Translations under genes and position numbers: made by a program
The notes under the pieces: model-generated
Told to the model about the DNA's origin: nothing
Database searches by the model: none
The model's input: the letters and a program-made list of their open reading frames with translations, nothing else
DNA from: Anadara kagoshimensis
Taxonomy: Eukaryota; Mollusca; Bivalvia; Arcoida; Arcidae
Length of the DNA: 64,000 nucleotides
Reading direction: 5' to 3'
NCBI GenBank assembly: GCA_021292105.1
Contig: CM037869.1
Coordinates: 2,017,001 to 2,081,000, forward strand
Part shown: piece after piece, positions 1 to 64,000 of the stretch
Numbering within the stretch: position 1 is the first letter of the stretch
Layout of the letters: every line of letters starts with the position of its first letter

Positions 1-3000
1 CTGTACTGGGAGACTTTTCTTTCACAAAATCCTCTGTTTGTACCCGTATTGGTTTGGCATCTTCAGACGGAGCAGACGACACGTCAGTATGGTTGACATA
101 GTCTACTTCTGGTATTTCCGGTTGAGATGGCTTGTAAACATTTTTATGGCGGTCTGAAAAACTTTGTTGTTTTGGTGGTTTCGGACGGTCTTTGGTTAAT
201 GACTGCAAAGGTTCGGTCTTCGTTACTATACTTAATCTAATGTTATTTGGTTCATCAGGTCTTGAAATAAAAAAGAAATTAAAAAAGAATTAGATAAATG
301 AATAAAAAACAAACAGAATCAATAAGTAATTTCACTAAAGCGTCAAAATATTATAACAATATAACGTTATACATTGTGTATTTAACATTTTGTCAGCCGA
401 TAGTAACCTTTTTTCGTGGCTTCGTCCCGTGATATCTTATTGTGGAGGTAGATAAGATGACCTGGGTAAAGTGCATAGCGTCTCTCGTCGTTCTGTTCGA
501 ATCCCTTCTCTAGCAGATTCTAGTGTGGGAAAGCATTTCACCACTATAAAACACTGTCGATGACTCGACATTTACTCTTTAAATTTTTATTCACGAACTA
601 TTATATATGTACTTAAACAATTTGAATGGTAGATTTATTATCATATAATTCAGAAATCTTTCATCAGTTCTTACTTTTGATTTCTTGTAACACTATGGTT
701 GTCTTCTTTGTAAAGTGCAGGAACACCATTCGATACAAGTCTGCTCTCATACTCTTGAACATCAGTGTTCTGTAACTGTGCGTCATTTTCTATCTACAAT
801 ATCAAATCACAAGTTCTGGATTCATACAACAAGAAAATATAGTTTATATATATTTTTAGAAATAAATATGTATTGCTACTTTAAGTATAGTTTAGTCTCT
901 TGTTATGGAATGAACTTAATTGTATTGAAGTTTGTTTTAAATAGCCGACTGGATGAACATCTCCAATCAAGTCGAAAAAAATACGCTACTAAGTGTTTCA
1001 TATCTGCTTTGATTCCGATGTATGAAGTTTTTCAAGTTACAATTAAAGCCAAACAGACAAATCCATGTCGAAAGCACAGGCTCAAAGCAAAGTGAAAACT
1101 TTCAAAATGGAAAATTAAATTGAACACATGAACTTTCACCGCGAATATGAGGTCGGGTGCTCCGGAAGGTTAAGTACTTCCTGTTAAGGTAGCAACTACT
1201 ACCCTACAGTCATTACAAAACCACAGTTCAAACTAAGTAACTAGACCTCCATAGTTTTGAAGGTAAAGCTTTACAATGTCTGCCAATTAACTTACAATTA
1301 TATCGTTATAATCGGGGTCCTCAGTGTCGTCATCACTGTTCTCTATGGAATCGTCTGTATCCGTGTTATTTCTGTTGTAAAACTCGGCGTCTTTAGAAAA
1401 CTCGTCGTCAAATGATCTGCTTTTTACTGCCCGCATTAATGTAGGGCTCAGACTGTTTATGGGTTGTAGGTTCATCCCCAGGTCCCTGTCCGTATCGACC
1501 GGTATCGGGTGTGATATACCGCCTTCACTCCCAAACATCATTACAGTTGCACGTTTTAACTTGCAAGCTCTCTCAAATGCCTAAAATAGAAATTAACAGC
1601 TAAGGTCAAGCTGGATATCTATGTTTACATTTATACCTACACAGAATTGGCAAAAATACATTCAAAACTGAAAGTCACATTTGACACTGCTTCTTAGAAT
1701 CCATTATGCGTATCCATGTAGGATAGGAAAATCCCACCCGAGGGGTTGGGTTGAACATTTCAGTCAGAGACGAGAACAGATACGGAAGAAAACCAATATT
1801 CTATCGTTTGACAAATTAACATAATCAAATTGCACAATTATGTCAAATACAAGGTTGTGTCTTAATAGCTTGAATGTTAAAACTTTATACTTTAGATCCA
1901 AATTGTAACAGCAAATAATGCTCTGAACTTCAAATAACCTTTTATTGCTCGATTAATAAGGTATACAATTGAATTTCGTGAGATAACGGTTTAATTACTG
2001 CATCTTTCAGAAATATCTTGTGTACAATGTGATTGTGAAAATTTAATATGATTGAGAATATAATATATAAACAGTGAAGGGTTGTTAATTTGTTCAGCAT
2101 TGTGTCTGTTTCCATTAGAAAATTATTTATTAAAATATAATTGGTCATACATGGGATATATACGGAAGGATGGTAAATTTGTTCAGCAGAGATGCTTACA
2201 CTTCCGGAGCACCCGGCCTCAATTTACACGTGAAAATTTGCGTGTTTAACCTAACTTGTCAGTTTCAAAGTTTCAATTTGCTTACGGAATGTGATTCAGA
2301 GATGGATTGGTATGTGTGTTTTTGATAATATTGATTAGAGAGCTATTTAGTAAGACCTGTAGTAGTATTTACCGATATCCATTCAGATCTCTCCACTTCT
2401 TTGTCTTTACGTTTAAATTCACCCGATACTTTGAAACTAAAAACATTACAGTATTAGTAGTGTTACTGCTTAGAGCATTTAGTGATATGTAATATACCAA
2501 TTTTTAAATGTATTGGATGATATAATTAAAAATGGATCAAAGACTCAATGGGCCGGGTTGCCATTAAGTCAAGTGCACATCTTTGATAATCTTTTGATAT
2601 ATACAGTACAAAGTGACTAAGCTTCAAAGTCTGGAAAAGTGGGGGAAAAAATCTTGAAATATTTCCATAAAGTCAGGTGCATATCTTCAATATATATAGA
2701 AACATTCTGGGAATATTCAAGGTTTTTGGTTGAAAACTGTAGGAGGAGTTGAGTTCACAAAGTAGGCACCCCCACCCCCGTTCAAAAACTTGCTAAAATG
2801 TGACTAAGTTTCAAAGTCTGGAAAAATGGGAAAACAATCTTGAAATATTTCCATAAAGTCAGGTGCACATCCTCAATATCTGTGAAGTTTCAAGGTTTTT
2901 GGTTGAAAACTGTAGGAGGAGTTGAGTACACAAAGTAGGCACCCCCACCCGTTCAAAAACTTGCTTAAAAGTGACTAAGTTTCAAAGTCTGGAAAAATGG

Positions 3001-6000
3001 GAAAAAAATCTTGAAATTTTTCCATAAAGTCAGATGCACATCCTCAATATCTATAGAAACATTCTGTGAAGTTTCAAGGTTTTTGGTTGAAAACTGTAGG
3101 AGGAGTTGAGTTCACAAAGTTGGTACCCTATTTTCCCCGCCCGCCCACCCCAACATTCACCATACTATAAACCGGATTTGCACTTCGTGCAACCCGGCCA
3201 AAAATTAAACAGGACATATATATTAGTTAAATTCTTTTTCACTTAAAAGAATTTGACTATATTTAACAAGGTGATGTGGTGAGAATACTTATAATGAAAT
3301 ATTTATTAAAGGAATAAAAATAAATCAATGAAGACGTCATGAATGAAAATATAAAAACTTAAAAAACAAACATTTAACGCGCATTCTGCAAAGTCCGTTA
3401 CTGAGGTACTGGAACTTGATAGATAAACAACTGGTCAGAACTGTTTTATTTCTGAGAAGTTGGTTCAAGGAGCACTGCCCAATGTCATTAGTCAACATAC
3501 TTTTATCTACATACTAGTAGTTGAAACATGAATCATTGGTTAAAAGGCACTTTCAAGTATACACCTACACAGCCTGCACACCTTTCCGGAGCATTTGGCC
3601 TCACTTCCCTGGTAGAAGTTCACGTGTTTAACTTAACTTGTCAGTTTACAGAGTTTTTACTTTGCTTTAGGTATTGTTGTTTGGACATGGATCGGTATGT
3701 TTGTTTTTACTATGCTTTTGGTATTGTGATTTGGACATGGATTGGTATGTTTGTTTTTACTATGCTTTTGGTATTGTGATTTGGACATGGATTGGTATGT
3801 TTGTTTTTACTTTGCTTTAGGTATTGTATTTTGGACATGGATCAGTATGTTTGTTTTTACTTTGCTTTGGTATTGTGATTTGGACATGGATTGGTATGTT
3901 TGTTTTTACTTTGCTTTTGGTATTGTGATTTGGACATGGATTGGTATGTTTGTTTTTACTTTGCTTTAGGTATTGTATTTTGGACATGGATCAGTATGTT
4001 TGTTTTTACTTTGCTTTGGTATTGTGATTTGGACATGGATTGGTATGTTTGTTTTTACTTTGCTTTGGTATTGTGATTTGGACATGGATTGGTATGTTTT
4101 TTTTGACTATGCTTTTGGTATTGTATTTTGGACATGGATTGGTATGTTTGTTTTTTGTTTGAAGCACAAAGATTATTAAATTCTTTGGCAAAAATTTGTA
4201 TTGAACATAAATAAAAGATAATAAATGTTTGAGTGTATTTAAGAATACATACTAGTAAATCCTGTTTGAGAGATGTACAGCAAACCCGGAACTTCCGTGT
4301 GTCTTGATTTTACAATCATCTTTCCACAAGTGTATTATATTTAACGCTACCTTAAAAACAATAAAAGTTAATACTTATCCTTAAAAATTATGATATTAAA
4401 ACGTTTTATGTGAAATAATGAGCAAAATAGACAGTTTTAATCAGCTTTAAACCAACGTTACAGAGATTAAATATTGATATAAATATAAGAGGAAGTAGAT
4501 ATGTTTACTACAAAGTAACTTTGATATAACGACCACTGTGGTAGCTCAGTTGGTAGAGTACTCGCTCCGTAAGTGGATGGTCGTAGGTTTGATCCCCGAC
4601 CGGGTCTGAACCTAGACATGAAAGTGGGTATTGACTGTTCTTTCGCCAAGCACGCGGCCTTACAAAATGAAAGTCACGGTTCATTCGGGTGGAAACTTAA
4701 AATAAAGGAGGTTCCGTGTCACGGTGGGCTTGACACGATAAAGAACCCTGCTGTATAATGCCATCAGCGCAACGCACAGGCAAAATTTCAAAATAGCTGA
4801 CGATGTCTCGATATACATGTAGGTGAAAAATTCTTGATTGGGACGTTAAACACCATTACTCAACTCAACTCTTTGATATAACGGTTCGTTTTAAAGTGGC
4901 ATAATACATGCACTTACAGATCAGTGTCTTTTACCGCCTACGTTCGAATGCCATTCGGGACAGATTGTCAGTTCGCTTGCCGGTAATCGGTTGATTTTCT
5001 TCAGGCAATCCAGTTTCCTCCACCATCCATGACCTGATCGCCGCGATATAAGTGAAAAAATCTTGACTTGAATGGTACACTTAATTACCTATATCAACTC
5101 ATTCCAATATCAAATTTCTAAGCTGTTCATGGGGAGAACGACTGAAAAGGAAAGAAACGCCGCCGGGTGGACCAGCTGGAACAAAGCCAAAACAGCAGCG
5201 AAGGACAGGCAAAAATGGAAAGATAGCGTTAAGGCATTTATGCGCCTTTTGGCGAGGAGAGACTTAAGGTTAATGTAAGGAAGCTGTTCATGAACGTGAT
5301 GAACCAATAGTGGGGTTATTGGGTATCAACCCTATAAGAAGCTAACTATTTACATAAATAGTTAGACTTAGATAAATCAAAATAAATTGTCATCATACCT
5401 CTTCTCCCGGTCGGAAGTATGAAAATTCTCCTGGTGTTACTCGAACCAGTCTCCTAAACACAAAAAATAAAATTCACAACATAAACAAGAGGGCCATGGG
5501 CCTGATACGCTCACCTGATAACTAATGGCTAGCTGATAGATTTAAAGAAAACATAAATACTAAACCACAATGACTTTTTTCTTTACATCATAATGACCGT
5601 TGTATCAATACCTACAACATTCTAATATACATGCCTATACAAAAAGTTTATAGTTTTCGAGATAATTAACCATTTTGGTATTGTTTTGCATCTGTGACCT
5701 TGACCTTTGAACCCATGACCTTTTTCTATACATCAAAATAATCGTTGTATCAATACCTACAACATTTTAATATACATACCTATACAAAAAGTTTATAGTT
5801 TTCGAGATAATTAATCGTTTCGGTATTGTTTTGCATCTGTGACCTTGACCTTTGAACCCATGACCTTTTTCTATACATCAAAATGATCGTTGTATCAATA
5901 CCTACAACATTCTAATATACATGCCTATACAAAAAGTTTATAGTTTTCGAGATTATTAACCATTTCGGTATTGTTTCGGATCTGTGACCTTGACCTTTGA

Positions 6001-9000
6001 ACCTATGACCCTTTTCTATACATCAAAATGATCGTTGTATCAATACCTACAACACATTTTAATATACATGCCTATACAAAAAGTTTATAGTTTTCGAGAT
6101 AATAATTATAATCAGAGGTAAAAAAAATTAGGTCACGACCTTCACAATTGATCTTGACCTCATTTTGAAGATACTAACAATTATCTGGTCAAATACTCAA
6201 GTTATAACAATTTGAAGCTTTTTTACGATTTTTCCAAAATTAAACGCAAAAAACGCGTAATCTATTTTTTGTCCGAATTTCACAAAATGAACAAACTATA
6301 GGCTTAAGACCCTAGAGAATCCAAATATCAGATTTTTTCTCCAATCAATGCTTTCAGAGAAGAAGATTTTTTAAGATTTTTGCACCCCTAGGTGACCTAT
6401 TTATGGTAGCCATGGCAACGGCACGAACAAATCTGAATTGCACCAGCCCATATATACTTCTCACCAAGTTTCATTAAAATCTGTCTTGTAGTTTCAGAGG
6501 AGATGTCGAAAATATGTGTTAACGACGCACGCACGCACGCACACACGCACGCACACACGCACATACACACGCTGCGCTATGCCATAAGCTCACATGACCT
6601 TTCGGTCAGGTGAGCTAAAAATGATAATACATGCAGTACAGTATATTTTAAATAACTCTTTTCAACAGAGCAGATTCGGAATGATAAGGAATTGTGCAAC
6701 AGCTGGAAAGCTGAACTTAAGCAACCGCAATCAAAAACATAAAGCAATGCAGTTTAATGATACAACAGTCAAACAAGACAGGGCAAACAAAAACAAACAC
6801 ATATTGGGGTCACTTATCATAATTTCCTTTGGACATTGGTTGGACACTGAAGTAAATGTCCAATAAGTCAATGGCTACTTTCACAGAGATATAAAAAAAG
6901 AAGCTAATTTATCTCTAATTATGCATGGTGCCTCATTTACATGTTATATTAATGTAATATTGTAAGACTGGGGTTATCAAGGTCATGAGTGTTATGATGT
7001 CTCTGTATCTAAGGTTGTCCTGAATGTGTTTGGCATTTTATGGTACCGTGTTCATTTCGTTGACATTTTTCATTTCGCGCGTGGCGATTTTGGCTGGTTG
7101 GGTAGGGTGTTGCTCCTCCGGAGCCCCCGGGCTCACTTTCCTGATGGAGCTTTATGTGTTTGGCTTAATTTGCCAGTTTTAAAAGTATGTGCTTATTATT
7201 ATTATTATCAGGATTATAGATTGGATATCGACCGGTATGTTTGCGATTAATGATTAAATCAATAACAGCCGACCATTTCAAACATTCAAAAAGTATCTAA
7301 AAGAGCAGATAAATCAGTGATCTTACTTTGCCCATACTGGTATCGCCGTGTTTCCTTTCTTTTCAAGAATTCCTTCTTTTATTACAGATTTAGTTCGTCG
7401 TAAAGTAAATTCTTTATCTGTTTCCTTGACAACTGGCGATGACGCTGTAAAATATAAATGTGAAGTTTATATTAAACAATAAATAAATAAATAAATAAAA
7501 AATCAAATAAATTATGGTAGAGATAATAATAACAAACAAACATACCAATCAATATCAAAATCACAATTCCAAAAACAGTAAAACTGACAAAACTTAATAC
7601 GTGAATTTTCACCAGGAAAGTGAGGCTGGGTGTTCAGGAAGGTAAAGCACTTTCTGTCTAGCTATCTACATCCGTAACGTATAAAATACACAATTGGCCT
7701 TGCTACAGTGTTCATTTAAATTGTCGTTTGATAAAAAATCTTGACGAAGACGATGGCGATGTCGATTAATATAAGATTTGAATTAATCCCACTCAATAGT
7801 GGCAGACGAAAGGTACGTCACAGACCCCATTGTTACAAATTCAAATTAACTGTTCTTTTAAATTAGTATTTAAATGAATAAATAAATATCTCTAACCATA
7901 TACCAAATAGCTACACACCATACCTTCAAAAGATATAGGATCCAGATTCCACCATAAAGTATCATACCAAGCAGACGACATATTGTGTGTTTTTCTTCAG
8001 TACTTCCGGCATCGAATTCAAAATCTTTATTTGCAAATTTTAAAATCATATGTAATCCTTCCTAATAAAGGTATAATAAAATTATGATAATCATTTAAAA
8101 TGTATATTGAAGTTAGGAGGTCATTGGTGTAGCTATAGAAGGACGGCTAGTGACCTAGAAAACTGCCTCCACCACATGACTGGATATCGATATGTCACTA
8201 TATCCAATGCCCTCTCAAAGGCTGTGTCTTGTTTTCTTATCAACTTTGTTTTTGAATTTTAATTTTTTTTTTCTAATTGTTAATTACAACACTAAGAAAA
8301 TATATACATATAAATGCAAAAACAAATTAGTTGGATTTTACGCGTTCTTGTCTATATTGACAGTGACATGACATGTTGATGTTGTCATTTGCAAATAACT
8401 ATGTAATAATGAAGATATTAAAAGTGCAAACATTGAACTGTCTAAAATGGCATTTATAGTGTTCTAACTTCAATTGTCATGGAACAAAAGGTTCAAAACA
8501 GAAGTATGTGAGCCAAAACAGCTTTTTGTTTCCATAGAACAAATGATTTAAGATAAAAACTACTTTCAAAATACGAAAAGATTTTATAAATTAAAAATTT
8601 TAATTACATTCGAAGACATTATTTTACAAATTAAACATCACAGATATAAAACGTCTAAAAAGATGACAAACCTCCGATTCATATTGTAATAGTTGTTCAA
8701 AGCCATACGAATACTTTATCAGACCTTGTTGTATGATGTGTAACTTGTTGTTCCTGAAGTCAAACTAAAACAAATATATATAAAAAGTTTAATTACATCA
8801 AAGATATTATCATATACATTTTTTAAAATAATCATATAAAATAAAATCATAAATATGATTAAATTTAAAACAATGGTATATAACAATATTGACCTCGCTA
8901 CCTGAATAATTACCGTCCAAGAGAATTGACGACATACATGTGTGCTCTTGATGACAATTGTTAATCTAGAGCCGATTTAAGTATGGAATTGAAATGTTCG

Positions 9001-10783
9001 GCATAATTTAGAATATTTAGAGAACCCCAAATGAAATCGCAAATTAACTTAATTCGCCAGTTTCATTTTTTTTACTTTGCTTTGGGGCTATAATTTGGAC
9101 ATGGTATGTTTGTTTTTTTTTTTTTATTTCGTATGTCATTTTATAAAATGGACTTATATGTTTCTCTGTTTCCCTACTGTATAAATGTATCCTGCATAAT
9201 TGTTATATAATGATGGACACAAATTTATAAATGTCGTATTCGCTATTGATTTAATGTCTTAAACTTGACGTAATAGCGACATTTTTGTATAGATACACGG
9301 TGCCTCAGTATGTATGTATGTTGTATCTTTTTTATCTATCATACGAGGTGAATCGGTGGAGTTGTAACGAGTTCACCTAATATATATAATATTTTAAATA
9401 GTGTCATGTGTTACTTTTGTTTTTTTAAATAAAATAATACATTCAGAAATCGCACATGACAATTTAAAAATAGTATACGACAATTGTAACACAGTCCTGA
9501 GATGAAAGCCTGTCTATAAATGTAAAGGTCATCCAAAGGAACCAGTAAAGGTAGCCTTTATGAGCAGGTGGCTCTTATATAGAGGTGGCCTTCAAGGCAG
9601 GTTGGGCTGTAATATACATAGTATACTGTTTTGATCACAAAAAGTGAAACATTCTCTTTTCATAGAATTATAACAATCAAACACAATCCTACACTATACA
9701 ATGTTTGTTTCCGTTCCTAAGGACAGTAAGGAGTTATCAAACAATTGACTGGTTTAAATATGTCAACTAAAAACAATTATAAAATCAAGTAGTTTTATGT
9801 AACACTTGAAGTAGTTTGATTTTACTAGGAAATGTATAAATTGAAATTACATGCGAGGTAATGTAGTCACGACACAGACTTCCTGGATAAATAGCGTACA
9901 CTACGTGATAGTATCAGCTAAATAAACAGAAATTAAGCAGAGCTCTCGTTTTTATCGTTCCGAATGTCGCGTGCTCATGTGTGACGGAAACGAGAAAAAT
10001 GGGAGTTGCATATGCACCTTAAAGATATTAAAAACTAGGCTATTTCTTATCCATATTGTGGAATCATTAATTTTCTTGGTGTTGTAATTTTCTAATTCGT
10101 TGTTATTGTGGAAGTTTACATGCCAACGCAATAGTACATATTACAATTAACCTTCAACGGAAACCATAAACCATGAATTCGCCAACCCACAAAATGGCTT
10201 TCCTTAAAGCCACGAAAATAAATCATTTCACAGCATTTAAAGTCGGAATGAAATGATAACAGACATTATACTATAAGTTATATCTGATGAATACCACTAG
10301 CATTTAGGACTTAAAAGTTCTGACCAAGACTTGAAAATAGATAGTGACTGTCCTTTCACCAAGGACTGGGCATTAAGAAATGAAAGTCACGGGGTCCCTC
10401 GGAAGAGACATTAAAAGCCGATGTCCCGTGTCACGGCAAACGTGGCATGTTAAAGAATCTTACCGGCAAATTGTCCTGTAACCACTGCAAAGAAAAAACG
10501 TTCTGACACTTGAGCTGGTGATACCTCAATATAGGTGAACTTTACTAGCCGGGACGTAAAACAACATTCACTCAATCAATCGATCAATCAGTCAATCAAT
10601 CAATTTATACTTACCTGTAAAATTGCTCTTTTTCCCGATTTCTTAAAAATTCCAAAATTGTGTAGTGCTTTAGGGAAGTCCATATCTGTGACATCCACCA
10701 TCTTCCTGTGTAATAAACGCTTTCTATTAAGTAACTTAGCCATTTTGAAATAACGATCAGTTTAAACAATAATAAAATATTAT
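1..10783 (-). CDS. PH-domain protein gene, 5' part (8 exons; 3' end outside window)
   Basis: Predicted coding exons in transcription order: 10615-10743 (ATG at 10743), 8672-8764, 7968-8061, 7327-7444, 5399-5453, 1296-1580, 675-793 and 1-260 (open to the edge). All have GT/AG ends and every codon phase joins without a stop (about 384 residues). A 40-nt 5' UTR with an acceptor at 10784-10785 suggests an upstream non-coding exon. Residues 30-105 show an alternating beta-strand pattern ending in an amphipathic helix (TEEKHTICRLL), like a PH fold. Residues 127-180 (KEGILEKKG, then VWAKRLVRVTPGEFSYFRP) read as the start of a canonical PH domain. Residues 185 onward are Ser/Asp/Glu-rich and probably disordered. 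A lipid- or membrane-binding adaptor role is inferred; the family is not recognised. An alternative donor at 7922-7923 would lengthen exon 3 but breaks phase. Confidence 0.72.
440..600 (+). repeat. tRNA-derived SINE fragment in PH-gene intron
   Basis: A pol III B-box-like GTTCGAATCCC lies near 499-509, about 35 bases after an A-box-like stretch (GGTAAAGTGCATAG). No acceptor stem can be folded, so this is a SINE head rather than a tRNA gene. Confidence 0.45.
1045..1210 (-). mobile_element. 3'-end fragment of the window's Penelope-like retroelement family
   Basis: On the minus strand it carries the family's conserved 3' segment: the GGTGCT/AGCACC-type hairpin region, then the CACGTG-like segment, then the GGACATGG-like end. 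It is diverged and lacks coding sequence. It lies in the intron between the exons at 675-793 and 1296-1580. Confidence 0.6.
2180..2330 (+). mobile_element. 3'-end fragment of the Penelope-like family
   Basis: Contains TTCCGGAGCACCCGGCCTCA, then AACCTAACTTGTCAGTTTC and a GATGGATTGGTATG end, as in the other dispersed copies. No coding part remains. Confidence 0.65.
2551..3199. mobile_element. 649-bp non-autonomous element with 11-bp TIRs and a 3-unit tandem core
   Basis: The ends are a perfect inverted pair, GGCCGGGTTGC at 2551-2561 and GCAACCCGGCC at 3189-3199. Just inside the right end is a perfect hairpin (TTGCAC-TTC-GTGCAA, 3178-3192). The core holds three copies of a 170-190 bp unit (AAGTGACTAAG...CACAAAGTAGGCACCCCC). 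Tandem core plus short inverted ends plus a subterminal hairpin is the layout of pearl/HINE-like elements in molluscs. There is no ORF. Confidence 0.7.
3565..4185 (+). repeat. Penelope-like 3' end expanded into a ten-unit 49/50-bp array
   Basis: Starts as an ordinary copy of the family 3' end (CTTTCCGGAGCATTTGGCC at about 3582). Its last roughly 50 bases (TTTGCTTTAGGTATTG...GGACATGG) then repeat ten times. GGACATGG occurs near 3683, 3733, 3783, 3833, 3882, 3932, 3982, 4031, 4080 and 4130. Variant units recur about every 149 bases, a weak higher-order period. ORFs on both strands here are by-products of the array. Confidence 0.8.
4532..4870 (+). mobile_element. Full-length tRNA-derived SINE with 13-bp target-site duplication
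   Basis: The head has an A box (GGTAGCTCAGTTGGTAGAG) and a B box (GGTTTGATCCC). The body carries TGACTGTTCTTTCGCCAAGC, and the tail is GGGACGTTAAAC plus (CAACT)n. The insertion is bracketed by perfect direct repeats CTTTGATATAACG at 4519-4531 and 4871-4883. It lies in the PH-gene intron. Not a functional tRNA, because no acceptor stem forms. Confidence 0.8.
4890..5100 (+). repeat. Second SINE type (fragment)
   Basis: Has a B-box-like GTTCGAATGCC, then CAGTTTCCTCCACCATCCAT and GCGATATAAGTGAAAAAATC, a body seen again in weaker form at 30715-30870 and 45195-45300. It directly follows the target-site duplication of the previous SINE. Confidence 0.5.
5484..6617. mobile_element. Helitron/pearl-like non-autonomous element, copy A (3-unit core)
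   Basis: The left end has a GC-rich near-palindrome (GGGCCATGGGCC) and GCTCACCTGATAAC. The core is three units of about 145 bp containing TGACCTTGACCTTTGAACC and ATACATGCCTATACAAAAAG. The right arm ends in (ACGC)n and a hairpin (CTCACATGACC/GGTCAGGTGAG) directly followed by CTAA. The hairpin plus CTRR-like end suggests a Helitron-type element; this is inference. It shares both arms with 16972-18995. It lies in the intron between the exons at 5399-5453 and 7327-7444. Confidence 0.7.
6955..7245 (+). mobile_element. Decayed Penelope-like fragment (RT tail plus 3' end)
   Basis: A remnant of the RT C-terminal coding region (GATGTCTCTGTATCTAAGG) is followed by CTCCGGAGCCCCCGGGCTCA and the GACCGGTATGTTTG end. 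A (TAT)n insertion interrupts it near 7195. Confidence 0.5.
7535..7685 (-). mobile_element. Penelope-like 3'-end fragment, minus orientation
   Basis: Mirror image of the family end: AACAAACATACCAATCAATA, then CACCAGGAAAGTGAGGCTGG, then CTAGCTATCTACATCC. It lies between PH-gene exons 3 and 4. Confidence 0.6.
8340..8580 (+). repeat. Diverged interspersed repeat shared with 52080-52200
   Basis: ATTGAACTGTCTAAAATGGC and TTATAGTGTTCTAACTTC are matched with substitutions at 52120-52175. No coding potential; type unknown. Confidence 0.35.
9045..9120 (+). repeat. Short 3'-terminal fragment of the Penelope-like family
   Basis: ACTTAATTCGCCAGTTTC, TACTTTGCTTTGGGGC and TTTGGACATGGTATGTTTG match only the last part of the family consensus. 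A poly-T follows. Confidence 0.4.
9403..9461. repeat. Palindromic MITE-like repeat
   Basis: GTCATGTGTTACTTTTG pairs imperfectly with CAGAAATCGCACATGAC. It shares the ACATGACAA end with repeats at 37214, 54283 and 59105. Confidence 0.4.
9491..9611. mobile_element. MITE, same family as 12265-12447
   Basis: Carries GCCTGTCTATAAATG, CCAAAGGAACCAGTAAAGG and GGCAGGTTGGGCTGTA, the reverse-orientation counterpart of the element at 12265-12447. Confidence 0.55.
10310..10608 (+). mobile_element. 5'-truncated SINE abutting the PH-gene exon-1 donor
   Basis: Has the SINE body (GTGACTGTCCTTTCACCAAG, GATGTCCCGTGTCACGGC) and the tail GGGACGTAAAAC followed by (TCAA)n. The tRNA head is missing. The tail ends a few bases from the minus-strand GT donor at 10613-10614. 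Confidence 0.65.
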
Positions 10784-11499
10784 CTGTAATTAGAACACAA
10801 GTACATGTACATATATATCATAAACATTGAAATCGACGATAAACTGATTAATTGATCTCATTCAGATAGCAGTGTGTATGATGTTATCTCCAGTTAACGG
10901 GCACAAACGTTTTATTTTCGTGCAAATTTAATGAAACGGGGATGTAATTAATAACGACTTAATCTAAGGACTCTAGTTATCGGGTTAACAGATCGGGTTA
11001 TCATCGGGTGTCGCGTTTGATAATACTACTTCCGTGTGTATTGTTAGTGAAACGTTTTGAAATCGATGTAAGGAAGATCTGTTTAAATTATTTGAAAACA
11101 CCAAAAAGAACACTAGATGCATTTTAATTTTGACAGAATAACCACCCATGCACTCATCTTATTTTAAGTATTAAACGTTCGGGTGTCGATTGGTGGATGG
11201 AATGATGATTTACATCGCATCAGCAACGAGACGTTTTCTTATTAAGCACAAAGTTAAGCTTTTATGTTTTGCACCGGGTTTGTAATATGCAAATAAAACT
11301 GACAACAGTTATTATTCATATTTTTCTGACAGTATAAAGAAGATACCAATCGTGAGATTTTTCTGAAATCGGACGAAAATATAGCCTAACGTTTACCGGT
11401 ATGCATAGAACTCTCTAAATACTACCAATGTGCTCAATCCGTATGGTATGTGGGAGGTGGAGAGTCCAAATCCGATCGGGATGTGATTAAAACTTGAAA
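10784..11499. other. Intergenic stretch, no gene seen
   Basis: Sequence upstream of the PH gene. Its promoter and first non-coding exon would be expected here, but no convincing TATA box, CpG cluster or ORF was found. A decayed repeat motif (TTTTCGTGCAAATTTAATG) lies near 10916. Confidence 0.4.
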
Positions 11500-11690
11500 A
11501 CGTGTAGCACTAGTAACTTTTCTTTCGCCAATAACTTAGCATTTAGAAGTTGCTTCACGGTAGGCGTGACATTCAAAAGAAACACCCATGCATATTGCCC
11601 TGAGCGCTAAAAAGTCACACTTTCTGCCACTTCACCTAAAGTTGGTGACGTCTCGATATAACTGAAATATTGTAAAACCTCATTCAATCA
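11500..11690 (+). repeat. Degenerate SINE body
   Basis: TTTCTTTCGCCAATAACTTAG, TTGCCCTGAGCG and GGTGACGTCTCGATATAACT match the 4532-4870 SINE in order, with many changes and no head. Confidence 0.5.
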
Positions 11691-11856
11691 TTTTTCCAAG
11701 TTGTTCACCACTGTGCTCTACTATGTGTTTTGACAAAAATGAATGCTGTTGACGAGTTGAATATGGCACGATACTACTTATACCCGAAGCTTCTGACCGA
11801 TTTTTACTTCATATAATGACAGATTCCTGTTCTCCAATACACAATTTAGTCTTTGG

Positions 11857-11878
11857 ATTATTTATTTATTTATTTATT

Positions 11879-11909
<31 letters not shown>

Positions 11910-11946
11910 TTATTTATTTATTTATTATTTATTTATTTATTTATTT
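11857..11946. repeat. (TTTA)n microsatellite
   Basis: About 90 bases of nearly pure TTTA repeat. Confidence 0.9.
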
Positions 11947-12264
11947 TTGATGTTGTAATCTTACCCACTGATGAACGACTAAATTCAGGTGATTGTGTTT
12001 GAAACTGAAAAATGTATTGGTTAATGTCATATACATTTTAAATAGAATAAGATACAGTAGGAATTGATTTTTGAGTGTATTTAATTCTATTATCATTATT
12101 TTTAAATAATAGAAAAAAGTAAATGAAAGTCTGAACATATTAGGAACTTAGGAACTACTGTTCTGATTGTTACAAGGAAGTAAACTGGGTTTATCACGAT
12201 ATCATTTAATGTAATACAGCGATAAGAGTGAAATAGCAACATGTAGGGATCATCTCCTGTACCG

Positions 12265-12447
12265 TACAGTCCAACCTGCCTTAAAGGTCACCTCTATATA
12301 AGGGCCACCTGCTTATAAAGGCCAGTAGAATTATATCCCAATTGTTCTTTATTCATATAATTCGAACCTGTATATAAATGCCACCTGCTCATAAAGACCA
12401 CTTTTACTGGTTCCCTTGGGTGGCCTTTATAGACAGGTTTGACTGTA
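12265..12447. mobile_element. 183-bp MITE with inverted ends
   Basis: Left end TACAGTCCAACCTGCCTTAA is inverted at the right end (reverse complement TACAGTCAAACCTGTCTATA). The inside repeats GGCCACCTGC-type segments. No ORF. Confidence 0.65.
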
Positions 12448-13354
12448 TATTTAACCATTTCAACATTCACTACTTGACCTAGACTAAGTTCAAATTCAAT
12501 CTTTTATTGTTGATTTATTGGTTTTGTACCACGGCTCGGTAATATTAATGTTTAACACAATAACGCCACAAAAACTAGGTCTCAAATTTTAGGTCTGCTT
12601 GCCACACATAAGCAAACCATACAGCTTTCCAATATACTGCAGTTATCACTCGATCTAATAAATTAAATACTAGTGTAATATATATTACTCGGTCGAATAA
12701 ACTTCCGTGTAAACAGGTAACAAGATGACATTCCATGTGTATAAATGTATGTTAAATTTTATTTTCAAAACTGTTTGTAACTAACATAAAATATTTCAAA
12801 ATCGGACACTTTCCAATATGGACGTCTTAGTAAATTTCTTAACAATACGTGTTTATGTTTTACAAATTGCGACATTTTAAATACAAAGTAAAACATACTG
12901 AATTTATAGAGCATGACATAATGATGTATATAGCTAAAATATAGTAAGTAAAATACGTAACACGTTATATTACAGCTAAAGACTTAAATAACATTCTCAC
13001 CTTTCTTTTGAACATTCACACTAACTATCCCAATCTTCTAATTAACTTTTTGTTATTATATCCATGGTTGTATAGTTGTTTTCTAGTTTTGTCGTCTTTT
13101 CATCTCATGTTGGACTATAAGGATATTCTTATTTACATCATTGACCCGGAAGTATTTGTATAGAAGTCAAGTTAAGTTGTATTTATAACTCTTTTAAAAC
13201 GGCTTATCCTTTATATTTGTATAACATATCTTGACGCGTTATGTATGAACAAATTCTAAGTTAAACAATATTTTATTTCTGGCTTTAATCATTTCCTAAT
13301 TAACCAAGATTTCCCCTAATTTAAATCCGGCATACCTGAAGTATAAATAATTGT
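12448..13354. other. AT-rich intergenic stretch
   Basis: No ORF with a plausible protein, no exon-like block and no clear repeat. Confidence 0.4.
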
Positions 13355-13820
13355 GTGAGTTTTCAAGGTATTCATGACTTCAATTTCCTATTGTCAACAT
13401 TCCTTTTCTATGCAGCAACATACCTACTTTTCCTGCTTATGGCGTATTTGTTTCGACTTTGTACAACGAAGCAGGGTGCTTACAATAAATTGTTGACCCA
13501 GGGATATGGCAACCCTAGATTTATCAAGGCCCCCAAAAAGTTTTATAGCCATCATCACAGTATATTGTTGATAAGTTTGATGTCTCTGTGTCCAGGATTG
13601 TTATGGATATATTTAACGACCCATAGTTCCATGTTCCTTTCACTCAATTTTGATTACACAAGTGGCGGGTGTAGCTAGCTAAACAGGAGGTGCTTACCCT
13701 TCCGAAGCGCCCGGCCTCACTTCCTTGGTGGAAGTTCAAGTGTTTAATCTAACTTTCAAACTTTTAATTTTACTTCTGGGTTGTGATTCGGACATGAATG
13801 AGTGTGTTTGTTATTGATTT
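13355..13820 (+). pseudogene. 5'-truncated Penelope-like copy: RT C-terminus plus 3' end
   Basis: Frame fragments encode the RT tail found intact at 57458-58129: FNFLLSTFLF, then VQRS-equivalent bases (TTGTACAACGAAGCAGG), then KLLTQGYGNPRFIKA and FYSHHHSILL. The stop region is followed by GTGTAGCTAGCTAAACAGG and the conserved 3' hairpin. Frameshifts break the reading frame, so it is not functional. Confidence 0.7.
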
Positions 13821-14046
13821 GAAGATTACGCTAAGCTTATAACATCTACACTGTATATTCTAATCTTATAAAAATGTATGATTTGAAGTATTATAGAATA
13901 CTACCATAAGGTGATATAATCAATTTAAGAAAAATCTTGAAAAATGAATCTATTTATGTATGTCTTTACCAACACAATACAAACGTATTGTAGTTTGGCA
14001 TTTCAAACTGGTTCATCATGTCCTGATTTATTGATGGTCACTGATT

Positions 14047-14500
14047 TGGGCCACTGATTATAAAAGTACCGACCTTGGACAGGTTATAGTATTATATATA
14101 TTGGGGCCACTGATTATAAACGGACCGACCTTGGACAGGTACTGGAGTAAAGTTATAGTATTATATATATTGGGGCCACTGATTATAAACGGACCGACCT
14201 TGGACAGGTACTGGAGTAAAGTTATAGTATTATATATATTGGGGCCACTGATTATAAACGGACCGACCCTGGACAGGTACTGGAGTAAAGTTATAGTATT
14301 ATATATTGGGGCCACTGATTATAAACGGACCGACCTTGGACAGGTACTGGAGTAAAGTTATAGTATTATATATATTGGGGCCACTGATTATAAAATTACC
14401 GACCTTGGACAGGTACTGGAGTAAAGTTATAGTATTATATATATTGGGGCCACTGATTATAAAAGTACCAACCTTGGACAGGTACTGGAGTAAAGTTCTA
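14047..14500. repeat. 69-bp tandem array, about 6.5 units
   Basis: Each unit contains GGGGCCACTGATTATAAACG and CTTGGACAGGTACTGGAG. Units begin near 14101, 14170, 14239, 14306, 14375 and 14444. Because 69 is 23 codons, both strands show long repetitive ORFs, which are not taken as genes. Confidence 0.9.
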
Positions 14501-15362
14501 TTGGCCCAAGCCAAATCGCCCCATTAATATTACAACTAGTGGAATAGTGGAGAAGATATCTTGACCCTATCTGACCACCTGGGTATGATGAATTAACTAC
14601 ATAAAGCTCCACTGCATTTTAATACGCGTGACAACATTGGTAATGATATACTTTTAAGGCATTTCTCACATCGGTGTAATTGTTGTATTTTGCAGGCTAA
14701 CTGGTATTTTATCTGTAAATTGTGTTGTATGTTGAATGACAATCATAAGTCATAAGTCCATATAAACCATTTATTATAGCTAGGCGAGTTACATAGATAC
14801 ACAGAACTACAACCAAGCGTCCAACATGCTCGACAGCCATGCCCATTCTGCGGGGTTTACACAGTATATTACAAAAGGTTTCCGAAGGGAAACAACTCGC
14901 ATTTTAACAACATGTAATACAAGGGAAGACAACTCTAGTTGCCTTGTTACATACACATTATACATCACATAATGTAACAAATTGCAACTGTTTTAACGTG
15001 TACATTTTTTTCATATTTCGACATTCTTTACACATTGCATCCCATAGATAAAATCCAAGAAGCTTATATCATGGTTTGATTTGATATACTTGGTAATAGA
15101 AAGGAAAGGATACTTGAAAACGAATTTGTTCCTTATGAATGGAATGGTTGTGTATATACATACAAAAGTGAGTGAACATTTCTTATCGTGAGGTCACTGA
15201 ATGTAAGTTATGACGCCCATATATGCTTAACTTGAATAAAGCCATAGGACGGTATCAAACTCTGGTAATAGCTCAAATTGTTCGGAGTGTCATGTTATGT
15301 TCTTATTCCTGGACATAGCAATGGCAATATCAGGCCACGTAGCTTACAGAACCTAATAGTTC

Positions 15363-15616
15363 AGGCCCCAGTTTCACAATCATTCCTTAGCTAAGATTTC
15401 CCATAACTTAAATCTTGCAAAATTTCAAACCTTAATAATTTTGTTAAATTTGAATATATTCAGGAATTTAAGATGTCAATTTTAAGATAAATTCTAGATT
15501 AAAACATTTTCATTTAGTTTGGACAAAAATATTCATTTGTAGTTCTAGATAACCTAAATTTGCTAAATTTAAGTTAAGGAAAATCTTAACTAAGGAATGA
15601 TTGTAAAACCTGGGCC
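15363..15616. mobile_element. 254-bp MITE with long inverted ends
   Basis: Left AGGCCCCAGTTTCACAATCA and right TGATTGTAAAACCTGGGCCT are near-perfect inverted repeats that extend through CTTAGCTAAGATTT / AAATCTTAACTAAG. AT-rich inside. A decayed relative lies at 35026-35250. Confidence 0.75.
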
Positions 15617-15754
15617 TGATGTAAATTCTACATTTCATCTCCAGGCAGGCGCTCTATAAAATCGGTGATTTCAATATAAGTTTGATCTTAATGTGGTCTG
15701 TATCTTTGTTATGGTCTGTTGCAGTGGTGTGTTACATTTTCCATTTTATTTCAA

Positions 15755-15815
15755 TGGGTCTCGGTGGCAGAGTGCTGACTTGCATATCATAAAATGTTTC
15801 GAAGTCCGCTCGGGC
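15755..15815 (+). repeat. Possible tRNA-like SINE head
   Basis: GGTGGCAGAGTGCTGACTTG resembles an A box and GTTTCGAAGTCCG a B box. No SINE body follows. Confidence 0.3.
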
Positions 15816-16424
15816 AGGTGGTTGTTTTGAAGTTCGCTTGATGAAGTTTGATGGTTTACTCCGGGCACAGGATTCTTATACAATCTACGAACTGGCCGTT
15901 TAAGTACACGTAAATACCTTAACTTGGATGTAAAACAATATTTCTGGACTTTAGAAAGCAGCAAATATTTTAAACATGACTTAATGTGATAAACACAATA
16001 CATTTGTTGAATACCGCCTAGCAAATTGTACTACTAGTAATAACTTATATTAGAAAAAATATACCAAAATACTCGACGATTTAGGCGCGATTCATATGTT
16101 GATGTAGACATGTCATCAGCATTGTTCACTGAGGTCCAGCCCAAACTTTAGAGACCAAAACGTTTCCGTAAAGAGCAATGTGTTGGATTGTGCATATTTT
16201 GTCAATAGATTTGAATATTTAAATGTATTCCCGTGTGAATGTTTTCCTGTTCAGATGCAATTAATGTTTGCGCAATTTATGATATAAATATTTTCATGTT
16301 TTAGCTTATTGATTAAAATAATTGCAACGGACATGCTCTGAAGGTCAATTGCATCCCGTTAACCATTGAAAGTAGTCTTCCTCGTTCGAAAAGTATTCCT
16401 GACTGTGTATTTCATATGCGCATT

Positions 16425-16545
16425 AACCATTGTGGTAGACTCTGTTGGTAAAGTGCTGGCTCTGTAAGTGGAAAGTTGTGGGTTCGATCCCCGGCCAGAT
16501 CTGACCAAAGACTTGAATTTTTTTTCTGAAGCACTCGAATAAACT
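16425..16545 (+). repeat. tRNA-derived SINE head fragment
   Basis: GTGGTAGACTCTGTTGGTAAAG (A box region, first 20 bases diagnostic) and GTGGGTTCGATCCCCGGCC (B box), followed by GATCTGACCAAAGACTTG as in full-length SINEs. The rest is lost. Confidence 0.6.
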
Positions 16546-16971
16546 CTACTGAACTCAGTTTATATTGCGCAATTTCTGATATTAACAAATTTTGATTGTA
16601 TATCAACTTATAACTTTAAAAGAATTTCAACGAACTAGCCGAAGGTCAATGACATCTATCCATTAACGGTTGCCTTCCCAGTTTGAAAAGTATCCTTGAC
16701 TGCATTAGATATTACATATACAGTATACCGGACACTCTTGACTTACTTGGCTTATTCCTCTTTATTCCCTGGAGAACAAAAGGACGCATATCGGACACGC
16801 TAGTACTAATTATTGTACTATAAAACATGATAGTTCATGTCCTGTTGTATGATGTCAGTAAAGTGTTATGTTTATCAAATTAAGTGATTATTTCCTCTGA
16901 AAATTACTACATACACAATTTCCTATTTTTATTACATCGTGAATACGTTGCTTTGACATAAACAAAATAAT
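16546..16971. other. Intergenic, nothing recognised
   Basis: AT-rich sequence without coding blocks or clear repeats. Confidence 0.35.
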
Positions 16972-18992
16972 AACAAGAGGCCCATGGGCCTGATACGCTC
17001 ACCTGATAACTAATGGCTAGCTGATAGATTTATAGAAAACATAAATACTAAACCGCAATGACTTTTTTCTTTACATCATGATAACCGTTGTATCAATACC
17101 TACAACATTCTAGTATACATGCCTATACAAAAAGTTTATAGTTTTCAAGATAATTAACCATTTCAGTATTGTTTCACATCTGTGACCTTGACCTTTGAAC
17201 CCATGACCTTTTTCTTTATATCAAAATGAGCGTTGTATCAATACCTACAACATTCTAATATACATGCCTATACAAAAAGTTTATAGTTTTTGAGATAATT
17301 AAACATTTCGGTATTGTTTCGCATATGTGACCTTGACCTTTAAATCCATAACCTTTTTCTATACATCAAAATGTTTGTTGTATCTGTATCTACAACATTC
17401 TAATATACATGCCTATACAAAAAGTTTATAGTTTTCAAGATAATTAACCATTTCAGTATTGTTTTGCATCTGTGACCTTCACCTTTGAACCCATGACCTT
17501 TTTCTATACATCAGAATGATTGTTGTATCTATACCTACAACATTCTAATATACATGCCTATACAAAATGTTTATAGTTTTCGAGATAATTAACCATTTCG
17601 GCATTGTTTCGCATCTGTGACCTTGACCTTTGAACCCATGACTTTTTCTATACATCAAAATGATTGTTGTATTAATACCTACAACATTCTAATATACATG
17701 CCTATACAAAAAGTTTATAGTTTTCGAGATAATTAACCATTTCAGTATTGTTTCACATCTGTGACCTTGACCTTTGAACCCATGACCTTTTTCTATACAT
17801 CAAAATGATTGTTGTATCAATACCTACAACATTCTAATATACATGCCTATACAAAATGTTTATAGTTTTCGAGATAATTAACCATTTCGGTATTGTTTCA
17901 CATCTGTGACCTTGACCTTTGAACCCATGACCTTTTTCTATACATCAAAATGATCATTGTAGCAATACCTACAACATTCTAATATACATGCCTATACAAA
18001 AAGTTTATAGTTTTCGAGATAATTAACAATTTCAGTATTGTTCACATCTGTGACCTTGACCTTTGAACCCATGACCTTTTTCTATACATCAAAATGATCG
18101 TTGTATCAATACCTACAACATTCTAATATACATGCCTATACAAAATGTTTATAGTTTTCGAGATAATAAACCATTTTGGTATTGTTTCGCATCTGTGACC
18201 TTGACCTTTAAACCCATGACCTTTTTCTATATATCAAAATGATGGATGTATCAATACCTACAACATTCTAATATACATGCCTATACAAAAAGTTTATAGT
18301 TTTCGAGATAATTAACAATTTCGTTATTGTTTTGCATCTGTGACCTTGACCTTTGAACCTATGACCTTTTTCTATACATCAAAATGATCGTTGTATCAAT
18401 ACCTACAACATTCTAATATACATGCCTATACAAAAAGTTTATAGTTTTCGAGATAATAATTATAATCAGAGGTAAAAAAAATTAGGTCACGACCTTCACA
18501 ATTGACCTTGACCTCATTTTGAAGATACTAACAAGAAGATGTCAAAACTGAAAACCCCATGTCATTATCTGGTCAAATAGTCAAGTTATAACAATTTGAA
18601 GCTATTTTACGATTTTTTCAAAATTAAACGCAAAAACGCGTAACCTATTTTTTATCCGAATTTCATAAAATGAACAAACTATAGGCTTAAGACCCTAGAG
18701 AAGCCAAATATCACATCAGATTTTTTCTCCAATCAGTACTTTCGGAGAAGAAGATTTTTTAAGATTTTTGCACCCCTAGGTCACCTTGACCTAGTTATGG
18801 TAGCCATGGCAACGCCACGAACAAATCTGAATTGCACCGGCCCATATATACTTCTGACAAAGTTTCATTAAAAACTGTCCAGTAGTTTCAGAGGAGAAGT
18901 CGAAAATAGGTGTTAACGACGCACACACGCACACACGCACAAACACACGCTGCGCTATGCCATAAGCTCACATGACCTTCGGTCAGGTGAGC

Positions 18993-18995
<3 letters not shown>
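16972..18995. mobile_element. Helitron/pearl-like non-autonomous element, copy B (9-unit core)
   Basis: Same arms as 5484-6617: a left palindrome GGCCCATGGGCC (perfect here), then GCTCACCTGATAAC; a right arm with CACGCTGCGCTATGCC and the hairpin TCACATGACCTTCGGTCAGG ending GTGAGCTAA. The core has about nine units of 145 bp against three in copy A, so the array length varies between copies. It is followed by (TAA)n. Confidence 0.75.
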
Positions 18996-19041
<46 letters not shown>

Positions 19042-19660
19042 ATTAAAAAAAAAATTTAAAAAAACTAAAAATAACAAAATTTACAAAAATGAATAAAAAT
19101 GATAATTTAAAGAATTAATAAAATTCATAAACAATAATAATAACCACCGTAGTTTATTTTGATAATCTTTCCCGAGCCTTAGCATTATAGGGCCGATAGT
19201 TCTATCCAGACATGTTGGATTTTAATCATCATTGTTGCTCATACATCAATAAAGCATGAGTTCCCTATACTAAGGGAATTTACAAACTAAGGCATTACAA
19301 AGCCACATACCATTCTCTGAAAGTTGTGTTTAATAATAAAATTCAAAAAGAGGGTATGACAGCACAAATTAATTTAGACTTGTAGATCAAATGAATAATA
19401 CTAATGAAAAGTTTGCTTTTCGGAAGTACTAGAATTAAATAAACATAAATTGGTCGAATTATAGTGTTACTGGTGTAATTAGGAGAAGCATGCGCATATC
19501 ATATTGTACAAATACTTAACCCCCCCCCCCAAATAAAAATAAAAATAAAAATAAAAAATAAAAAATAAAATAAATAATAAATAAAAACAAACATGGAGGT
19601 CAATCCAAAAAATATCACATTTAGTACGTGGCCCAATTAAAGAAGAAACTGTGAAACTGT
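18996..19660. repeat. Simple-repeat stretch: (AAT)n, poly-C, (AAAAT)n
   Basis: (TAA)n at 18996-19030, a C-tract at about 19510, then (AAATA)n to 19600. Nothing coding is seen. Confidence 0.75.
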
Positions 19661-19900
19661 GATCTTTTCAACTGTATTTAGCATTATACCAGTTCATCGT
19701 AATTTGAAAATTGTCTTCCTTGAAACTTTTTTGTATATACTGTTAATACCAGTGGCTTTTCTAAGTATTATGTTTTGTATAACAATGTGTACTAAATATG
19801 TCAATTTAAAATTTAAATATCCCAAAAATATAATAACAATGCACTTCTGTATGTAGATTCGTCAGTGATATGTCCGAAGTCCTCTTGGTGTTTCTTTTAG

Positions 19901-22900
19901 TTAAGCTTTTGTGTTTTCGTACATTTTTGAAAAGTCTGATTCAGAATCACTACTGTCAGATTTGTTTTTGTCCAACACTGCCCGCGCCCTGTCGTAACCC
20001 CCTCTCTGCCTGTGGTCCATGCTTCCACTTAACACTGATCGTGCCCTGTCGTAAGCACCTCTCTGCTTGTGCTCCACGTTTCCATCTAACACTGACCGTG
20101 TGCTGTCGTAAGCACCTCTCTGCTTGTGCTCCACGTTTCCATCTAACACTGACCGTGTGCTGTCGTAAGCACCTCTCTGCTTGTGCTCCACGTTTCCATC
20201 TAACACTGACCGTGTGCTGTCGTAAGCACCTCTCTGCTTGTGCTCCACGCTTCCATCCAACACTGATCGTGCCCTGTCGTAGGCCCCTCTCTGTATGCTG
20301 TCCACACGTGATGTTACATTGTATGTCCCCTGTTTGCTATGTTGACTCTGAAGTGACCCACAGAGTCCGACCATACTGCTATTTGGGAACAATCGCCTTC
20401 TATATATAGCATCAAGAGATGACCGGACTGCCATCTTCTTTTCTATTCTAAAATGAAAATTTTGATCAATGTTGACATCAAATATAATCATTTACTCACT
20501 CCGTAATAATACTATTTGTCATTGGACAGTTCACTACAACAGAGTTCATGAGGTACCACGTAATGTCCTATAGGGCTATTGCGGAACTCATTGGTTCATT
20601 TAATAAGAAATAGCAGAATCTGGCACGTTTTCACAAAACAATGACCTCATATGAAATACGCAACAGCAAAGTTTGCAATAAACAATAAAAACGCTAGTCC
20701 AGCATACACTTTACCGGGCATCACATGATTCCCAAATTTGATACTTCTAAACAATTATTCAGAATCTATAACAACGAGGGTTAATTAAATAATGACTTCA
20801 ATCATCTTACAAAAGCATGAGTTCGATTCGAAGTGACATGCTTTTGGTTATTATGACTACAGGAAACACGCGTCTTGTCATGTTACCAGCGCAAGTTTGC
20901 TGCTTCTGAGGATAAAAGAACAAAAGGCGTGACTAGAAACCGCCTTAAATCACGTCAATCAACAATGGAGCTTTCGGGGTTATCGACGAAATATGCCCAT
21001 TATCAGACGTCAATTTCTGGGTAACCTTCCATGTCAAAGCATTGAAACGAGAATTGTAGATACAAATGTAAAAAATTAAAAATGCATGTTATTCGGCTGC
21101 ACATTTCTGTCTCATTTTAAACTGGGGGTTTAGTGGGCTAATTAGTCGGACTAAATAGCAATATGACTGGCTAAGAAAGCGCTGCAGACAACTGTAACTT
21201 GTACGTGTTTATTTTAATTTTAGCATAGACCTAATGCAGATTATGCCAAACCTTTCGGAACACTGATCTATGTTATCTATATTTCTCAGGGAAATCCTGA
21301 ATTAATTCGAAATCATTTGTTTTGAATCTCTAGATATTTAGCGAAATCCCGTTGATGTCGACGTATTTTAGGACATTTCATGTAAATTTGATACAATTTT
21401 TCAACTCGACAGTTTACGGAATGCTTTGTTGCATTGTTTTTGTAGTCACGTTATCTATAGTGAGATGTGCTTTATATTAAAAACGAGTTCGTGATATCAT
21501 CTACAGTCCCCCCCCCCCCCCCAAAAAAAAAAAAAAAAAAAAAATCAGATGCTAATTAATTTATTAAGCATTTACCTTGATAATCTGACATTGATCCGTA
21601 CCAATATGGGAGTTATGACTAAAACCATAAGCAATATTCCGGCTGATGCCCCGATTATGACGTATGTGAAGTCCGTGAATGGTCTGGTCTGATCTGAAAA
21701 TATAAATAAATAAATAGATAGATAAATAAAATAAAATAAGATAAAATAAAAATATAAAATAAAATAGCAGTGTAACATTTACAGTCGTTGTGAAATTTAG
21801 CACGACATTTTACAATAGAATGATGAAGTATTTCTTCAATCATTATCAACAACAGCCGCGACAACAACAACGTCATGGGACATAAGACAAACAGCCCAGT
21901 AGGACTATCCTATTTAATATGAATAAAAATATTCAACACTCAAAACAGCAACAATAAAAAAAAACAAAAACCAGCGACGACGATGGTGTCAACAAATAAC
22001 AAAACAACGATTACGACGACGAGGATGACAACAAAAACAACAACGGTGACTGTGGTATCAACCGACGACAGATACGACAAACAACAACGCCGACAACGAA
22101 AGTAACAACAACAAACAACAACGACGACGACTGTGGTATCAACCGACAACAGCTACGACAAACAACAACAACGATGACTGTGGTATCAACCGACAACAGC
22201 TACGACAAACAACAACAACGCCGACGACGAAAGTAGCAACAACAAAAAAACAACAGCAATTTATTATTATATTTTACCTCTTTTAGATCTGAAACGCACA
22301 TGGGTTAACTCAGCTGGCGAGGTCCAGTTTTCGAAGCAAATCAATTCAATTACAGTGAGTTCGTGTTCATCAGTGGTTTGTGACAAATTCTTAGATATAC
22401 AATAATTTGACATCTGCTCTTCTTGTGTACAACAGATGCAATAAACTGCAAAAATGAATATACATTATATATTGTTTCACAATTAATACGCTACTTTATA
22501 CAACGAAGCAAGCTTTTTACAAATAAATTGTTTACCAAGGAATATTGCAAGACTGGGCTTGTCACAGTGTTGTTGATAAGTATAAATGTATAATGTCTCT
22601 ATGTGAAGAATGTGTTATATATATATATATAATCATAAGCAGGAGAAGCAAGAATGTTGCTGCATAGAAAAGGAAAGTTTGCAATAGAAAAATTGAAGTC
22701 ATCGCATTTGTCGTTCAGTTTCATAGTATACAGATTATTTAAACATACTAATTCATGTCTAAATCACAATCCAGATGCAAAGTAAAAACTTGTAAACTGA
22801 TAAGATATGTTAGACTCGTAAACGTCCACCAGGGAAGCGAGGCCGGGTGCTCCGGATGGGTAAGCGCCTCCTGTTTAGCTAGCTACACCCAACGCGTGTG

Positions 22901-23565
22901 TAATAAAAATTGTGTTAAAGGAACATGGAACTATGGGACGTCAAATGTACGTATCCGAGGCAATCTTAGACACAGAGACATCAAAATTATCAACAATACT
23001 GTGATGACGGTCATAATACTTGTGAGGGCTTTGATAAGGAATGAATTAATAGAAACCTGAGCCATTGAAGACTCAGTCTTGAAACTGTAATTGTTGGTAT
23101 TACTAGTAAATTACAAAGCTTATTTTAATTTTGAAGCACTAGACGGTCGTTTCGGAAATAAAATCCCCATCAGTAGTACTCTGGCAAAACTGTGGAAATC
23201 TATATATTTTTAAGATGTTGAAAAAAGAAAAAAATATAGAAGGCCCAAAATGAACTTTACCCAATCCACACAAAACAATACTTTTAAGCATAGTTCAGGT
23301 TTTTAAAAACAATATCCAAAACTCGAGAAGCAGAAAATTTCTATGAACAATGCCTATCCCTGTTTAATACGGTTGTGTCTTTTTATAGAAAATCTAGAAG
23401 GTAGGATAATTTAGTTTTGATATTTATAACTTACAAAAGCCTCTATACGAACCATATACTTTGATGATTGACTTTGCCCCGTTACAACTTACCTTTACTT
23501 GCCAATGACAGAAGTGGTAAGTATGTAGTTATGGCAACTGCTGGAGACATAGTACCACCATCCAT
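19901..23565 (-). CDS. Predicted 301-aa single-pass membrane protein with a repeat tail
   Basis: Exons in transcription order: 23493-23565 (ATG at 23565), 22278-22445, 21576-21693 and 19901-20447. Splice sites are GT/AG, phases 1, 1 and 2 match, and the total is 906 nt. An in-frame stop precedes the ATG. Residues 1-24 look like a signal peptide (SPAVAITTYLPLLSLAS). The ectodomain (about 25-89) has a CICC cluster, two more Cys and two N-glycosylation sequons (NLS, NWT). Residues 90-111 form a TM helix (YVIIGASAGILLMVLVITP). The tail holds six 19-residue repeats around RGAYDSTRSVLDG (about 172-285) and ends in an acidic Ser-rich stretch. A cell-surface receptor or adaptor role is inferred. No family is recognised, and the Tyr repeats do not fit a canonical ITIM. 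Confidence 0.62.
19979..20300 (-). repeat. 57-bp coding minisatellite (six 19-aa repeats)
   Basis: Lies in the last exon of the membrane protein gene. The three middle units are identical at nucleotide level (for example GCTTGTGCTCCACGTTTCC on the plus strand), while the flanking units are diverged. This points to recent in-frame expansion. Confidence 0.85.
21507..21544. repeat. Poly-C/poly-A tract
   Basis: A run of C followed by a run of A just downstream of the exon at 21576-21693 (minus sense). Confidence 0.85.
21700..21770. repeat. (AAAT/AAAAT)n acting as polypyrimidine tract of an exon
   Basis: On the minus strand this reads as T-rich repeat ending TTTATATTTTCAG, the acceptor of the TM exon (21576-21693). 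Confidence 0.6.
21955..22255. repeat. ACA/ACG trinucleotide-rich array with a longer unit
   Basis: GACTGTGGTATCAACCGACA recurs at about 22049, 22129 and 22175 between (CAA)n/(CGA)n runs. ORFs in it are low-complexity artefacts. Confidence 0.75.
22495..22700 (+). pseudogene. Penelope-like RT-tail fragments in both orientations
   Basis: Plus-oriented bases at 22500-22610 (ACGAAGCAAGC, ACAAATAAATTGTTTACC) match the RT C-terminus. Minus-oriented bases at 22640-22730 (AGCAGGAGAAGCAAG, AATAGAAAAATTGAAGTCAT) match a more upstream part. This suggests nested or inverted truncation. Confidence 0.5.
22740..23060 (-). pseudogene. Penelope-like fragment, minus orientation (RT tail plus 3' end)
   Basis: On the minus strand RT-tail codons (HSIVD-like, from ATTATCAACAATACTGTG) precede GTAGCTAGCTAAACAGG and the 3' hairpin. 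It lies in the first intron of the membrane protein gene, in the same orientation. Confidence 0.65.
23134..23180 (-). ncRNA. Decayed type I hammerhead ribozyme motif
   Basis: Minus strand 5' to 3': stem I arm AGTACTA, CTGATGG (core A9 changed to G), a weak stem II, CGAAAC, minimal stem III loop GACC, GTC, then stem I arm TAGTGCT. Stem I still pairs fully, with one G-U. The core change would be expected to abolish or strongly lower cleavage. Confidence 0.65.
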
Positions 23566-23783
23566 GGTCTCTTTGGTCTCTTTACGTTACTACATTACTC
23601 TCTGCTGCTGTATCACATGTCAATGTTTTCATACAAGGAAATACATCCACATACAGTGCAGACCTGTCGAAAGTTTAACACTTAGGTAACCAACCACATA
23701 TAATGCCCAAATCGTCAGTTCATCTAGGTCTCTTGTTAGCTATACATATAGACCACTGCTATCTTTTGGCAGTTATTCTGTCA

Positions 23784-24121
23784 CTACCTATCTGCCTGTA
23801 TCTCGTTCACTCGACAGTCGATCTTCGTCTCCTTTTTTGTTAGGTCAATGTTAAGTTTTCGACCGTTCTGTGCTGTAGTTTCATAACGGTTGGATTTGTA
23901 GCGCATGTCTGACCGAATTACAAATGGAAATTTATTAATTTCCGTTTTATATTTCCGTTTATTTATAAATATAATAGTTTCCCATTGCTGAATATCTAGG
24001 AACCGCTCGGTCTTGCGATTCGTCAATCCTCCTGATGGGAAGCAGGCTATAACAACAGCTTCACCTTTTTCCTGCAAATAAAACCATAACACCTTTCCCG
24101 ACAAATTTTGAGAAGGCACCT
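23784..24121 (-). CDS. Orphan Ig-like exon
   Basis: An open block from an acceptor (TTTTAG, exon starts 24121, incoming phase 1) to a stop at 23784. It encodes an Ig-like pattern: VLWFYLQEKGEAVVIACF, a Trp (QQW) about 21 residues on, RYKSNRYETTAQNG, and a closing Cys in KIDCRV. It lies 5' of the membrane protein gene but cannot join its exons in phase, and no signal-peptide exon was found for it. It may be an exon of another gene, a relic, or a short secreted form. Confidence 0.4.
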
Positions 24122-25046
24122 CTAAAATTACACACTTTTATTTCCAAACAAAAATATACCTGGAGATACCATCAACAAAATATTTGTGTTTTTAATAGAC
24201 AGCATATTTGTTCTGATTTAGGATATAATTGTCCATCAAACAATCGGTATAACAAATATGGGCACAAACTGTGCATAATTGCTTGCTGACCCCACATACA
24301 GATAAAAAGATGGCGTTCTATCTGTTGCTTTGGGATTTTGACCGTAGGATTGTTATGTTTCACGGTTTAAATTTAGTATAAGAGCGTAGAGTAGTTTGTA
24401 ATGCAATAATGATTATACGCCTGATCTATATCATAAATCGAAGTGAAGGCCAAAAAGGAACTATATAGCATGCATGAATAAAGAAACTGTACAAAATTAC
24501 TCACTACCTCGTTAAAATTAATACAGACAACATATTTTCAGCGGACATTAGAGTACGTAAATCTCATCCCAACTCCTACAAACATATTTACACACCAAAG
24601 GACAATTATAAATATTCATTTTTACCTTTTATTATCATCCAATGGAATCTCTTACCGGCCTACACAATGCAGTCATTAAATATCGACTCTTTCAGAGAAC
24701 AACTATCCCATGTTGCTTTCCACACAATCCAAACGAAATAAACCTCCAATTGCAACACTGATGATGTACATAGTTTTAATCACTATTCAGTTATTTGCAC
24801 ATCACCACTGCATATTCAAATTTAAAAATGTCTTTATTTCCACGCATGCGACAGTATGTAATCCTCTGATAATAAGGAATATTGTATATTGAAAGACGAA
24901 AGAAGAAAAGAAACATCGGTCACAAAGACGCGGTGCTCTAAAAACCGTTAGAAACTATACTGTAAACACGTAAACTAAGCGGAAGGATTTACAAACAAAA
25001 ACACGAAGACAGTGAAGAGTTCCAAAACAAACCTCCCATGTGAAGT
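24122..25046. other. Intergenic between divergent transcription units
   Basis: AT-rich. No coding exon is identified. Upstream regulatory DNA of the gene starting near 25100 is expected here but no motif is compelling. Confidence 0.35.
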
Positions 25047-25077
25047 TATATAAACTGATTTTGGGAAGTTATATAAA
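25047..25077 (+). promoter_or_regulatory. Candidate TATA boxes of the ADP-ribosylglycohydrolase-like gene
   Basis: Two TATATAAA motifs, at 25047-25054 and 25070-25077. They lie upstream of a putative 5' UTR exon ending 25162 (CTCA|GTAAGT). A second candidate UTR exon is 25484-25536 (TTTTACAG| ... |GTAAGTAG). Confidence 0.35.
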
Positions 25078-25785
25078 TATGTTAAGCAGGGTATCTAGTA
25101 GTTGTCAGGTTCAGATTTTAGTACTGAGAGAATTCGTATGTTACGAGAAAGTTGCAATCTCAGTAAGTATTAAGTTTGAATGTTAAAAATTGTGAAATGG
25201 GGACACACAAGTTTGGGACTGCCGCCAGTGTCGGCTGACTATAATTTGTTGGTCAGTTAGTCACTAGCCTAAGGGCAATTGTGAGAAGTAGTCCGGGTTG
25301 TGCTAAGGGCTATATCATTCTTTATTTCTTCCTTGAGCAATACATTAATTCCTATATGATCACTGTGGCAAGATTCATATTAAAATTCGCCTCATTATTC
25401 TGCATATCATTCCATGAGAGATTGCACACTACAATAATTTCATTGTGATGAATTGAATTTTTTTTATCATAATTATTTTACAGAATAGAAAACGAAGACG
25501 GTTAGACAGATTTTTAGACCTGAAGTTTTGTGAAAGGTAAGTAGAGCAAATTGACGTTTAAAAGAATAAAACCAAGTGTAGGCAAGAATTTTGAGGGTTA
25601 GTAATTAGTCTTGCACTATACAAGTAAAGAATAGTTAATCTATGGTGTAATGTATAATTTGTGGGATAATATTTTTGATCATTATGAATTTCAATGCTTA
25701 GTAATTAATTAAATGTTTATTGACACACGTATTAAAACACTATAACTTAATAGAGCCTTTATATATGTAGGTAAATGTATATGGT

Positions 25786-28700
25786 ATGATATATAAACAT
25801 CAAGTCTTCCAGAGTGTTACTGCTGTATCATTTTTCGCCGTGTATTTGTTCAGTAAATTCACCGTAACTGACTCCCCAGTTCTGTTCTCCAGATTTTTAT
25901 CCACTAACAAAGAAGTCGGTGAAGAAAGACCTTTATCTACAGATGCTGGAAAGCCCAGTGTGACAGTGAAAAATCCCAAACATACAGACCAAACCGGTGA
26001 ATCTTCTACAAAACCCAAGTATGTGTATTTAGTTATAGCTTACTGAAATCTGAATTAAAGGTATTTTAGTCATTTACAGGATTTTTAGAAATGTGGATGT
26101 AAATTATAAGAGTTATGCCCCTTATCCTGTAAATGCAAAAGTTGTTATATTTTGACTTGAATTTTGAAAGAAAAAATAAGTGATGTACATTATTTAGTTA
26201 AATATGTTTATTCTGAAATAAGCACTCAACATTACAAGGATTTTCAAACTTTGAACAGGTATATATATTGTTTTTAGAATATTTAGAATATTTCCACAAT
26301 ATACTTGCTGGTAATGAATCCGTTGCTGGAAGAAAATATTTGTCCAAGAATAAACATGGTGGTGGTATTTCCAATCAGTGTATCTTTAGTTTCTTGAATT
26401 TGTACAGTGCATCCCCAGAGTGAACCCAGAACCTGTCTAAACTGTACTTACTTATGAAAAAACACCTTTATTCTTGATAAGTTTACTGGTGAAAATGGAT
26501 ACTTTGTATTATTTAGATGAAATTTTAGTCTAAAACATGTTGAGTTAAGATATACTCTTTAATGTACTGCCAAATAAAAAAAATGAGAGGCCAAATTTGA
26601 GAAATCTATTTGTTTTCTTTCTTAAAGGAAAATGTCAGCATCATTACAGAAAGCTAAAGAGGAAGCTTTGTGGGGGATGTGTGTAGCTGATGCCATAGCT
26701 ATGCCTGTACATTGGTACTACAACCCTACGGATATTAAGTCGAGTTACGGGGGCTGGTTAACCAGTTACAAAGCACCTAATAAACATCATCCATCAAGTA
26801 TACTTACTATATCTGCAACTGGTGAGTATGTTTAAAAGTTATAGCCTACAGTGGTTCAAAATTACATTTTGTAATGAAAGGTTCAGGATCTTTTGCCTTT
26901 AATTTTTAGCATGTCCCATATTAAATTTTGAAAGTCCTATATCACCACTGAAAGGTCCATGTGAATTTATAATTATTATTTAGAAAAAGTAGTACAATCC
27001 TGATAAAAATTGTCAGGTCTGTCAGGCTTTTAAAGTTGAAATACAAAGGGCTTAAAATGTAAAATCAACAGGTCCTCGGCCTCTGACCTTAACCAAGATA
27101 GAGAAATGGTTGTCATTGTTAACCAAGATGGAGAAAATGTTGTCAAGGTTAACCAAGATGGAGAAAAGATTGTCAAGGTTGGCCACCAGACAAATTTTTA
27201 GGTAATAATTTTAAGACTCATCATTGTCTTGTGGTACATGTATTATGAAATGTTTTGGCTGTCAAAATTCTACTATACATTTGGAAAATCCTGATTTATT
27301 GTTTTATTGTGCACATCTAACTTGACAGGTGGAAGTGGCAGAGCTGGATGGAGTAAGAAATCTAAACCAGTTATAGGTGATATAATTCTACATGATAAAC
27401 TAAAGTACTGGACAAGTAATGACCGGTCAACACACTATCACCAAGGTAACTAAATATAATAAAATATCTGAGTGATTTAACATACTGGACAAGTAATGAC
27501 CGGTCAACACACTATCACCAAGGTAACTAAATATAATAAGATGTCTGTGTGATTTTATATTCCGGACAAGTATTGACCAATTAACACATAATCACAAGGT
27601 AAGTAAATATAGTAACATATGTGTGTCATTCCACATGCTGGACATGTAGTGATGGTCATTATCTCCAAGGTAACCAAATAAGTGAGATATCTGTGATCCT
27701 ACATTACTGGACAGGAAGTGACCCGTCAACACAGTACATGTATCACCAAGTTGACTTAATACAGAAAATTATCTGTTTGATTCTACATGCTGGACAGGTA
27801 GCAACCAGTCAACATGTCACCATGGCAACTATAAGTTGTAATTAGCTACCACCGTCATCCACATGTTATATAATATATTGAAAATACTTGCTGAATTTGT
27901 AACTTCCTACAGCTTGCTATGATAAACTGCTTGAAGTGATTTACCTCAAACAGACCAGAAAAACTAAGGTAGCTCAGTTGGTAGCATGGTCATTTTGTAT
28001 TCAGGAGGTTGTGGGTTCAAACCTAGTCTGGAGTCTGACTAAGACTGAAAAATTGATAATGATTGTTCTTTCACCAAGCACTGTGCATGGAGAACTGAAA
28101 ATTTCTTCCTTCAGAATAGACCTTAAAAACTGATGCTCCATATCATGGCAGGCATGGCATGTTAAAGAACTCATCCCTTCCCCTGCACATTGCCCTGAGT
28201 GCAAAGGTCAAAATTTCTGCCATTTCACCTATAGCTGCTGCGGTCTGGATAGAAGTGTAATATTTTTGATAAGGATGCAAAGCACAATTTAATTAATGAA
28301 CCAGGTCTTGTCTGTAATGGACATAATATTGTATACCAGTACGTTTATCACTACATGTACATCTTTGGTGTAGATCATTCTGTTATTAAGGAATGATTTT
28401 ATTTTTTTTTCTATCTATGGGGTCATAGATAGAAAAGAAATTACAATCATTCAAAAATAAGTTAAATATTTATAACATTCATATAATCTTTTATTAAATT
28501 ATACACATGAAACAAAAAACCAGCACATTAAAACAAAAGTGGCATATTAATCTAAAAGCGGAACACAGCTGTTTGCCAGTGGCAACCGCCGTTAGCTAGC
28601 CTTGAATGAACATTTTCTGTACAATATGACGTCATGTAAACAATAGGTCAATGACGTCATAGGAAAAAGTAGTTACAGCATTCTTCAAAAAATTCTGTCT

Positions 28701-29719
28701 ATGGGATCATAGATATAAAATTTACAACACTTTAGTATTAATATTTAATTATTGTCTGATAGATACTGTAATATAGGGTTATTGAACTGATATTGTGAAA
28801 TATTGTCCCGAGTTGACTCGACATTTGCACGAGCTTGCGAGTGCCAATGTCGAGTCAACGAGATTGATTTAACTGGGTACAAAACTTGTCCCTTAGAAAT
28901 TAAAAAAATTATAAAATTACATAGAGAATATTTCGAGAATATTTCTTTCCCTCTATATACAAGTGTATCAGTGCAATCTGGCATATTTTATGCTGCATCA
29001 ACATTCTTATCTAACTTCCTTCTGGGAGACACAGTTAACACCTAGGCCTACCTTCACAGCCTTACCTTTTAATAAATTTTTACTTCACAGGAAACAATAT
29101 AACCTTTAAATACCTGGATGCTGATTTAATATGACCTAATTAACTACAGACAGGTGTGCCCTTTACTTATAGAATAACAGGTGCTTATTGTCTCTTATTG
29201 CTGAATAACCAGATAGTCACCTCTCTAAATGAACATGCACTTGATAAAGTATTGTTACTTGCTCAGGGATTGAAAGTTTGGATATGGAATCCTGGTCAAA
29301 TGCTAACTTAATTTTGAAATAGGTGTTGACTGGCTTTTAACATAGAACTACATGTATATAATATATGTGTGGATCCAGTAAGATCAATAAGCTTAACAAA
29401 ATAGCTGGGGAAATTGAAAATATTGTAGATTGTAGTAATATGATTTTAATTTGTTTAGATTCCATGTGATAAAACTAAATGTTTGCTTCATTTTTTAAGT
29501 ATAAAAAAAACTTTACAAGATACAAATTTTGAAAGGCTAGCAAATAGGTCGTGATTAAAAGCTTAAATTAAAAAGAGTTATTCCTCTTGCACTGAAATAT
29601 TTTTACTGAAATATTGTTCTTATCTTCTAGGGTTTCCCTTATGTAAATATATGTATATATGTTGCTTGCCTTAGGTTGATTTGGTAAAAGACATTTATTT
29701 ATTTATTTATTTATTTATT

Positions 29720-29774
<55 letters not shown>

Positions 29775-29786
29775 TTTTATTTATTT

Positions 29787-29818
<32 letters not shown>

Positions 29819-32690
29819 TAAGGTATGGAAGCTGGAGATAACACATTGAACTCAGTGATGGCCTTGATGGAAGTCAAGAAGATGTTAGAAATTGATCCCC
29901 AGGTGTCCTTAGATGACAGGGAGGTTAGGGGATCTATCCTGGAAGAATATGTCAAGTTTATGACCACACCAGGGACTCACAATGACACATACGCTGAATC
30001 TTTCCACCGGGCATTTTTCAAAGATTGGTCAGAGGAGAACAATAGACCACATTCAGCTGAAGATCTGTTGTCCTGGAGTGAACAAAGGTATATTTCTCTT
30101 TAATACATTAAATACCTACCTACCTATCCTCTTCATCCCTGGTGGGACATAAGGCCACAACCAGTTGCCTCCACTTTACCCTGTCCTTTGCCATTCTTTG
30201 TGCCAGCCCCCAGGATAGTCCAAGGTCTTTCAGTTAAGCCTTTATAACTCATAAACATTTATGAGCAATGTTGAGTTAAGTTGAGTTTTGTAACTGTCAT
30301 TACAATGGGTCCACATTTCCATTTAACACTGCAGTTCACAACTCAACAAAACCTGTCACAGAGCCAAGAAGTTATATTTTATTACCTGAAAATGTTGTCT
30401 CTTTTTGAGATTATTAGTTCAGGACACATTCCTTGCTGATCCAATCATTCCAGTGGAGCTCACCAGTGTACCATTAATCAATACCTCTTCACATTTTGGA
30501 AAATGTTTACTCTGAAATTTCCTACAGTAACATCTTGGTTACTGGAAAAGATAAATTGAAGCAGATTCCATCTTTAATAGGAATAATGGGAATATTGAGA
30601 TGTGTTCCGCAGAAACTTTATGGGGTATCAGGTGGTACACTGGCGAACCTAATTGACAAAGATGGAAGGTACCTTAGTGACTGAGTGGACTTTAAGTACA
30701 GACTTACAGATCATCCTGCCTCTCACCAATTAGTTTTGAATCCAAATCTTAGTTAACTTGCTGAAGGTTAGTAGTTTTTCTCCAGGAACTCCAGTTTGCT
30801 CCACTATCCTAGAAACGCCCTCTCAATATTATAGCAAAAGTATAAAATGGGACTTGAATAACTACCACCCCCTCAACAAAGGTCACTGGTGACATAATGT
30901 GAAACTGTTTTAGAGTTACTGTTAGAATACTTTAGTAATGACCTTTCATAAATGATTGTCATGGCAACCTATACTATTCTGTTTTATGGAGAATGGTTTA
31001 AAACTTCTGATTTTAATGCTATGTACAGATGGTCACTGTATGTATAATTCTGGTAAGGTTTACATGTTTTTCTGTGACTATAACTTATATAATATTTAGT
31101 CTTCATTATCGAGCTATGGTGACCAGCAGTTGTTCATTTATTTTCAGGTTTACTACTAAGAGTAAAGGTCATTCTGATTCCCAGTTAGTCGTAATTGGTG
31201 CTTTAGTTCCAGCTATCCCTTGGATCCTTAGAAATGCGCACAAGTCTGAAAATGAATGTGCTCGAGGTGCAATAGAATTCATTAAGCTGACCCACCCTGA
31301 ACCATCATTAGTTCCATTTATAGATATTTATGCCAGGCTGTTACATAGTGTTTTAAATGGAAATGATTTACCAAAAGAAATCCTGAAATTTCTTAGTCAC
31401 TCAGAACTTGGTGGACCATTTAAACGAGAAATGGTTTTGGGATTATTAGAAAAAGCAAACAGGTGAGGTATTGCTTTTCATAAGAATAAGTTGTCTGTTA
31501 CATTTCTGAAAATTAAAAATAATGCATTGGTATTAATTTATTTTCCTCCAGAACATTTTATTCTGTGTACCAAATTATTCTATAATTCTATGAATGAAAC
31601 TAAAGTTATGACAAAAAAATTCTCCAAATAATAAAACAAGATGTCATTTATATTTATTTGTAGTTATAAAAAAGGATCAGTTGAGAGACTTAAGTTTTAC
31701 CAGTCAGTGACAATGAAGCTAGGATCTGCATGTTATATTGAAGGGGCTCTTAGCAGTATGTTGTTCCTAGCTTTAGAATTCCATGATGATTTTGAAGGAG
31801 GGGTTCTGGCCAATGCTAACTGTGGAGGTAATATTCATGTTTATAATTGCAACACGAGTGCCAGTTTTTCTCCATATATAAATAAGAAAGAGAAACCTTA
31901 GTTTGATAAGTAAATTACCTCAGACATGTTCTTATTTCTAATTGCAACATGAATTTAAGCATTTATCTACGAATAAAAAAAAGAGAGACCGCATTTTGAA
32001 AATGAGTTGCATGTAAGACATGTGACATGTTTATTCCCATTGCCAGTTGTGGCCAAAAACTACAAAAAGATCCTTCACTCATATTGAGCCAGTTCTGGGA
32101 TGGTAGAGGAAACAGGATCCGGTGTACTCAGAGAAAACCATTACCTTCATTCAGTGACTTTTCAAACTTAAATACACCGTGATCTGTTTTATGTGATTGT
32201 GACATTTTAACCTTAGCTATCTTTTCAGCTTGTGGAACCTGAATAGAGTTGAAACAATTTTTACTTGAATGTTTGTTAAATACCATGCAATAAGTTGGCA
32301 ATTTCAGTTGTTGATAGTAGGAATTGACATTTACCATGGCTACATAGTACATATGTATCAGCTACCTGTCTGATCTATAACAGGCATTGATATAACCCAT
32401 GGTAGCTTTGGTCTTAAATGTTCAAATTTTGAACTAAAGATTTTTGAAGATCAAAATGTTAAATGTATAGAAGTGAACCACCTTCACTTACAACTGTTAT
32501 CTAATTCATAATGACATACACTTGTACTTATTTTACAGGAGAGAATTGTCACCGTGGTGCGGCATTAGGGGCTTTACTAGGGGCTGCCGCAGCAAACAGA
32601 GGAGGGGAAGTACCACAAAAATATAAAGATGGCCTCAATAGTAGTAAAAAGGATTTGTTACAAATTACTAAAGAAATGTCTTCATTATGA
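25786..32690 (+). CDS. ADP-ribosylglycohydrolase / J1-crystallin superfamily protein, 479 aa
   Basis: Seven coding exons: 25786-26018, 26628-26821, 27329-27445, 29823-30087, 31148-31462, 31664-31827 and 32539-32690 (TGA). All are GT/AG, all phases join, and the total is 1440 nt. The core starts near residue 80 (SLQKAKEEALWGMCVADAIA), equivalent to the family's first helix. HYHQGMEAGDNTLN (about 178-191) sits where enzymes carry an Asp-Asp-Thr metal site. NCGGENCHRGAALGALLGA (about 426-445) matches the C-terminal GGD.D...G signature, with N-C-H in place of the Asp pair. The first exon adds a hydrophobic, Ser/Arg-bearing leader (VSFFAVYLFSKF) that may target an organelle or membrane. Known enzymes of this fold cleave ADP-ribose bonds using Mg ions; altered or lost activity is inferred. 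A start at 26632 (400 aa) is possible. Confidence 0.85.
27406..27840 (+). repeat. Tandemly repeated exon end plus splice donor (about 6 units)
   Basis: Units of 69-83 bp start near 27406, 27484, 27560, 27636, 27705 and 27788. Each has the last roughly 40 bases of the exon ending 27445 plus its donor and first intron bases. Unit 2 is nearly identical to unit 1. GT dinucleotides of the unit donors lie at 27446, 27523, 27599 (GTAAGT, the best consensus) and 27670; units 5 and 6 have lost theirs. Confidence 0.85.
27965..28300 (+). mobile_element. Near full-length SINE in intron
   Basis: A box AGGTAGCTCAGTTGGTAGC, B box GTGGGTTCAAACC, body TTGTTCTTTCACCAAGCACT, GGCATGGCATGTTAAAGAAC and TTGCCCTGAGTGCAAAGG, in the order of the 4532 copy. 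Same strand as the host gene. Confidence 0.7.
28405..28870. mobile_element. MITE-like region with direct repeats, paired TGACGTCA and a hairpin
   Basis: A TCTATCTATGG...CATAGATAG motif at about 28408-28432 is repeated at about 28695-28716. Between them are two perfect TGACGTCA octamers (28627-28634 and 28652-28659). Then comes a strong hairpin with arms TTGACTCGACATT (28813-28825) and AATGTCGAGTCAA (28846-28858). This may be one element or two adjacent ones. Confidence 0.45.
29692..29820 (+). repeat. (TTTA)n microsatellite forming an exon's 3' splice region
   Basis: About 125 bases of TTTA repeat run up to the acceptor AG at 29821-29822 of the exon 29823-30087. No ordinary pyrimidine tract separates them. 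Confidence 0.9.
30715..30870 (+). repeat. SINE fragment (second type) in intron
   Basis: AACTTGCTGAAGGTTAGTAG and CTCCAGGAACTCCAGTTTGC match the body at 4890-5100, diverged. Confidence 0.45.
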
Positions 32691-32993
32691 TAAATTAGAA
32701 CTATTAAAATATAAAATCAAATTTAGAATTAGACATAATTGGAAAAATAGTCCTTCTGTCCAAATCAATTTACAGATACATACGCATACATTGTCTATCA
32801 AATATGTCTGATAATTAAACAAGTCATATAATGTACAATGTAGCATTAAGCTTGTAAAGCATACCGGTATATATTTATGAAAGAGAGAGAAAGAGAATTT
32901 CTATATGATAGTAATGTTACATAAAGAGAGAGAGAATTACAACAATGAAAATGGAAAATTTTATGATAGTAATTAGAGAGAGAATAATGAAAT

Positions 32994-33057
32994 AATTGGA
33001 CAACATGCACACATTGAAAAAACCATGCAAATTATTCAATGTGCAAAGTGTCCAATT
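32994..33057 (+). other. Imperfect 64-nt hairpin 3' of the ADP-ribosylglycohydrolase-like gene
   Basis: Arms AATTGGACA + GCACACATTGAA and TTCAATGTGC + TGTCCAATT pair with one internal loop and a two-base bulge. It lies about 300 bases after the stop, so possibly in the 3' UTR. A (GA)-rich stretch precedes it. Confidence 0.45.
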
Positions 33058-34660
33058 CTTTTATACATCCGTAAAAGAAAAAATCATTTCTAATATAAAT
33101 CAACGAGTCTAAAAGTGTTACAGAGATGATAATACTAGGCTTAAAAATGTGTTGTTTCCATGTTTGATGTTTGTTGTTATTTATTCAAATGAAAGTGAAG
33201 TCTTGGTATGGATTATAAGAGTATTTAATTTTGTCCCATTCTAACCAGACCATTAAAACCAGAATTATTGTATTGTTTATCAATTTTCTTATATTTCTAG
33301 GTTTCCACACGCTTTGTATTAAAAGAAACCAAATTTTTAAAATGTGTGAAAATGTAAATGTAGTCCTTTGAAAATATTTTTTACAAAATTACTAGAATAG
33401 GTTACTTTTTGAAAGCATTTGTTAGACATTAGAAGCTACCGTAACTGTGATTTTAACTACCAGGAATGGAAACTTTAATTAAAAATTATTTGTCAAGTTT
33501 ACTCCGGCATTAAAGTGGTAATTTTAAGACAGCTATTTTGTCCTGGAATAACCAATCAAACAAACCATTCAAGATTAGTGTGACAAGTTTGATGTGGTTG
33601 TTTGACCTTTAATCTAAATATTCAAACAGACATATCGATTTTGTAATTAAAAGGCTATATAAAGTTGATATATAAGGATAGATAATAGTAATACTGGGTA
33701 CCGGGTGTTTATGGTAATGAATCAATCTGTCTTACCTAATTCACACTGTCTATTAGCCCAATCGAATCTTCAAATTTAAGTCAAGCAACCAGGTCAAAAT
33801 TGGCGCACTATACATAGACATGCATTTATGCTTACAAAACCACAGACATTGAGATTAATTGATTTTAAAAAACTTTCAATTTATGCATTACAATGAACTT
33901 GGGTACTCCGAATCACGGTTTAAAAAACAAATGCAAATTATTTGTCACAGCCATATTTCATCATCTGGCAAATTCCATATTGCTTTTATTCCTACCACTT
34001 TGGTTAATTGAATTTTAATTTTAACTGAGCTTATGAAAAATTGGGATTCATGTGTGATTTGGAATACCCAAGTACACTATTTGTATATAGCTTATCATAA
34101 GAATTCAGAATCAGAATCCATAAAATGCATCTACCTCATTTAATCTCACCACTGTGTTTATTGTGATTCAGTGTTCAATCCAGAAATGTATTTGGTGGGA
34201 TCATCCTGGCCCAGGCCTTGAAAATACAGGGCCCATGTTTTCAAATGATAGGTTCACATTATAACACACATGTATTTCAATGTGTTTCATTTGAAAAGAT
34301 CGGTGATCAAAAGTTAATGATAAAAAATAAATGAGATAGAAATAGAACTGAATTGACTCAAAACTTGCAATTAAGTATTAATAAAATGATGGGCCAGGGT
34401 TTGGTCCACAGACAATATTTTTGTGAGACAAAACCCTTTATGTAGGTTCAATGGAGCAAAGTGTTCTTCTAGATTGAACAATTTTGTCTCTGTGATCAGT
34501 TTCTTATTTAATTATTTTATACAATGAAGTTATATACAGAATGTTGAATATATATATATAAACTGTTACGCATAGAAATAAAATTTAACAGATATTTTAA
34601 GAGTAGTGTTTTTTTGTTGAAATTTTAATGAATACAGTGCATGGGTAATTAATTTTGTAG
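33058..34660. other. AT-rich intergenic stretch
   Basis: May contain the 3' UTR end of the upstream gene. No clear polyadenylation site could be chosen and no ORF is credible. Confidence 0.35.
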
Positions 34661-34880
34661 CTCACTTGAGCTGAAAGCTCAGAGGAGCTATTGCAATGGT
34701 TCACCGTCCATCGTCTGTTGTGTGTCGTGTGTCGTGCGTCGTGCATTAACTTTGTACATTTTAATCATCTCCTCTTAAACTGCCAAGCCAAATTTGATGA
34801 AACTTAGTGATTATGATGCCTAGGTGAAGGCCTTTCAGATTTCCAGAAATGAAGATCTTCCGAGGTAATATGACTGATTC
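34661..34880 (-). mobile_element. Terminal arm of a pearl/Helitron-like relative
   Basis: Reads like the inverted right arm of the 5484 and 16972 elements. It has a terminal hairpin with TTGAGC / GCTCAG arms, a GTCGTGTGTCGTGCGTCGTG stretch, GCATTAAC, then ATCATCTCCTCTTAAACTGC and TTTGATGAAACTTAGTGA. The sequence is diverged but the order is kept. Confidence 0.55.
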
Positions 34881-35025
34881 ATTATCTGATATTAAGATTT
34901 AAACGCGTCTTTTGTTATTCTGGTAATGGTATTTGGAATATTGTTATTGATAAATCAATAGGTCAAGTTCGAATTTGATTTGTTTGGTCAAACGCTTGTG
35001 GAAATATTTCATAATCTGTGATCTC

Positions 35026-35250
35026 GGCCCAGTTTCACAATCATTTTTCACTTAAATCCGACAAATTTGAAATCTTAATTATTTTTGTCTTTTTTAGGTA
35101 TTCAGGATTTCATGGTGTCATTTAAAGATCAGTTCAAGGTTATATTTAGTTTTGTTGGAATGTTTATTTATAGTTTTAAAAAAGATTGCCAAAATTTGGT
35201 ATGTTAAGCCATTTGAATTAAGGAAAATCGTATCATCAGAAACTGGAGCC
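35026..35250. mobile_element. Decayed MITE, relative of 15363-15616
   Basis: Left GGCCCAGTTTCACAATCATT and right AGGAAAATCG...AAACTGGAGCC keep the inverted-end logic with several mismatches. Confidence 0.5.
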
Positions 35251-36772
35251 AGTTAACTGTAATCTCTGGTTTTATTGGAGTTGTTAATCAAGTTACATAA
35301 AAAGGCCCAGTGAAAAAATTAAATCTCCACATCGCAAAAATCGATGGTCGTTCTTTAGTCTAAAAATCAAACTAGTTATAAAATAAAATAATGTCAAAAT
35401 TGCTAAAAATGATAAGTTGATTTTTTCCGGTATTTATTCATACATGATTTTAAATATCAAAAAATAAATTTATCTTAATTTTACTAAACACCAAAATTGT
35501 ATAATCCGTGAATTGATATTTTATGTACCGTGGTATTATTATTGTTTGATCGTTACAATCAACCGCCTGATTTACGAGAGGCGGCATTTTCAGTCGGCGT
35601 TTTAATGGACTGAATTATTAAGCCGGTCTGTGAAGTTTATAGCAAGGCAAAGTAATTTAATGCCAATATACCCATTATTGGCTGTTTGATATTCTTGTTT
35701 TACGATCTTTGAAATACTACTGAACAATCATGTATTTGGCTTTTTTAACCGAATATCTCATATTACTGGTTACTTTATGCGTTTGTTTTTAAATTGTGTT
35801 TTTATTGGTTGACGGATTGTTTGTCATTCATTGAGAAATTAAAGCCCTTCTCTCACCAAACAACAATAAAACGTGATTTATATCCCAGAAATTTATCATT
35901 CTCGACCAGAATGTTCATTAGTTTAGAGTTAGCTACGTCTTTATTCAATTGATACTCTATTTACATGTCCCTTTTAAGCTAGAAATATGAGGAATTCGGC
36001 AATTAACGGTTAATATAGACGGTAGTTGGAATTCTTTACCGGATATTGGCAGATCTACTAATTGGTCCCTTAGATCAATTTCACTCCATAAAAAGGGCAA
36101 TCAAAAAAGACGTTCTAAAGACTAAAATTCCCTTGCTAAAGAGTGATCTTGTGTATACGCCCTGTTTTCTTTGAGGAAAGAATACATTGACAGCAATGGG
36201 AATTGGACTATTGTTCATATACGCAGCTTTTAAATTGCAAGTGAAAACATAACAATTGTTATCGTAAACAGAAGTCCAGGTGTTTTTGTTCCAAGATGGA
36301 TTACCTTTCAGGATAAACATTTTGTTAACATGGTGATTTGTTTAACTTTAATTCAATAAAATTTAAATGTTCAGCTAATATATGAGTTGTCGCTACACAA
36401 GTAAGTTTCTGTTAAATTTAGACAACACTTTTGACTCTTAAACAGAAATAAACCACGACAAAGAGCCTTGAGTGACAAAGTGTGACTGCCTTTGATCCAG
36501 CCCATTCATATTCTAATTATAAATAAAATAAAGAAAACTGAAGATGACGCATAATTAAAAAAAAATCTTCTTATCAACAAACGTATGTATAATTGAAAAA
36601 AAACCTTCAAATCAACAAACGTTCATTCTGGAAAACAATAGAATGGCATGTTTTATATATAGAAAATACTGTTTGTCGGCGAGTTGTAACTATCTGTGTA
36701 AAGCTGGTTTAAAAGTAATGTAATGAAAATTCCATGTGCGTATTTTCCCATTATTTATTTTATTATTACATA
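35251..36772. other. Intergenic, nothing recognised
   Basis: AT-rich. Short ORFs lack protein-like composition. Confidence 0.35.
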
Positions 36773-37018
36773 TTATACCAGTGTTAATTTTACAGCACTA
36801 GACGGTCGTTTCGGAATACAATTCCTCATCAGTAGTGCTTGGACCAAAATTATGAACAAAATAAAAATTAAAACATAAACAGGTGTCACTATGTTAACTC
36901 TATCTGTTGCACTTAACGTGGTTAGAGATCTAGTATCAAAAGCCAAAATACGACTTTCTAATTGGGCATCATTACACATTGTTTTACAGCGGTTAGACCT
37001 TTTATTTCTGTCGATCAT
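36773..37018 (-). other. 81-codon ORF that runs through the hammerhead motif
   Basis: Starts MIDRNKRSNRCKTMCND, has a hydrophobic stretch VYVLIFILFIILVQALL, and its last 20 or so codons are the ribozyme itself. It may be a chance ORF in a small retroelement or part of that element. No family is recognised. Confidence 0.25.
36794..36840 (-). ncRNA. Type I hammerhead ribozyme motif, intact core
   Basis: Minus strand 5' to 3': stem I AGCACTA (36839-36833), core CTGATGAG (36832-36825), stem II GAAT-TGT-ATTC closed by G-C, CGAAAC, a minimal stem III closed over GACC, GTC, then stem I TAGTGCT (36800-36794). All invariant core bases are present. The predicted cleavage is after the C at 36801. Known context: minimal-stem-III type I hammerheads occur in Penelope-like elements and metazoan retrozymes. 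Confidence 0.88.
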
Positions 37019-37213
37019 TGCCGGACGGTGTAGATGGGAATAAACTTATTTTAAAATTACAATATTTGAAACTTTCAAAAATTTCTTACGGTATAATACA
37101 AACGAAAAACTTAATAAGTACATCTATTTCGACTTTTGTATAGTTTAGATTTCGTGACGTGGTCTTAATAAAAAGATTAGATTGAACTACTTCAAAATAA
37201 CAGTGTAATGTGA

Positions 37214-37315
37214 TGATTTTGAATTTTTATGATTTAATTAATGCATTTAAAATCAGCACATGACAACTGATTTTGAATGCATTATTTTAATAAAAATTCA
37301 AAATCAACACATGAC
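37214..37315. repeat. Nested palindromic MITE-like repeat
   Basis: Outer arms GATTTTGAATTTTTA / TAAAAATTCAAAATC enclose inner arms AATGCATT..AAATCA / TGATTT..AATGCATT. Each half ends CACATGACA. Confidence 0.6.
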
Positions 37316-38194
37316 AGCAGTATTGGAAATTTTCAAACTGATTTGTTTCATTTACGGTTTAAAACGGTAAAATTGAACAAATTTTACTTTTGAAACTAGT
37401 TTTATTTAGTTTACTGGATTACTGTTGTACCTATAAGTAAAACATTATTGAAAACTCAACCTGCTGTTACGGGGAATATTTAATGTAAATTGGAATAACT
37501 TATCCCTTTAATTTTAAAAGGAAAACTTGCGGGGAACCAAAGAGCGTATTCTTCTCCGCTGTCAAATTATGTCCAATTAAAAACCATACAATATGTCCAC
37601 TGGGAGTCATTCGTATTCGGTTCTTGTTGGGAATTTGATTGAATAACGGCAGAATGGGTGCTGTGCCATCGGTCTAAATACGATTAGCTTAGCGAATAAT
37701 GAATCGTATTTACTTAGCTTATTTATATATTTTTTAAAACTGATTCGTGATAGATCGGGGATTGCATAACTTACTACTATCTCGATGATTGATGATTATT
37801 AGATGTTATGAAAGTAACCAAAATTTTACTCGGCAGGCGGCACCTTAACCCATTCACATTTAACCGTTGTTTAAATAAAGCGGTAAGTTTTTTTTCTTTC
37901 TAGTAAAGTATGCAATATAAACGACAATGTTCGAGGCTCCATCATGTACCTACATATATGATTATTTTACAATTCCTAAAAAACTTAAGTTATGCTTCAT
38001 CGTCCAAAGTATTGCCGTAGGTGGATTTGGTGAAATAAATTTTGGTACTTATATTTTTCTCTTTTTAACATCTTAAACGTATTTTGGATTTCCAGCTTTT
38101 GATTCGGGCACTATTAATAAGGATTTTTATAAGGAATTTTATTCCTAGTCTAGTACTGAAAAATTAAAACAGGTTTAGTGGTTATCAAATACAA

Positions 38195-38320
38195 AATATT
38201 AACTTGGGTTATTATTACAAGCCTAGGTTTATCCAGACCATAAAGCAGTTTTATGGCCTTCATTATAACATTTTGATGAAGTATTATATGTCTCCGTATC
38301 CCATAATAGTCCAGTCATTC
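38195..38320 (+). pseudogene. Decayed Penelope-like RT-tail fragment
   Basis: ACAAGCCTAGGTTTATCCAG, GTTTTATGGCCTTCATTATA and ATGTCTCCGTATCCC match KPRFIK..FYGRHH of the intact RT tail with frame damage. Confidence 0.5.
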
Positions 38321-39172
38321 TACGGGGGAAAATGGCCAAACCTCCAACTAATTGCAACAAAATTTATTTTATGTGTATTGGTTATTTTAGAGTCTATATT
38401 TTAACATATCAAAATTCGAATTCATTCGGATAAGTGGAACTTGTTCAAAATTTTGAATAAAGACAAGCTATGTTCAATTTTCATAATCGTTTTTTCACTT
38501 TCATTTCAGACAAACATAGAACAATACAATGCAATTGTGTTCATATTTTATACTTGCATTCAAAAAAATTTATAGACAGTAGTACAAACGTGTTAAAAAC
38601 AAATGTTATTTCTAATATATACCGGAATTATGGCCCGTACGGTCACAAAGCGCGCGGATTGGGGGGGGGGGGGGGGTGAGCATATGCGTTTTCTACCTTG
38701 CTTGAATATATTGATTAAGCGTGTAATTGATAATGAATTATTATGTAATTTCAGCCAATGTACTTTGAATAGGTGATCAAACATGCTGATTGGTAGACCA
38801 CTTATTATTATCTCAGCGAACGTTTAGGAACAAATCAGCGATTATCAGTGTTATTTTTAAATTTGCAATATTTTAGGATCTCTTCTGTACTTAGTTATAT
38901 AAGCATAACCTGATGTTAAACCCAATCTATGATAGACTCAGATAAAAACGAATATTGCTCATCATTGTCACATTTTTGGGCGTATAATGAAATAAATGTG
39001 CAACCTTATATAAGTGTAACAAATATATGAGTATGATACCATATACAGGACGTAGGGATGATGCATTGTTTGATAAAATAAATGTTTCTTCAAATGTTTG
39101 GTACAGACATTTTGTGATGGTAACTATCCCCAAAAAGTAATTAAACCACAACACATCAGTTTCCTGGGCCAT

Positions 39173-39610
39173 TTAAACATCTTCTTGCAGATCAGAATCT
39201 ATATCGGCTATAACAGAGGAATTTGAACAACTTGTACCATGACATTCACCACACCCAAGTGTGCATTCCAAACCATGTCGTCTACAATTACACCTTCTGG
39301 TATCACAACTCGTTTTACAGCCACATTTTATAATTTTTAGTAGTGAATCTGGAGCTGCAGGCTTATTTGTTTTTATGGGTACAAGTTTGTCACCATTAAG
39401 GCACCATCCCCAGTCAGTTGGATCTAAACTGGAATCTTGTATCCACTGTTGTACTTGTAAATAAACCCGCATACAATGAAAACTAGCTGCAGCAGATGTA
39501 GGGGGTAATGTTTGAACTTGAACATAAGTTTTGCTCGTTGACACTTTATTAGTAAACATTCTTAGTCTCAAGAGATCAAGACCCTCAAATGGAATTCCCC
39601 ATAAAGGCAA
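39173..39610 (-). CDS. Transposon ORF 4: CXC (tesmin/TSO1-like) domain
   Basis: The ORF opens at a TTG inside the nuclease ORF and is best read as that protein's C-terminal continuation (FEGLDLLRLRMFTNK onward). It ends in a Cys-rich block IKCGCKTSCDTRRCNC followed by LECTLGCGECHGTSC. This spacing matches the DNA-binding CXC motif of tesmin/TSO1/LIN54 proteins, single copy. A DNA-binding role in the transposon protein is inferred. Confidence 0.7.
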   Translation of the reverse strand: MPLWGIPFEGLDLLRLRMFTNKVSTSKTYVQVQTLPPTSAAASFHCMRVYLQVQQWIQDSSLDPTDWGWCLNGDKLVPIKTNKPAAPDSLLKIIKCGCKTSCDTRRCNCRRHGLECTLGCGECHGTSCSNSSVIADIDSDLQEDV

Positions 39611-40707
39611 GATATGGACTCGGTGCCAGCTCTAATTACTTCCTCTTTTGATGAACACTGGTAAAATACATTTGCTTGTTCTTTCAGATAAGGGCTTGCT
39701 TTGATTTTCTTGAGAGCTGGCTTTTTTCCTATCCCATATAATCTAGAAGTAGTGTCACATCCTGTAAGTGCGTGAATAAATGGCAAATATAAACAAAGTT
39801 CCTGACCAAGTACGGTTTTAGTTTTGTTTATGTCCCATATCTTCATGTTTTTACCCAGGAAATGGTTTGGATGCGACATGAAATAAATATTATGATTCTT
39901 TATATCAGCATGAAAGCAAAGTAAAACAAGAAGGTCAGTATCTTCACCTATTAAAATTGTATCTTTTGACACAGAACTTTCAACAGCTGCTTGTACTATG
40001 AGAACGTCTGCGTCTGCCGAAGCATGTCTGGTAGCAAATCCATTTTCCTGGAGGTGATCACTGAGGATGTTAATAAAGCATTGCTTGTTTTCTGTGTTAC
40101 GAAGGAAAACCTCCTTTTTTATTTTACATGGAGTGGACTTTGTAAATTTCACTGATGGCGAGACCTTTCCTTTGCACCTACGGATATGCGTTACAGATTT
40201 TGTAGTTTTTGTGTTTGAATACCCGTCGAAGACGACAACGGTGTCAGTATTCTTGTACCTCTTACAAAGAAAATCAAGATATTGTTGACAAATTCCACCA
40301 AATGTGGGCCTTTCCCATGGTATCCGTTGAATAAGTGAACCTCCATCAATCACGTAAGTAATATCACATTGAGGTAGTTCACTCGGGGAACAATCTCCCA
40401 TAGACCAAATTGCATTACTCAGCAAGGGTTTCTGTGCCTCTCGAAGAAGTCCTGACGTTTCAAACAGTGATGATGGCGATGAACATAGTTCGTATGAAAA
40501 TATATTTGGCATGTCAGCAGCTATTCTATCTGCAGCTGACACAAGGCGTTGAAACAACAACTGCGGATCTATTTGAACGGGTTCTCCATCAACTTTAATT
40601 GCAGTTTTACTCATCATATTCACAGCCTGGTTATTTTTTGAACGAAAAATCCACCACTTTTTTACCCTCCATAGACTGCAATATATCACTGCCAACTTGC
40701 CTTGCAC
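39568..40707 (-). CDS. Transposon ORF 3: XPG/FEN-like nuclease domain
   Basis: About 379 codons; the part before MMSKTAIKVDG (near 40615) is an out-of-frame reading of ORF 2. Acidic motifs spaced as in PIN/XPG-FEN nucleases are YVIDGGSL, VVVFDGY, ASADADVLIVQ, IGEDTDLLVLL and ALTGCDTTSRLYGIGK. The last resembles the helix-hairpin region after the active site. These Asp residues would bind two metal ions in known relatives. The ORF ends by a frame change in a G4 run near 39600, where ORF 4 continues. Confidence 0.75.
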   Translation of the reverse strand: MQGKLAVIYCSLWRVKKWWIFRSKNNQAVNMMSKTAIKVDGEPVQIDPQLLFQRLVSAADRIAADMPNIFSYELCSSPSSLFETSGLLREAQKPLLSNAIWSMGDCSPSELPQCDITYVIDGGSLIQRIPWERPTFGGICQQYLDFLCKRYKNTDTVVVFDGYSNTKTTKSVTHIRRCKGKVSPSVKFTKSTPCKIKKEVFLRNTENKQCFINILSDHLQENGFATRHASADADVLIVQAAVESSVSKDTILIGEDTDLLVLLCFHADIKNHNIYFMSHPNHFLGKNMKIWDINKTKTVLGQELCLYLPFIHALTGCDTTSRLYGIGKKPALKKIKASPYLKEQANVFYQCSSKEEVIRAGTESISCLYGEFHLRVLIS

Positions 40708-43024
40708 TGTCCACGTTAACCATTTTCTCTGCAGCTACACCGGAAACAATATTTCGCAACTCGGTGTCTTCAATAAACGGATTTTTATCTTGTAAAAACG
40801 ATAGGACTTTAACGGTGTCTGTTTTGTCTCGTTGTTTCCTTGATTGTGAACTTTCTTTGTGTTGTTCACTAGTCTGGTACTCTACACCAGTAACTTGTTG
40901 CAGTGCATTGTTGTAATCAGCACATATGGGCATGGATAACAGCCACTGTGCTCGCTGAGATTCTGTGATACCTTTTCCCCTTGTCATTCCACCAGTTGTT
41001 TTTACACTTCGCATTAGCACCTGCTCAATGATAAGGTCTGCTGATAATCCACCCCAAAACTTATCAGTGCGTCTTAAAACATGATGGCCTTCCATGAAAA
41101 ACCTATACACGTCCGGGTGGTCTTTAGATAGTTGTAGCATTGTCTGTAAGTAAATGTACGACGACTTTAGGTATAAATTGTGCCCAGACGCGGCAAAGAA
41201 TGGTAGCATAGCTTGTATACATTTCAGGTGCAATGTCCAGTCCCCAGTTCTTTCTGCTTTCAGAAATGTTCGCAATAAATCGATCATTTCCATGTATTGT
41301 AACCAAAGAGATCCTGTTCTATATTTGGAGACTGATGTCTTTTCTATATTAAACCGTTCTTCCACCTTTTGCAAAATATCATCGATAAACACGGTGTTTA
41401 AAGGTGTATCTCCTTTCAAAACATTATCAAAACAACTGACAATATATTTATAATCTTCATCAGGTCCAATAGAGTCAACTGAATCTTCTAGAGTGCTAGG
41501 GTCTTGTGTTCCTGCTATCTTTTGTGTTAGTTGTCTATCGGAAGAAGCAGGCTCGGTCAACTCAGTATCCATATCGTCTACATTGATGTTATCTGTATCT
41601 TCTACATTTGACAAAAGAGGAACATTGAACAGCTTTGAAACAAGCAAAGAATTTAATGCACTGTCAACTATCATGTGACCTCTAACAGCTCTAGCAACTG
41701 ACTTTCCAGTTAACATGTAATCTACCGCATTCCCTGCGTAAATGCATTCTAAAACCTCACGCAATCCAGATCCACTCATTATGTACCCGACAGACCCCAA
41801 AAAACTCATTTCTAAATGAAATCCTCCTAGCTTAAGAACGATCTTGCTAATTTCACTTTCTGTTGGTTCAGAATGCATTACAGTTAATGCCTTCCAGTAC
41901 AGAGGCTGGTCAAATGTAATGACTGGTGTCGTTGCATACTTCCGAGACTGCAAACAGACGTATCTCAATGTAGAATAAATGCAAGAAGTGTCGCTGGGGT
42001 TCATATCTATCATAGGAAGAAACACTATAGAAGATTGTCCGGGATAAATGCCATGTCGAACCATCTGCATTAAGCCAGACCAACCGGGCCTAAGTGTTTT
42101 AAGTGGCCATGATATTTTCCATAGGAAATCTAACTTTGAGGTTTCATCTGAGAGACTGCCTTCATCAAGCTTCTGAAACACTAATGATGACATTCTATCT
42201 TCCTTTGGCATAAAGTGATAAATATTTATCTTTCCAAGTGCTGTAATCTCTTCTTTAGTTACATTTACTCTCCTAACTTGCTTTTCAAACTCGACTTTAG
42301 GGGTTATACCTACAATTATGCCCATACCATGAAATGTGTTAAAACCGTCCAGAGTTCTGGTATTATGATCTACGTTGTCTGCAACATATTGTGAAAAGTG
42401 ACCTGACGTGAACCCAGGAATGTCTGTTTTCATACTCATTGCTGAACTACTTTCAAATTTCTGCACTTCGGTATAAGATGAAGAAAATCCCATACTATTC
42501 AATGTGTCAATGAGGAACTTAGATGCAAAGTGGTGATGCATCTGCACTGCAAGACCAATCTGTAATGGGACGATTAAACCTCTGGGTCGTGTTGCCTGCA
42601 CTATAGCTTGACCAATGGCTGCCAATTTAAAATCGGAATCTTTCTCACTTAAAAGTGACTTTAACAAAACCTTTAATGTATTGGGTAGGTACGCAACGTT
42701 ATCATTAACGGATGCAATAGTTGAAGATGTTGGGTAATATTCTTTGGAATCTATTATTGATTTTATGTCATTTTTAATAAGTTTTGCTGCAGTTTCTATT
42801 ATACTTGTTTTTTCTGCCTCGTCATCTTGGTTTTTGGGACGATCATAAAATCTTTGAAGAATGGAAGATGCAGTGCTTTTAAAGGTTACAATATTTGATT
42901 TACCGTTAATTGCTGTTATGAGTATGGATTCTCCAAAATGCTCTTTCAGCCTGCGTTTCATGTAACTTACACTGTAAGCTTTATCACCACATATACCACT
43001 CATTTTATCAACCAAATCCGACAC
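40631..43024 (-). CDS. Transposon ORF 2: transposase-like core, 797 codons
   Basis: The largest ORF of the window. The listed start is a GTG inside a longer open frame that continues upstream to the zinc-finger ORF, so it is not a real start. Conserved-looking blocks are YVADNVDHNTRTLDG (about residues 213-227), VITFDQPLYWKAL (about 368-380), GGFHLEMSFLGSVGYIM, VARAVRGHMIVDSALN and LPFFAASGHNLYLKS. The Asp residues of DNVDHN and TFDQP and a later Glu are candidates for an RNase H-fold DDE site (inference). It ends at a T5 run near 40650, after which ORF 3 carries on. Confidence 0.75.
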   Translation of the reverse strand: MSDLVDKMSGICGDKAYSVSYMKRRLKEHFGESILITAINGKSNIVTFKSTASSILQRFYDRPKNQDDEAEKTSIIETAAKLIKNDIKSIIDSKEYYPTSSTIASVNDNVAYLPNTLKVLLKSLLSEKDSDFKLAAIGQAIVQATRPRGLIVPLQIGLAVQMHHHFASKFLIDTLNSMGFSSSYTEVQKFESSSAMSMKTDIPGFTSGHFSQYVADNVDHNTRTLDGFNTFHGMGIIVGITPKVEFEKQVRRVNVTKEEITALGKINIYHFMPKEDRMSSLVFQKLDEGSLSDETSKLDFLWKISWPLKTLRPGWSGLMQMVRHGIYPGQSSIVFLPMIDMNPSDTSCIYSTLRYVCLQSRKYATTPVITFDQPLYWKALTVMHSEPTESEISKIVLKLGGFHLEMSFLGSVGYIMSGSGLREVLECIYAGNAVDYMLTGKSVARAVRGHMIVDSALNSLLVSKLFNVPLLSNVEDTDNINVDDMDTELTEPASSDRQLTQKIAGTQDPSTLEDSVDSIGPDEDYKYIVSCFDNVLKGDTPLNTVFIDDILQKVEERFNIEKTSVSKYRTGSLWLQYMEMIDLLRTFLKAERTGDWTLHLKCIQAMLPFFAASGHNLYLKSSYIYLQTMLQLSKDHPDVYRFFMEGHHVLRRTDKFWGGLSADLIIEQVLMRSVKTTGGMTRGKGITESQRAQWLLSMPICADYNNALQQVTGVEYQTSEQHKESSQSRKQRDKTDTVKVLSFLQDKNPFIEDTELRNIVSGVAAEKMVNVDSARQVGSDILQSMEGKKVVDFSFKK

Positions 43025-43050
43025 GGAAATAAGGTCATCATAATTGTCTT

Positions 43051-43653
43051 CTAAATGACCACCACTTCTAAAAATGCACTAGATGCAGTAATGTCAGAAG
43101 GTCTTCCGATTTTGTAAGGGGTGGGCACATTCTGAAAACCCTGTGGAACATTCTTAAAAGTTCTAAAATTTACACTACATGTTTGGTGATAAATAGCATC
43201 AGCTGCATGGAGGTCGTTTACAGATTGTATTCTACCTCTGACTTCATCAGCCCATGTATCTTTCCGTTCATCACAAAGATGCTCAATAGTTTTCTGAAAA
43301 TCAAAAGTTCTTACTGGATGAACATCATAGCCTCGTTTTTTGTTACATAATCTTGCACTTTTACCACACAAGAAACAATGTTTATCAAATTCAAACTTTG
43401 TGGTTGTTGAACGCAATTGCGGTACTTCATTTTCTGAACTATCAGACTGCAATGACCTAAGGTGAGACTGGATTGAATGCTTGTTACAGTAGTCACGGCG
43501 ACAATCAGTATGGACATATTGCCCAGCATTAGCATGTAAGCTGTCCTTACGTGTTGCACTGGCACTGTTTATACTAACACAGCCCTTCTCTGTTAGTTTT
43601 GATACTAAATGTCCATCATCTATCGTCTTGTGGCAAATGATACATTGTTCCAT
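43051..43653 (-). CDS. Transposon ORF 1: N-terminal Cys/His zinc-finger region
   Basis: A 200-codon ORF from ATG 43653. Metal-binding pairs: CIICH near the start, HTDCRRDYC, then CFLCG and a late H..C (IYHQTCSVNFRTF), a two-module Cys-rich finger probably used for DNA recognition. It ends soon after TASSAFL, at a T5 run where the frame of ORF 2 takes over. A separate protein is unlikely. Confidence 0.7.
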   Translation of the reverse strand: MEQCIICHKTIDDGHLVSKLTEKGCVSINSASATRKDSLHANAGQYVHTDCRRDYCNKHSIQSHLRSLQSDSSENEVPQLRSTTTKFEFDKHCFLCGKSARLCNKKRGYDVHPVRTFDFQKTIEHLCDERKDTWADEVRGRIQSVNDLHAADAIYHQTCSVNFRTFKNVPQGFQNVPTPYKIGRPSDITASSAFLEVVVI

Positions 43654-44985
43654 TTTCCAGTGCCAAAAAAGCTGAAAGACAAAAGGTTATTCATATTTTT
43701 AGTATTAGTTTAATGCCCATTTATTTGAAAATAACCCAGGAAAAACACTAATATTAAATAAAACAAAAAATTAAAATAAAGTTAAATAAATTTTGAAAAC
43801 AATTAAATAATTTTCTTGAAACTTTACACATATAAATCGTTTACATTTTATAACTATAAATTTTAAAAAATTGTTTTTGGTCATAATTAAAAGAAAATGC
43901 ACTTACCTATATTGGCAGTAAAAGCCTGAATTGTCAATAACTCAAAAGGTTCCATAATAAAAATCATAAAATTTAATACAACATAAAATCAAATCTGCAA
44001 ACTAAAATAAACAAAAAAATCATTAATTGTTAAATAATAATAAAAACAAATAACTACAGTAAAATAGTAACTGAAGAAAATAAGTCAAATCTTGATTCTT
44101 GTAATTCAACTTTAATTAAAAATACACAACACAGTGTTTCAACTTTCAGGTAAGCGCATATGGTTTTAATGTATACATCGGTGTAAACGTTTATTAAATG
44201 CCAATTACTGTACTAATGCATGTACAACCTTAATAATGAGGAATTGATACGAAAAAGTAAAAAAATCCCGAGTTTTGCATGTTTGCGTTATGACGGTTAT
44301 GCGCTTCCATACTTTTTTTTGGTGACAAAATTCTGTTTGCATTATATATTGTACCATATATGATTTAAAACTAACGACACGGCAATTAATAAATATATTT
44401 GTTATTTTGTCATTGAAAATTGTGTTCTTTGATGCGATAACATTTTCATAACATCATTGCATCAACCGATACATGTGATCACCGCACCCCCCCCCCCCCC
44501 CCCCCGGTCGCGTTCAATTTTGTAAACAAATGTATGGCGTGTGTATTTTTAACCATATTCACATTGGAAAAAGGCTAATAAACATTAACTTTAAACAAAT
44601 TAATAGTGTTTGTACCTTGTCATTCTATTTTCTTGAAATTAAAATAGTTTTTAACCGTTTCCGATGTAAACAAAACATTGAAGAGTTCCACTTGACTTGA
44701 CAACATTGTACGGGGGCCTATTGATGGTCATAATAAACACAGGCCATTACGACATTTTTCAGACGCAAATTTTCCATATTTCCACCCATTCGAATTTTTT
44801 CGAATTTTTACACAATGTTTGTACCATCGTTAAGGACTCATACCATAAATATCATTTTTGTTGCAATTAGTTCAAGGTCAAAATACAGAATGACTGGACT
44901 ATAATAGCCTAGATATACTTGACGTCCCATAGTACCATTTTTCTTTAATTCCCAAATTTAGTTATAGACGTTACTGGTTATCTAG
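43654..44985. other. Non-coding flank 5' of the transposon gene, with a C19 tract
   Basis: AT-rich sequence probably holding the element's promoter and end; 44487-44505 is a C19 tract. The element border was not resolved. Confidence 0.4.
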
Positions 44986-45155
44986 CTTCACAGGTGCTTA
45001 CCCTTCCGGAGCACCTGGCCTAATTTCTCCGGTGGAAGTTAACGTTCACGCGTGACTTAATTTGCCAGTTTATAAGTTCAATTCAAGTCTTTTGGAATTG
45101 TGATTTTGACATAGATCGTTGTGTTTCTGTACGCTGATTGTTGACCTATTCGATC
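44986..45155 (+). mobile_element. Penelope-like 3'-end fragment
   Basis: TAGCTTCACAGGTGCTTACC, TTCCGGAGCACCTGGCC and the GATTTTGACATAGATCG end. A short trace of the RT tail (GACGTCCCATAGTACC) lies just upstream at about 44921. Confidence 0.65.
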
Positions 45156-45194
45156 CTTCCACATATAGTTTAAAGATCTGAGGCAATGGCTTGC

Positions 45195-45310
45195 AGGTCA
45201 TTGCCTTGTGCCATCTAGTTTCGAATATCAATTCGTCGGATCCTGTTGTAAGAAAATTATGTCAGTTCACTTGCTGAAGGTTGGTAGTTTTCTATCGACC
45301 AGAACGATTG
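45195..45310 (+). repeat. SINE fragment (second type)
   Basis: GTTTCGAATATC (B-box-like) and CACTTGCTGAAGGTTGGTAG match the copies at 4890 and 30715. Confidence 0.4.
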
Positions 45311-45469
45311 TTTACCCGGTCAGTAAATCAAATGGAAATTTCACAATAACCAAATAAACATGCAATAGCCGAAGCACGGAATAAAACAACAATGATTTTT
45401 TCACAATAAATGTAGAATGTTATATCGAGACGTGTAATTTCAAAATATTAATCATATATTCATAACACT

Positions 45470-46640
45470 GTAGCCATTTCGTATATTAACATTAGTTATT
45501 TCATATTTTTCGGAATACTATATGTCGTACATTCGCAATAGCTATTTCAAATATTCGAATTATGATTTCGAAAAATGGAATATTTATTTCAAATATTCGA
45601 AATAGTTATTTTCGTTTATTTTGATTAATTATTTTCTATTTTCGAAAAAGTATTTCAATTTTTCGGAGACTATTTTCTATATCCGCAAAAGTTATTTGGT
45701 ATATTCGCAATGGTTATTTTGGTTTATTATATAATTTATAAATTCCATCTTTATGATTGGATAAAACGGTAACACGTGACCATTGGATCTCACATCATAT
45801 ACCACGGATTTTCCGGTGAATATCAAATTCGGTGTACGTCATCGGTTTTTGTTGACGTTCTCCGTAAAATGATTAGAACGTCATCAATTAAGTGTACGCA
45901 AGTGATTGTGTTTTGTTATTTTTTTCATAGAACGTTGACGTTATGGCATTATCAATTAACAATGTAGTTTGTAATTGATTGTGTCTGGAATGCCATTTAT
46001 TTTTTCATAGAATCAGACTTAAAAAGTCACATTGATCTAACTAATGTGGGATAATTTTAGTGTGATCAACCAGGATGGGCAGGGAAATCTAACATCGGTA
46101 AAGTAGTTAGATTGCCTGGTCACAGGTTTGAGAAAACATTGTCAACCGAAGTGCCAAAGTGGCTAAATTATATAATAAAACAGTTATGGACTTTTTAGTG
46201 GTTGTATATGGTGTGATATTCACCGGAAAAATAAATATTGACCTCGGCTGTCGCCTCGATCAATATTTCTTTTTCCGGTGAATATCACACCATATACAAC
46301 CACTAAAAAGTCCATAATTGTATAATATTCACAATAGTTATATGGTGTTTTCTCAATAGTTATTTCGTATATTTGCAAAAGTTATTTGGTATATTCGTAA
46401 TAGTTAAATGGTGTTTTCACAATAGTTATTTGGTATATTCGCAATAGTTATTTCGTATATTGGCAATAGCTATTTGGTACACCATAGTTATTTGGTATAT
46501 TCGCAATAGTTATTTGGAATATACGCAGTAGTTATTTGGTATATTCGCAATATTGTTTAGTATATTTGTATATTCGCAATAGTTATTTCAGTGGTGTATA
46601 CGCAGTAGTTATTTGGTATATTCACAATAGTAATTCAGTA
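45470..46640. repeat. 22-bp-type tandem repeats surrounding a 134-bp palindrome
   Basis: Degenerate units of AGTTATTTGGTATATTCGCAAT occupy 45470-45725 and, about 14 times, 46325-46640. Between them lie unique sequence and the palindrome at 46184-46317. Confidence 0.7.
46184..46317. repeat. Near-perfect long palindrome (64-bp arms)
   Basis: Arms begin TTATGGACTTTTTAGTGG and end CCACTAAAAAGTCCATAA, with only a few mismatches and a loop of a few bases around CTGTCG. It looks like a foldback MITE. Part of the arm (TTTTCCGGTGAATATCA) also occurs at about 45808-45824. Confidence 0.85.
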
Positions 46641-46962
46641 CCATATCCTATCTTACTTGTATTATATTTTTCAAATCTAAAAATGTAATCCACTTACTTT
46701 AAAACTAAGAAAATATTTAAATTGTAATTTAATTTGTTTATTTATTTAACAGTAAATATTCCAAAATTATCCTAGCAGGGACCAAATTTTATTTATTTTT
46801 CGTTTTTGTCGTGATTATACGTTGTCCTCTAAAAGTGATCACTCTGTTTTCATCAAAGGCTAACCAACGAATCTCATTAAACAAAGTTATAAAATGACTT
46901 AGAATAAAAGATTCATAAGCGTAATTGAAATTGATTGGATTCAGCGAACATTTTGCGTCTTA

Positions 46963-47211
46963 TTACCGTACAATATTAGTTTTGTTAATCGAAGTTAATG
47001 GCAGGAGAACATTAAAAGCAGGAATAAAGGAAGTGGCCCACAGTCCCCCTGCTGCGCATGTCAGAATAAGGATTTCCCGTTCTTCATCATCCGCTGTTTG
47101 ATGAAGTTTCTGAAATGACGCTCGGCAGGTCTTAACGAAATTCCTCTGTATATTCACTGTTCCAAGACCGAAGTCGCGTGTATAATCTTCCGAGAAAATT
47201 GCTGAGTGCAC
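46963..47211 (-). CDS. Unknown small ORF, possible exon relic
   Basis: 82 codons with protein-like composition (TVNIQRNFVKTCRASFQKL, then ILTCAAGGLWATSFIPAFN, then a stop). GC content is higher than the surroundings. No splice partner or family is recognised. Confidence 0.2.
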   Translation of the reverse strand: MHSAIFSEDYTRDFGLGTVNIQRNFVKTCRASFQKLHQTADDEEREILILTCAAGGLWATSFIPAFNVLLPLTSINKTNIVR

Positions 47212-47319
47212 AGTTTGAATTTCAATCCAAAATTTCGTCTATTAAGTTGTCAATTAGAAACTTTCATTATATTGACCAATAAATGTAGTAGGTATTGGAA
47301 AACGTAATATTGTTAATGT

Positions 47320-47930
47320 AAAACTAAGTGGAATAATGATACAATTTTAACAAAATTACAAAGTGAAATAATGGTATAATTTTAACAAAATTATAAAGTT
47401 TTTCTATTGTTGTGTGGAAAAAGCAATTGAATGTCATCGTAAAAACAGACTGAAATAATGGAACATTTTTTTAAACAAAACAGTTTTTAACTGTTCTGTG
47501 GAAAGCATTTTTGTCAAAACAAAGTGAAATAATGTGTAATGTGTTTCTTCTTTCGTTTGGAAAGCTATACAGCGTCTCCGTCAAAACAACGTTAAATATT
47601 AATATTATTGTTGCTAAAATTTTTATCAGTTTTATATTGTTGTCAAAAATAAAGTGAAAAAATATAACAATTTTAACAAAAAAATTGTATTTGAAAGTTT
47701 TTTTCTCAGCTATACAATGTCATCGTCAAACAAGATTAAAGATTATTAAAATTTCAAGTAACAAAATTAAAAATTTGAAAGGTTTTTTTTTCAATTGTTG
47801 TTGGAAAGCAATTTAATGTTTTCATAAAAAATTTGAAACAATGTTACACTCTAACAAAAATTACACAATTGTTTTTAATTGTTGTATGAAAGGCAGCACA
47901 GTGTCTTCATACAAAAATTCTCTAATTTTG
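47320..47930. repeat. Degenerate tandem repeat of about 110-120 bp
   Basis: AAAGTGAAATAATG, TTTTAACAAAATTA and TTGT..GGAAAGC..TGTCATCGT motifs recur about six times in the same order. Confidence 0.55.
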
Positions 47931-48032
47931 GAGATTTTCGTATATGGAACCCAAATATTTAAATGTTACTTCCTTATAAATTCTTAATTTTATAACATCA
48001 ATACTTAGAGAAATCTTAAGTTTGTATTTTTC

Positions 48033-48422
48033 TTAGAGCAGTTGCATCTTAACCATATCTTGAAGATGCTCCTTGGTAATGTCAAGTGCATTCAAAGGCA
48101 GCACATTAGATCCATATAATTGACACATATTGCATGTTATTAGAAATTGTTTCTTCGACATTCTGTCATTGTATTTTCTCTGACATTTAAGACCAGACTG
48201 AACAAGTCGACGGATTTGTACCATAAAAAACAGATAAATGGACGGGCGGATTAAATGATAGTTAAAATAAGACGGATTTTCCAATTTATTTTTTTTAATT
48301 AAAAGTACTAAAAATTCGGACTTTTTATATGGAAATTGTACCAAAATCAAACAGTTAACAATAAAAAAGTACCTAAATGACAACCTTGCACGGTACCAAT
48401 CCGGACAAATACTAATTTTCAT
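48033..48422 (-). CDS. Unknown ORF, last part protein-like
   Basis: 129 codons. The last 60 or so (LVQSGLKCQRKYNDRMSKK, then FLITCNMCQLYGS, then DITKEHLQDMVKMQLL) look like a real exon end, while the first half is AT-rich low complexity. No acceptor site or partner exon is convincing. Confidence 0.22.
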   Translation of the reverse strand: MKISICPDWYRARLSFRYFFIVNCLILVQFPYKKSEFLVLLIKKNKLENPSYFNYHLIRPSIYLFFMVQIRRLVQSGLKCQRKYNDRMSKKQFLITCNMCQLYGSNVLPLNALDITKEHLQDMVKMQLL

Positions 48423-49720
48423 TGGTCAGCCCGAGAAACAAATACGAAGGTTTGTTGACTAACCTTTGGTTCAATAGCTTGGTTATCAATGTGTATGGCT
48501 TGAACACGTGTACATTTGTATATTCATGAACTAGGGATTGAGTAATTTCAGTCCAAATTGATTGAAAAGTTGGTAATGTGAATTTGCATTTTATGATAAA
48601 TTATTGTAAACACACACCAGACAAGCTTTATGGTGTCCTTATGTTAAACCAAACCAAAATATGCTTTAAAAATTATAGTATCCTTTATGCATTGAATTAA
48701 ACCATGATTTTATGTCACAGGGGTTGAAGAAGATAGGGTGGGGCGAGACCACAGATTTAATAAACGGATATGTAATTATGCGCCGATAGACTTTTTAAGT
48801 CAATGGTTTCTGGAAGAGATATCGGTTAACCATTACCAATACCTCGTCCCCATACGAAAGAATGTATTTATCATTTTTGCACATGTTTAATTTTCAATAA
48901 CTTGTACATCTATCAATGTAACAAGCGTCAACATCGCTGTTAAACCATTGTCTTATAACACCGAATTACGAATTATGTAAGCGGTGCAGAGCCTAATTAT
49001 AGAAGTTATTTTATAATAAAAGCACACGTTTAGCCATCTTGGCTAAAACCGATTTATTTCTGGAGGAAACTTGGTCATAATCGCACATGTTTGACACGTC
49101 AATTGCGAAGTATAAGAAATAATTAGTCCTTTAACGGTTTCTCGCTATCTTGTCATTTCCTTCCCCGTGGCGGTCGTGGATTGAAATATGAACGGTGTCA
49201 TCGGTTAGGAAATTACAAGCCTAGCTACTAATTTACTAGCTTGTTCCGCGTCTTCTACTAGAATTATACTACTAAATTATGAATTAAATAATCTGTTTCT
49301 CCAACATGATAATAGAGCCGGTAAATATGATCATTATACGCTGTTAAATATTGATAAACCTGGGGGTAATTCCGTGAAGAAAAGGAAAATATCTTAATGA
49401 TGATGTATGTTTCTCTGTAATTCTAGAGGCGAAACTGGAGAAACTAACTGTTCCATTCTAAATCAATATGGAATTATGGTATCGGCATGATTTTACTTTG
49501 TGTTTTGTCAAGCCTTCTTTTGTCAATTAAAACGAGAAAGATTGATTTTTTATAATCCACTTGATGTAAAAAAGCTTTTTTAAATATATATATATTGTAA
49601 GATACCGTATATATAACAATTTCAGTTTAAAAAGCTAATGTTCAATTTTTGCGATTTGAAAATCGGATGAACAGATCTAGAGGTAATATTTTATTTACTT
49701 CCCTGTTTGAAATTCGCGTG
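48423..49720. other. Intergenic, nothing recognised
   Basis: AT-rich. No coding block or repeat is supported. Confidence 0.35.
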
Positions 49721-49724
49721 TTAT

Positions 49725-49780
49725 TTTAGTTTTGGAATTGTGATTTGGACACGGATTAGTGTTTGGTTTGAATTCGTGTA
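49725..49780 (+). repeat. Short Penelope-like 3' terminus
   Basis: TTTTGGAATTGTGATTTGGACACGG and TTAGTG-type end (first 20 bases diagnostic) match only the final part of the family. Confidence 0.35.
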
Positions 49781-50210
49781 CATCAAATCTAATCTCATCA
49801 ATTGTATATTTATCACAGGGATGCTTTGATACTCTATAAAAAGTAGAAACGTACAAATGAGTACTGACCTCCGAAGCCTGGATTTTTACAATCATTCGTC
49901 TGGTTGATTTTGTAACGTATTGTAACACACTTTGGCTAAATATTTTGTCCCATTTCAACAACATAATTTATATTAATTCGGCATTGCTTAAAGATTGATT
50001 TTGAAAGCTTTTTCTGATGGCATAACGTGCTTAATATTTTTTCTTCTAAGCACAAGTACATATACTATGCATTGTAATGTCAAATGTTAGCTCATTAATG
50101 ACTATCTATGATAATATGAGTTATTAGGTAAAACAAAAAATCATTAGAATATTGAATTTTCTAATTACCTCTAATTTAAAAAAACGTTTTTATTTCTAAT
50201 TACAGATTAC

Positions 50211-50295
50211 ATTTTTGGTTTGAAGTTCTGTGGACACAACGGTTTGCAATATACATGTATATTTTTGGTTTGAAGTTCTGTGGACACAACGGTTA
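50211..50295 (+). repeat. Two-copy direct repeat of about 40 bp
   Basis: TTTTTGGTTTGAAGTTCTGT followed by GGACACAACGGTT occurs twice, about 53 bases apart. Confidence 0.8.
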
Positions 50296-51359
50296 TATTT
50301 TGCACATTCGTTATTTTATGTCGCAAGTAATGTAAATGTAAAATTAAGAACAAGATGTGAGTTAGAGGTATTTAGTGAGGAGAAAACTAAGAATTCCTTC
50401 CCAACAAAATAATTATATACTGTTATATTGAGTCACGTGTGGAATTCTGAAATTTTTATTAAGAATATTGCAGTAAGTTTGCATACACCATGCAGATGCA
50501 TAACATAGGTGATAATTTTATACACGGCAGTATTTTTCCGTTTTGATGCACGACCGGGGAGACAAGACAATTACAGGCCCCGGATGGAAGGCTCGTGATA
50601 AAGTTACAGGAGAACGCTTCATGCAAATAAATAATTATCATGTGCTGCAATGTCAGCACGTGCATGAAAACGGAACTATTAATATTTAAACAGCTTTACA
50701 GTGGTCACGTGCATGTTGTATGCAGGCATGAAAATTATTTTCAATATTTTTTCAGTGACACATTTTGTATGAAGGTGTTTGTAAGAGCACGTGTATGTCA
50801 GACATATTTATGTGTATACGTTTGTGTAACGCAAAAGATAGTTTTTACACAGAAAAACACAACTATTATTCGTCAATACCGACGTCAATTACACTCGATG
50901 TATTTTCTCTCTAAAAGTATTTATATTATGATCTATTTGTTGACTTATTCACTACCATTTTCTTACTCTGTATATGTAGCTTTTGTGTATTTATCTAAAA
51001 TCGAATTAATTTCATGCAATATGTTATACCCAACGCAATGATAGATTTCAAAGTGTAAATCGCCATTTTCAGTAAGGTTATTAGGTCATGCTTCCTGGAC
51101 ATCTGATCCATGGCCAGTTGTTCAAAGAACAGTTTGCTTAACCAAATGGTTAAATAGTTAGGGAGATTGGAAAATATTATAAAATGTTTTTTTTAATTCG
51201 TTTATTTTTGTATTTTTTATTTTTGCTACACATTAATCGTTTCTTTTTATATAAGCAATTTTATGCATTAATTTTGGAACACAATTTTTGAAAAATAATT
51301 GAAATAAAGGATACTACTGATTCCTCAAGTTCTGCTTCATGGTTAGACTTATACATCAA
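50296..51359. other. Intergenic, nothing recognised
   Basis: Contains a 133-codon ORF (50640-51041, plus) of low-complexity composition that is not accepted as a gene. Confidence 0.35.
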
Positions 51360-51880
51360 TTATGGTGCACACGGAATGCTGCATTTGAAACTTTATAACA
51401 AACGTGATAACTTCAATTTTTCTTTTGTCAACTTTCCTTTTTCTATGCAGCAATATACCTGCTTCTCCTGCTTATGGTGTATTTGTTTCCCAATCAATAC
51501 GCTCTGGTAGAGCTTGTTCCAACTACGGGGTTTTTGTACAACGAAGCAGGCTGCTTGCAAATAAATTGTTGACTCGGGAAGCTTATTAAGGCCCTCAAAA
51601 GTTTTATGGTCGTCATCACAGTATTGTTGATAAGTCTGATGTCTCTGTGTCCAGGATTGCTCTGGATATCTTTGATTTCCCATAGTTCCATGTTTCTTTT
51701 ACACAATTTTGATTACATACGTGGTGGGTGTAGCTAGCTAAACAAGAGCTTACCCTCCCGGAGCACCCGGCCGCGTTACCTGGTGGAAGTTCACGTGTTA
51801 ACCTAAAATGCCAGTTTCCAAGTTTTTACTTCTTCCATATCTTGATTGTGAAATGTATTAGTATGCTTGTTTTGATTTCT
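51360..51880 (+). pseudogene. 5'-truncated Penelope-like copy (RT C-terminus plus 3' end)
   Basis: Encodes HLKLYNKRDNFNFSF, SNIPASPAYGVFVSQSIRSG, FVQRSRLLANKLL in frames broken by small deletions, then the stop region GGTGTAGCTAGCTAAAC and the conserved 3' hairpin. Compare 57458-58129. Confidence 0.75.
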
Positions 51881-51929
51881 TGTATTAAACTCTGGTCGAG
51901 GAGACCAAATGTAATTATAGGACTATAAT

Positions 51930-52330
51930 TACCATTGCTATTGTGACGTCACTCCTTTCAATCGTAAGCCAATACACGTGACGTCATTGATCGGCTGTTC
52001 CAGCGATTGAAAATGAATTTCGTAAAATGGCAGTGAATGTCGTAAAATGGCAGTCTTAACATTATTTAAGGATTAAAAAATTAAACATTATTTTTAAAAA
52101 ATGCAAAAATAAATATAACCATTGAACTGTTTAGAAATGGCGTTTACAATGCTATAACTCCCATTGCAATGCAAAGCAAACTAATCGAAACGCGCTAGCG
52201 CACGTTATTCAGTTTGCTTTATATTGAAATAGCAATTTACGCGAAAATTAATTGGCACGAAAATTTCCAGATTAAACAGTAGATATTATGTTATTCTGTA
52301 TTCTTCATTTGTAATTTATTGTTACGCGTT
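51930..52330. repeat. Repeat-like segment with paired TGACGTCA and inverted arms
   Basis: TGACGTCA at 51944-51951 and 51979-51986. AAAGCAAACT...AGTTTGCTTT inverted arms lie around 52185-52225. The part at 52120-52175 resembles 8430-8500. It sits between two Penelope-like fragments. Confidence 0.4.
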
Positions 52331-52364
52331 GTCAATATTTTTATTATTTAAATTTCAATTACTG

Positions 52365-52625
52365 ATTATTGTTGATAAGTTTGATGTCTCTGTGTCCAGG
52401 ATTTCTCTGGATATATTTGATGTCCCATAGTTCCATGTCCCTTTCACACAATTTTGATTACACACGTGGCGAGTGTAGCTAGCTAAACAGGAGGTGCTTA
52501 TCCTTCCAGAGCACCGGCCTCACTTCCCTGGTGGAAGTTCACGTGTCTAACCTAACTTGTTAGTTCCAAAGTTTTGAACTTTGCTTCTGGATTGTGATTC
52601 GGACATTGATTAGTATGTTTGTTTA
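52365..52625 (+). mobile_element. Penelope-like 3' fragment
   Basis: Begins in the RT tail (GTTGATAAGTTTGATGTCTC), then GTGTAGCTAGCTAAACAGG, TTCCAGAGCACCGGCC and the GGACATTGATTAGTATG end. Confidence 0.75.
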
Positions 52626-54282
52626 AAATCCATTTTAAGATGTATCCAAATGCATGTATGACTATTATATACCAAGATTGGGAAGTTTTATGTAACAAAT
52701 TGAAGTACCTATATATTGGTTTGGGCTCCGATCCAGAATGTATTATAACCAATATAAAACTTTGTGTGAAATATACCCGCTTTACACTTTATAATAAACC
52801 AATTAATGTCTCAGAGTTATGACTTAAAGTAAGTAGAAAATCCCTGACTGAGAGATATGGAATTGAACATTAAATTTACTACCAAAATGTGTTTAAAATG
52901 AAAGCACAGCAAAACTCACTGAGAGACATGGAATTGAACATTATATTTACCAACAAAATGTGTTTAAAATGAGAACACGGCAAATCATACACTGCAGGTG
53001 AATAATTCGTGACAAGATCACCCTCGAACTTTGGTGTTTGAACAATCTCAATATTGAGTATAACTGTCTTATTGCAGTCATCACAGATGATCTCAAACTA
53101 ATTTTACTCTTGTCTTGTCTGCCTGATATCAATTTTTACCAATTAAAAAACGCATAGCTTGAGTTAAGATTATATATAAGAAATACGTATCCATGTGATT
53201 ACAGACTACAATATGTTTATTGGAACCCTTTCATCCTTATGATTAGATATGACAAAAATCCGTCTGTCCGAAGACCACCTACCGGTATATTTATGAATTA
53301 TTTCTGTGTCTACACAGTTGGATTTGAATAACGTGTATTTTACACAACATAATATTAGAATTTTCATCAATACCCCCAAAAAGATAATTAGCAGTAGAAT
53401 TAAGTCGTGTCCGTATCAATTAGTAACTAAATGACGCAGATAATTCAATTTTTAGTAAAACTATGTTCATTTCCAAAAAACACGTGTATTTCGTCACAGG
53501 AAATACAAATTAACTTCATTTTCTCAATTATAAGTTAAATATTTTTTGCTGAAAATTATGATTTTATAATATTTTAAGTAGTTTTAAGGAAACAGGAAAT
53601 GGAAAATGTCTGTTATTTATCGGCCCCTCCCTCCCGGTTAATTACTATCCTGGGTGCTTCTGTAATTCGTGTCATTTTACGCAACAATATAAAAATGTCC
53701 ATAAGGAACCCTGCATCTCGAGTTCTTCGAATTGTCATGCGCAAATTTTGGATTTTTTTCTTTCAAGAATTTTACACACGACGGAATGTGTATGTGATTT
53801 TTTTACATAATTTTGAATGAATTTTTATAATATCGTCATAATATACCTTTTTTTTTTAAAAAATCATTTAATACATTAAATAAAATTGTATATGGATATA
53901 TCCATTCTGATCATTGAAAACTTGTATGGTATAAATAGAAACATCATGCAAATTAAGGATGTGTCTCTTGTTCATATAATAACATGTATAAACAATAAAT
54001 TGAAATGTTGGCAAGACGACAAACAATTACCATATACATGAACATCGAAAGGTATAAAACACAGGCGTATGGGTAGTGACTCCGAATCAAATTCTATTCG
54101 AACAGATTCTAATACGAGGGATCCTAATACGAGGAAAAATGGTGGATTTTCCGAACTCTGTGCATATTATAATTCATTATGATATTCTGTGTATGGTAGG
54201 GAAATCTTAGCCGAGGCTTTAACATTTCATTCAGAGACAATGTTTCTATTTCAATGCCAATGTTTGGCTTCAAATATGATTT
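52626..54282. other. AT-rich intergenic stretch
   Basis: No convincing gene or element. A CTGAGAGA-TATGGAATTGAACATT motif is duplicated near 52850 and 52920. Confidence 0.35.
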
Positions 54283-54400
54283 CACGTGCTACTTTTGAAC
54301 TTTTATGAAATCATACATTCAAAAGTAGCACATGGCAATTAATTGTTATGGGCTACTTTTAAATGTATTATTTCGTAAAAAGTCAAAAGTAGCACGCGAC
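54283..54400. repeat. Two adjacent palindromes, MITE-like
   Basis: CACGTGCTACTTTTGAA (54283-54299) pairs with TTCAAAAGTAGCACATG (54318-54334). A second pair, GCTACTTTTAAAT / TCAAAAGTAGC, spans 54352-54399. Confidence 0.65.
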
Positions 54401-55499
54401 AAAACTAACTTTGTTATTCCAACACAAAACCCTGTCTCACGTGAGTAGATATGGAAGAAACGACCGTTTTTGTGCAAATGAAACAATTTTGGACATCAAT
54501 ACTAATTTTTTCTCGCCATCCAGTAAGACATGACAATTAATATTGTTTTGTAGCACGATACCTATGTGTTACAATAAAGCTTGTCAATATCATGTGTTGA
54601 TATCGAATAAACTAAGAACTGCAATTACTTGTTGGTTTGTTTTGAAATGTTTTGGACACACAATGTAATTGTTTTTGGGTTTTTTGTTGTTGTTATGCTA
54701 ACGCTGGTTTAGCAATGACCTTATAAATTTGTGGTTGTAAGCTTTATTTATATGTCAATGTCCTTTGTTGTTGGTTTTTTATGCTAAATATACAAGTAGT
54801 TGTCTTTCGCTGCTACTGTTTTTGAAATGTTGTTGTTGTTGTCGCCGCTCTGTGTCATTTCGCTTTTCTGTAGTAATGTTTTTTTTTAATTTTCTGAATA
54901 AAATATATCAAAAATACCATATGAAATTTCATTTTGCTTAAATTAAAGAGGCTCCTAATATTTTTGTTGTCGTTTTCAATGTTGTTTTTGTCCTTTTAAA
55001 ATTTTAGACAAATGAATACAATACTGATTGTTGTGGAACAAAACATATTTGAAGACTGGTAGTCTCAAAGCAAAGAAGCCTTGATTTTAAAAATTATCAT
55101 AATTACAAAAACAATCCTTTTCCGAAGGTACTAAAAATATTTTTAAATCCCAACAAACCTATATTTGGAAATATTGGAAAAAGCAATCATTCATACTGTC
55201 ATTTCATAAATGTTTGAAGTTTCTGGATGAATTATTTAAAAATTTATAACGAATGAAATATAAAAAAAATGATAATAAATAAAATATGACGTTCCATAAG
55301 TGGATAAAGGGCTCTTAAACAATCTAACCAAAAATGCAGAAAACAGCTAATAAAGAAAATTAAATATATATATTGTCTACTACGGAAATTTGTGTTTGTT
55401 TACAATTTTTCCACAACTACCAGAATGATTTCACCTTTATTATTTTTTTTTTGCATAATCCAATGTTGGTGCTTCTAAAATTTAACAAAAGTGGATATT

Positions 55500-55770
55500 C
55501 TCAATATATTAAGTTTTTTTAATGTAGTTTATGATTATATTCAAATATACCATTTTTAAAAATGAAGTTTATGGTTAAATTCAAATATACCATGTTTTGA
55601 ATGTATTTTATTATTAAATTCAAATATACCATTTTTGAATGTGGTTTATAATTGAAATCAAATATCCATTTTTTTAATGTAGTCTATGATTAAATTAAAA
55701 AATGGTATGTGACATAAGGACCATTTTTGATTAGGGATGATCACATTCAAAAAAATTATAATATGACAAC
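55500..55770. repeat. 50-bp tandem repeat ending in a palindromic element
   Basis: CAAATATACCATTTTTGAAT and GTTTATGATTAAATT recur about five times, followed by AAAAATGGTATGTGACATAA, related to the palindromic family at 59105. Confidence 0.65.
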
Positions 55771-56544
55771 TCAACAAGTACAGAATGTGTTGTAAGTTCA
55801 CTGGTAAGCTATGGTACCTGTATATGAAGTCAATGCTGGGGTAAGTTAAACATATTTCCACTGGTGGTCCCAAATAAATACAACGTCTAAAAACTTTAAT
55901 TACGATGTTTTTCTGATTATTTTCATTATACGTTATCAGTTTTCTGGGATGAACAGTCTCTGATTTAGGAGTAAGTTACCATCAAGTTATAGCTATTAAC
56001 TAATACCCTAATCTTACTAATGTATAAAGATTAACATGTTAATGTCAGAACACTATTTCAACTTTTGATATAGATTTTCACGATATATGAAATTTTATCA
56101 CATAAATTCATTTTCTCCCCATTTTGAGGAGAGAATCAGCGGGAAGATGTTAATCCCGGCATGAGACTTCTGAGAAGGCGCCATTGTATATTTTATGCCA
56201 AGATTAAAAAGTACGATTCCTATATGTGTGTATATTATACTCTTGTAGTGAGTGTAGGTATTGTAATCTCTCTAAACTTGTAGATTTTCGTGAATGACAT
56301 TTTTAACGTGCCTGGTTTTTTTAAAAACATTATTTTTCACACTTCTGACGTCATAAAAATGTATATTTTGACAAAGGGGTGTAAGGTTGCATTAAAAACA
56401 ACGAAATATATATGTCGGACTACTGGTGAAAATGTGTAGAAATGACAATATAGATCAAAATGGCATAAATCGCGTTTCCATGTTTGTTTTTGATTTTGTA
56501 TCTGTAAAAATTACCATGGATATAGTTTCATGTTTATTTCATTC

Positions 56545-56735
56545 TTAATTATATTTTCACGCGTTACGGGTGTGTATCTAGCTAATCAGGAGGTGCTTGC
56601 TCTTCCTGAACACACAGTCTCACTTCCCTGGCGGAAGCTCACGCGTTTAACTTAAAATTAGTTTGTCAGTTTCACAGTTTTTACTTTGCTTTTGGATTAT
56701 GATCTAGACATGGATTGGTATGTGTGTTTTTGATT
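56545..56735 (+). mobile_element. Penelope-like 3'-end fragment
   Basis: GTATCTAGCTAATCAGGAGG, a degenerate hairpin region (TTCCTGAACACACAG) and the CTAGACATGGATTGGTATG end. Confidence 0.65.
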
Positions 56736-57259
56736 CTGTTTCTTCTGAAAATGTCGTCATCTTCGTCCATATTTGTGCACACTTTTTTAAACGTCTTTTG
56801 TCTAATGAGACATAAAGATCAGACAAAACGAACAATAGAAAGGCATTAATTTACGGGTGTATTTTCCGACAATTAAATAAACATTTTAACTTTTGCAGTT
56901 TCGTCGTTTTAAATCGCACCACAGCCCGTTACACTTATAAAAAACCATTCAAAAGTAAAGTATATCATTTATGTTAAAAAATGAAACATTTTTAATTGTT
57001 ATTGTCAATTCTAATGTGGACATTAAAGAAGTTTGAACAAAATTAGTCATGTTCTATGGTTCTAGAATAACATATTTCGATATTTATTATATTCATGCAT
57101 ATCTCAAATAAAACTATCCAGATTTCATATTTGCCCCCTGTGACCTCAGACTGTTGCGAAGTTGCATTTATTGACGGAATGCCACTTAAAAAGCTGTTGA
57201 CATTTCCAGTTAGGTGTGTGGTTGTTTTGTCACTTTTTTGGCATGTCAAGTTTATTAAA

Positions 57260-58575
57260 ATCAAAAACAAACATACTAATCCATGTCCAAATCACAATCC
57301 AGAAGCAAAGTAAAAACTTTGGAACTGACAAGTTAGGTTAGACACGTAAACTTCCACCAGGGAAGTGAGACCGGGTGCTCCGGAAGGGTAAGCACCTCCT
57401 TTTAGCTAGCTACACCCGCTACGTGCGTAATCAAAATTGTGTGAAAGTAACATGGAACTATGAGACGTCAAATATATCCAGGGCAATCCTGGACACAGAG
57501 ATATCAAACTTATCAACAATACTATGATGACGGCCATAAAACTTTTTGAGGGCCTTGATAAACCTAGGCTTGCAATATCCCTGAGTCAACAATTTATTTG
57601 CAAGCAGCCTACTTCGTTGTACAAAGTCACCGTAGTGGGAACAAGCTCTACCATAGCGTATTAATTGGGAAACAAATACACCATAAGCAGGAGAAGCAAG
57701 TATATTGCTGCATAAAAAAGGATAGTTGACAATAGAAAAATTGAAGTCATCACGTTTGTCATACAGTTTCAAATGTAGCCTTTCGTGTGCGTCATAATTC
57801 AGGTATAAGTCTAAATATGAAGCAGAACTTGAGGAATCAGTCGTGTCTTTTATTTCAAGCTCACTAGGATAGATGACATTTACATAGTCTCCTTTAGGAT
57901 TGTTAAGAGACAGAACGTCATCTATATATCTGTATGTTGAGTTGAATGATTTGGCGACAGTCTTCTCTCCAGATTTAACAAGGTTCTGCATAAATTCTGC
58001 TTCGTAAGAATAAAGAAACAAATCAGCAAGCAATGGTGCACAGTTTGTACCCATTGGTATACCGATTGTTTGCTGAAAAACTATATTACCAAACACAACA
58101 AATATGTTATCTATCAAAAACTCCAACATTTTGTTGATGGTATCTTTAGTATATTTTTTTTGGAATACGTATGGTGCTTAACAAAATAACCAGAATCCCT
58201 GTTCAGCTCCAGGTATTTGTATCTTGGCTTACAGTTTTTGTAAAAGAAAGACAAGTGAATAATTTCTTTAAGACGTTCTTTCAATTTAGAATGAGGGATA
58301 GTGGTGTATAAAAATCAAATGTTTTTATACTTTTTACATGAGACAAAGTATTAGAAGCAAGATGTTCAAGTAATTCTTTAGAATTTTTGAGTATCCACAT
58401 TTGGTTGATTCCAGATGTAGAATATACTGACTGAAGACCATCTTTGACGATTGTCAAAATTTGTGTTAGCGTTACCGATAATGATTTAGTAGTACATTTT
58501 GATGAGCCTGCTATATATCTTTCCTTGTATGGATTTTTCGATTTTTTTGGAGTTGAGGAAGCTCGCATAGGGCAA
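57260..58575 (-). pseudogene. Best Penelope-like retroelement copy (5'-truncated, frameshifted RT)
   Basis: On the minus strand: RT fingers with PKKSKNPYKERYIAGSS and KTFDFYTPLSL (motif A) at 58281-58575; a frame-broken stretch at 58130-58280; then an intact 223-codon ORF (57458-58129) with QTIGIPMGTNCAPLLADLFL (motif B), YRYIDDVLSL (catalytic YxDD) and SYLDLYLN. After the stop comes the family 3' region ending at about 57260. No 5' part or endonuclease domain is present. Placement in Penelope-like elements rests on motif style from memory. It is the reference for all the short fragments in this window. Confidence 0.75.
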
Positions 58576-58864
58576 ACCGAGGATCAAGAACATGGCACAT
58601 TCCACGTGTGTTTCATAAGTTCGTTCCCAAGTTCATTCCCAAGTTTGTAAAATGTAACGAATTTAAAATCACCATAGCGACCCAGAGTTTTTCGTCATCA
58701 CAATATTCAAATCCGTGATGCACCGTAATATTTTGGATATTGTTCCAAACAGCATTATTCCGAGATTTTTATGTAGTCGTTTTCAAAAACGTCTCATTCA
58801 AACATTTCGGAACAGACGAATCCCGATGACGTACAATTTACAATAGGAATAACCAAGGAAAAAA

Positions 58865-58990
58865 GAAAAAAGACCACTGCGGTAGCTCAATTGGTAGAGT
58901 GCTCGCTTCGTTAATAATGGCGGTCTTGGGTTCGAACCCCGTCCGGATGTGACTTGAAAGTGAGTAGTGTTTGATTAATTTATCTCAAAG
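58865..58990 (+). repeat. tRNA-derived SINE head
   Basis: GCGGTAGCTCAATTGGTAGA (A box) and GGGTTCGAACCCCGTCC (B box) are well preserved. The body is cut off at a T-rich run. It is not a tRNA gene: no acceptor stem is seen. Confidence 0.65.
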
Positions 58991-59104
58991 CACTCTGAAA
59001 GTCACGTTTTGTTTTTTTTGTTTGTTTTTTTTTTTTGGATGGGAACTTAAGATAAACGAGGTATGTTTGCAATGCATTCATAATTGTTTATAATATAATC
59101 ATAA

Positions 59105-59175
59105 ACCATTTTTCTTTTAAAAATTGAACCATAAAGTACCTTTATGAAAACTACATTCAAAAATGGTATATGACA
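59105..59175. repeat. Palindromic MITE-like repeat
   Basis: ACCATTTTTC at the left pairs with AAAAATGGT at the right, followed by ATATGACAA. Same layout as 37214 and 54283. Confidence 0.45.
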
Positions 59176-59314
59176 ATATGAATTATTTAAGATGACCTCG
59201 GCATGTGACTTGCATGGATTTGCAACTAGAAATTGACGTCACGATATTGTTCTGCGAAGACGACGTGAACGTGTTTTCTGGTCAAGTGGCAGGAAAATTT
59301 TGATATCCAAGTCA

Positions 59315-59415
59315 ATCAAAAACAAACATACTAATCCATGTCCAAATCACAATTCAGAAGCAAAGTGAAAACTTTGGAACTGACAAGGTAGGTTAGACAC
59401 GTGAACTTCCATCAT
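59315..59415 (-). mobile_element. Penelope-like 3'-terminal fragment, minus orientation
   Basis: CAAACATACTAATCCATGTC, ACAATTCAGAAGCAAAGTG and GACACGTGAACTTCCATCA. It stops before the hairpin segment. Confidence 0.6.
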
Positions 59416-60254
59416 ATTTTAGACGAATTTACATGTCATGAGTATAAATTTGGAAGATTTTATATAAATAATTTTCTGATACAATAAATGGTTTATGATC
59501 TATTTTTCTGATAAATATGAAGGATATAGATTATTTGTCAATAATAATCTTAAAATATTCCATTTACTGACCATCCATTAAAAATGATAACGGCGATTTC
59601 ATTAAACTAACGGCTTCAGAAGTGTAGGAACGTGGTGTTAAAAACTGTACATGATAAAATTTATACTCGATCAACAGGTATAAAGGATGTGATAGCTTAT
59701 AACTCACCCTACCAGCGTCTCTCTACGTCAAAAACAGCGGGAAAACGTCGACACCGGAGTTCTGGAATTGGCGGGAAGATAAAATATAGAATTGATAAAA
59801 ACACGTATTAATAAACCCGTGATAAAACATTTCAGATTTATCGTTTTTTGATTATGAATACTATTATAAGTTAGCACCCATTAAACTTAACCTTATTTTG
59901 TGTAAGTAATCAATTTAATGGTCACAATATACTTAAAATATTCATGAAAAGAAATAATTTTGCACATAAAAATTGTTAACAAATTTATAAAAATTATTTT
60001 CAATCATGGCTTTTAAATCAAGACGAGACATAAGCTTTAAGCGGAAACATTACAAAAATGTTTTATTAGTAATCATACATTAGAACTATATGTTGTTTGT
60101 AGCGACCTTCTATATTTGCATTATCTCATTTTTACGCTGTGTATTAAATTCAATTAAGTAAGTTTATTTTTATGTCAAATGTGTTTGGATTACTTTTATG
60201 TCGTCCTCATAAGACGATATCACATATGAAGTGCCAATTCAGAATTTATTATTA
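59416..60254. other. Intergenic, nothing recognised
   Basis: AT-rich sequence without supported features. Confidence 0.35.
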
Positions 60255-60345
60255 GCTAAACAATGGGTGCTTACCCTTCCGGAGCACCCGGTCTCACTTC
60301 CCTGATGGAAATCCACGTGTAAACCTAGCTTTTCAGATGTAACAA
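60255..60345 (+). mobile_element. Penelope-like 3' hairpin segment
   Basis: TTAGCTAAACAATGGGTGC, TTCCGGAGCACCCGGTC and GATGGAAATCCACGTGTAAA. The terminal segment (TTTGTCAGTTTCAAAGTTTT) appears separately at 60730-60785, so about 380 bases are inserted. Confidence 0.6.
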
Positions 60346-60785
60346 TCAAATAGAAACATGGGGAATGTAATGATTTGGATTCCGCAAACATTGGTCATTT
60401 GAAATGTTCTCTTTATTTATGTCTTCAAATCTGTAATTTAAAGTACTGTAAACGCATTTAATTTTGCGTGCATTTATTTTTGTGGTATAGAATATCAAGA
60501 CATGTAAGTCTAGTTAAATTTTCGCGTTTGTAACATATGCACTATAACACAATAAACATTATATAATTTTCGAAAATTTTTATGTCTCTCAATTTATTTC
60601 TTTATACTGCTAAAAGCAATCGAATTGACAGCAATTCACTTTCGAGTGCTGCCAACATTCATAAATGAAAGAACAAAGCTTCTCTGGTCTACCAAACAAA
60701 TACAGGATTGGGGATTGTAAATTGTAATGTTTTGTCAGTTTCAAAGTTTTTACTTTACTTTGGAATTGTGTCTAGTACATAGTTT

Positions 60786-61576
60786 TTATTTTGGCTTGCA
60801 CAAACCTTGACCATTTATTAATTAGATTTTCTCTTTATATATGTTTCCCATTTCATAATTGAGGACCTCGTAGGCGTACAGGAATCATCTATATGTTTGT
60901 TCTCTTCATCATGATTGATGTATATAAATGATATATTCCTTTTTTCTGATCTTACAAATCCTCATATTTTCATTTCAAAGTAAATTTTATTCTAAAGCTA
61001 GAGTGATAAGTGATAATGGACTTACGACATTTTTATACCTCTCTTCAATCGCCCGTGTTGAAAATGACTGCAAGACCAGCTGCAAGAAAAATGAAATTGA
61101 TAACATGTCTATCATCTGACTGGATTGATGGATGTGGGGAGAATTCATTGACTTTCTCTGTAAGGGTTCTGTCTTATCACCAGGGGCCAATTATTAATAA
61201 AGTTTTCATATCTATATTCAAGCTGTGGAATAAAATATCTTGGTGTTCCAAGCCGTAGTGGTGGGACATGTGAAATTAGTGTTTTATATTAACAGTAGAC
61301 CCGGTTTATAACCTTTTTTGATGTTTTACATGAAAACACGACTCTGTAGACATGGTTTCGTACATTGGGTATGATCTTGCACGTATATCTGGGTGATAAA
61401 GCATCCTTCCTATGATACAGATAGTCGTATAACTGTTACTGAAGTAAAGGATTACATATTGTCTCTATAGGTTGTCATGAAGGGTGTCTGTTTTACAATG
61501 ATATGTCTTGTAACAAAAAATACAATTATAAGGTTTTGTTAAGTTAGGTCTTTCTAAATAGTGTACAGTGTTTTTT
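60786..61576. other. Intergenic, nothing recognised
   Basis: Small ORFs at 60928-61258 on both strands overlap each other and look random. Confidence 0.35.
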
Positions 61577-61577
61577 T

Positions 61578-61624
<47 letters not shown>
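61577..61624. repeat. (GA)n microsatellite
   Basis: About 46 bases of uninterrupted AG repeat. Confidence 0.95.
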
Positions 61625-61627
<3 letters not shown>

Positions 61628-61675
61628 GTTTCTTAAAATAAAATGACCAAGCTAGGTTTCGCAACATTATTTCGT

Positions 61676-61890
61676 TATCATTGGAGATGTGCTTCATGAT
61701 TGCAAGATTACTCCATTGTCATTGGCGATGTGTTACACGTTTTGTAATTTCGAGATTACCCCGTTGCCATTGGAGACGTTTTTCCATACACTGTTCCGTT
61801 GTCAATGGGGAAGTGTTTCATATTTTTTGTAAATTCCAGATTTCCTTCCGTTGCCATTGGAGATTTTCATACATATTTTGTAATTTCACG
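61676..61890 (+). repeat. Degenerate tandem repeat of about 50-60 bp
   Basis: CGTTGCCATTGGAGA-type starts recur about five times, followed by TTTTGTAATTTC-type segments. Confidence 0.65.
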
Positions 61891-62034
61891 AGTTTTTGAT
61901 GTCCGGTATGATAATTGTTTTTGTTTGATTTGGTTATTATACCTCATATATATTAATACACTTTTCATTGGATGTTTTCTAATCACATATTTAACAAATG
62001 AGATATTTACCACAGAATTACTGTCAGCTCACAG

Positions 62035-62505
62035 CCATGTGATAATACTATTATCACCCGGTGATAACTCGGTACAAGGGTAATAACTCGTACAATAGGA
62101 CCGTGTTGTTATTGGTAAATAATAACGATGGCGGACAGTCGTTTTTTGCAGTTCGTCGGAAGCAGACTTGTAATTAATTATGCATGACAAAGATGCAGAA
62201 AACACAAAAAGGGTCGCCCAAGCTTCAGTGAAAATACTGGAAACGTATTGGTGGAAACGGAAATAGAGGTACACATGGATTCTGCGGAATCAAAAGTATG
62301 CAGACGAGCGTAAAAGAATGGCTGAAAGTGTAAACTGGCAGCATTTAACTTAATTTAAAATTTAAACATTGTTTGTGTCATTTTACATGGTAAGCTTTGT
62401 TTCGGCATAATAAAATAATAATTGCCCTCTAGGAATGTGGACATCCAGAATTGTCACCCTTCAGAAGGGTTATCACCCTTGGGCGATGCTCTCGAGATAT
62501 CCCCT
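62035..62505. mobile_element. Possible MITE with GGTGATAA-type ends
   Basis: ATTATCACCCGGTGATAACT near 62049 and CAGAAGGGTTATCACCC near 62463 share inverted GGTGATAAC words. The borders are uncertain. Confidence 0.35.
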
Positions 62506-62634
62506 AATGAGAATGGTGTTGCAATAATCAATTCATTCCTGTCAAGGCAATAACGAACGAAGGAACTAAGAATACAAGACAGGTCTTACGACCACTGATT
62601 AAAACACGTCAAAATTAGAGTTGACAAGGGTGTT

Positions 62635-62725
62635 GCAGGCCTAGGCTTATCAATGTTCTCAAAAAGTTCTATAGCCGTCTTCACAATAGTGTTGTTATGT
62701 ATAATGTATCAAATATTATCCTTGA
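62635..62725 (+). pseudogene. Penelope-like RT-tail trace
   Basis: CCTAGGCTTATCAATG, AAAAAGTTCTATAGCCGTC and GTGTTGTTATGTATAATG follow the order of the intact RT tail. Confidence 0.45.
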
Positions 62726-62969
62726 TATATATTGTTTTGAATGGTGGATTAGGTTGTCATTACTAATCTGCTTTGTGCTGGAGATTAGTAATGATTCTTA
62801 AGAATAAATCACGTGGTCTGTGTTAATGGTAGATGCATTTAATTTTGATAGCTGATGTTGCACTGCAGATTTAAAACCTAACGGTAAAGACATGGCTTAT
62901 AATCCTCATACTAGGGATACAATGTTATTTCTTCACTCCCGTCCCCTTTAATGTCAACAGTTTCTTACA

Positions 62970-63120
62970 CATGTTGCGGGGGTATCTAGCTATACAGAAG
63001 GTGCTAACTCTACCGGGGCACCCGGTCTCACTTTCCCGGTGGAAGGTCACGTCTTTCTAATTTACCAGTTAACAAAGTCTTTTTGTGATTTTGATATTAA
63101 TAGGTATGTTTGTTTTTAAT
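62970..63120 (+). mobile_element. Penelope-like 3'-end fragment
   Basis: GTATCTAGCTATACAGAAGG, CTACCGGGGCACCCGGTC and the GATATTAATAGGTATGTTTG end. Confidence 0.65.
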
Positions 63121-64000
63121 TTCCTCCAACTTTATCCCTAAAATACAAATGCTAACATTTGTTGTATTTATCATTTCAACACAAATGCATTTCATTATTT
63201 ATAAATTATTTATTTATTGCATAGATTTTCTTTAATTTTGTTTGAGTTACCGTAAACAAATTCATTTTAAACCATATTTTTGTGGGATAATCCAATATAA
63301 TATTAATATTGCAAGAAGGATATAAACGTAGCCTAATTTAAATCAACCTTATCTTGAAAAATACTCGTCTTAATGAAGAAGCCATCGTTGATTAAAAGTT
63401 TTATTAAAATTTTATGTCCGCCATTATTGCTACGAACGGATATTGCTCAGGAAGTAGATGGCACTGACTGACGAAAGATACCGCAGTAAATATTTATCGC
63501 TTTGTGATTGACGATTTACCAATTTATCTAATTATAGAAAAGTTATTACCGTCTGTGGAATAAAACCCCAAATAAACTTTGCTTACTGCAGATAATACAC
63601 ATGTGATATTGCAGACTTTTTATCGGGACCATAGCTTACATACAAAGAGATTATTAAACAATAAATTAAGTATAAAATATTTACAATGAATCCATAATTT
63701 TGTTAAACTTTCATTTTTAAGATGTCTCAACCATATGTAAATAACCAGTTTATAATCCTAGAGCCCAAATGTTTGAAGTATAAGGTTATAAAGCAATGCC
63801 ACTATGGTTTCTGTCCTAGCGTATTATGGGCATGCTTTAAATGTGCAAATACTTTACTAACTCAAGCACCATATTAACTTGTATTTTTGTTAATTCATCA
63901 TGATTCATGCGATTTGCTAAATCATACGAAACCTCAGTGGTCTGTAGCGTCTGGCTTAAGTCTCTCACAGTTCCAATGACATAGAGACAATACAAGCATG
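63121..64000. other. Right edge, nothing recognised
   Basis: AT-rich sequence. A trace of a common MITE word (GTTACCGTAAACAAATTCA) lies near 63247. No ORF or exon is supported. Confidence 0.35.

Follow-up and report, generated by a model that had tools for sequence, protein, structure and literature searches.

An intact hammerhead ribozyme in a 5'-truncated copy of a probable metazoan-type non-LTR retrozyme of Anadara kagoshimensis

Introduction

The closest described systems to the sequences reported here are the metazoan non-LTR retrozymes (Cervera and de la Pena 2020, PMC7229834), and the nearest of these, as far as the published description allows them to be likened, is that of the mussel Mytilus galloprovincialis, where about 5000 hammerheads are found in repeats of ~350-390 bp. 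The same account states that the mussel retrozymes lack most of the nucleotides conserved for loop 1-loop 2 contacts, ascribes efficient cleavage to most invertebrate hammerheads and action as dimers to the vertebrate ones, and reports closure by a host ligase as a proposal for other retrozymes. Circles were demonstrated in that work, whereas in the present family they are a postulate of the cycle proposed below.

Other hammerhead repeats share one or another property with the family. In the repeats of newt and axolotl, as described in PMC6155905 and PMC7229834, two copies are needed for a good stem III, as is the case here; these repeats belong to other hosts and are likened to ours by description. 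According to PMC6466107, the dimer form requires a palindrome in the stem III loop as well as hammerheads in tandem. Penelope-like elements (PLEs) are described as having minimal type I hammerheads that act as dimers (PMC11167929, PMC7761336), again like the present family, and their insertions end downstream of the hammerhead, at a point that depends on where inside the RNA reverse transcription is initiated (the PLE tail). For the Anolis PLE, PMC11167929 reports that reverse transcription starts inside the RNA, downstream of the hammerhead, which gives a genomic tail signature, and that hammerhead mutants left insertion in vitro unchanged.

Here we describe a hammerhead in a window of 64,000 nucleotides, i.e. 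the whole stretch of DNA that was analysed (contig CM037869.1, positions 2,017,001 to 2,081,000, forward strand). We consider it very likely that this is an intact hammerhead in a 5'-truncated copy of a metazoan-type non-LTR retrozyme that would spread by a cycle of transcription, cleavage, circle formation and reverse transcription.

Results and Discussion

The hammerhead of the window and its element

A descriptor scan confirmed the type I hammerhead of the preliminary description on the minus strand at 36794-36839, with every core base intact, and found no other full match in the 64-kb window (stems of at least 4, 3 and 2 bp). Read on the minus strand from 36839 to 36794, it consists of the first arm of a 7-bp stem I (AGCACTA), CTGATGA, a 5-bp stem II with a 3-nt loop (GGAAT/TGT/ATTCC), GAAA, CGACCG, TC and the second arm of stem I (TAGTGCT); stem III amounts to 2 bp (A-U and C-G) over GACC. 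An extra outer stem I helix, AATTTT/AAAATT, can lengthen the structure by 6 bp, and an internal loop in stem I is present together with the 3-nt loop II. On the basis of the hammerhead core, the cut is predicted between 36801 and 36800, 3' of C17 (the C at 36801).

The motif had been thought to lie outside any element, which turned out to be wrong, as it sits in a 98-bp retrozyme fragment at 36765-36862 (minus strand; BLAST and base-by-base alignment). If we number the unit from the first base after the cut as position 0, this 5'-truncated insertion runs from position 274 through the cut to position 35, so that the 36-nt post-cut tail (36765-36800, minus strand; BLAST) stops at the usual 3' end of the family. 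The fragment is 96.0% identical (BLAST) to the 338-bp unit of a tandem array elsewhere in the genome (L061, see below), from which it differs by a G-to-A change in stem III, one A-to-C change in the tail and a 2-base gap.

Two further copies are present in the window. The older one at 23123-23224 (minus strand) has 81% identity to the unit and a hammerhead at 23134-23181 in which A9 is changed to G, while the most diverged one at 37971-38177 (plus strand) has 70% identity and a decayed hammerhead at 38098-38170 that has lost the GAAAC segment; the latter was detected at E 5.5e-06 by a covariance model made from the two remaining copies of the window. Within 400 bp on each side of the intact copy no homology above shuffles was seen to the upstream block or the reverse transcriptase (RT) tail of these older copies, because the intact copy is 5'-truncated.

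A family of 338-bp units

With up to 3 mismatches, the 32-nt core occurs at no fewer than 12,519 places (6,326 forward, 6,193 reverse) in the 1,115,223,567 bases of the genome, as opposed to 0 forward and 0 reverse for the reversed pattern that served as control. A segment that begins ~190 nt upstream of the usual 3' end was found at a minimum of 9,630 places and a segment covering the part of the unit 41-72 nt beyond the cut at 2,517 or more, all three counts being lower bounds. The preliminary description had proposed to look for a genome family sharing the core and for tandem copies 150-400 bp apart, and both exist. In array L061 four hammerheads lie exactly 338 bp apart, in head-to-tail units with one hammerhead each; among the 100 listed of the 2,517 segment places several neighbours are 338-339 bp apart and others 321-368 or ~678 bp. 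At L014 and at the duplicate pair L019/L020 a second hammerhead, whole or partial, stands upstream in the same direction. The unit has a GC content of 0.346, and the longest ATG open reading frame in a tandem of it is 55 aa.

We sampled 100 loci, all of them from the first contigs (C1-C3) and thus representing these contigs rather than the whole genome. Forty-nine (L001-L030 and L062-L080) were picked by the exact 32-nt core and the rest (L031-L060, L061 and L081-L100) by exact identity to a 32-nt stretch of the unit that lies immediately beyond the usual end; the last batch comprises 20 of 40 places, taken as shorter stretches, five array places and 15 places lower in the list having been left out. 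At 30 of the exact-core loci the homology extends upstream over a variable length and downstream mostly stops near one point, beyond which the flanks are unlike.

Retrozymes are recognised by a type I hammerhead with an intact core, a tandem arrangement of 150-450-bp units that each contain one hammerhead, a GC content below 45-50% without a coding region, many genomic copies and target-site duplications that, when present, exceed 4 bp; further characters of the group are canonical loop 1-loop 2 contacts, self-cleavage with circular RNA in tissue and the lack of an LTR, a primer-binding site and a polypurine tract. The window copy has such a type I hammerhead, the family such an arrangement (at the window locus there is just one 98-bp fragment), the unit such a composition, and copies are dispersed by the thousands, as the number of cores indicates. 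The candidate target-site duplication of the window copy is only 4 nt long. The family thus fits the published description of metazoan non-LTR retrozymes, at least as given in PMC7229834; retrozymes of this kind, that of the mussel included, are already known, and the present family is a new member. The suggestion of a small non-autonomous retrozyme or circular-RNA locus therefore holds for the family, with its numerous cores, 338-bp units, low GC and lack of a long open reading frame, and fails for the window locus as a source of circles. Since this 98-bp 5'-truncated end has one hammerhead and no tandem partner, it should release no circle, and to judge from its sequence it is a relic of a retrozyme rather than a circle-producing locus by itself.

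Stem III and the double hammerhead

The six letters that follow GAAA are CGGCCG in 33 and the window form CGACCG in 3 of 63 unselected family hammerheads, a set that contains only those spanning the reference nearly whole. If the A and the U on either side are included, the most frequent stem III strand is ACGGCCGU, a perfect, self-complementary palindrome. Two family copies folded without constraints adopt exactly the double hammerhead, at -34.5 kcal/mol against 2 x -12.3 kcal/mol for the monomers. For a single copy of the family form the hammerhead fold has -7.8 against a predicted minimum of -12.3, so its best fold is not a hammerhead, and for the window copy the corresponding values are -7.8 and -11.0.

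The folding of pairs was repeated on 65 rows (the 63 unselected hammerheads and two window copies), of which 52 were spanned by the script and 42 were core-intact. A double hammerhead was obtained from 22 of these 42, and from 20 of the 25 with ACGGCCGU; the other five ACGGCCGU copies give none even though their core strings are intact. None of the three rows with ACGACCGU, the window copy among them, gave this fold. Array L061 has both the palindromic stem III and hammerheads in tandem, and the folding suggests that array transcripts are probably cut as double hammerheads. The present family differs from the mussel retrozyme in its 338-bp unit and in a stem III that is both minimal and palindromic and for which folding gives a dimer.

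Covariation within the 65 rows (63 of them unselected) amounted to two pairs changed on both sides, a value reached by 180 of 500 shuffles. As the copies are decaying, covariation beyond shuffles is not to be expected, yet the result gives no support for the structure either. With z -0.69, the predicted stability of the circular unit is within the ordinary range.

Insertion ends and the template of reverse transcription

The sampled loci yielded 137 elements, which were reduced to 110 by dropping 13 duplicate views or segmental duplicates, 7 elements below 100 bits, 3 at a locus edge, 3 window copies and 1 array already seen. Judged by BLAST extents, which are accurate to a few bases, the 3' end lies 30-42 nt past the cut in 96 of the 110 (84 of them at 34-39), elsewhere in the remaining 14 (9 at 11-29, 5 at 145-326), and within 5 nt of the ribozyme cut in none. 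The same picture is seen in elements of at least 90% identity, where 67 of 71 end at 30-42, and after merging of like 3' flanks, where 90 of 103 fall at 30-42 (79 of them at 34-39) and none at the cut. The 5' ends are scattered and occur in every bin of the ring, both before and after merging.

The exact core had served to pick 49 of the 100 loci, so those selected by the segment past the usual end are the better test of the 3' end. In the first such set 26 of 30 loci (three of the 30 being views of one array) end at 34-40, and the exceptions lie at 15, 145, 217 (an array running off the locus) and 310; in the second set 18 of 20 end at 35-39, with exceptions at 11 and 312. The genome-wide counts given above, which drop with distance upstream of the usual 3' end round the unit, from the core through the upstream segment to the segment just past the end, fit 5' truncation as well. 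Stretches of 7 nt or more are shared between the two flanks in 24% of cases as opposed to 10% in mismatched flanks (n=76), i.e. there is a weak excess of candidate target-site duplications.

No sampled copy ends at the cut, where a linear monomer freed by the ribozyme would end, which indicates that the template was continuous across the cut. Three kinds of template would give such ends: a circle closed by ligation, a multimer that had escaped cutting, or an RNA whose own 3' end lies at +37. The start of reverse transcription was probably fixed at a single site ~37 nt past the cut. The end shared by the sampled copies, with sequence that continues unbroken over the cut, thus suggests a start site for reverse transcription and speaks against the cut linear monomer as template.

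The strongest alternative to a circle is the last of these templates. LINE and SINE copies begin at the 3' end of their RNA, and the fixed +37 end might likewise reflect the own 3' end of a linear RNA, set by transcription end or by some other cleavage, in which case a circle would not be needed; the fixed end alone cannot separate a circle from linear or multimeric RNA. Against this, elements in 13 of the 49 core-chosen loci exceed 338 bp, and in 3 of the 49 they exceed 676 bp. Such over-length copies would be expected from a circle or from a multimer, and the simple linear form would not provide them. However, a linear multimer is conceivable for the long copies, and arrays may also grow by unequal exchange. 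We therefore regard a linear template as possible, if on the unlikely side.

With respect to the literature, the main text of PMC7229834 does not mention 5' truncation with one fixed 3' end, unlike what we see in the present family. The word 'truncat' is absent from the main texts, supplements aside, of PMC7229834 and PMC4918200, and truncation is not mentioned in the titles and abstract openings that a literature search listed. We tentatively consider the fixed 3' insertion end a new feature of retrozymes.

Reverse transcriptase fragments and Penelope-like elements

The preliminary description had called Penelope-like debris abundant in the window, and PLE-type RT is indeed common there, as it is in the sampled loci, where 50 of 80 contain fragments of the family. 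The fragment at 57458-58177 (minus strand) has a telomerase-like, PLE-type similarity: it matches Pfam RVT_1 at E 0.0013, which is below the cut-off, and its only PDB match up to E 1 is the telomerase RT 6d6v_A (E 0.00015). It is possible that this RT is a relative of the mobilising enzyme. Comparison of an RT fragment with phage records gave no match, and a pattern scan of viral contigs gave 0 matches. Further fragments of the family lie at 51298-51878, 13374-13823, 22741-23037, 38213-38320 and elsewhere in the window, many of them sharing one 3' end and cut at varied 5' points. The observation that no RT stands beside the hammerhead was nearly right: when the RT frames of the window were used as tblastn queries, the nearest fragment lay at a distance of 1.4 kb, on the plus strand at 38213-38320, and comprised 36 codons.

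Two side observations concern this RT family. At 22741-23310 and 37971-38330 an old retrozyme copy is in each case followed by the C-terminal part of the RT, and the two junctions nearly coincide; a chimera may have been multiplied here, or this may be a coincidence in a common RT family. A 50-bp tandem repeat of about ten copies at 3653-4155 matches the 3' end of the same family.

The two older copies that stand just upstream of RT-like sequence had initially led us to read the window copies as pieces of a PLE, with the hammerhead belonging to the element itself (its pseudo-LTR) rather than to a separate retrozyme. There is more in favour of such an origin: PLE-type RT debris is abundant, PLE hammerheads share the minimal stem III, which the consulted descriptions of PLEs report together with the dimer-type palindrome, and PLE copies likewise end at a fixed distance past the hammerhead. 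However, with RT fragments in so many of the sampled loci, closeness to RT means little, and the interval between the hammerheads of array L061 is the 338-bp non-coding unit, with no open reading frame above 55 codons, and so contains no PLE body. For these two reasons the reading was dropped as the main one, and we now think it improbable. The present unit differs from PLEs in just this respect, being, as far as array L061 shows, a 338-bp non-coding tandem repeat with no PLE open reading frame attached, and the sequences analysed contained no PLE frame together with this hammerhead. Still, the geometry of the retrozyme ends, with a family tail that reads TATAATATGTAATT, recalls that of Penelope-like elements by analogy.

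Proposed life cycle

Returning to the retrozyme reading, the steps that we infer lead from transcription of the arrays through cutting and closing to the use of circles by a foreign enzyme. Firstly, tandem arrays would be transcribed, and any two hammerheads within a transcript would pair by way of the stem III palindrome, cleavage then being that of a double hammerhead. Secondly, a host ligase would close the monomer, and the circle, with one lone and weak hammerhead, would stay intact. Finally, the enzyme of another retroelement, perhaps a Penelope-like one, would start reverse transcription ~37 nt past the ligated junction, cross the junction and go round the ring, usually halting before one turn is complete. 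In the case of the window copy, reverse transcription would have halted after 98 nt and left a dead end.

We speculate further that the dimer-only ribozyme might act as a one-way valve that cuts multimers and is silent in the circle, and that reverse transcription might begin at the fixed +37 site in a PLE-like manner and proceed for up to several rounds. This more specific mechanism is offered tentatively, as a plausible idea in which our confidence is limited. If true, it would explain the persistence of the circles and would indicate PLEs as the mobilising partner; a hammerhead whose predicted fold favours pairing with a second copy would be a simple explanation for stable circles.

Less probable explanations

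The exact 338-bp spacing of the array can come from unequal exchange and some loci are segmental duplicates, which would also be expected if the family were a satellite that owed its spread to recombination or to duplication at the DNA level, the hammerhead being incidental. Copies are found at thousands of places, though, and the sampled dispersed ones have one fixed and one scattered end, the mark of reverse transcription with 5' truncation; we consider the satellite explanation highly improbable.

Hardly any weight can be given to the idea that the window copy is a working, domesticated ribozyme on a local transcript. Its core bases are all intact, and highly conserved amniote hammerheads are described in PMC7229834 as seemingly active in mRNA biogenesis. 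However, both CUGANGA and GAAA are kept in 46 of the 63 unselected copies elsewhere, which makes an intact core quite ordinary, and the stem III form of the window copy gives no double-hammerhead fold.

The likelihood of a chance match was estimated by running the same descriptor scan, for type I only, on both strands of 1.164 Gb of first-order Markov sequence. Stems of at least 5, 4 and 2 bp gave 68 matches (0.0037 per 64 kb) and stems of at least 7, 5 and 2 bp, as good as those of the window hammerhead, gave 6 (0.00033 per 64 kb), i.e. 0.0003-0.004 per 64 kb, figures that hold for type I hammerheads only and have to be read with the many kinds of motif in mind that were looked at for the preliminary description. 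For the core pattern of the window hammerhead 0.01 matches are expected.

The proposed check by an Rfam hammerhead covariance model came out negative, in that no hammerhead family was reported for the window, whether the gathering score or an E value of up to 10 was applied. The model for this architecture, RF00163 (Hammerhead_1), reaches 17.9 bits at three of the four hammerheads of array L061, where the gathering score is 34, and has no match at that cut-off on L061, L033 and L010. As an array of the same family scores so far below the cut-off, the silence of Rfam on the window copy seems to reflect a limit of the model and not evidence against the hammerhead. Even with a short motif on which Rfam is silent, a chance match has a negligible probability in view of the thousands of core places in the genome and the empty reversed-pattern control.

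Other features of the window

Imperfect palindromes of 80-90% at 54272-54410, 46180-46321 and 37204-37316 look like small inverted-repeat transposons, the first of which has a match below the cut-off to the miRNA precursor model MIR6274 (E 3.4e-05). A match to the histone 3' stem-loop at 10191-10236 (plus strand, E 0.0067) is sub-threshold as well, scoring 25.6 bits where the cut-off is 34. On the minus strand, 39173-43686 is covered by open frames that overlap one another (211, 815, 388 and 152 codons) and whose end is rich in cysteine; they have no Pfam match above the cut-off (DUF6589 appears at E 0.01), and our guess is that this is perhaps a mobile element. Two arrays of one 145-bp tandem repeat, ~93% alike and 11 kb apart, are found at 5570-6103 and 17058-18457. 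The sole cellular gene recognised in the window is that of an ADP-ribosylglycohydrolase, with exons at 31017-31901 on the plus strand (PF03747, E 4.8e-07 and 1.7e-05).
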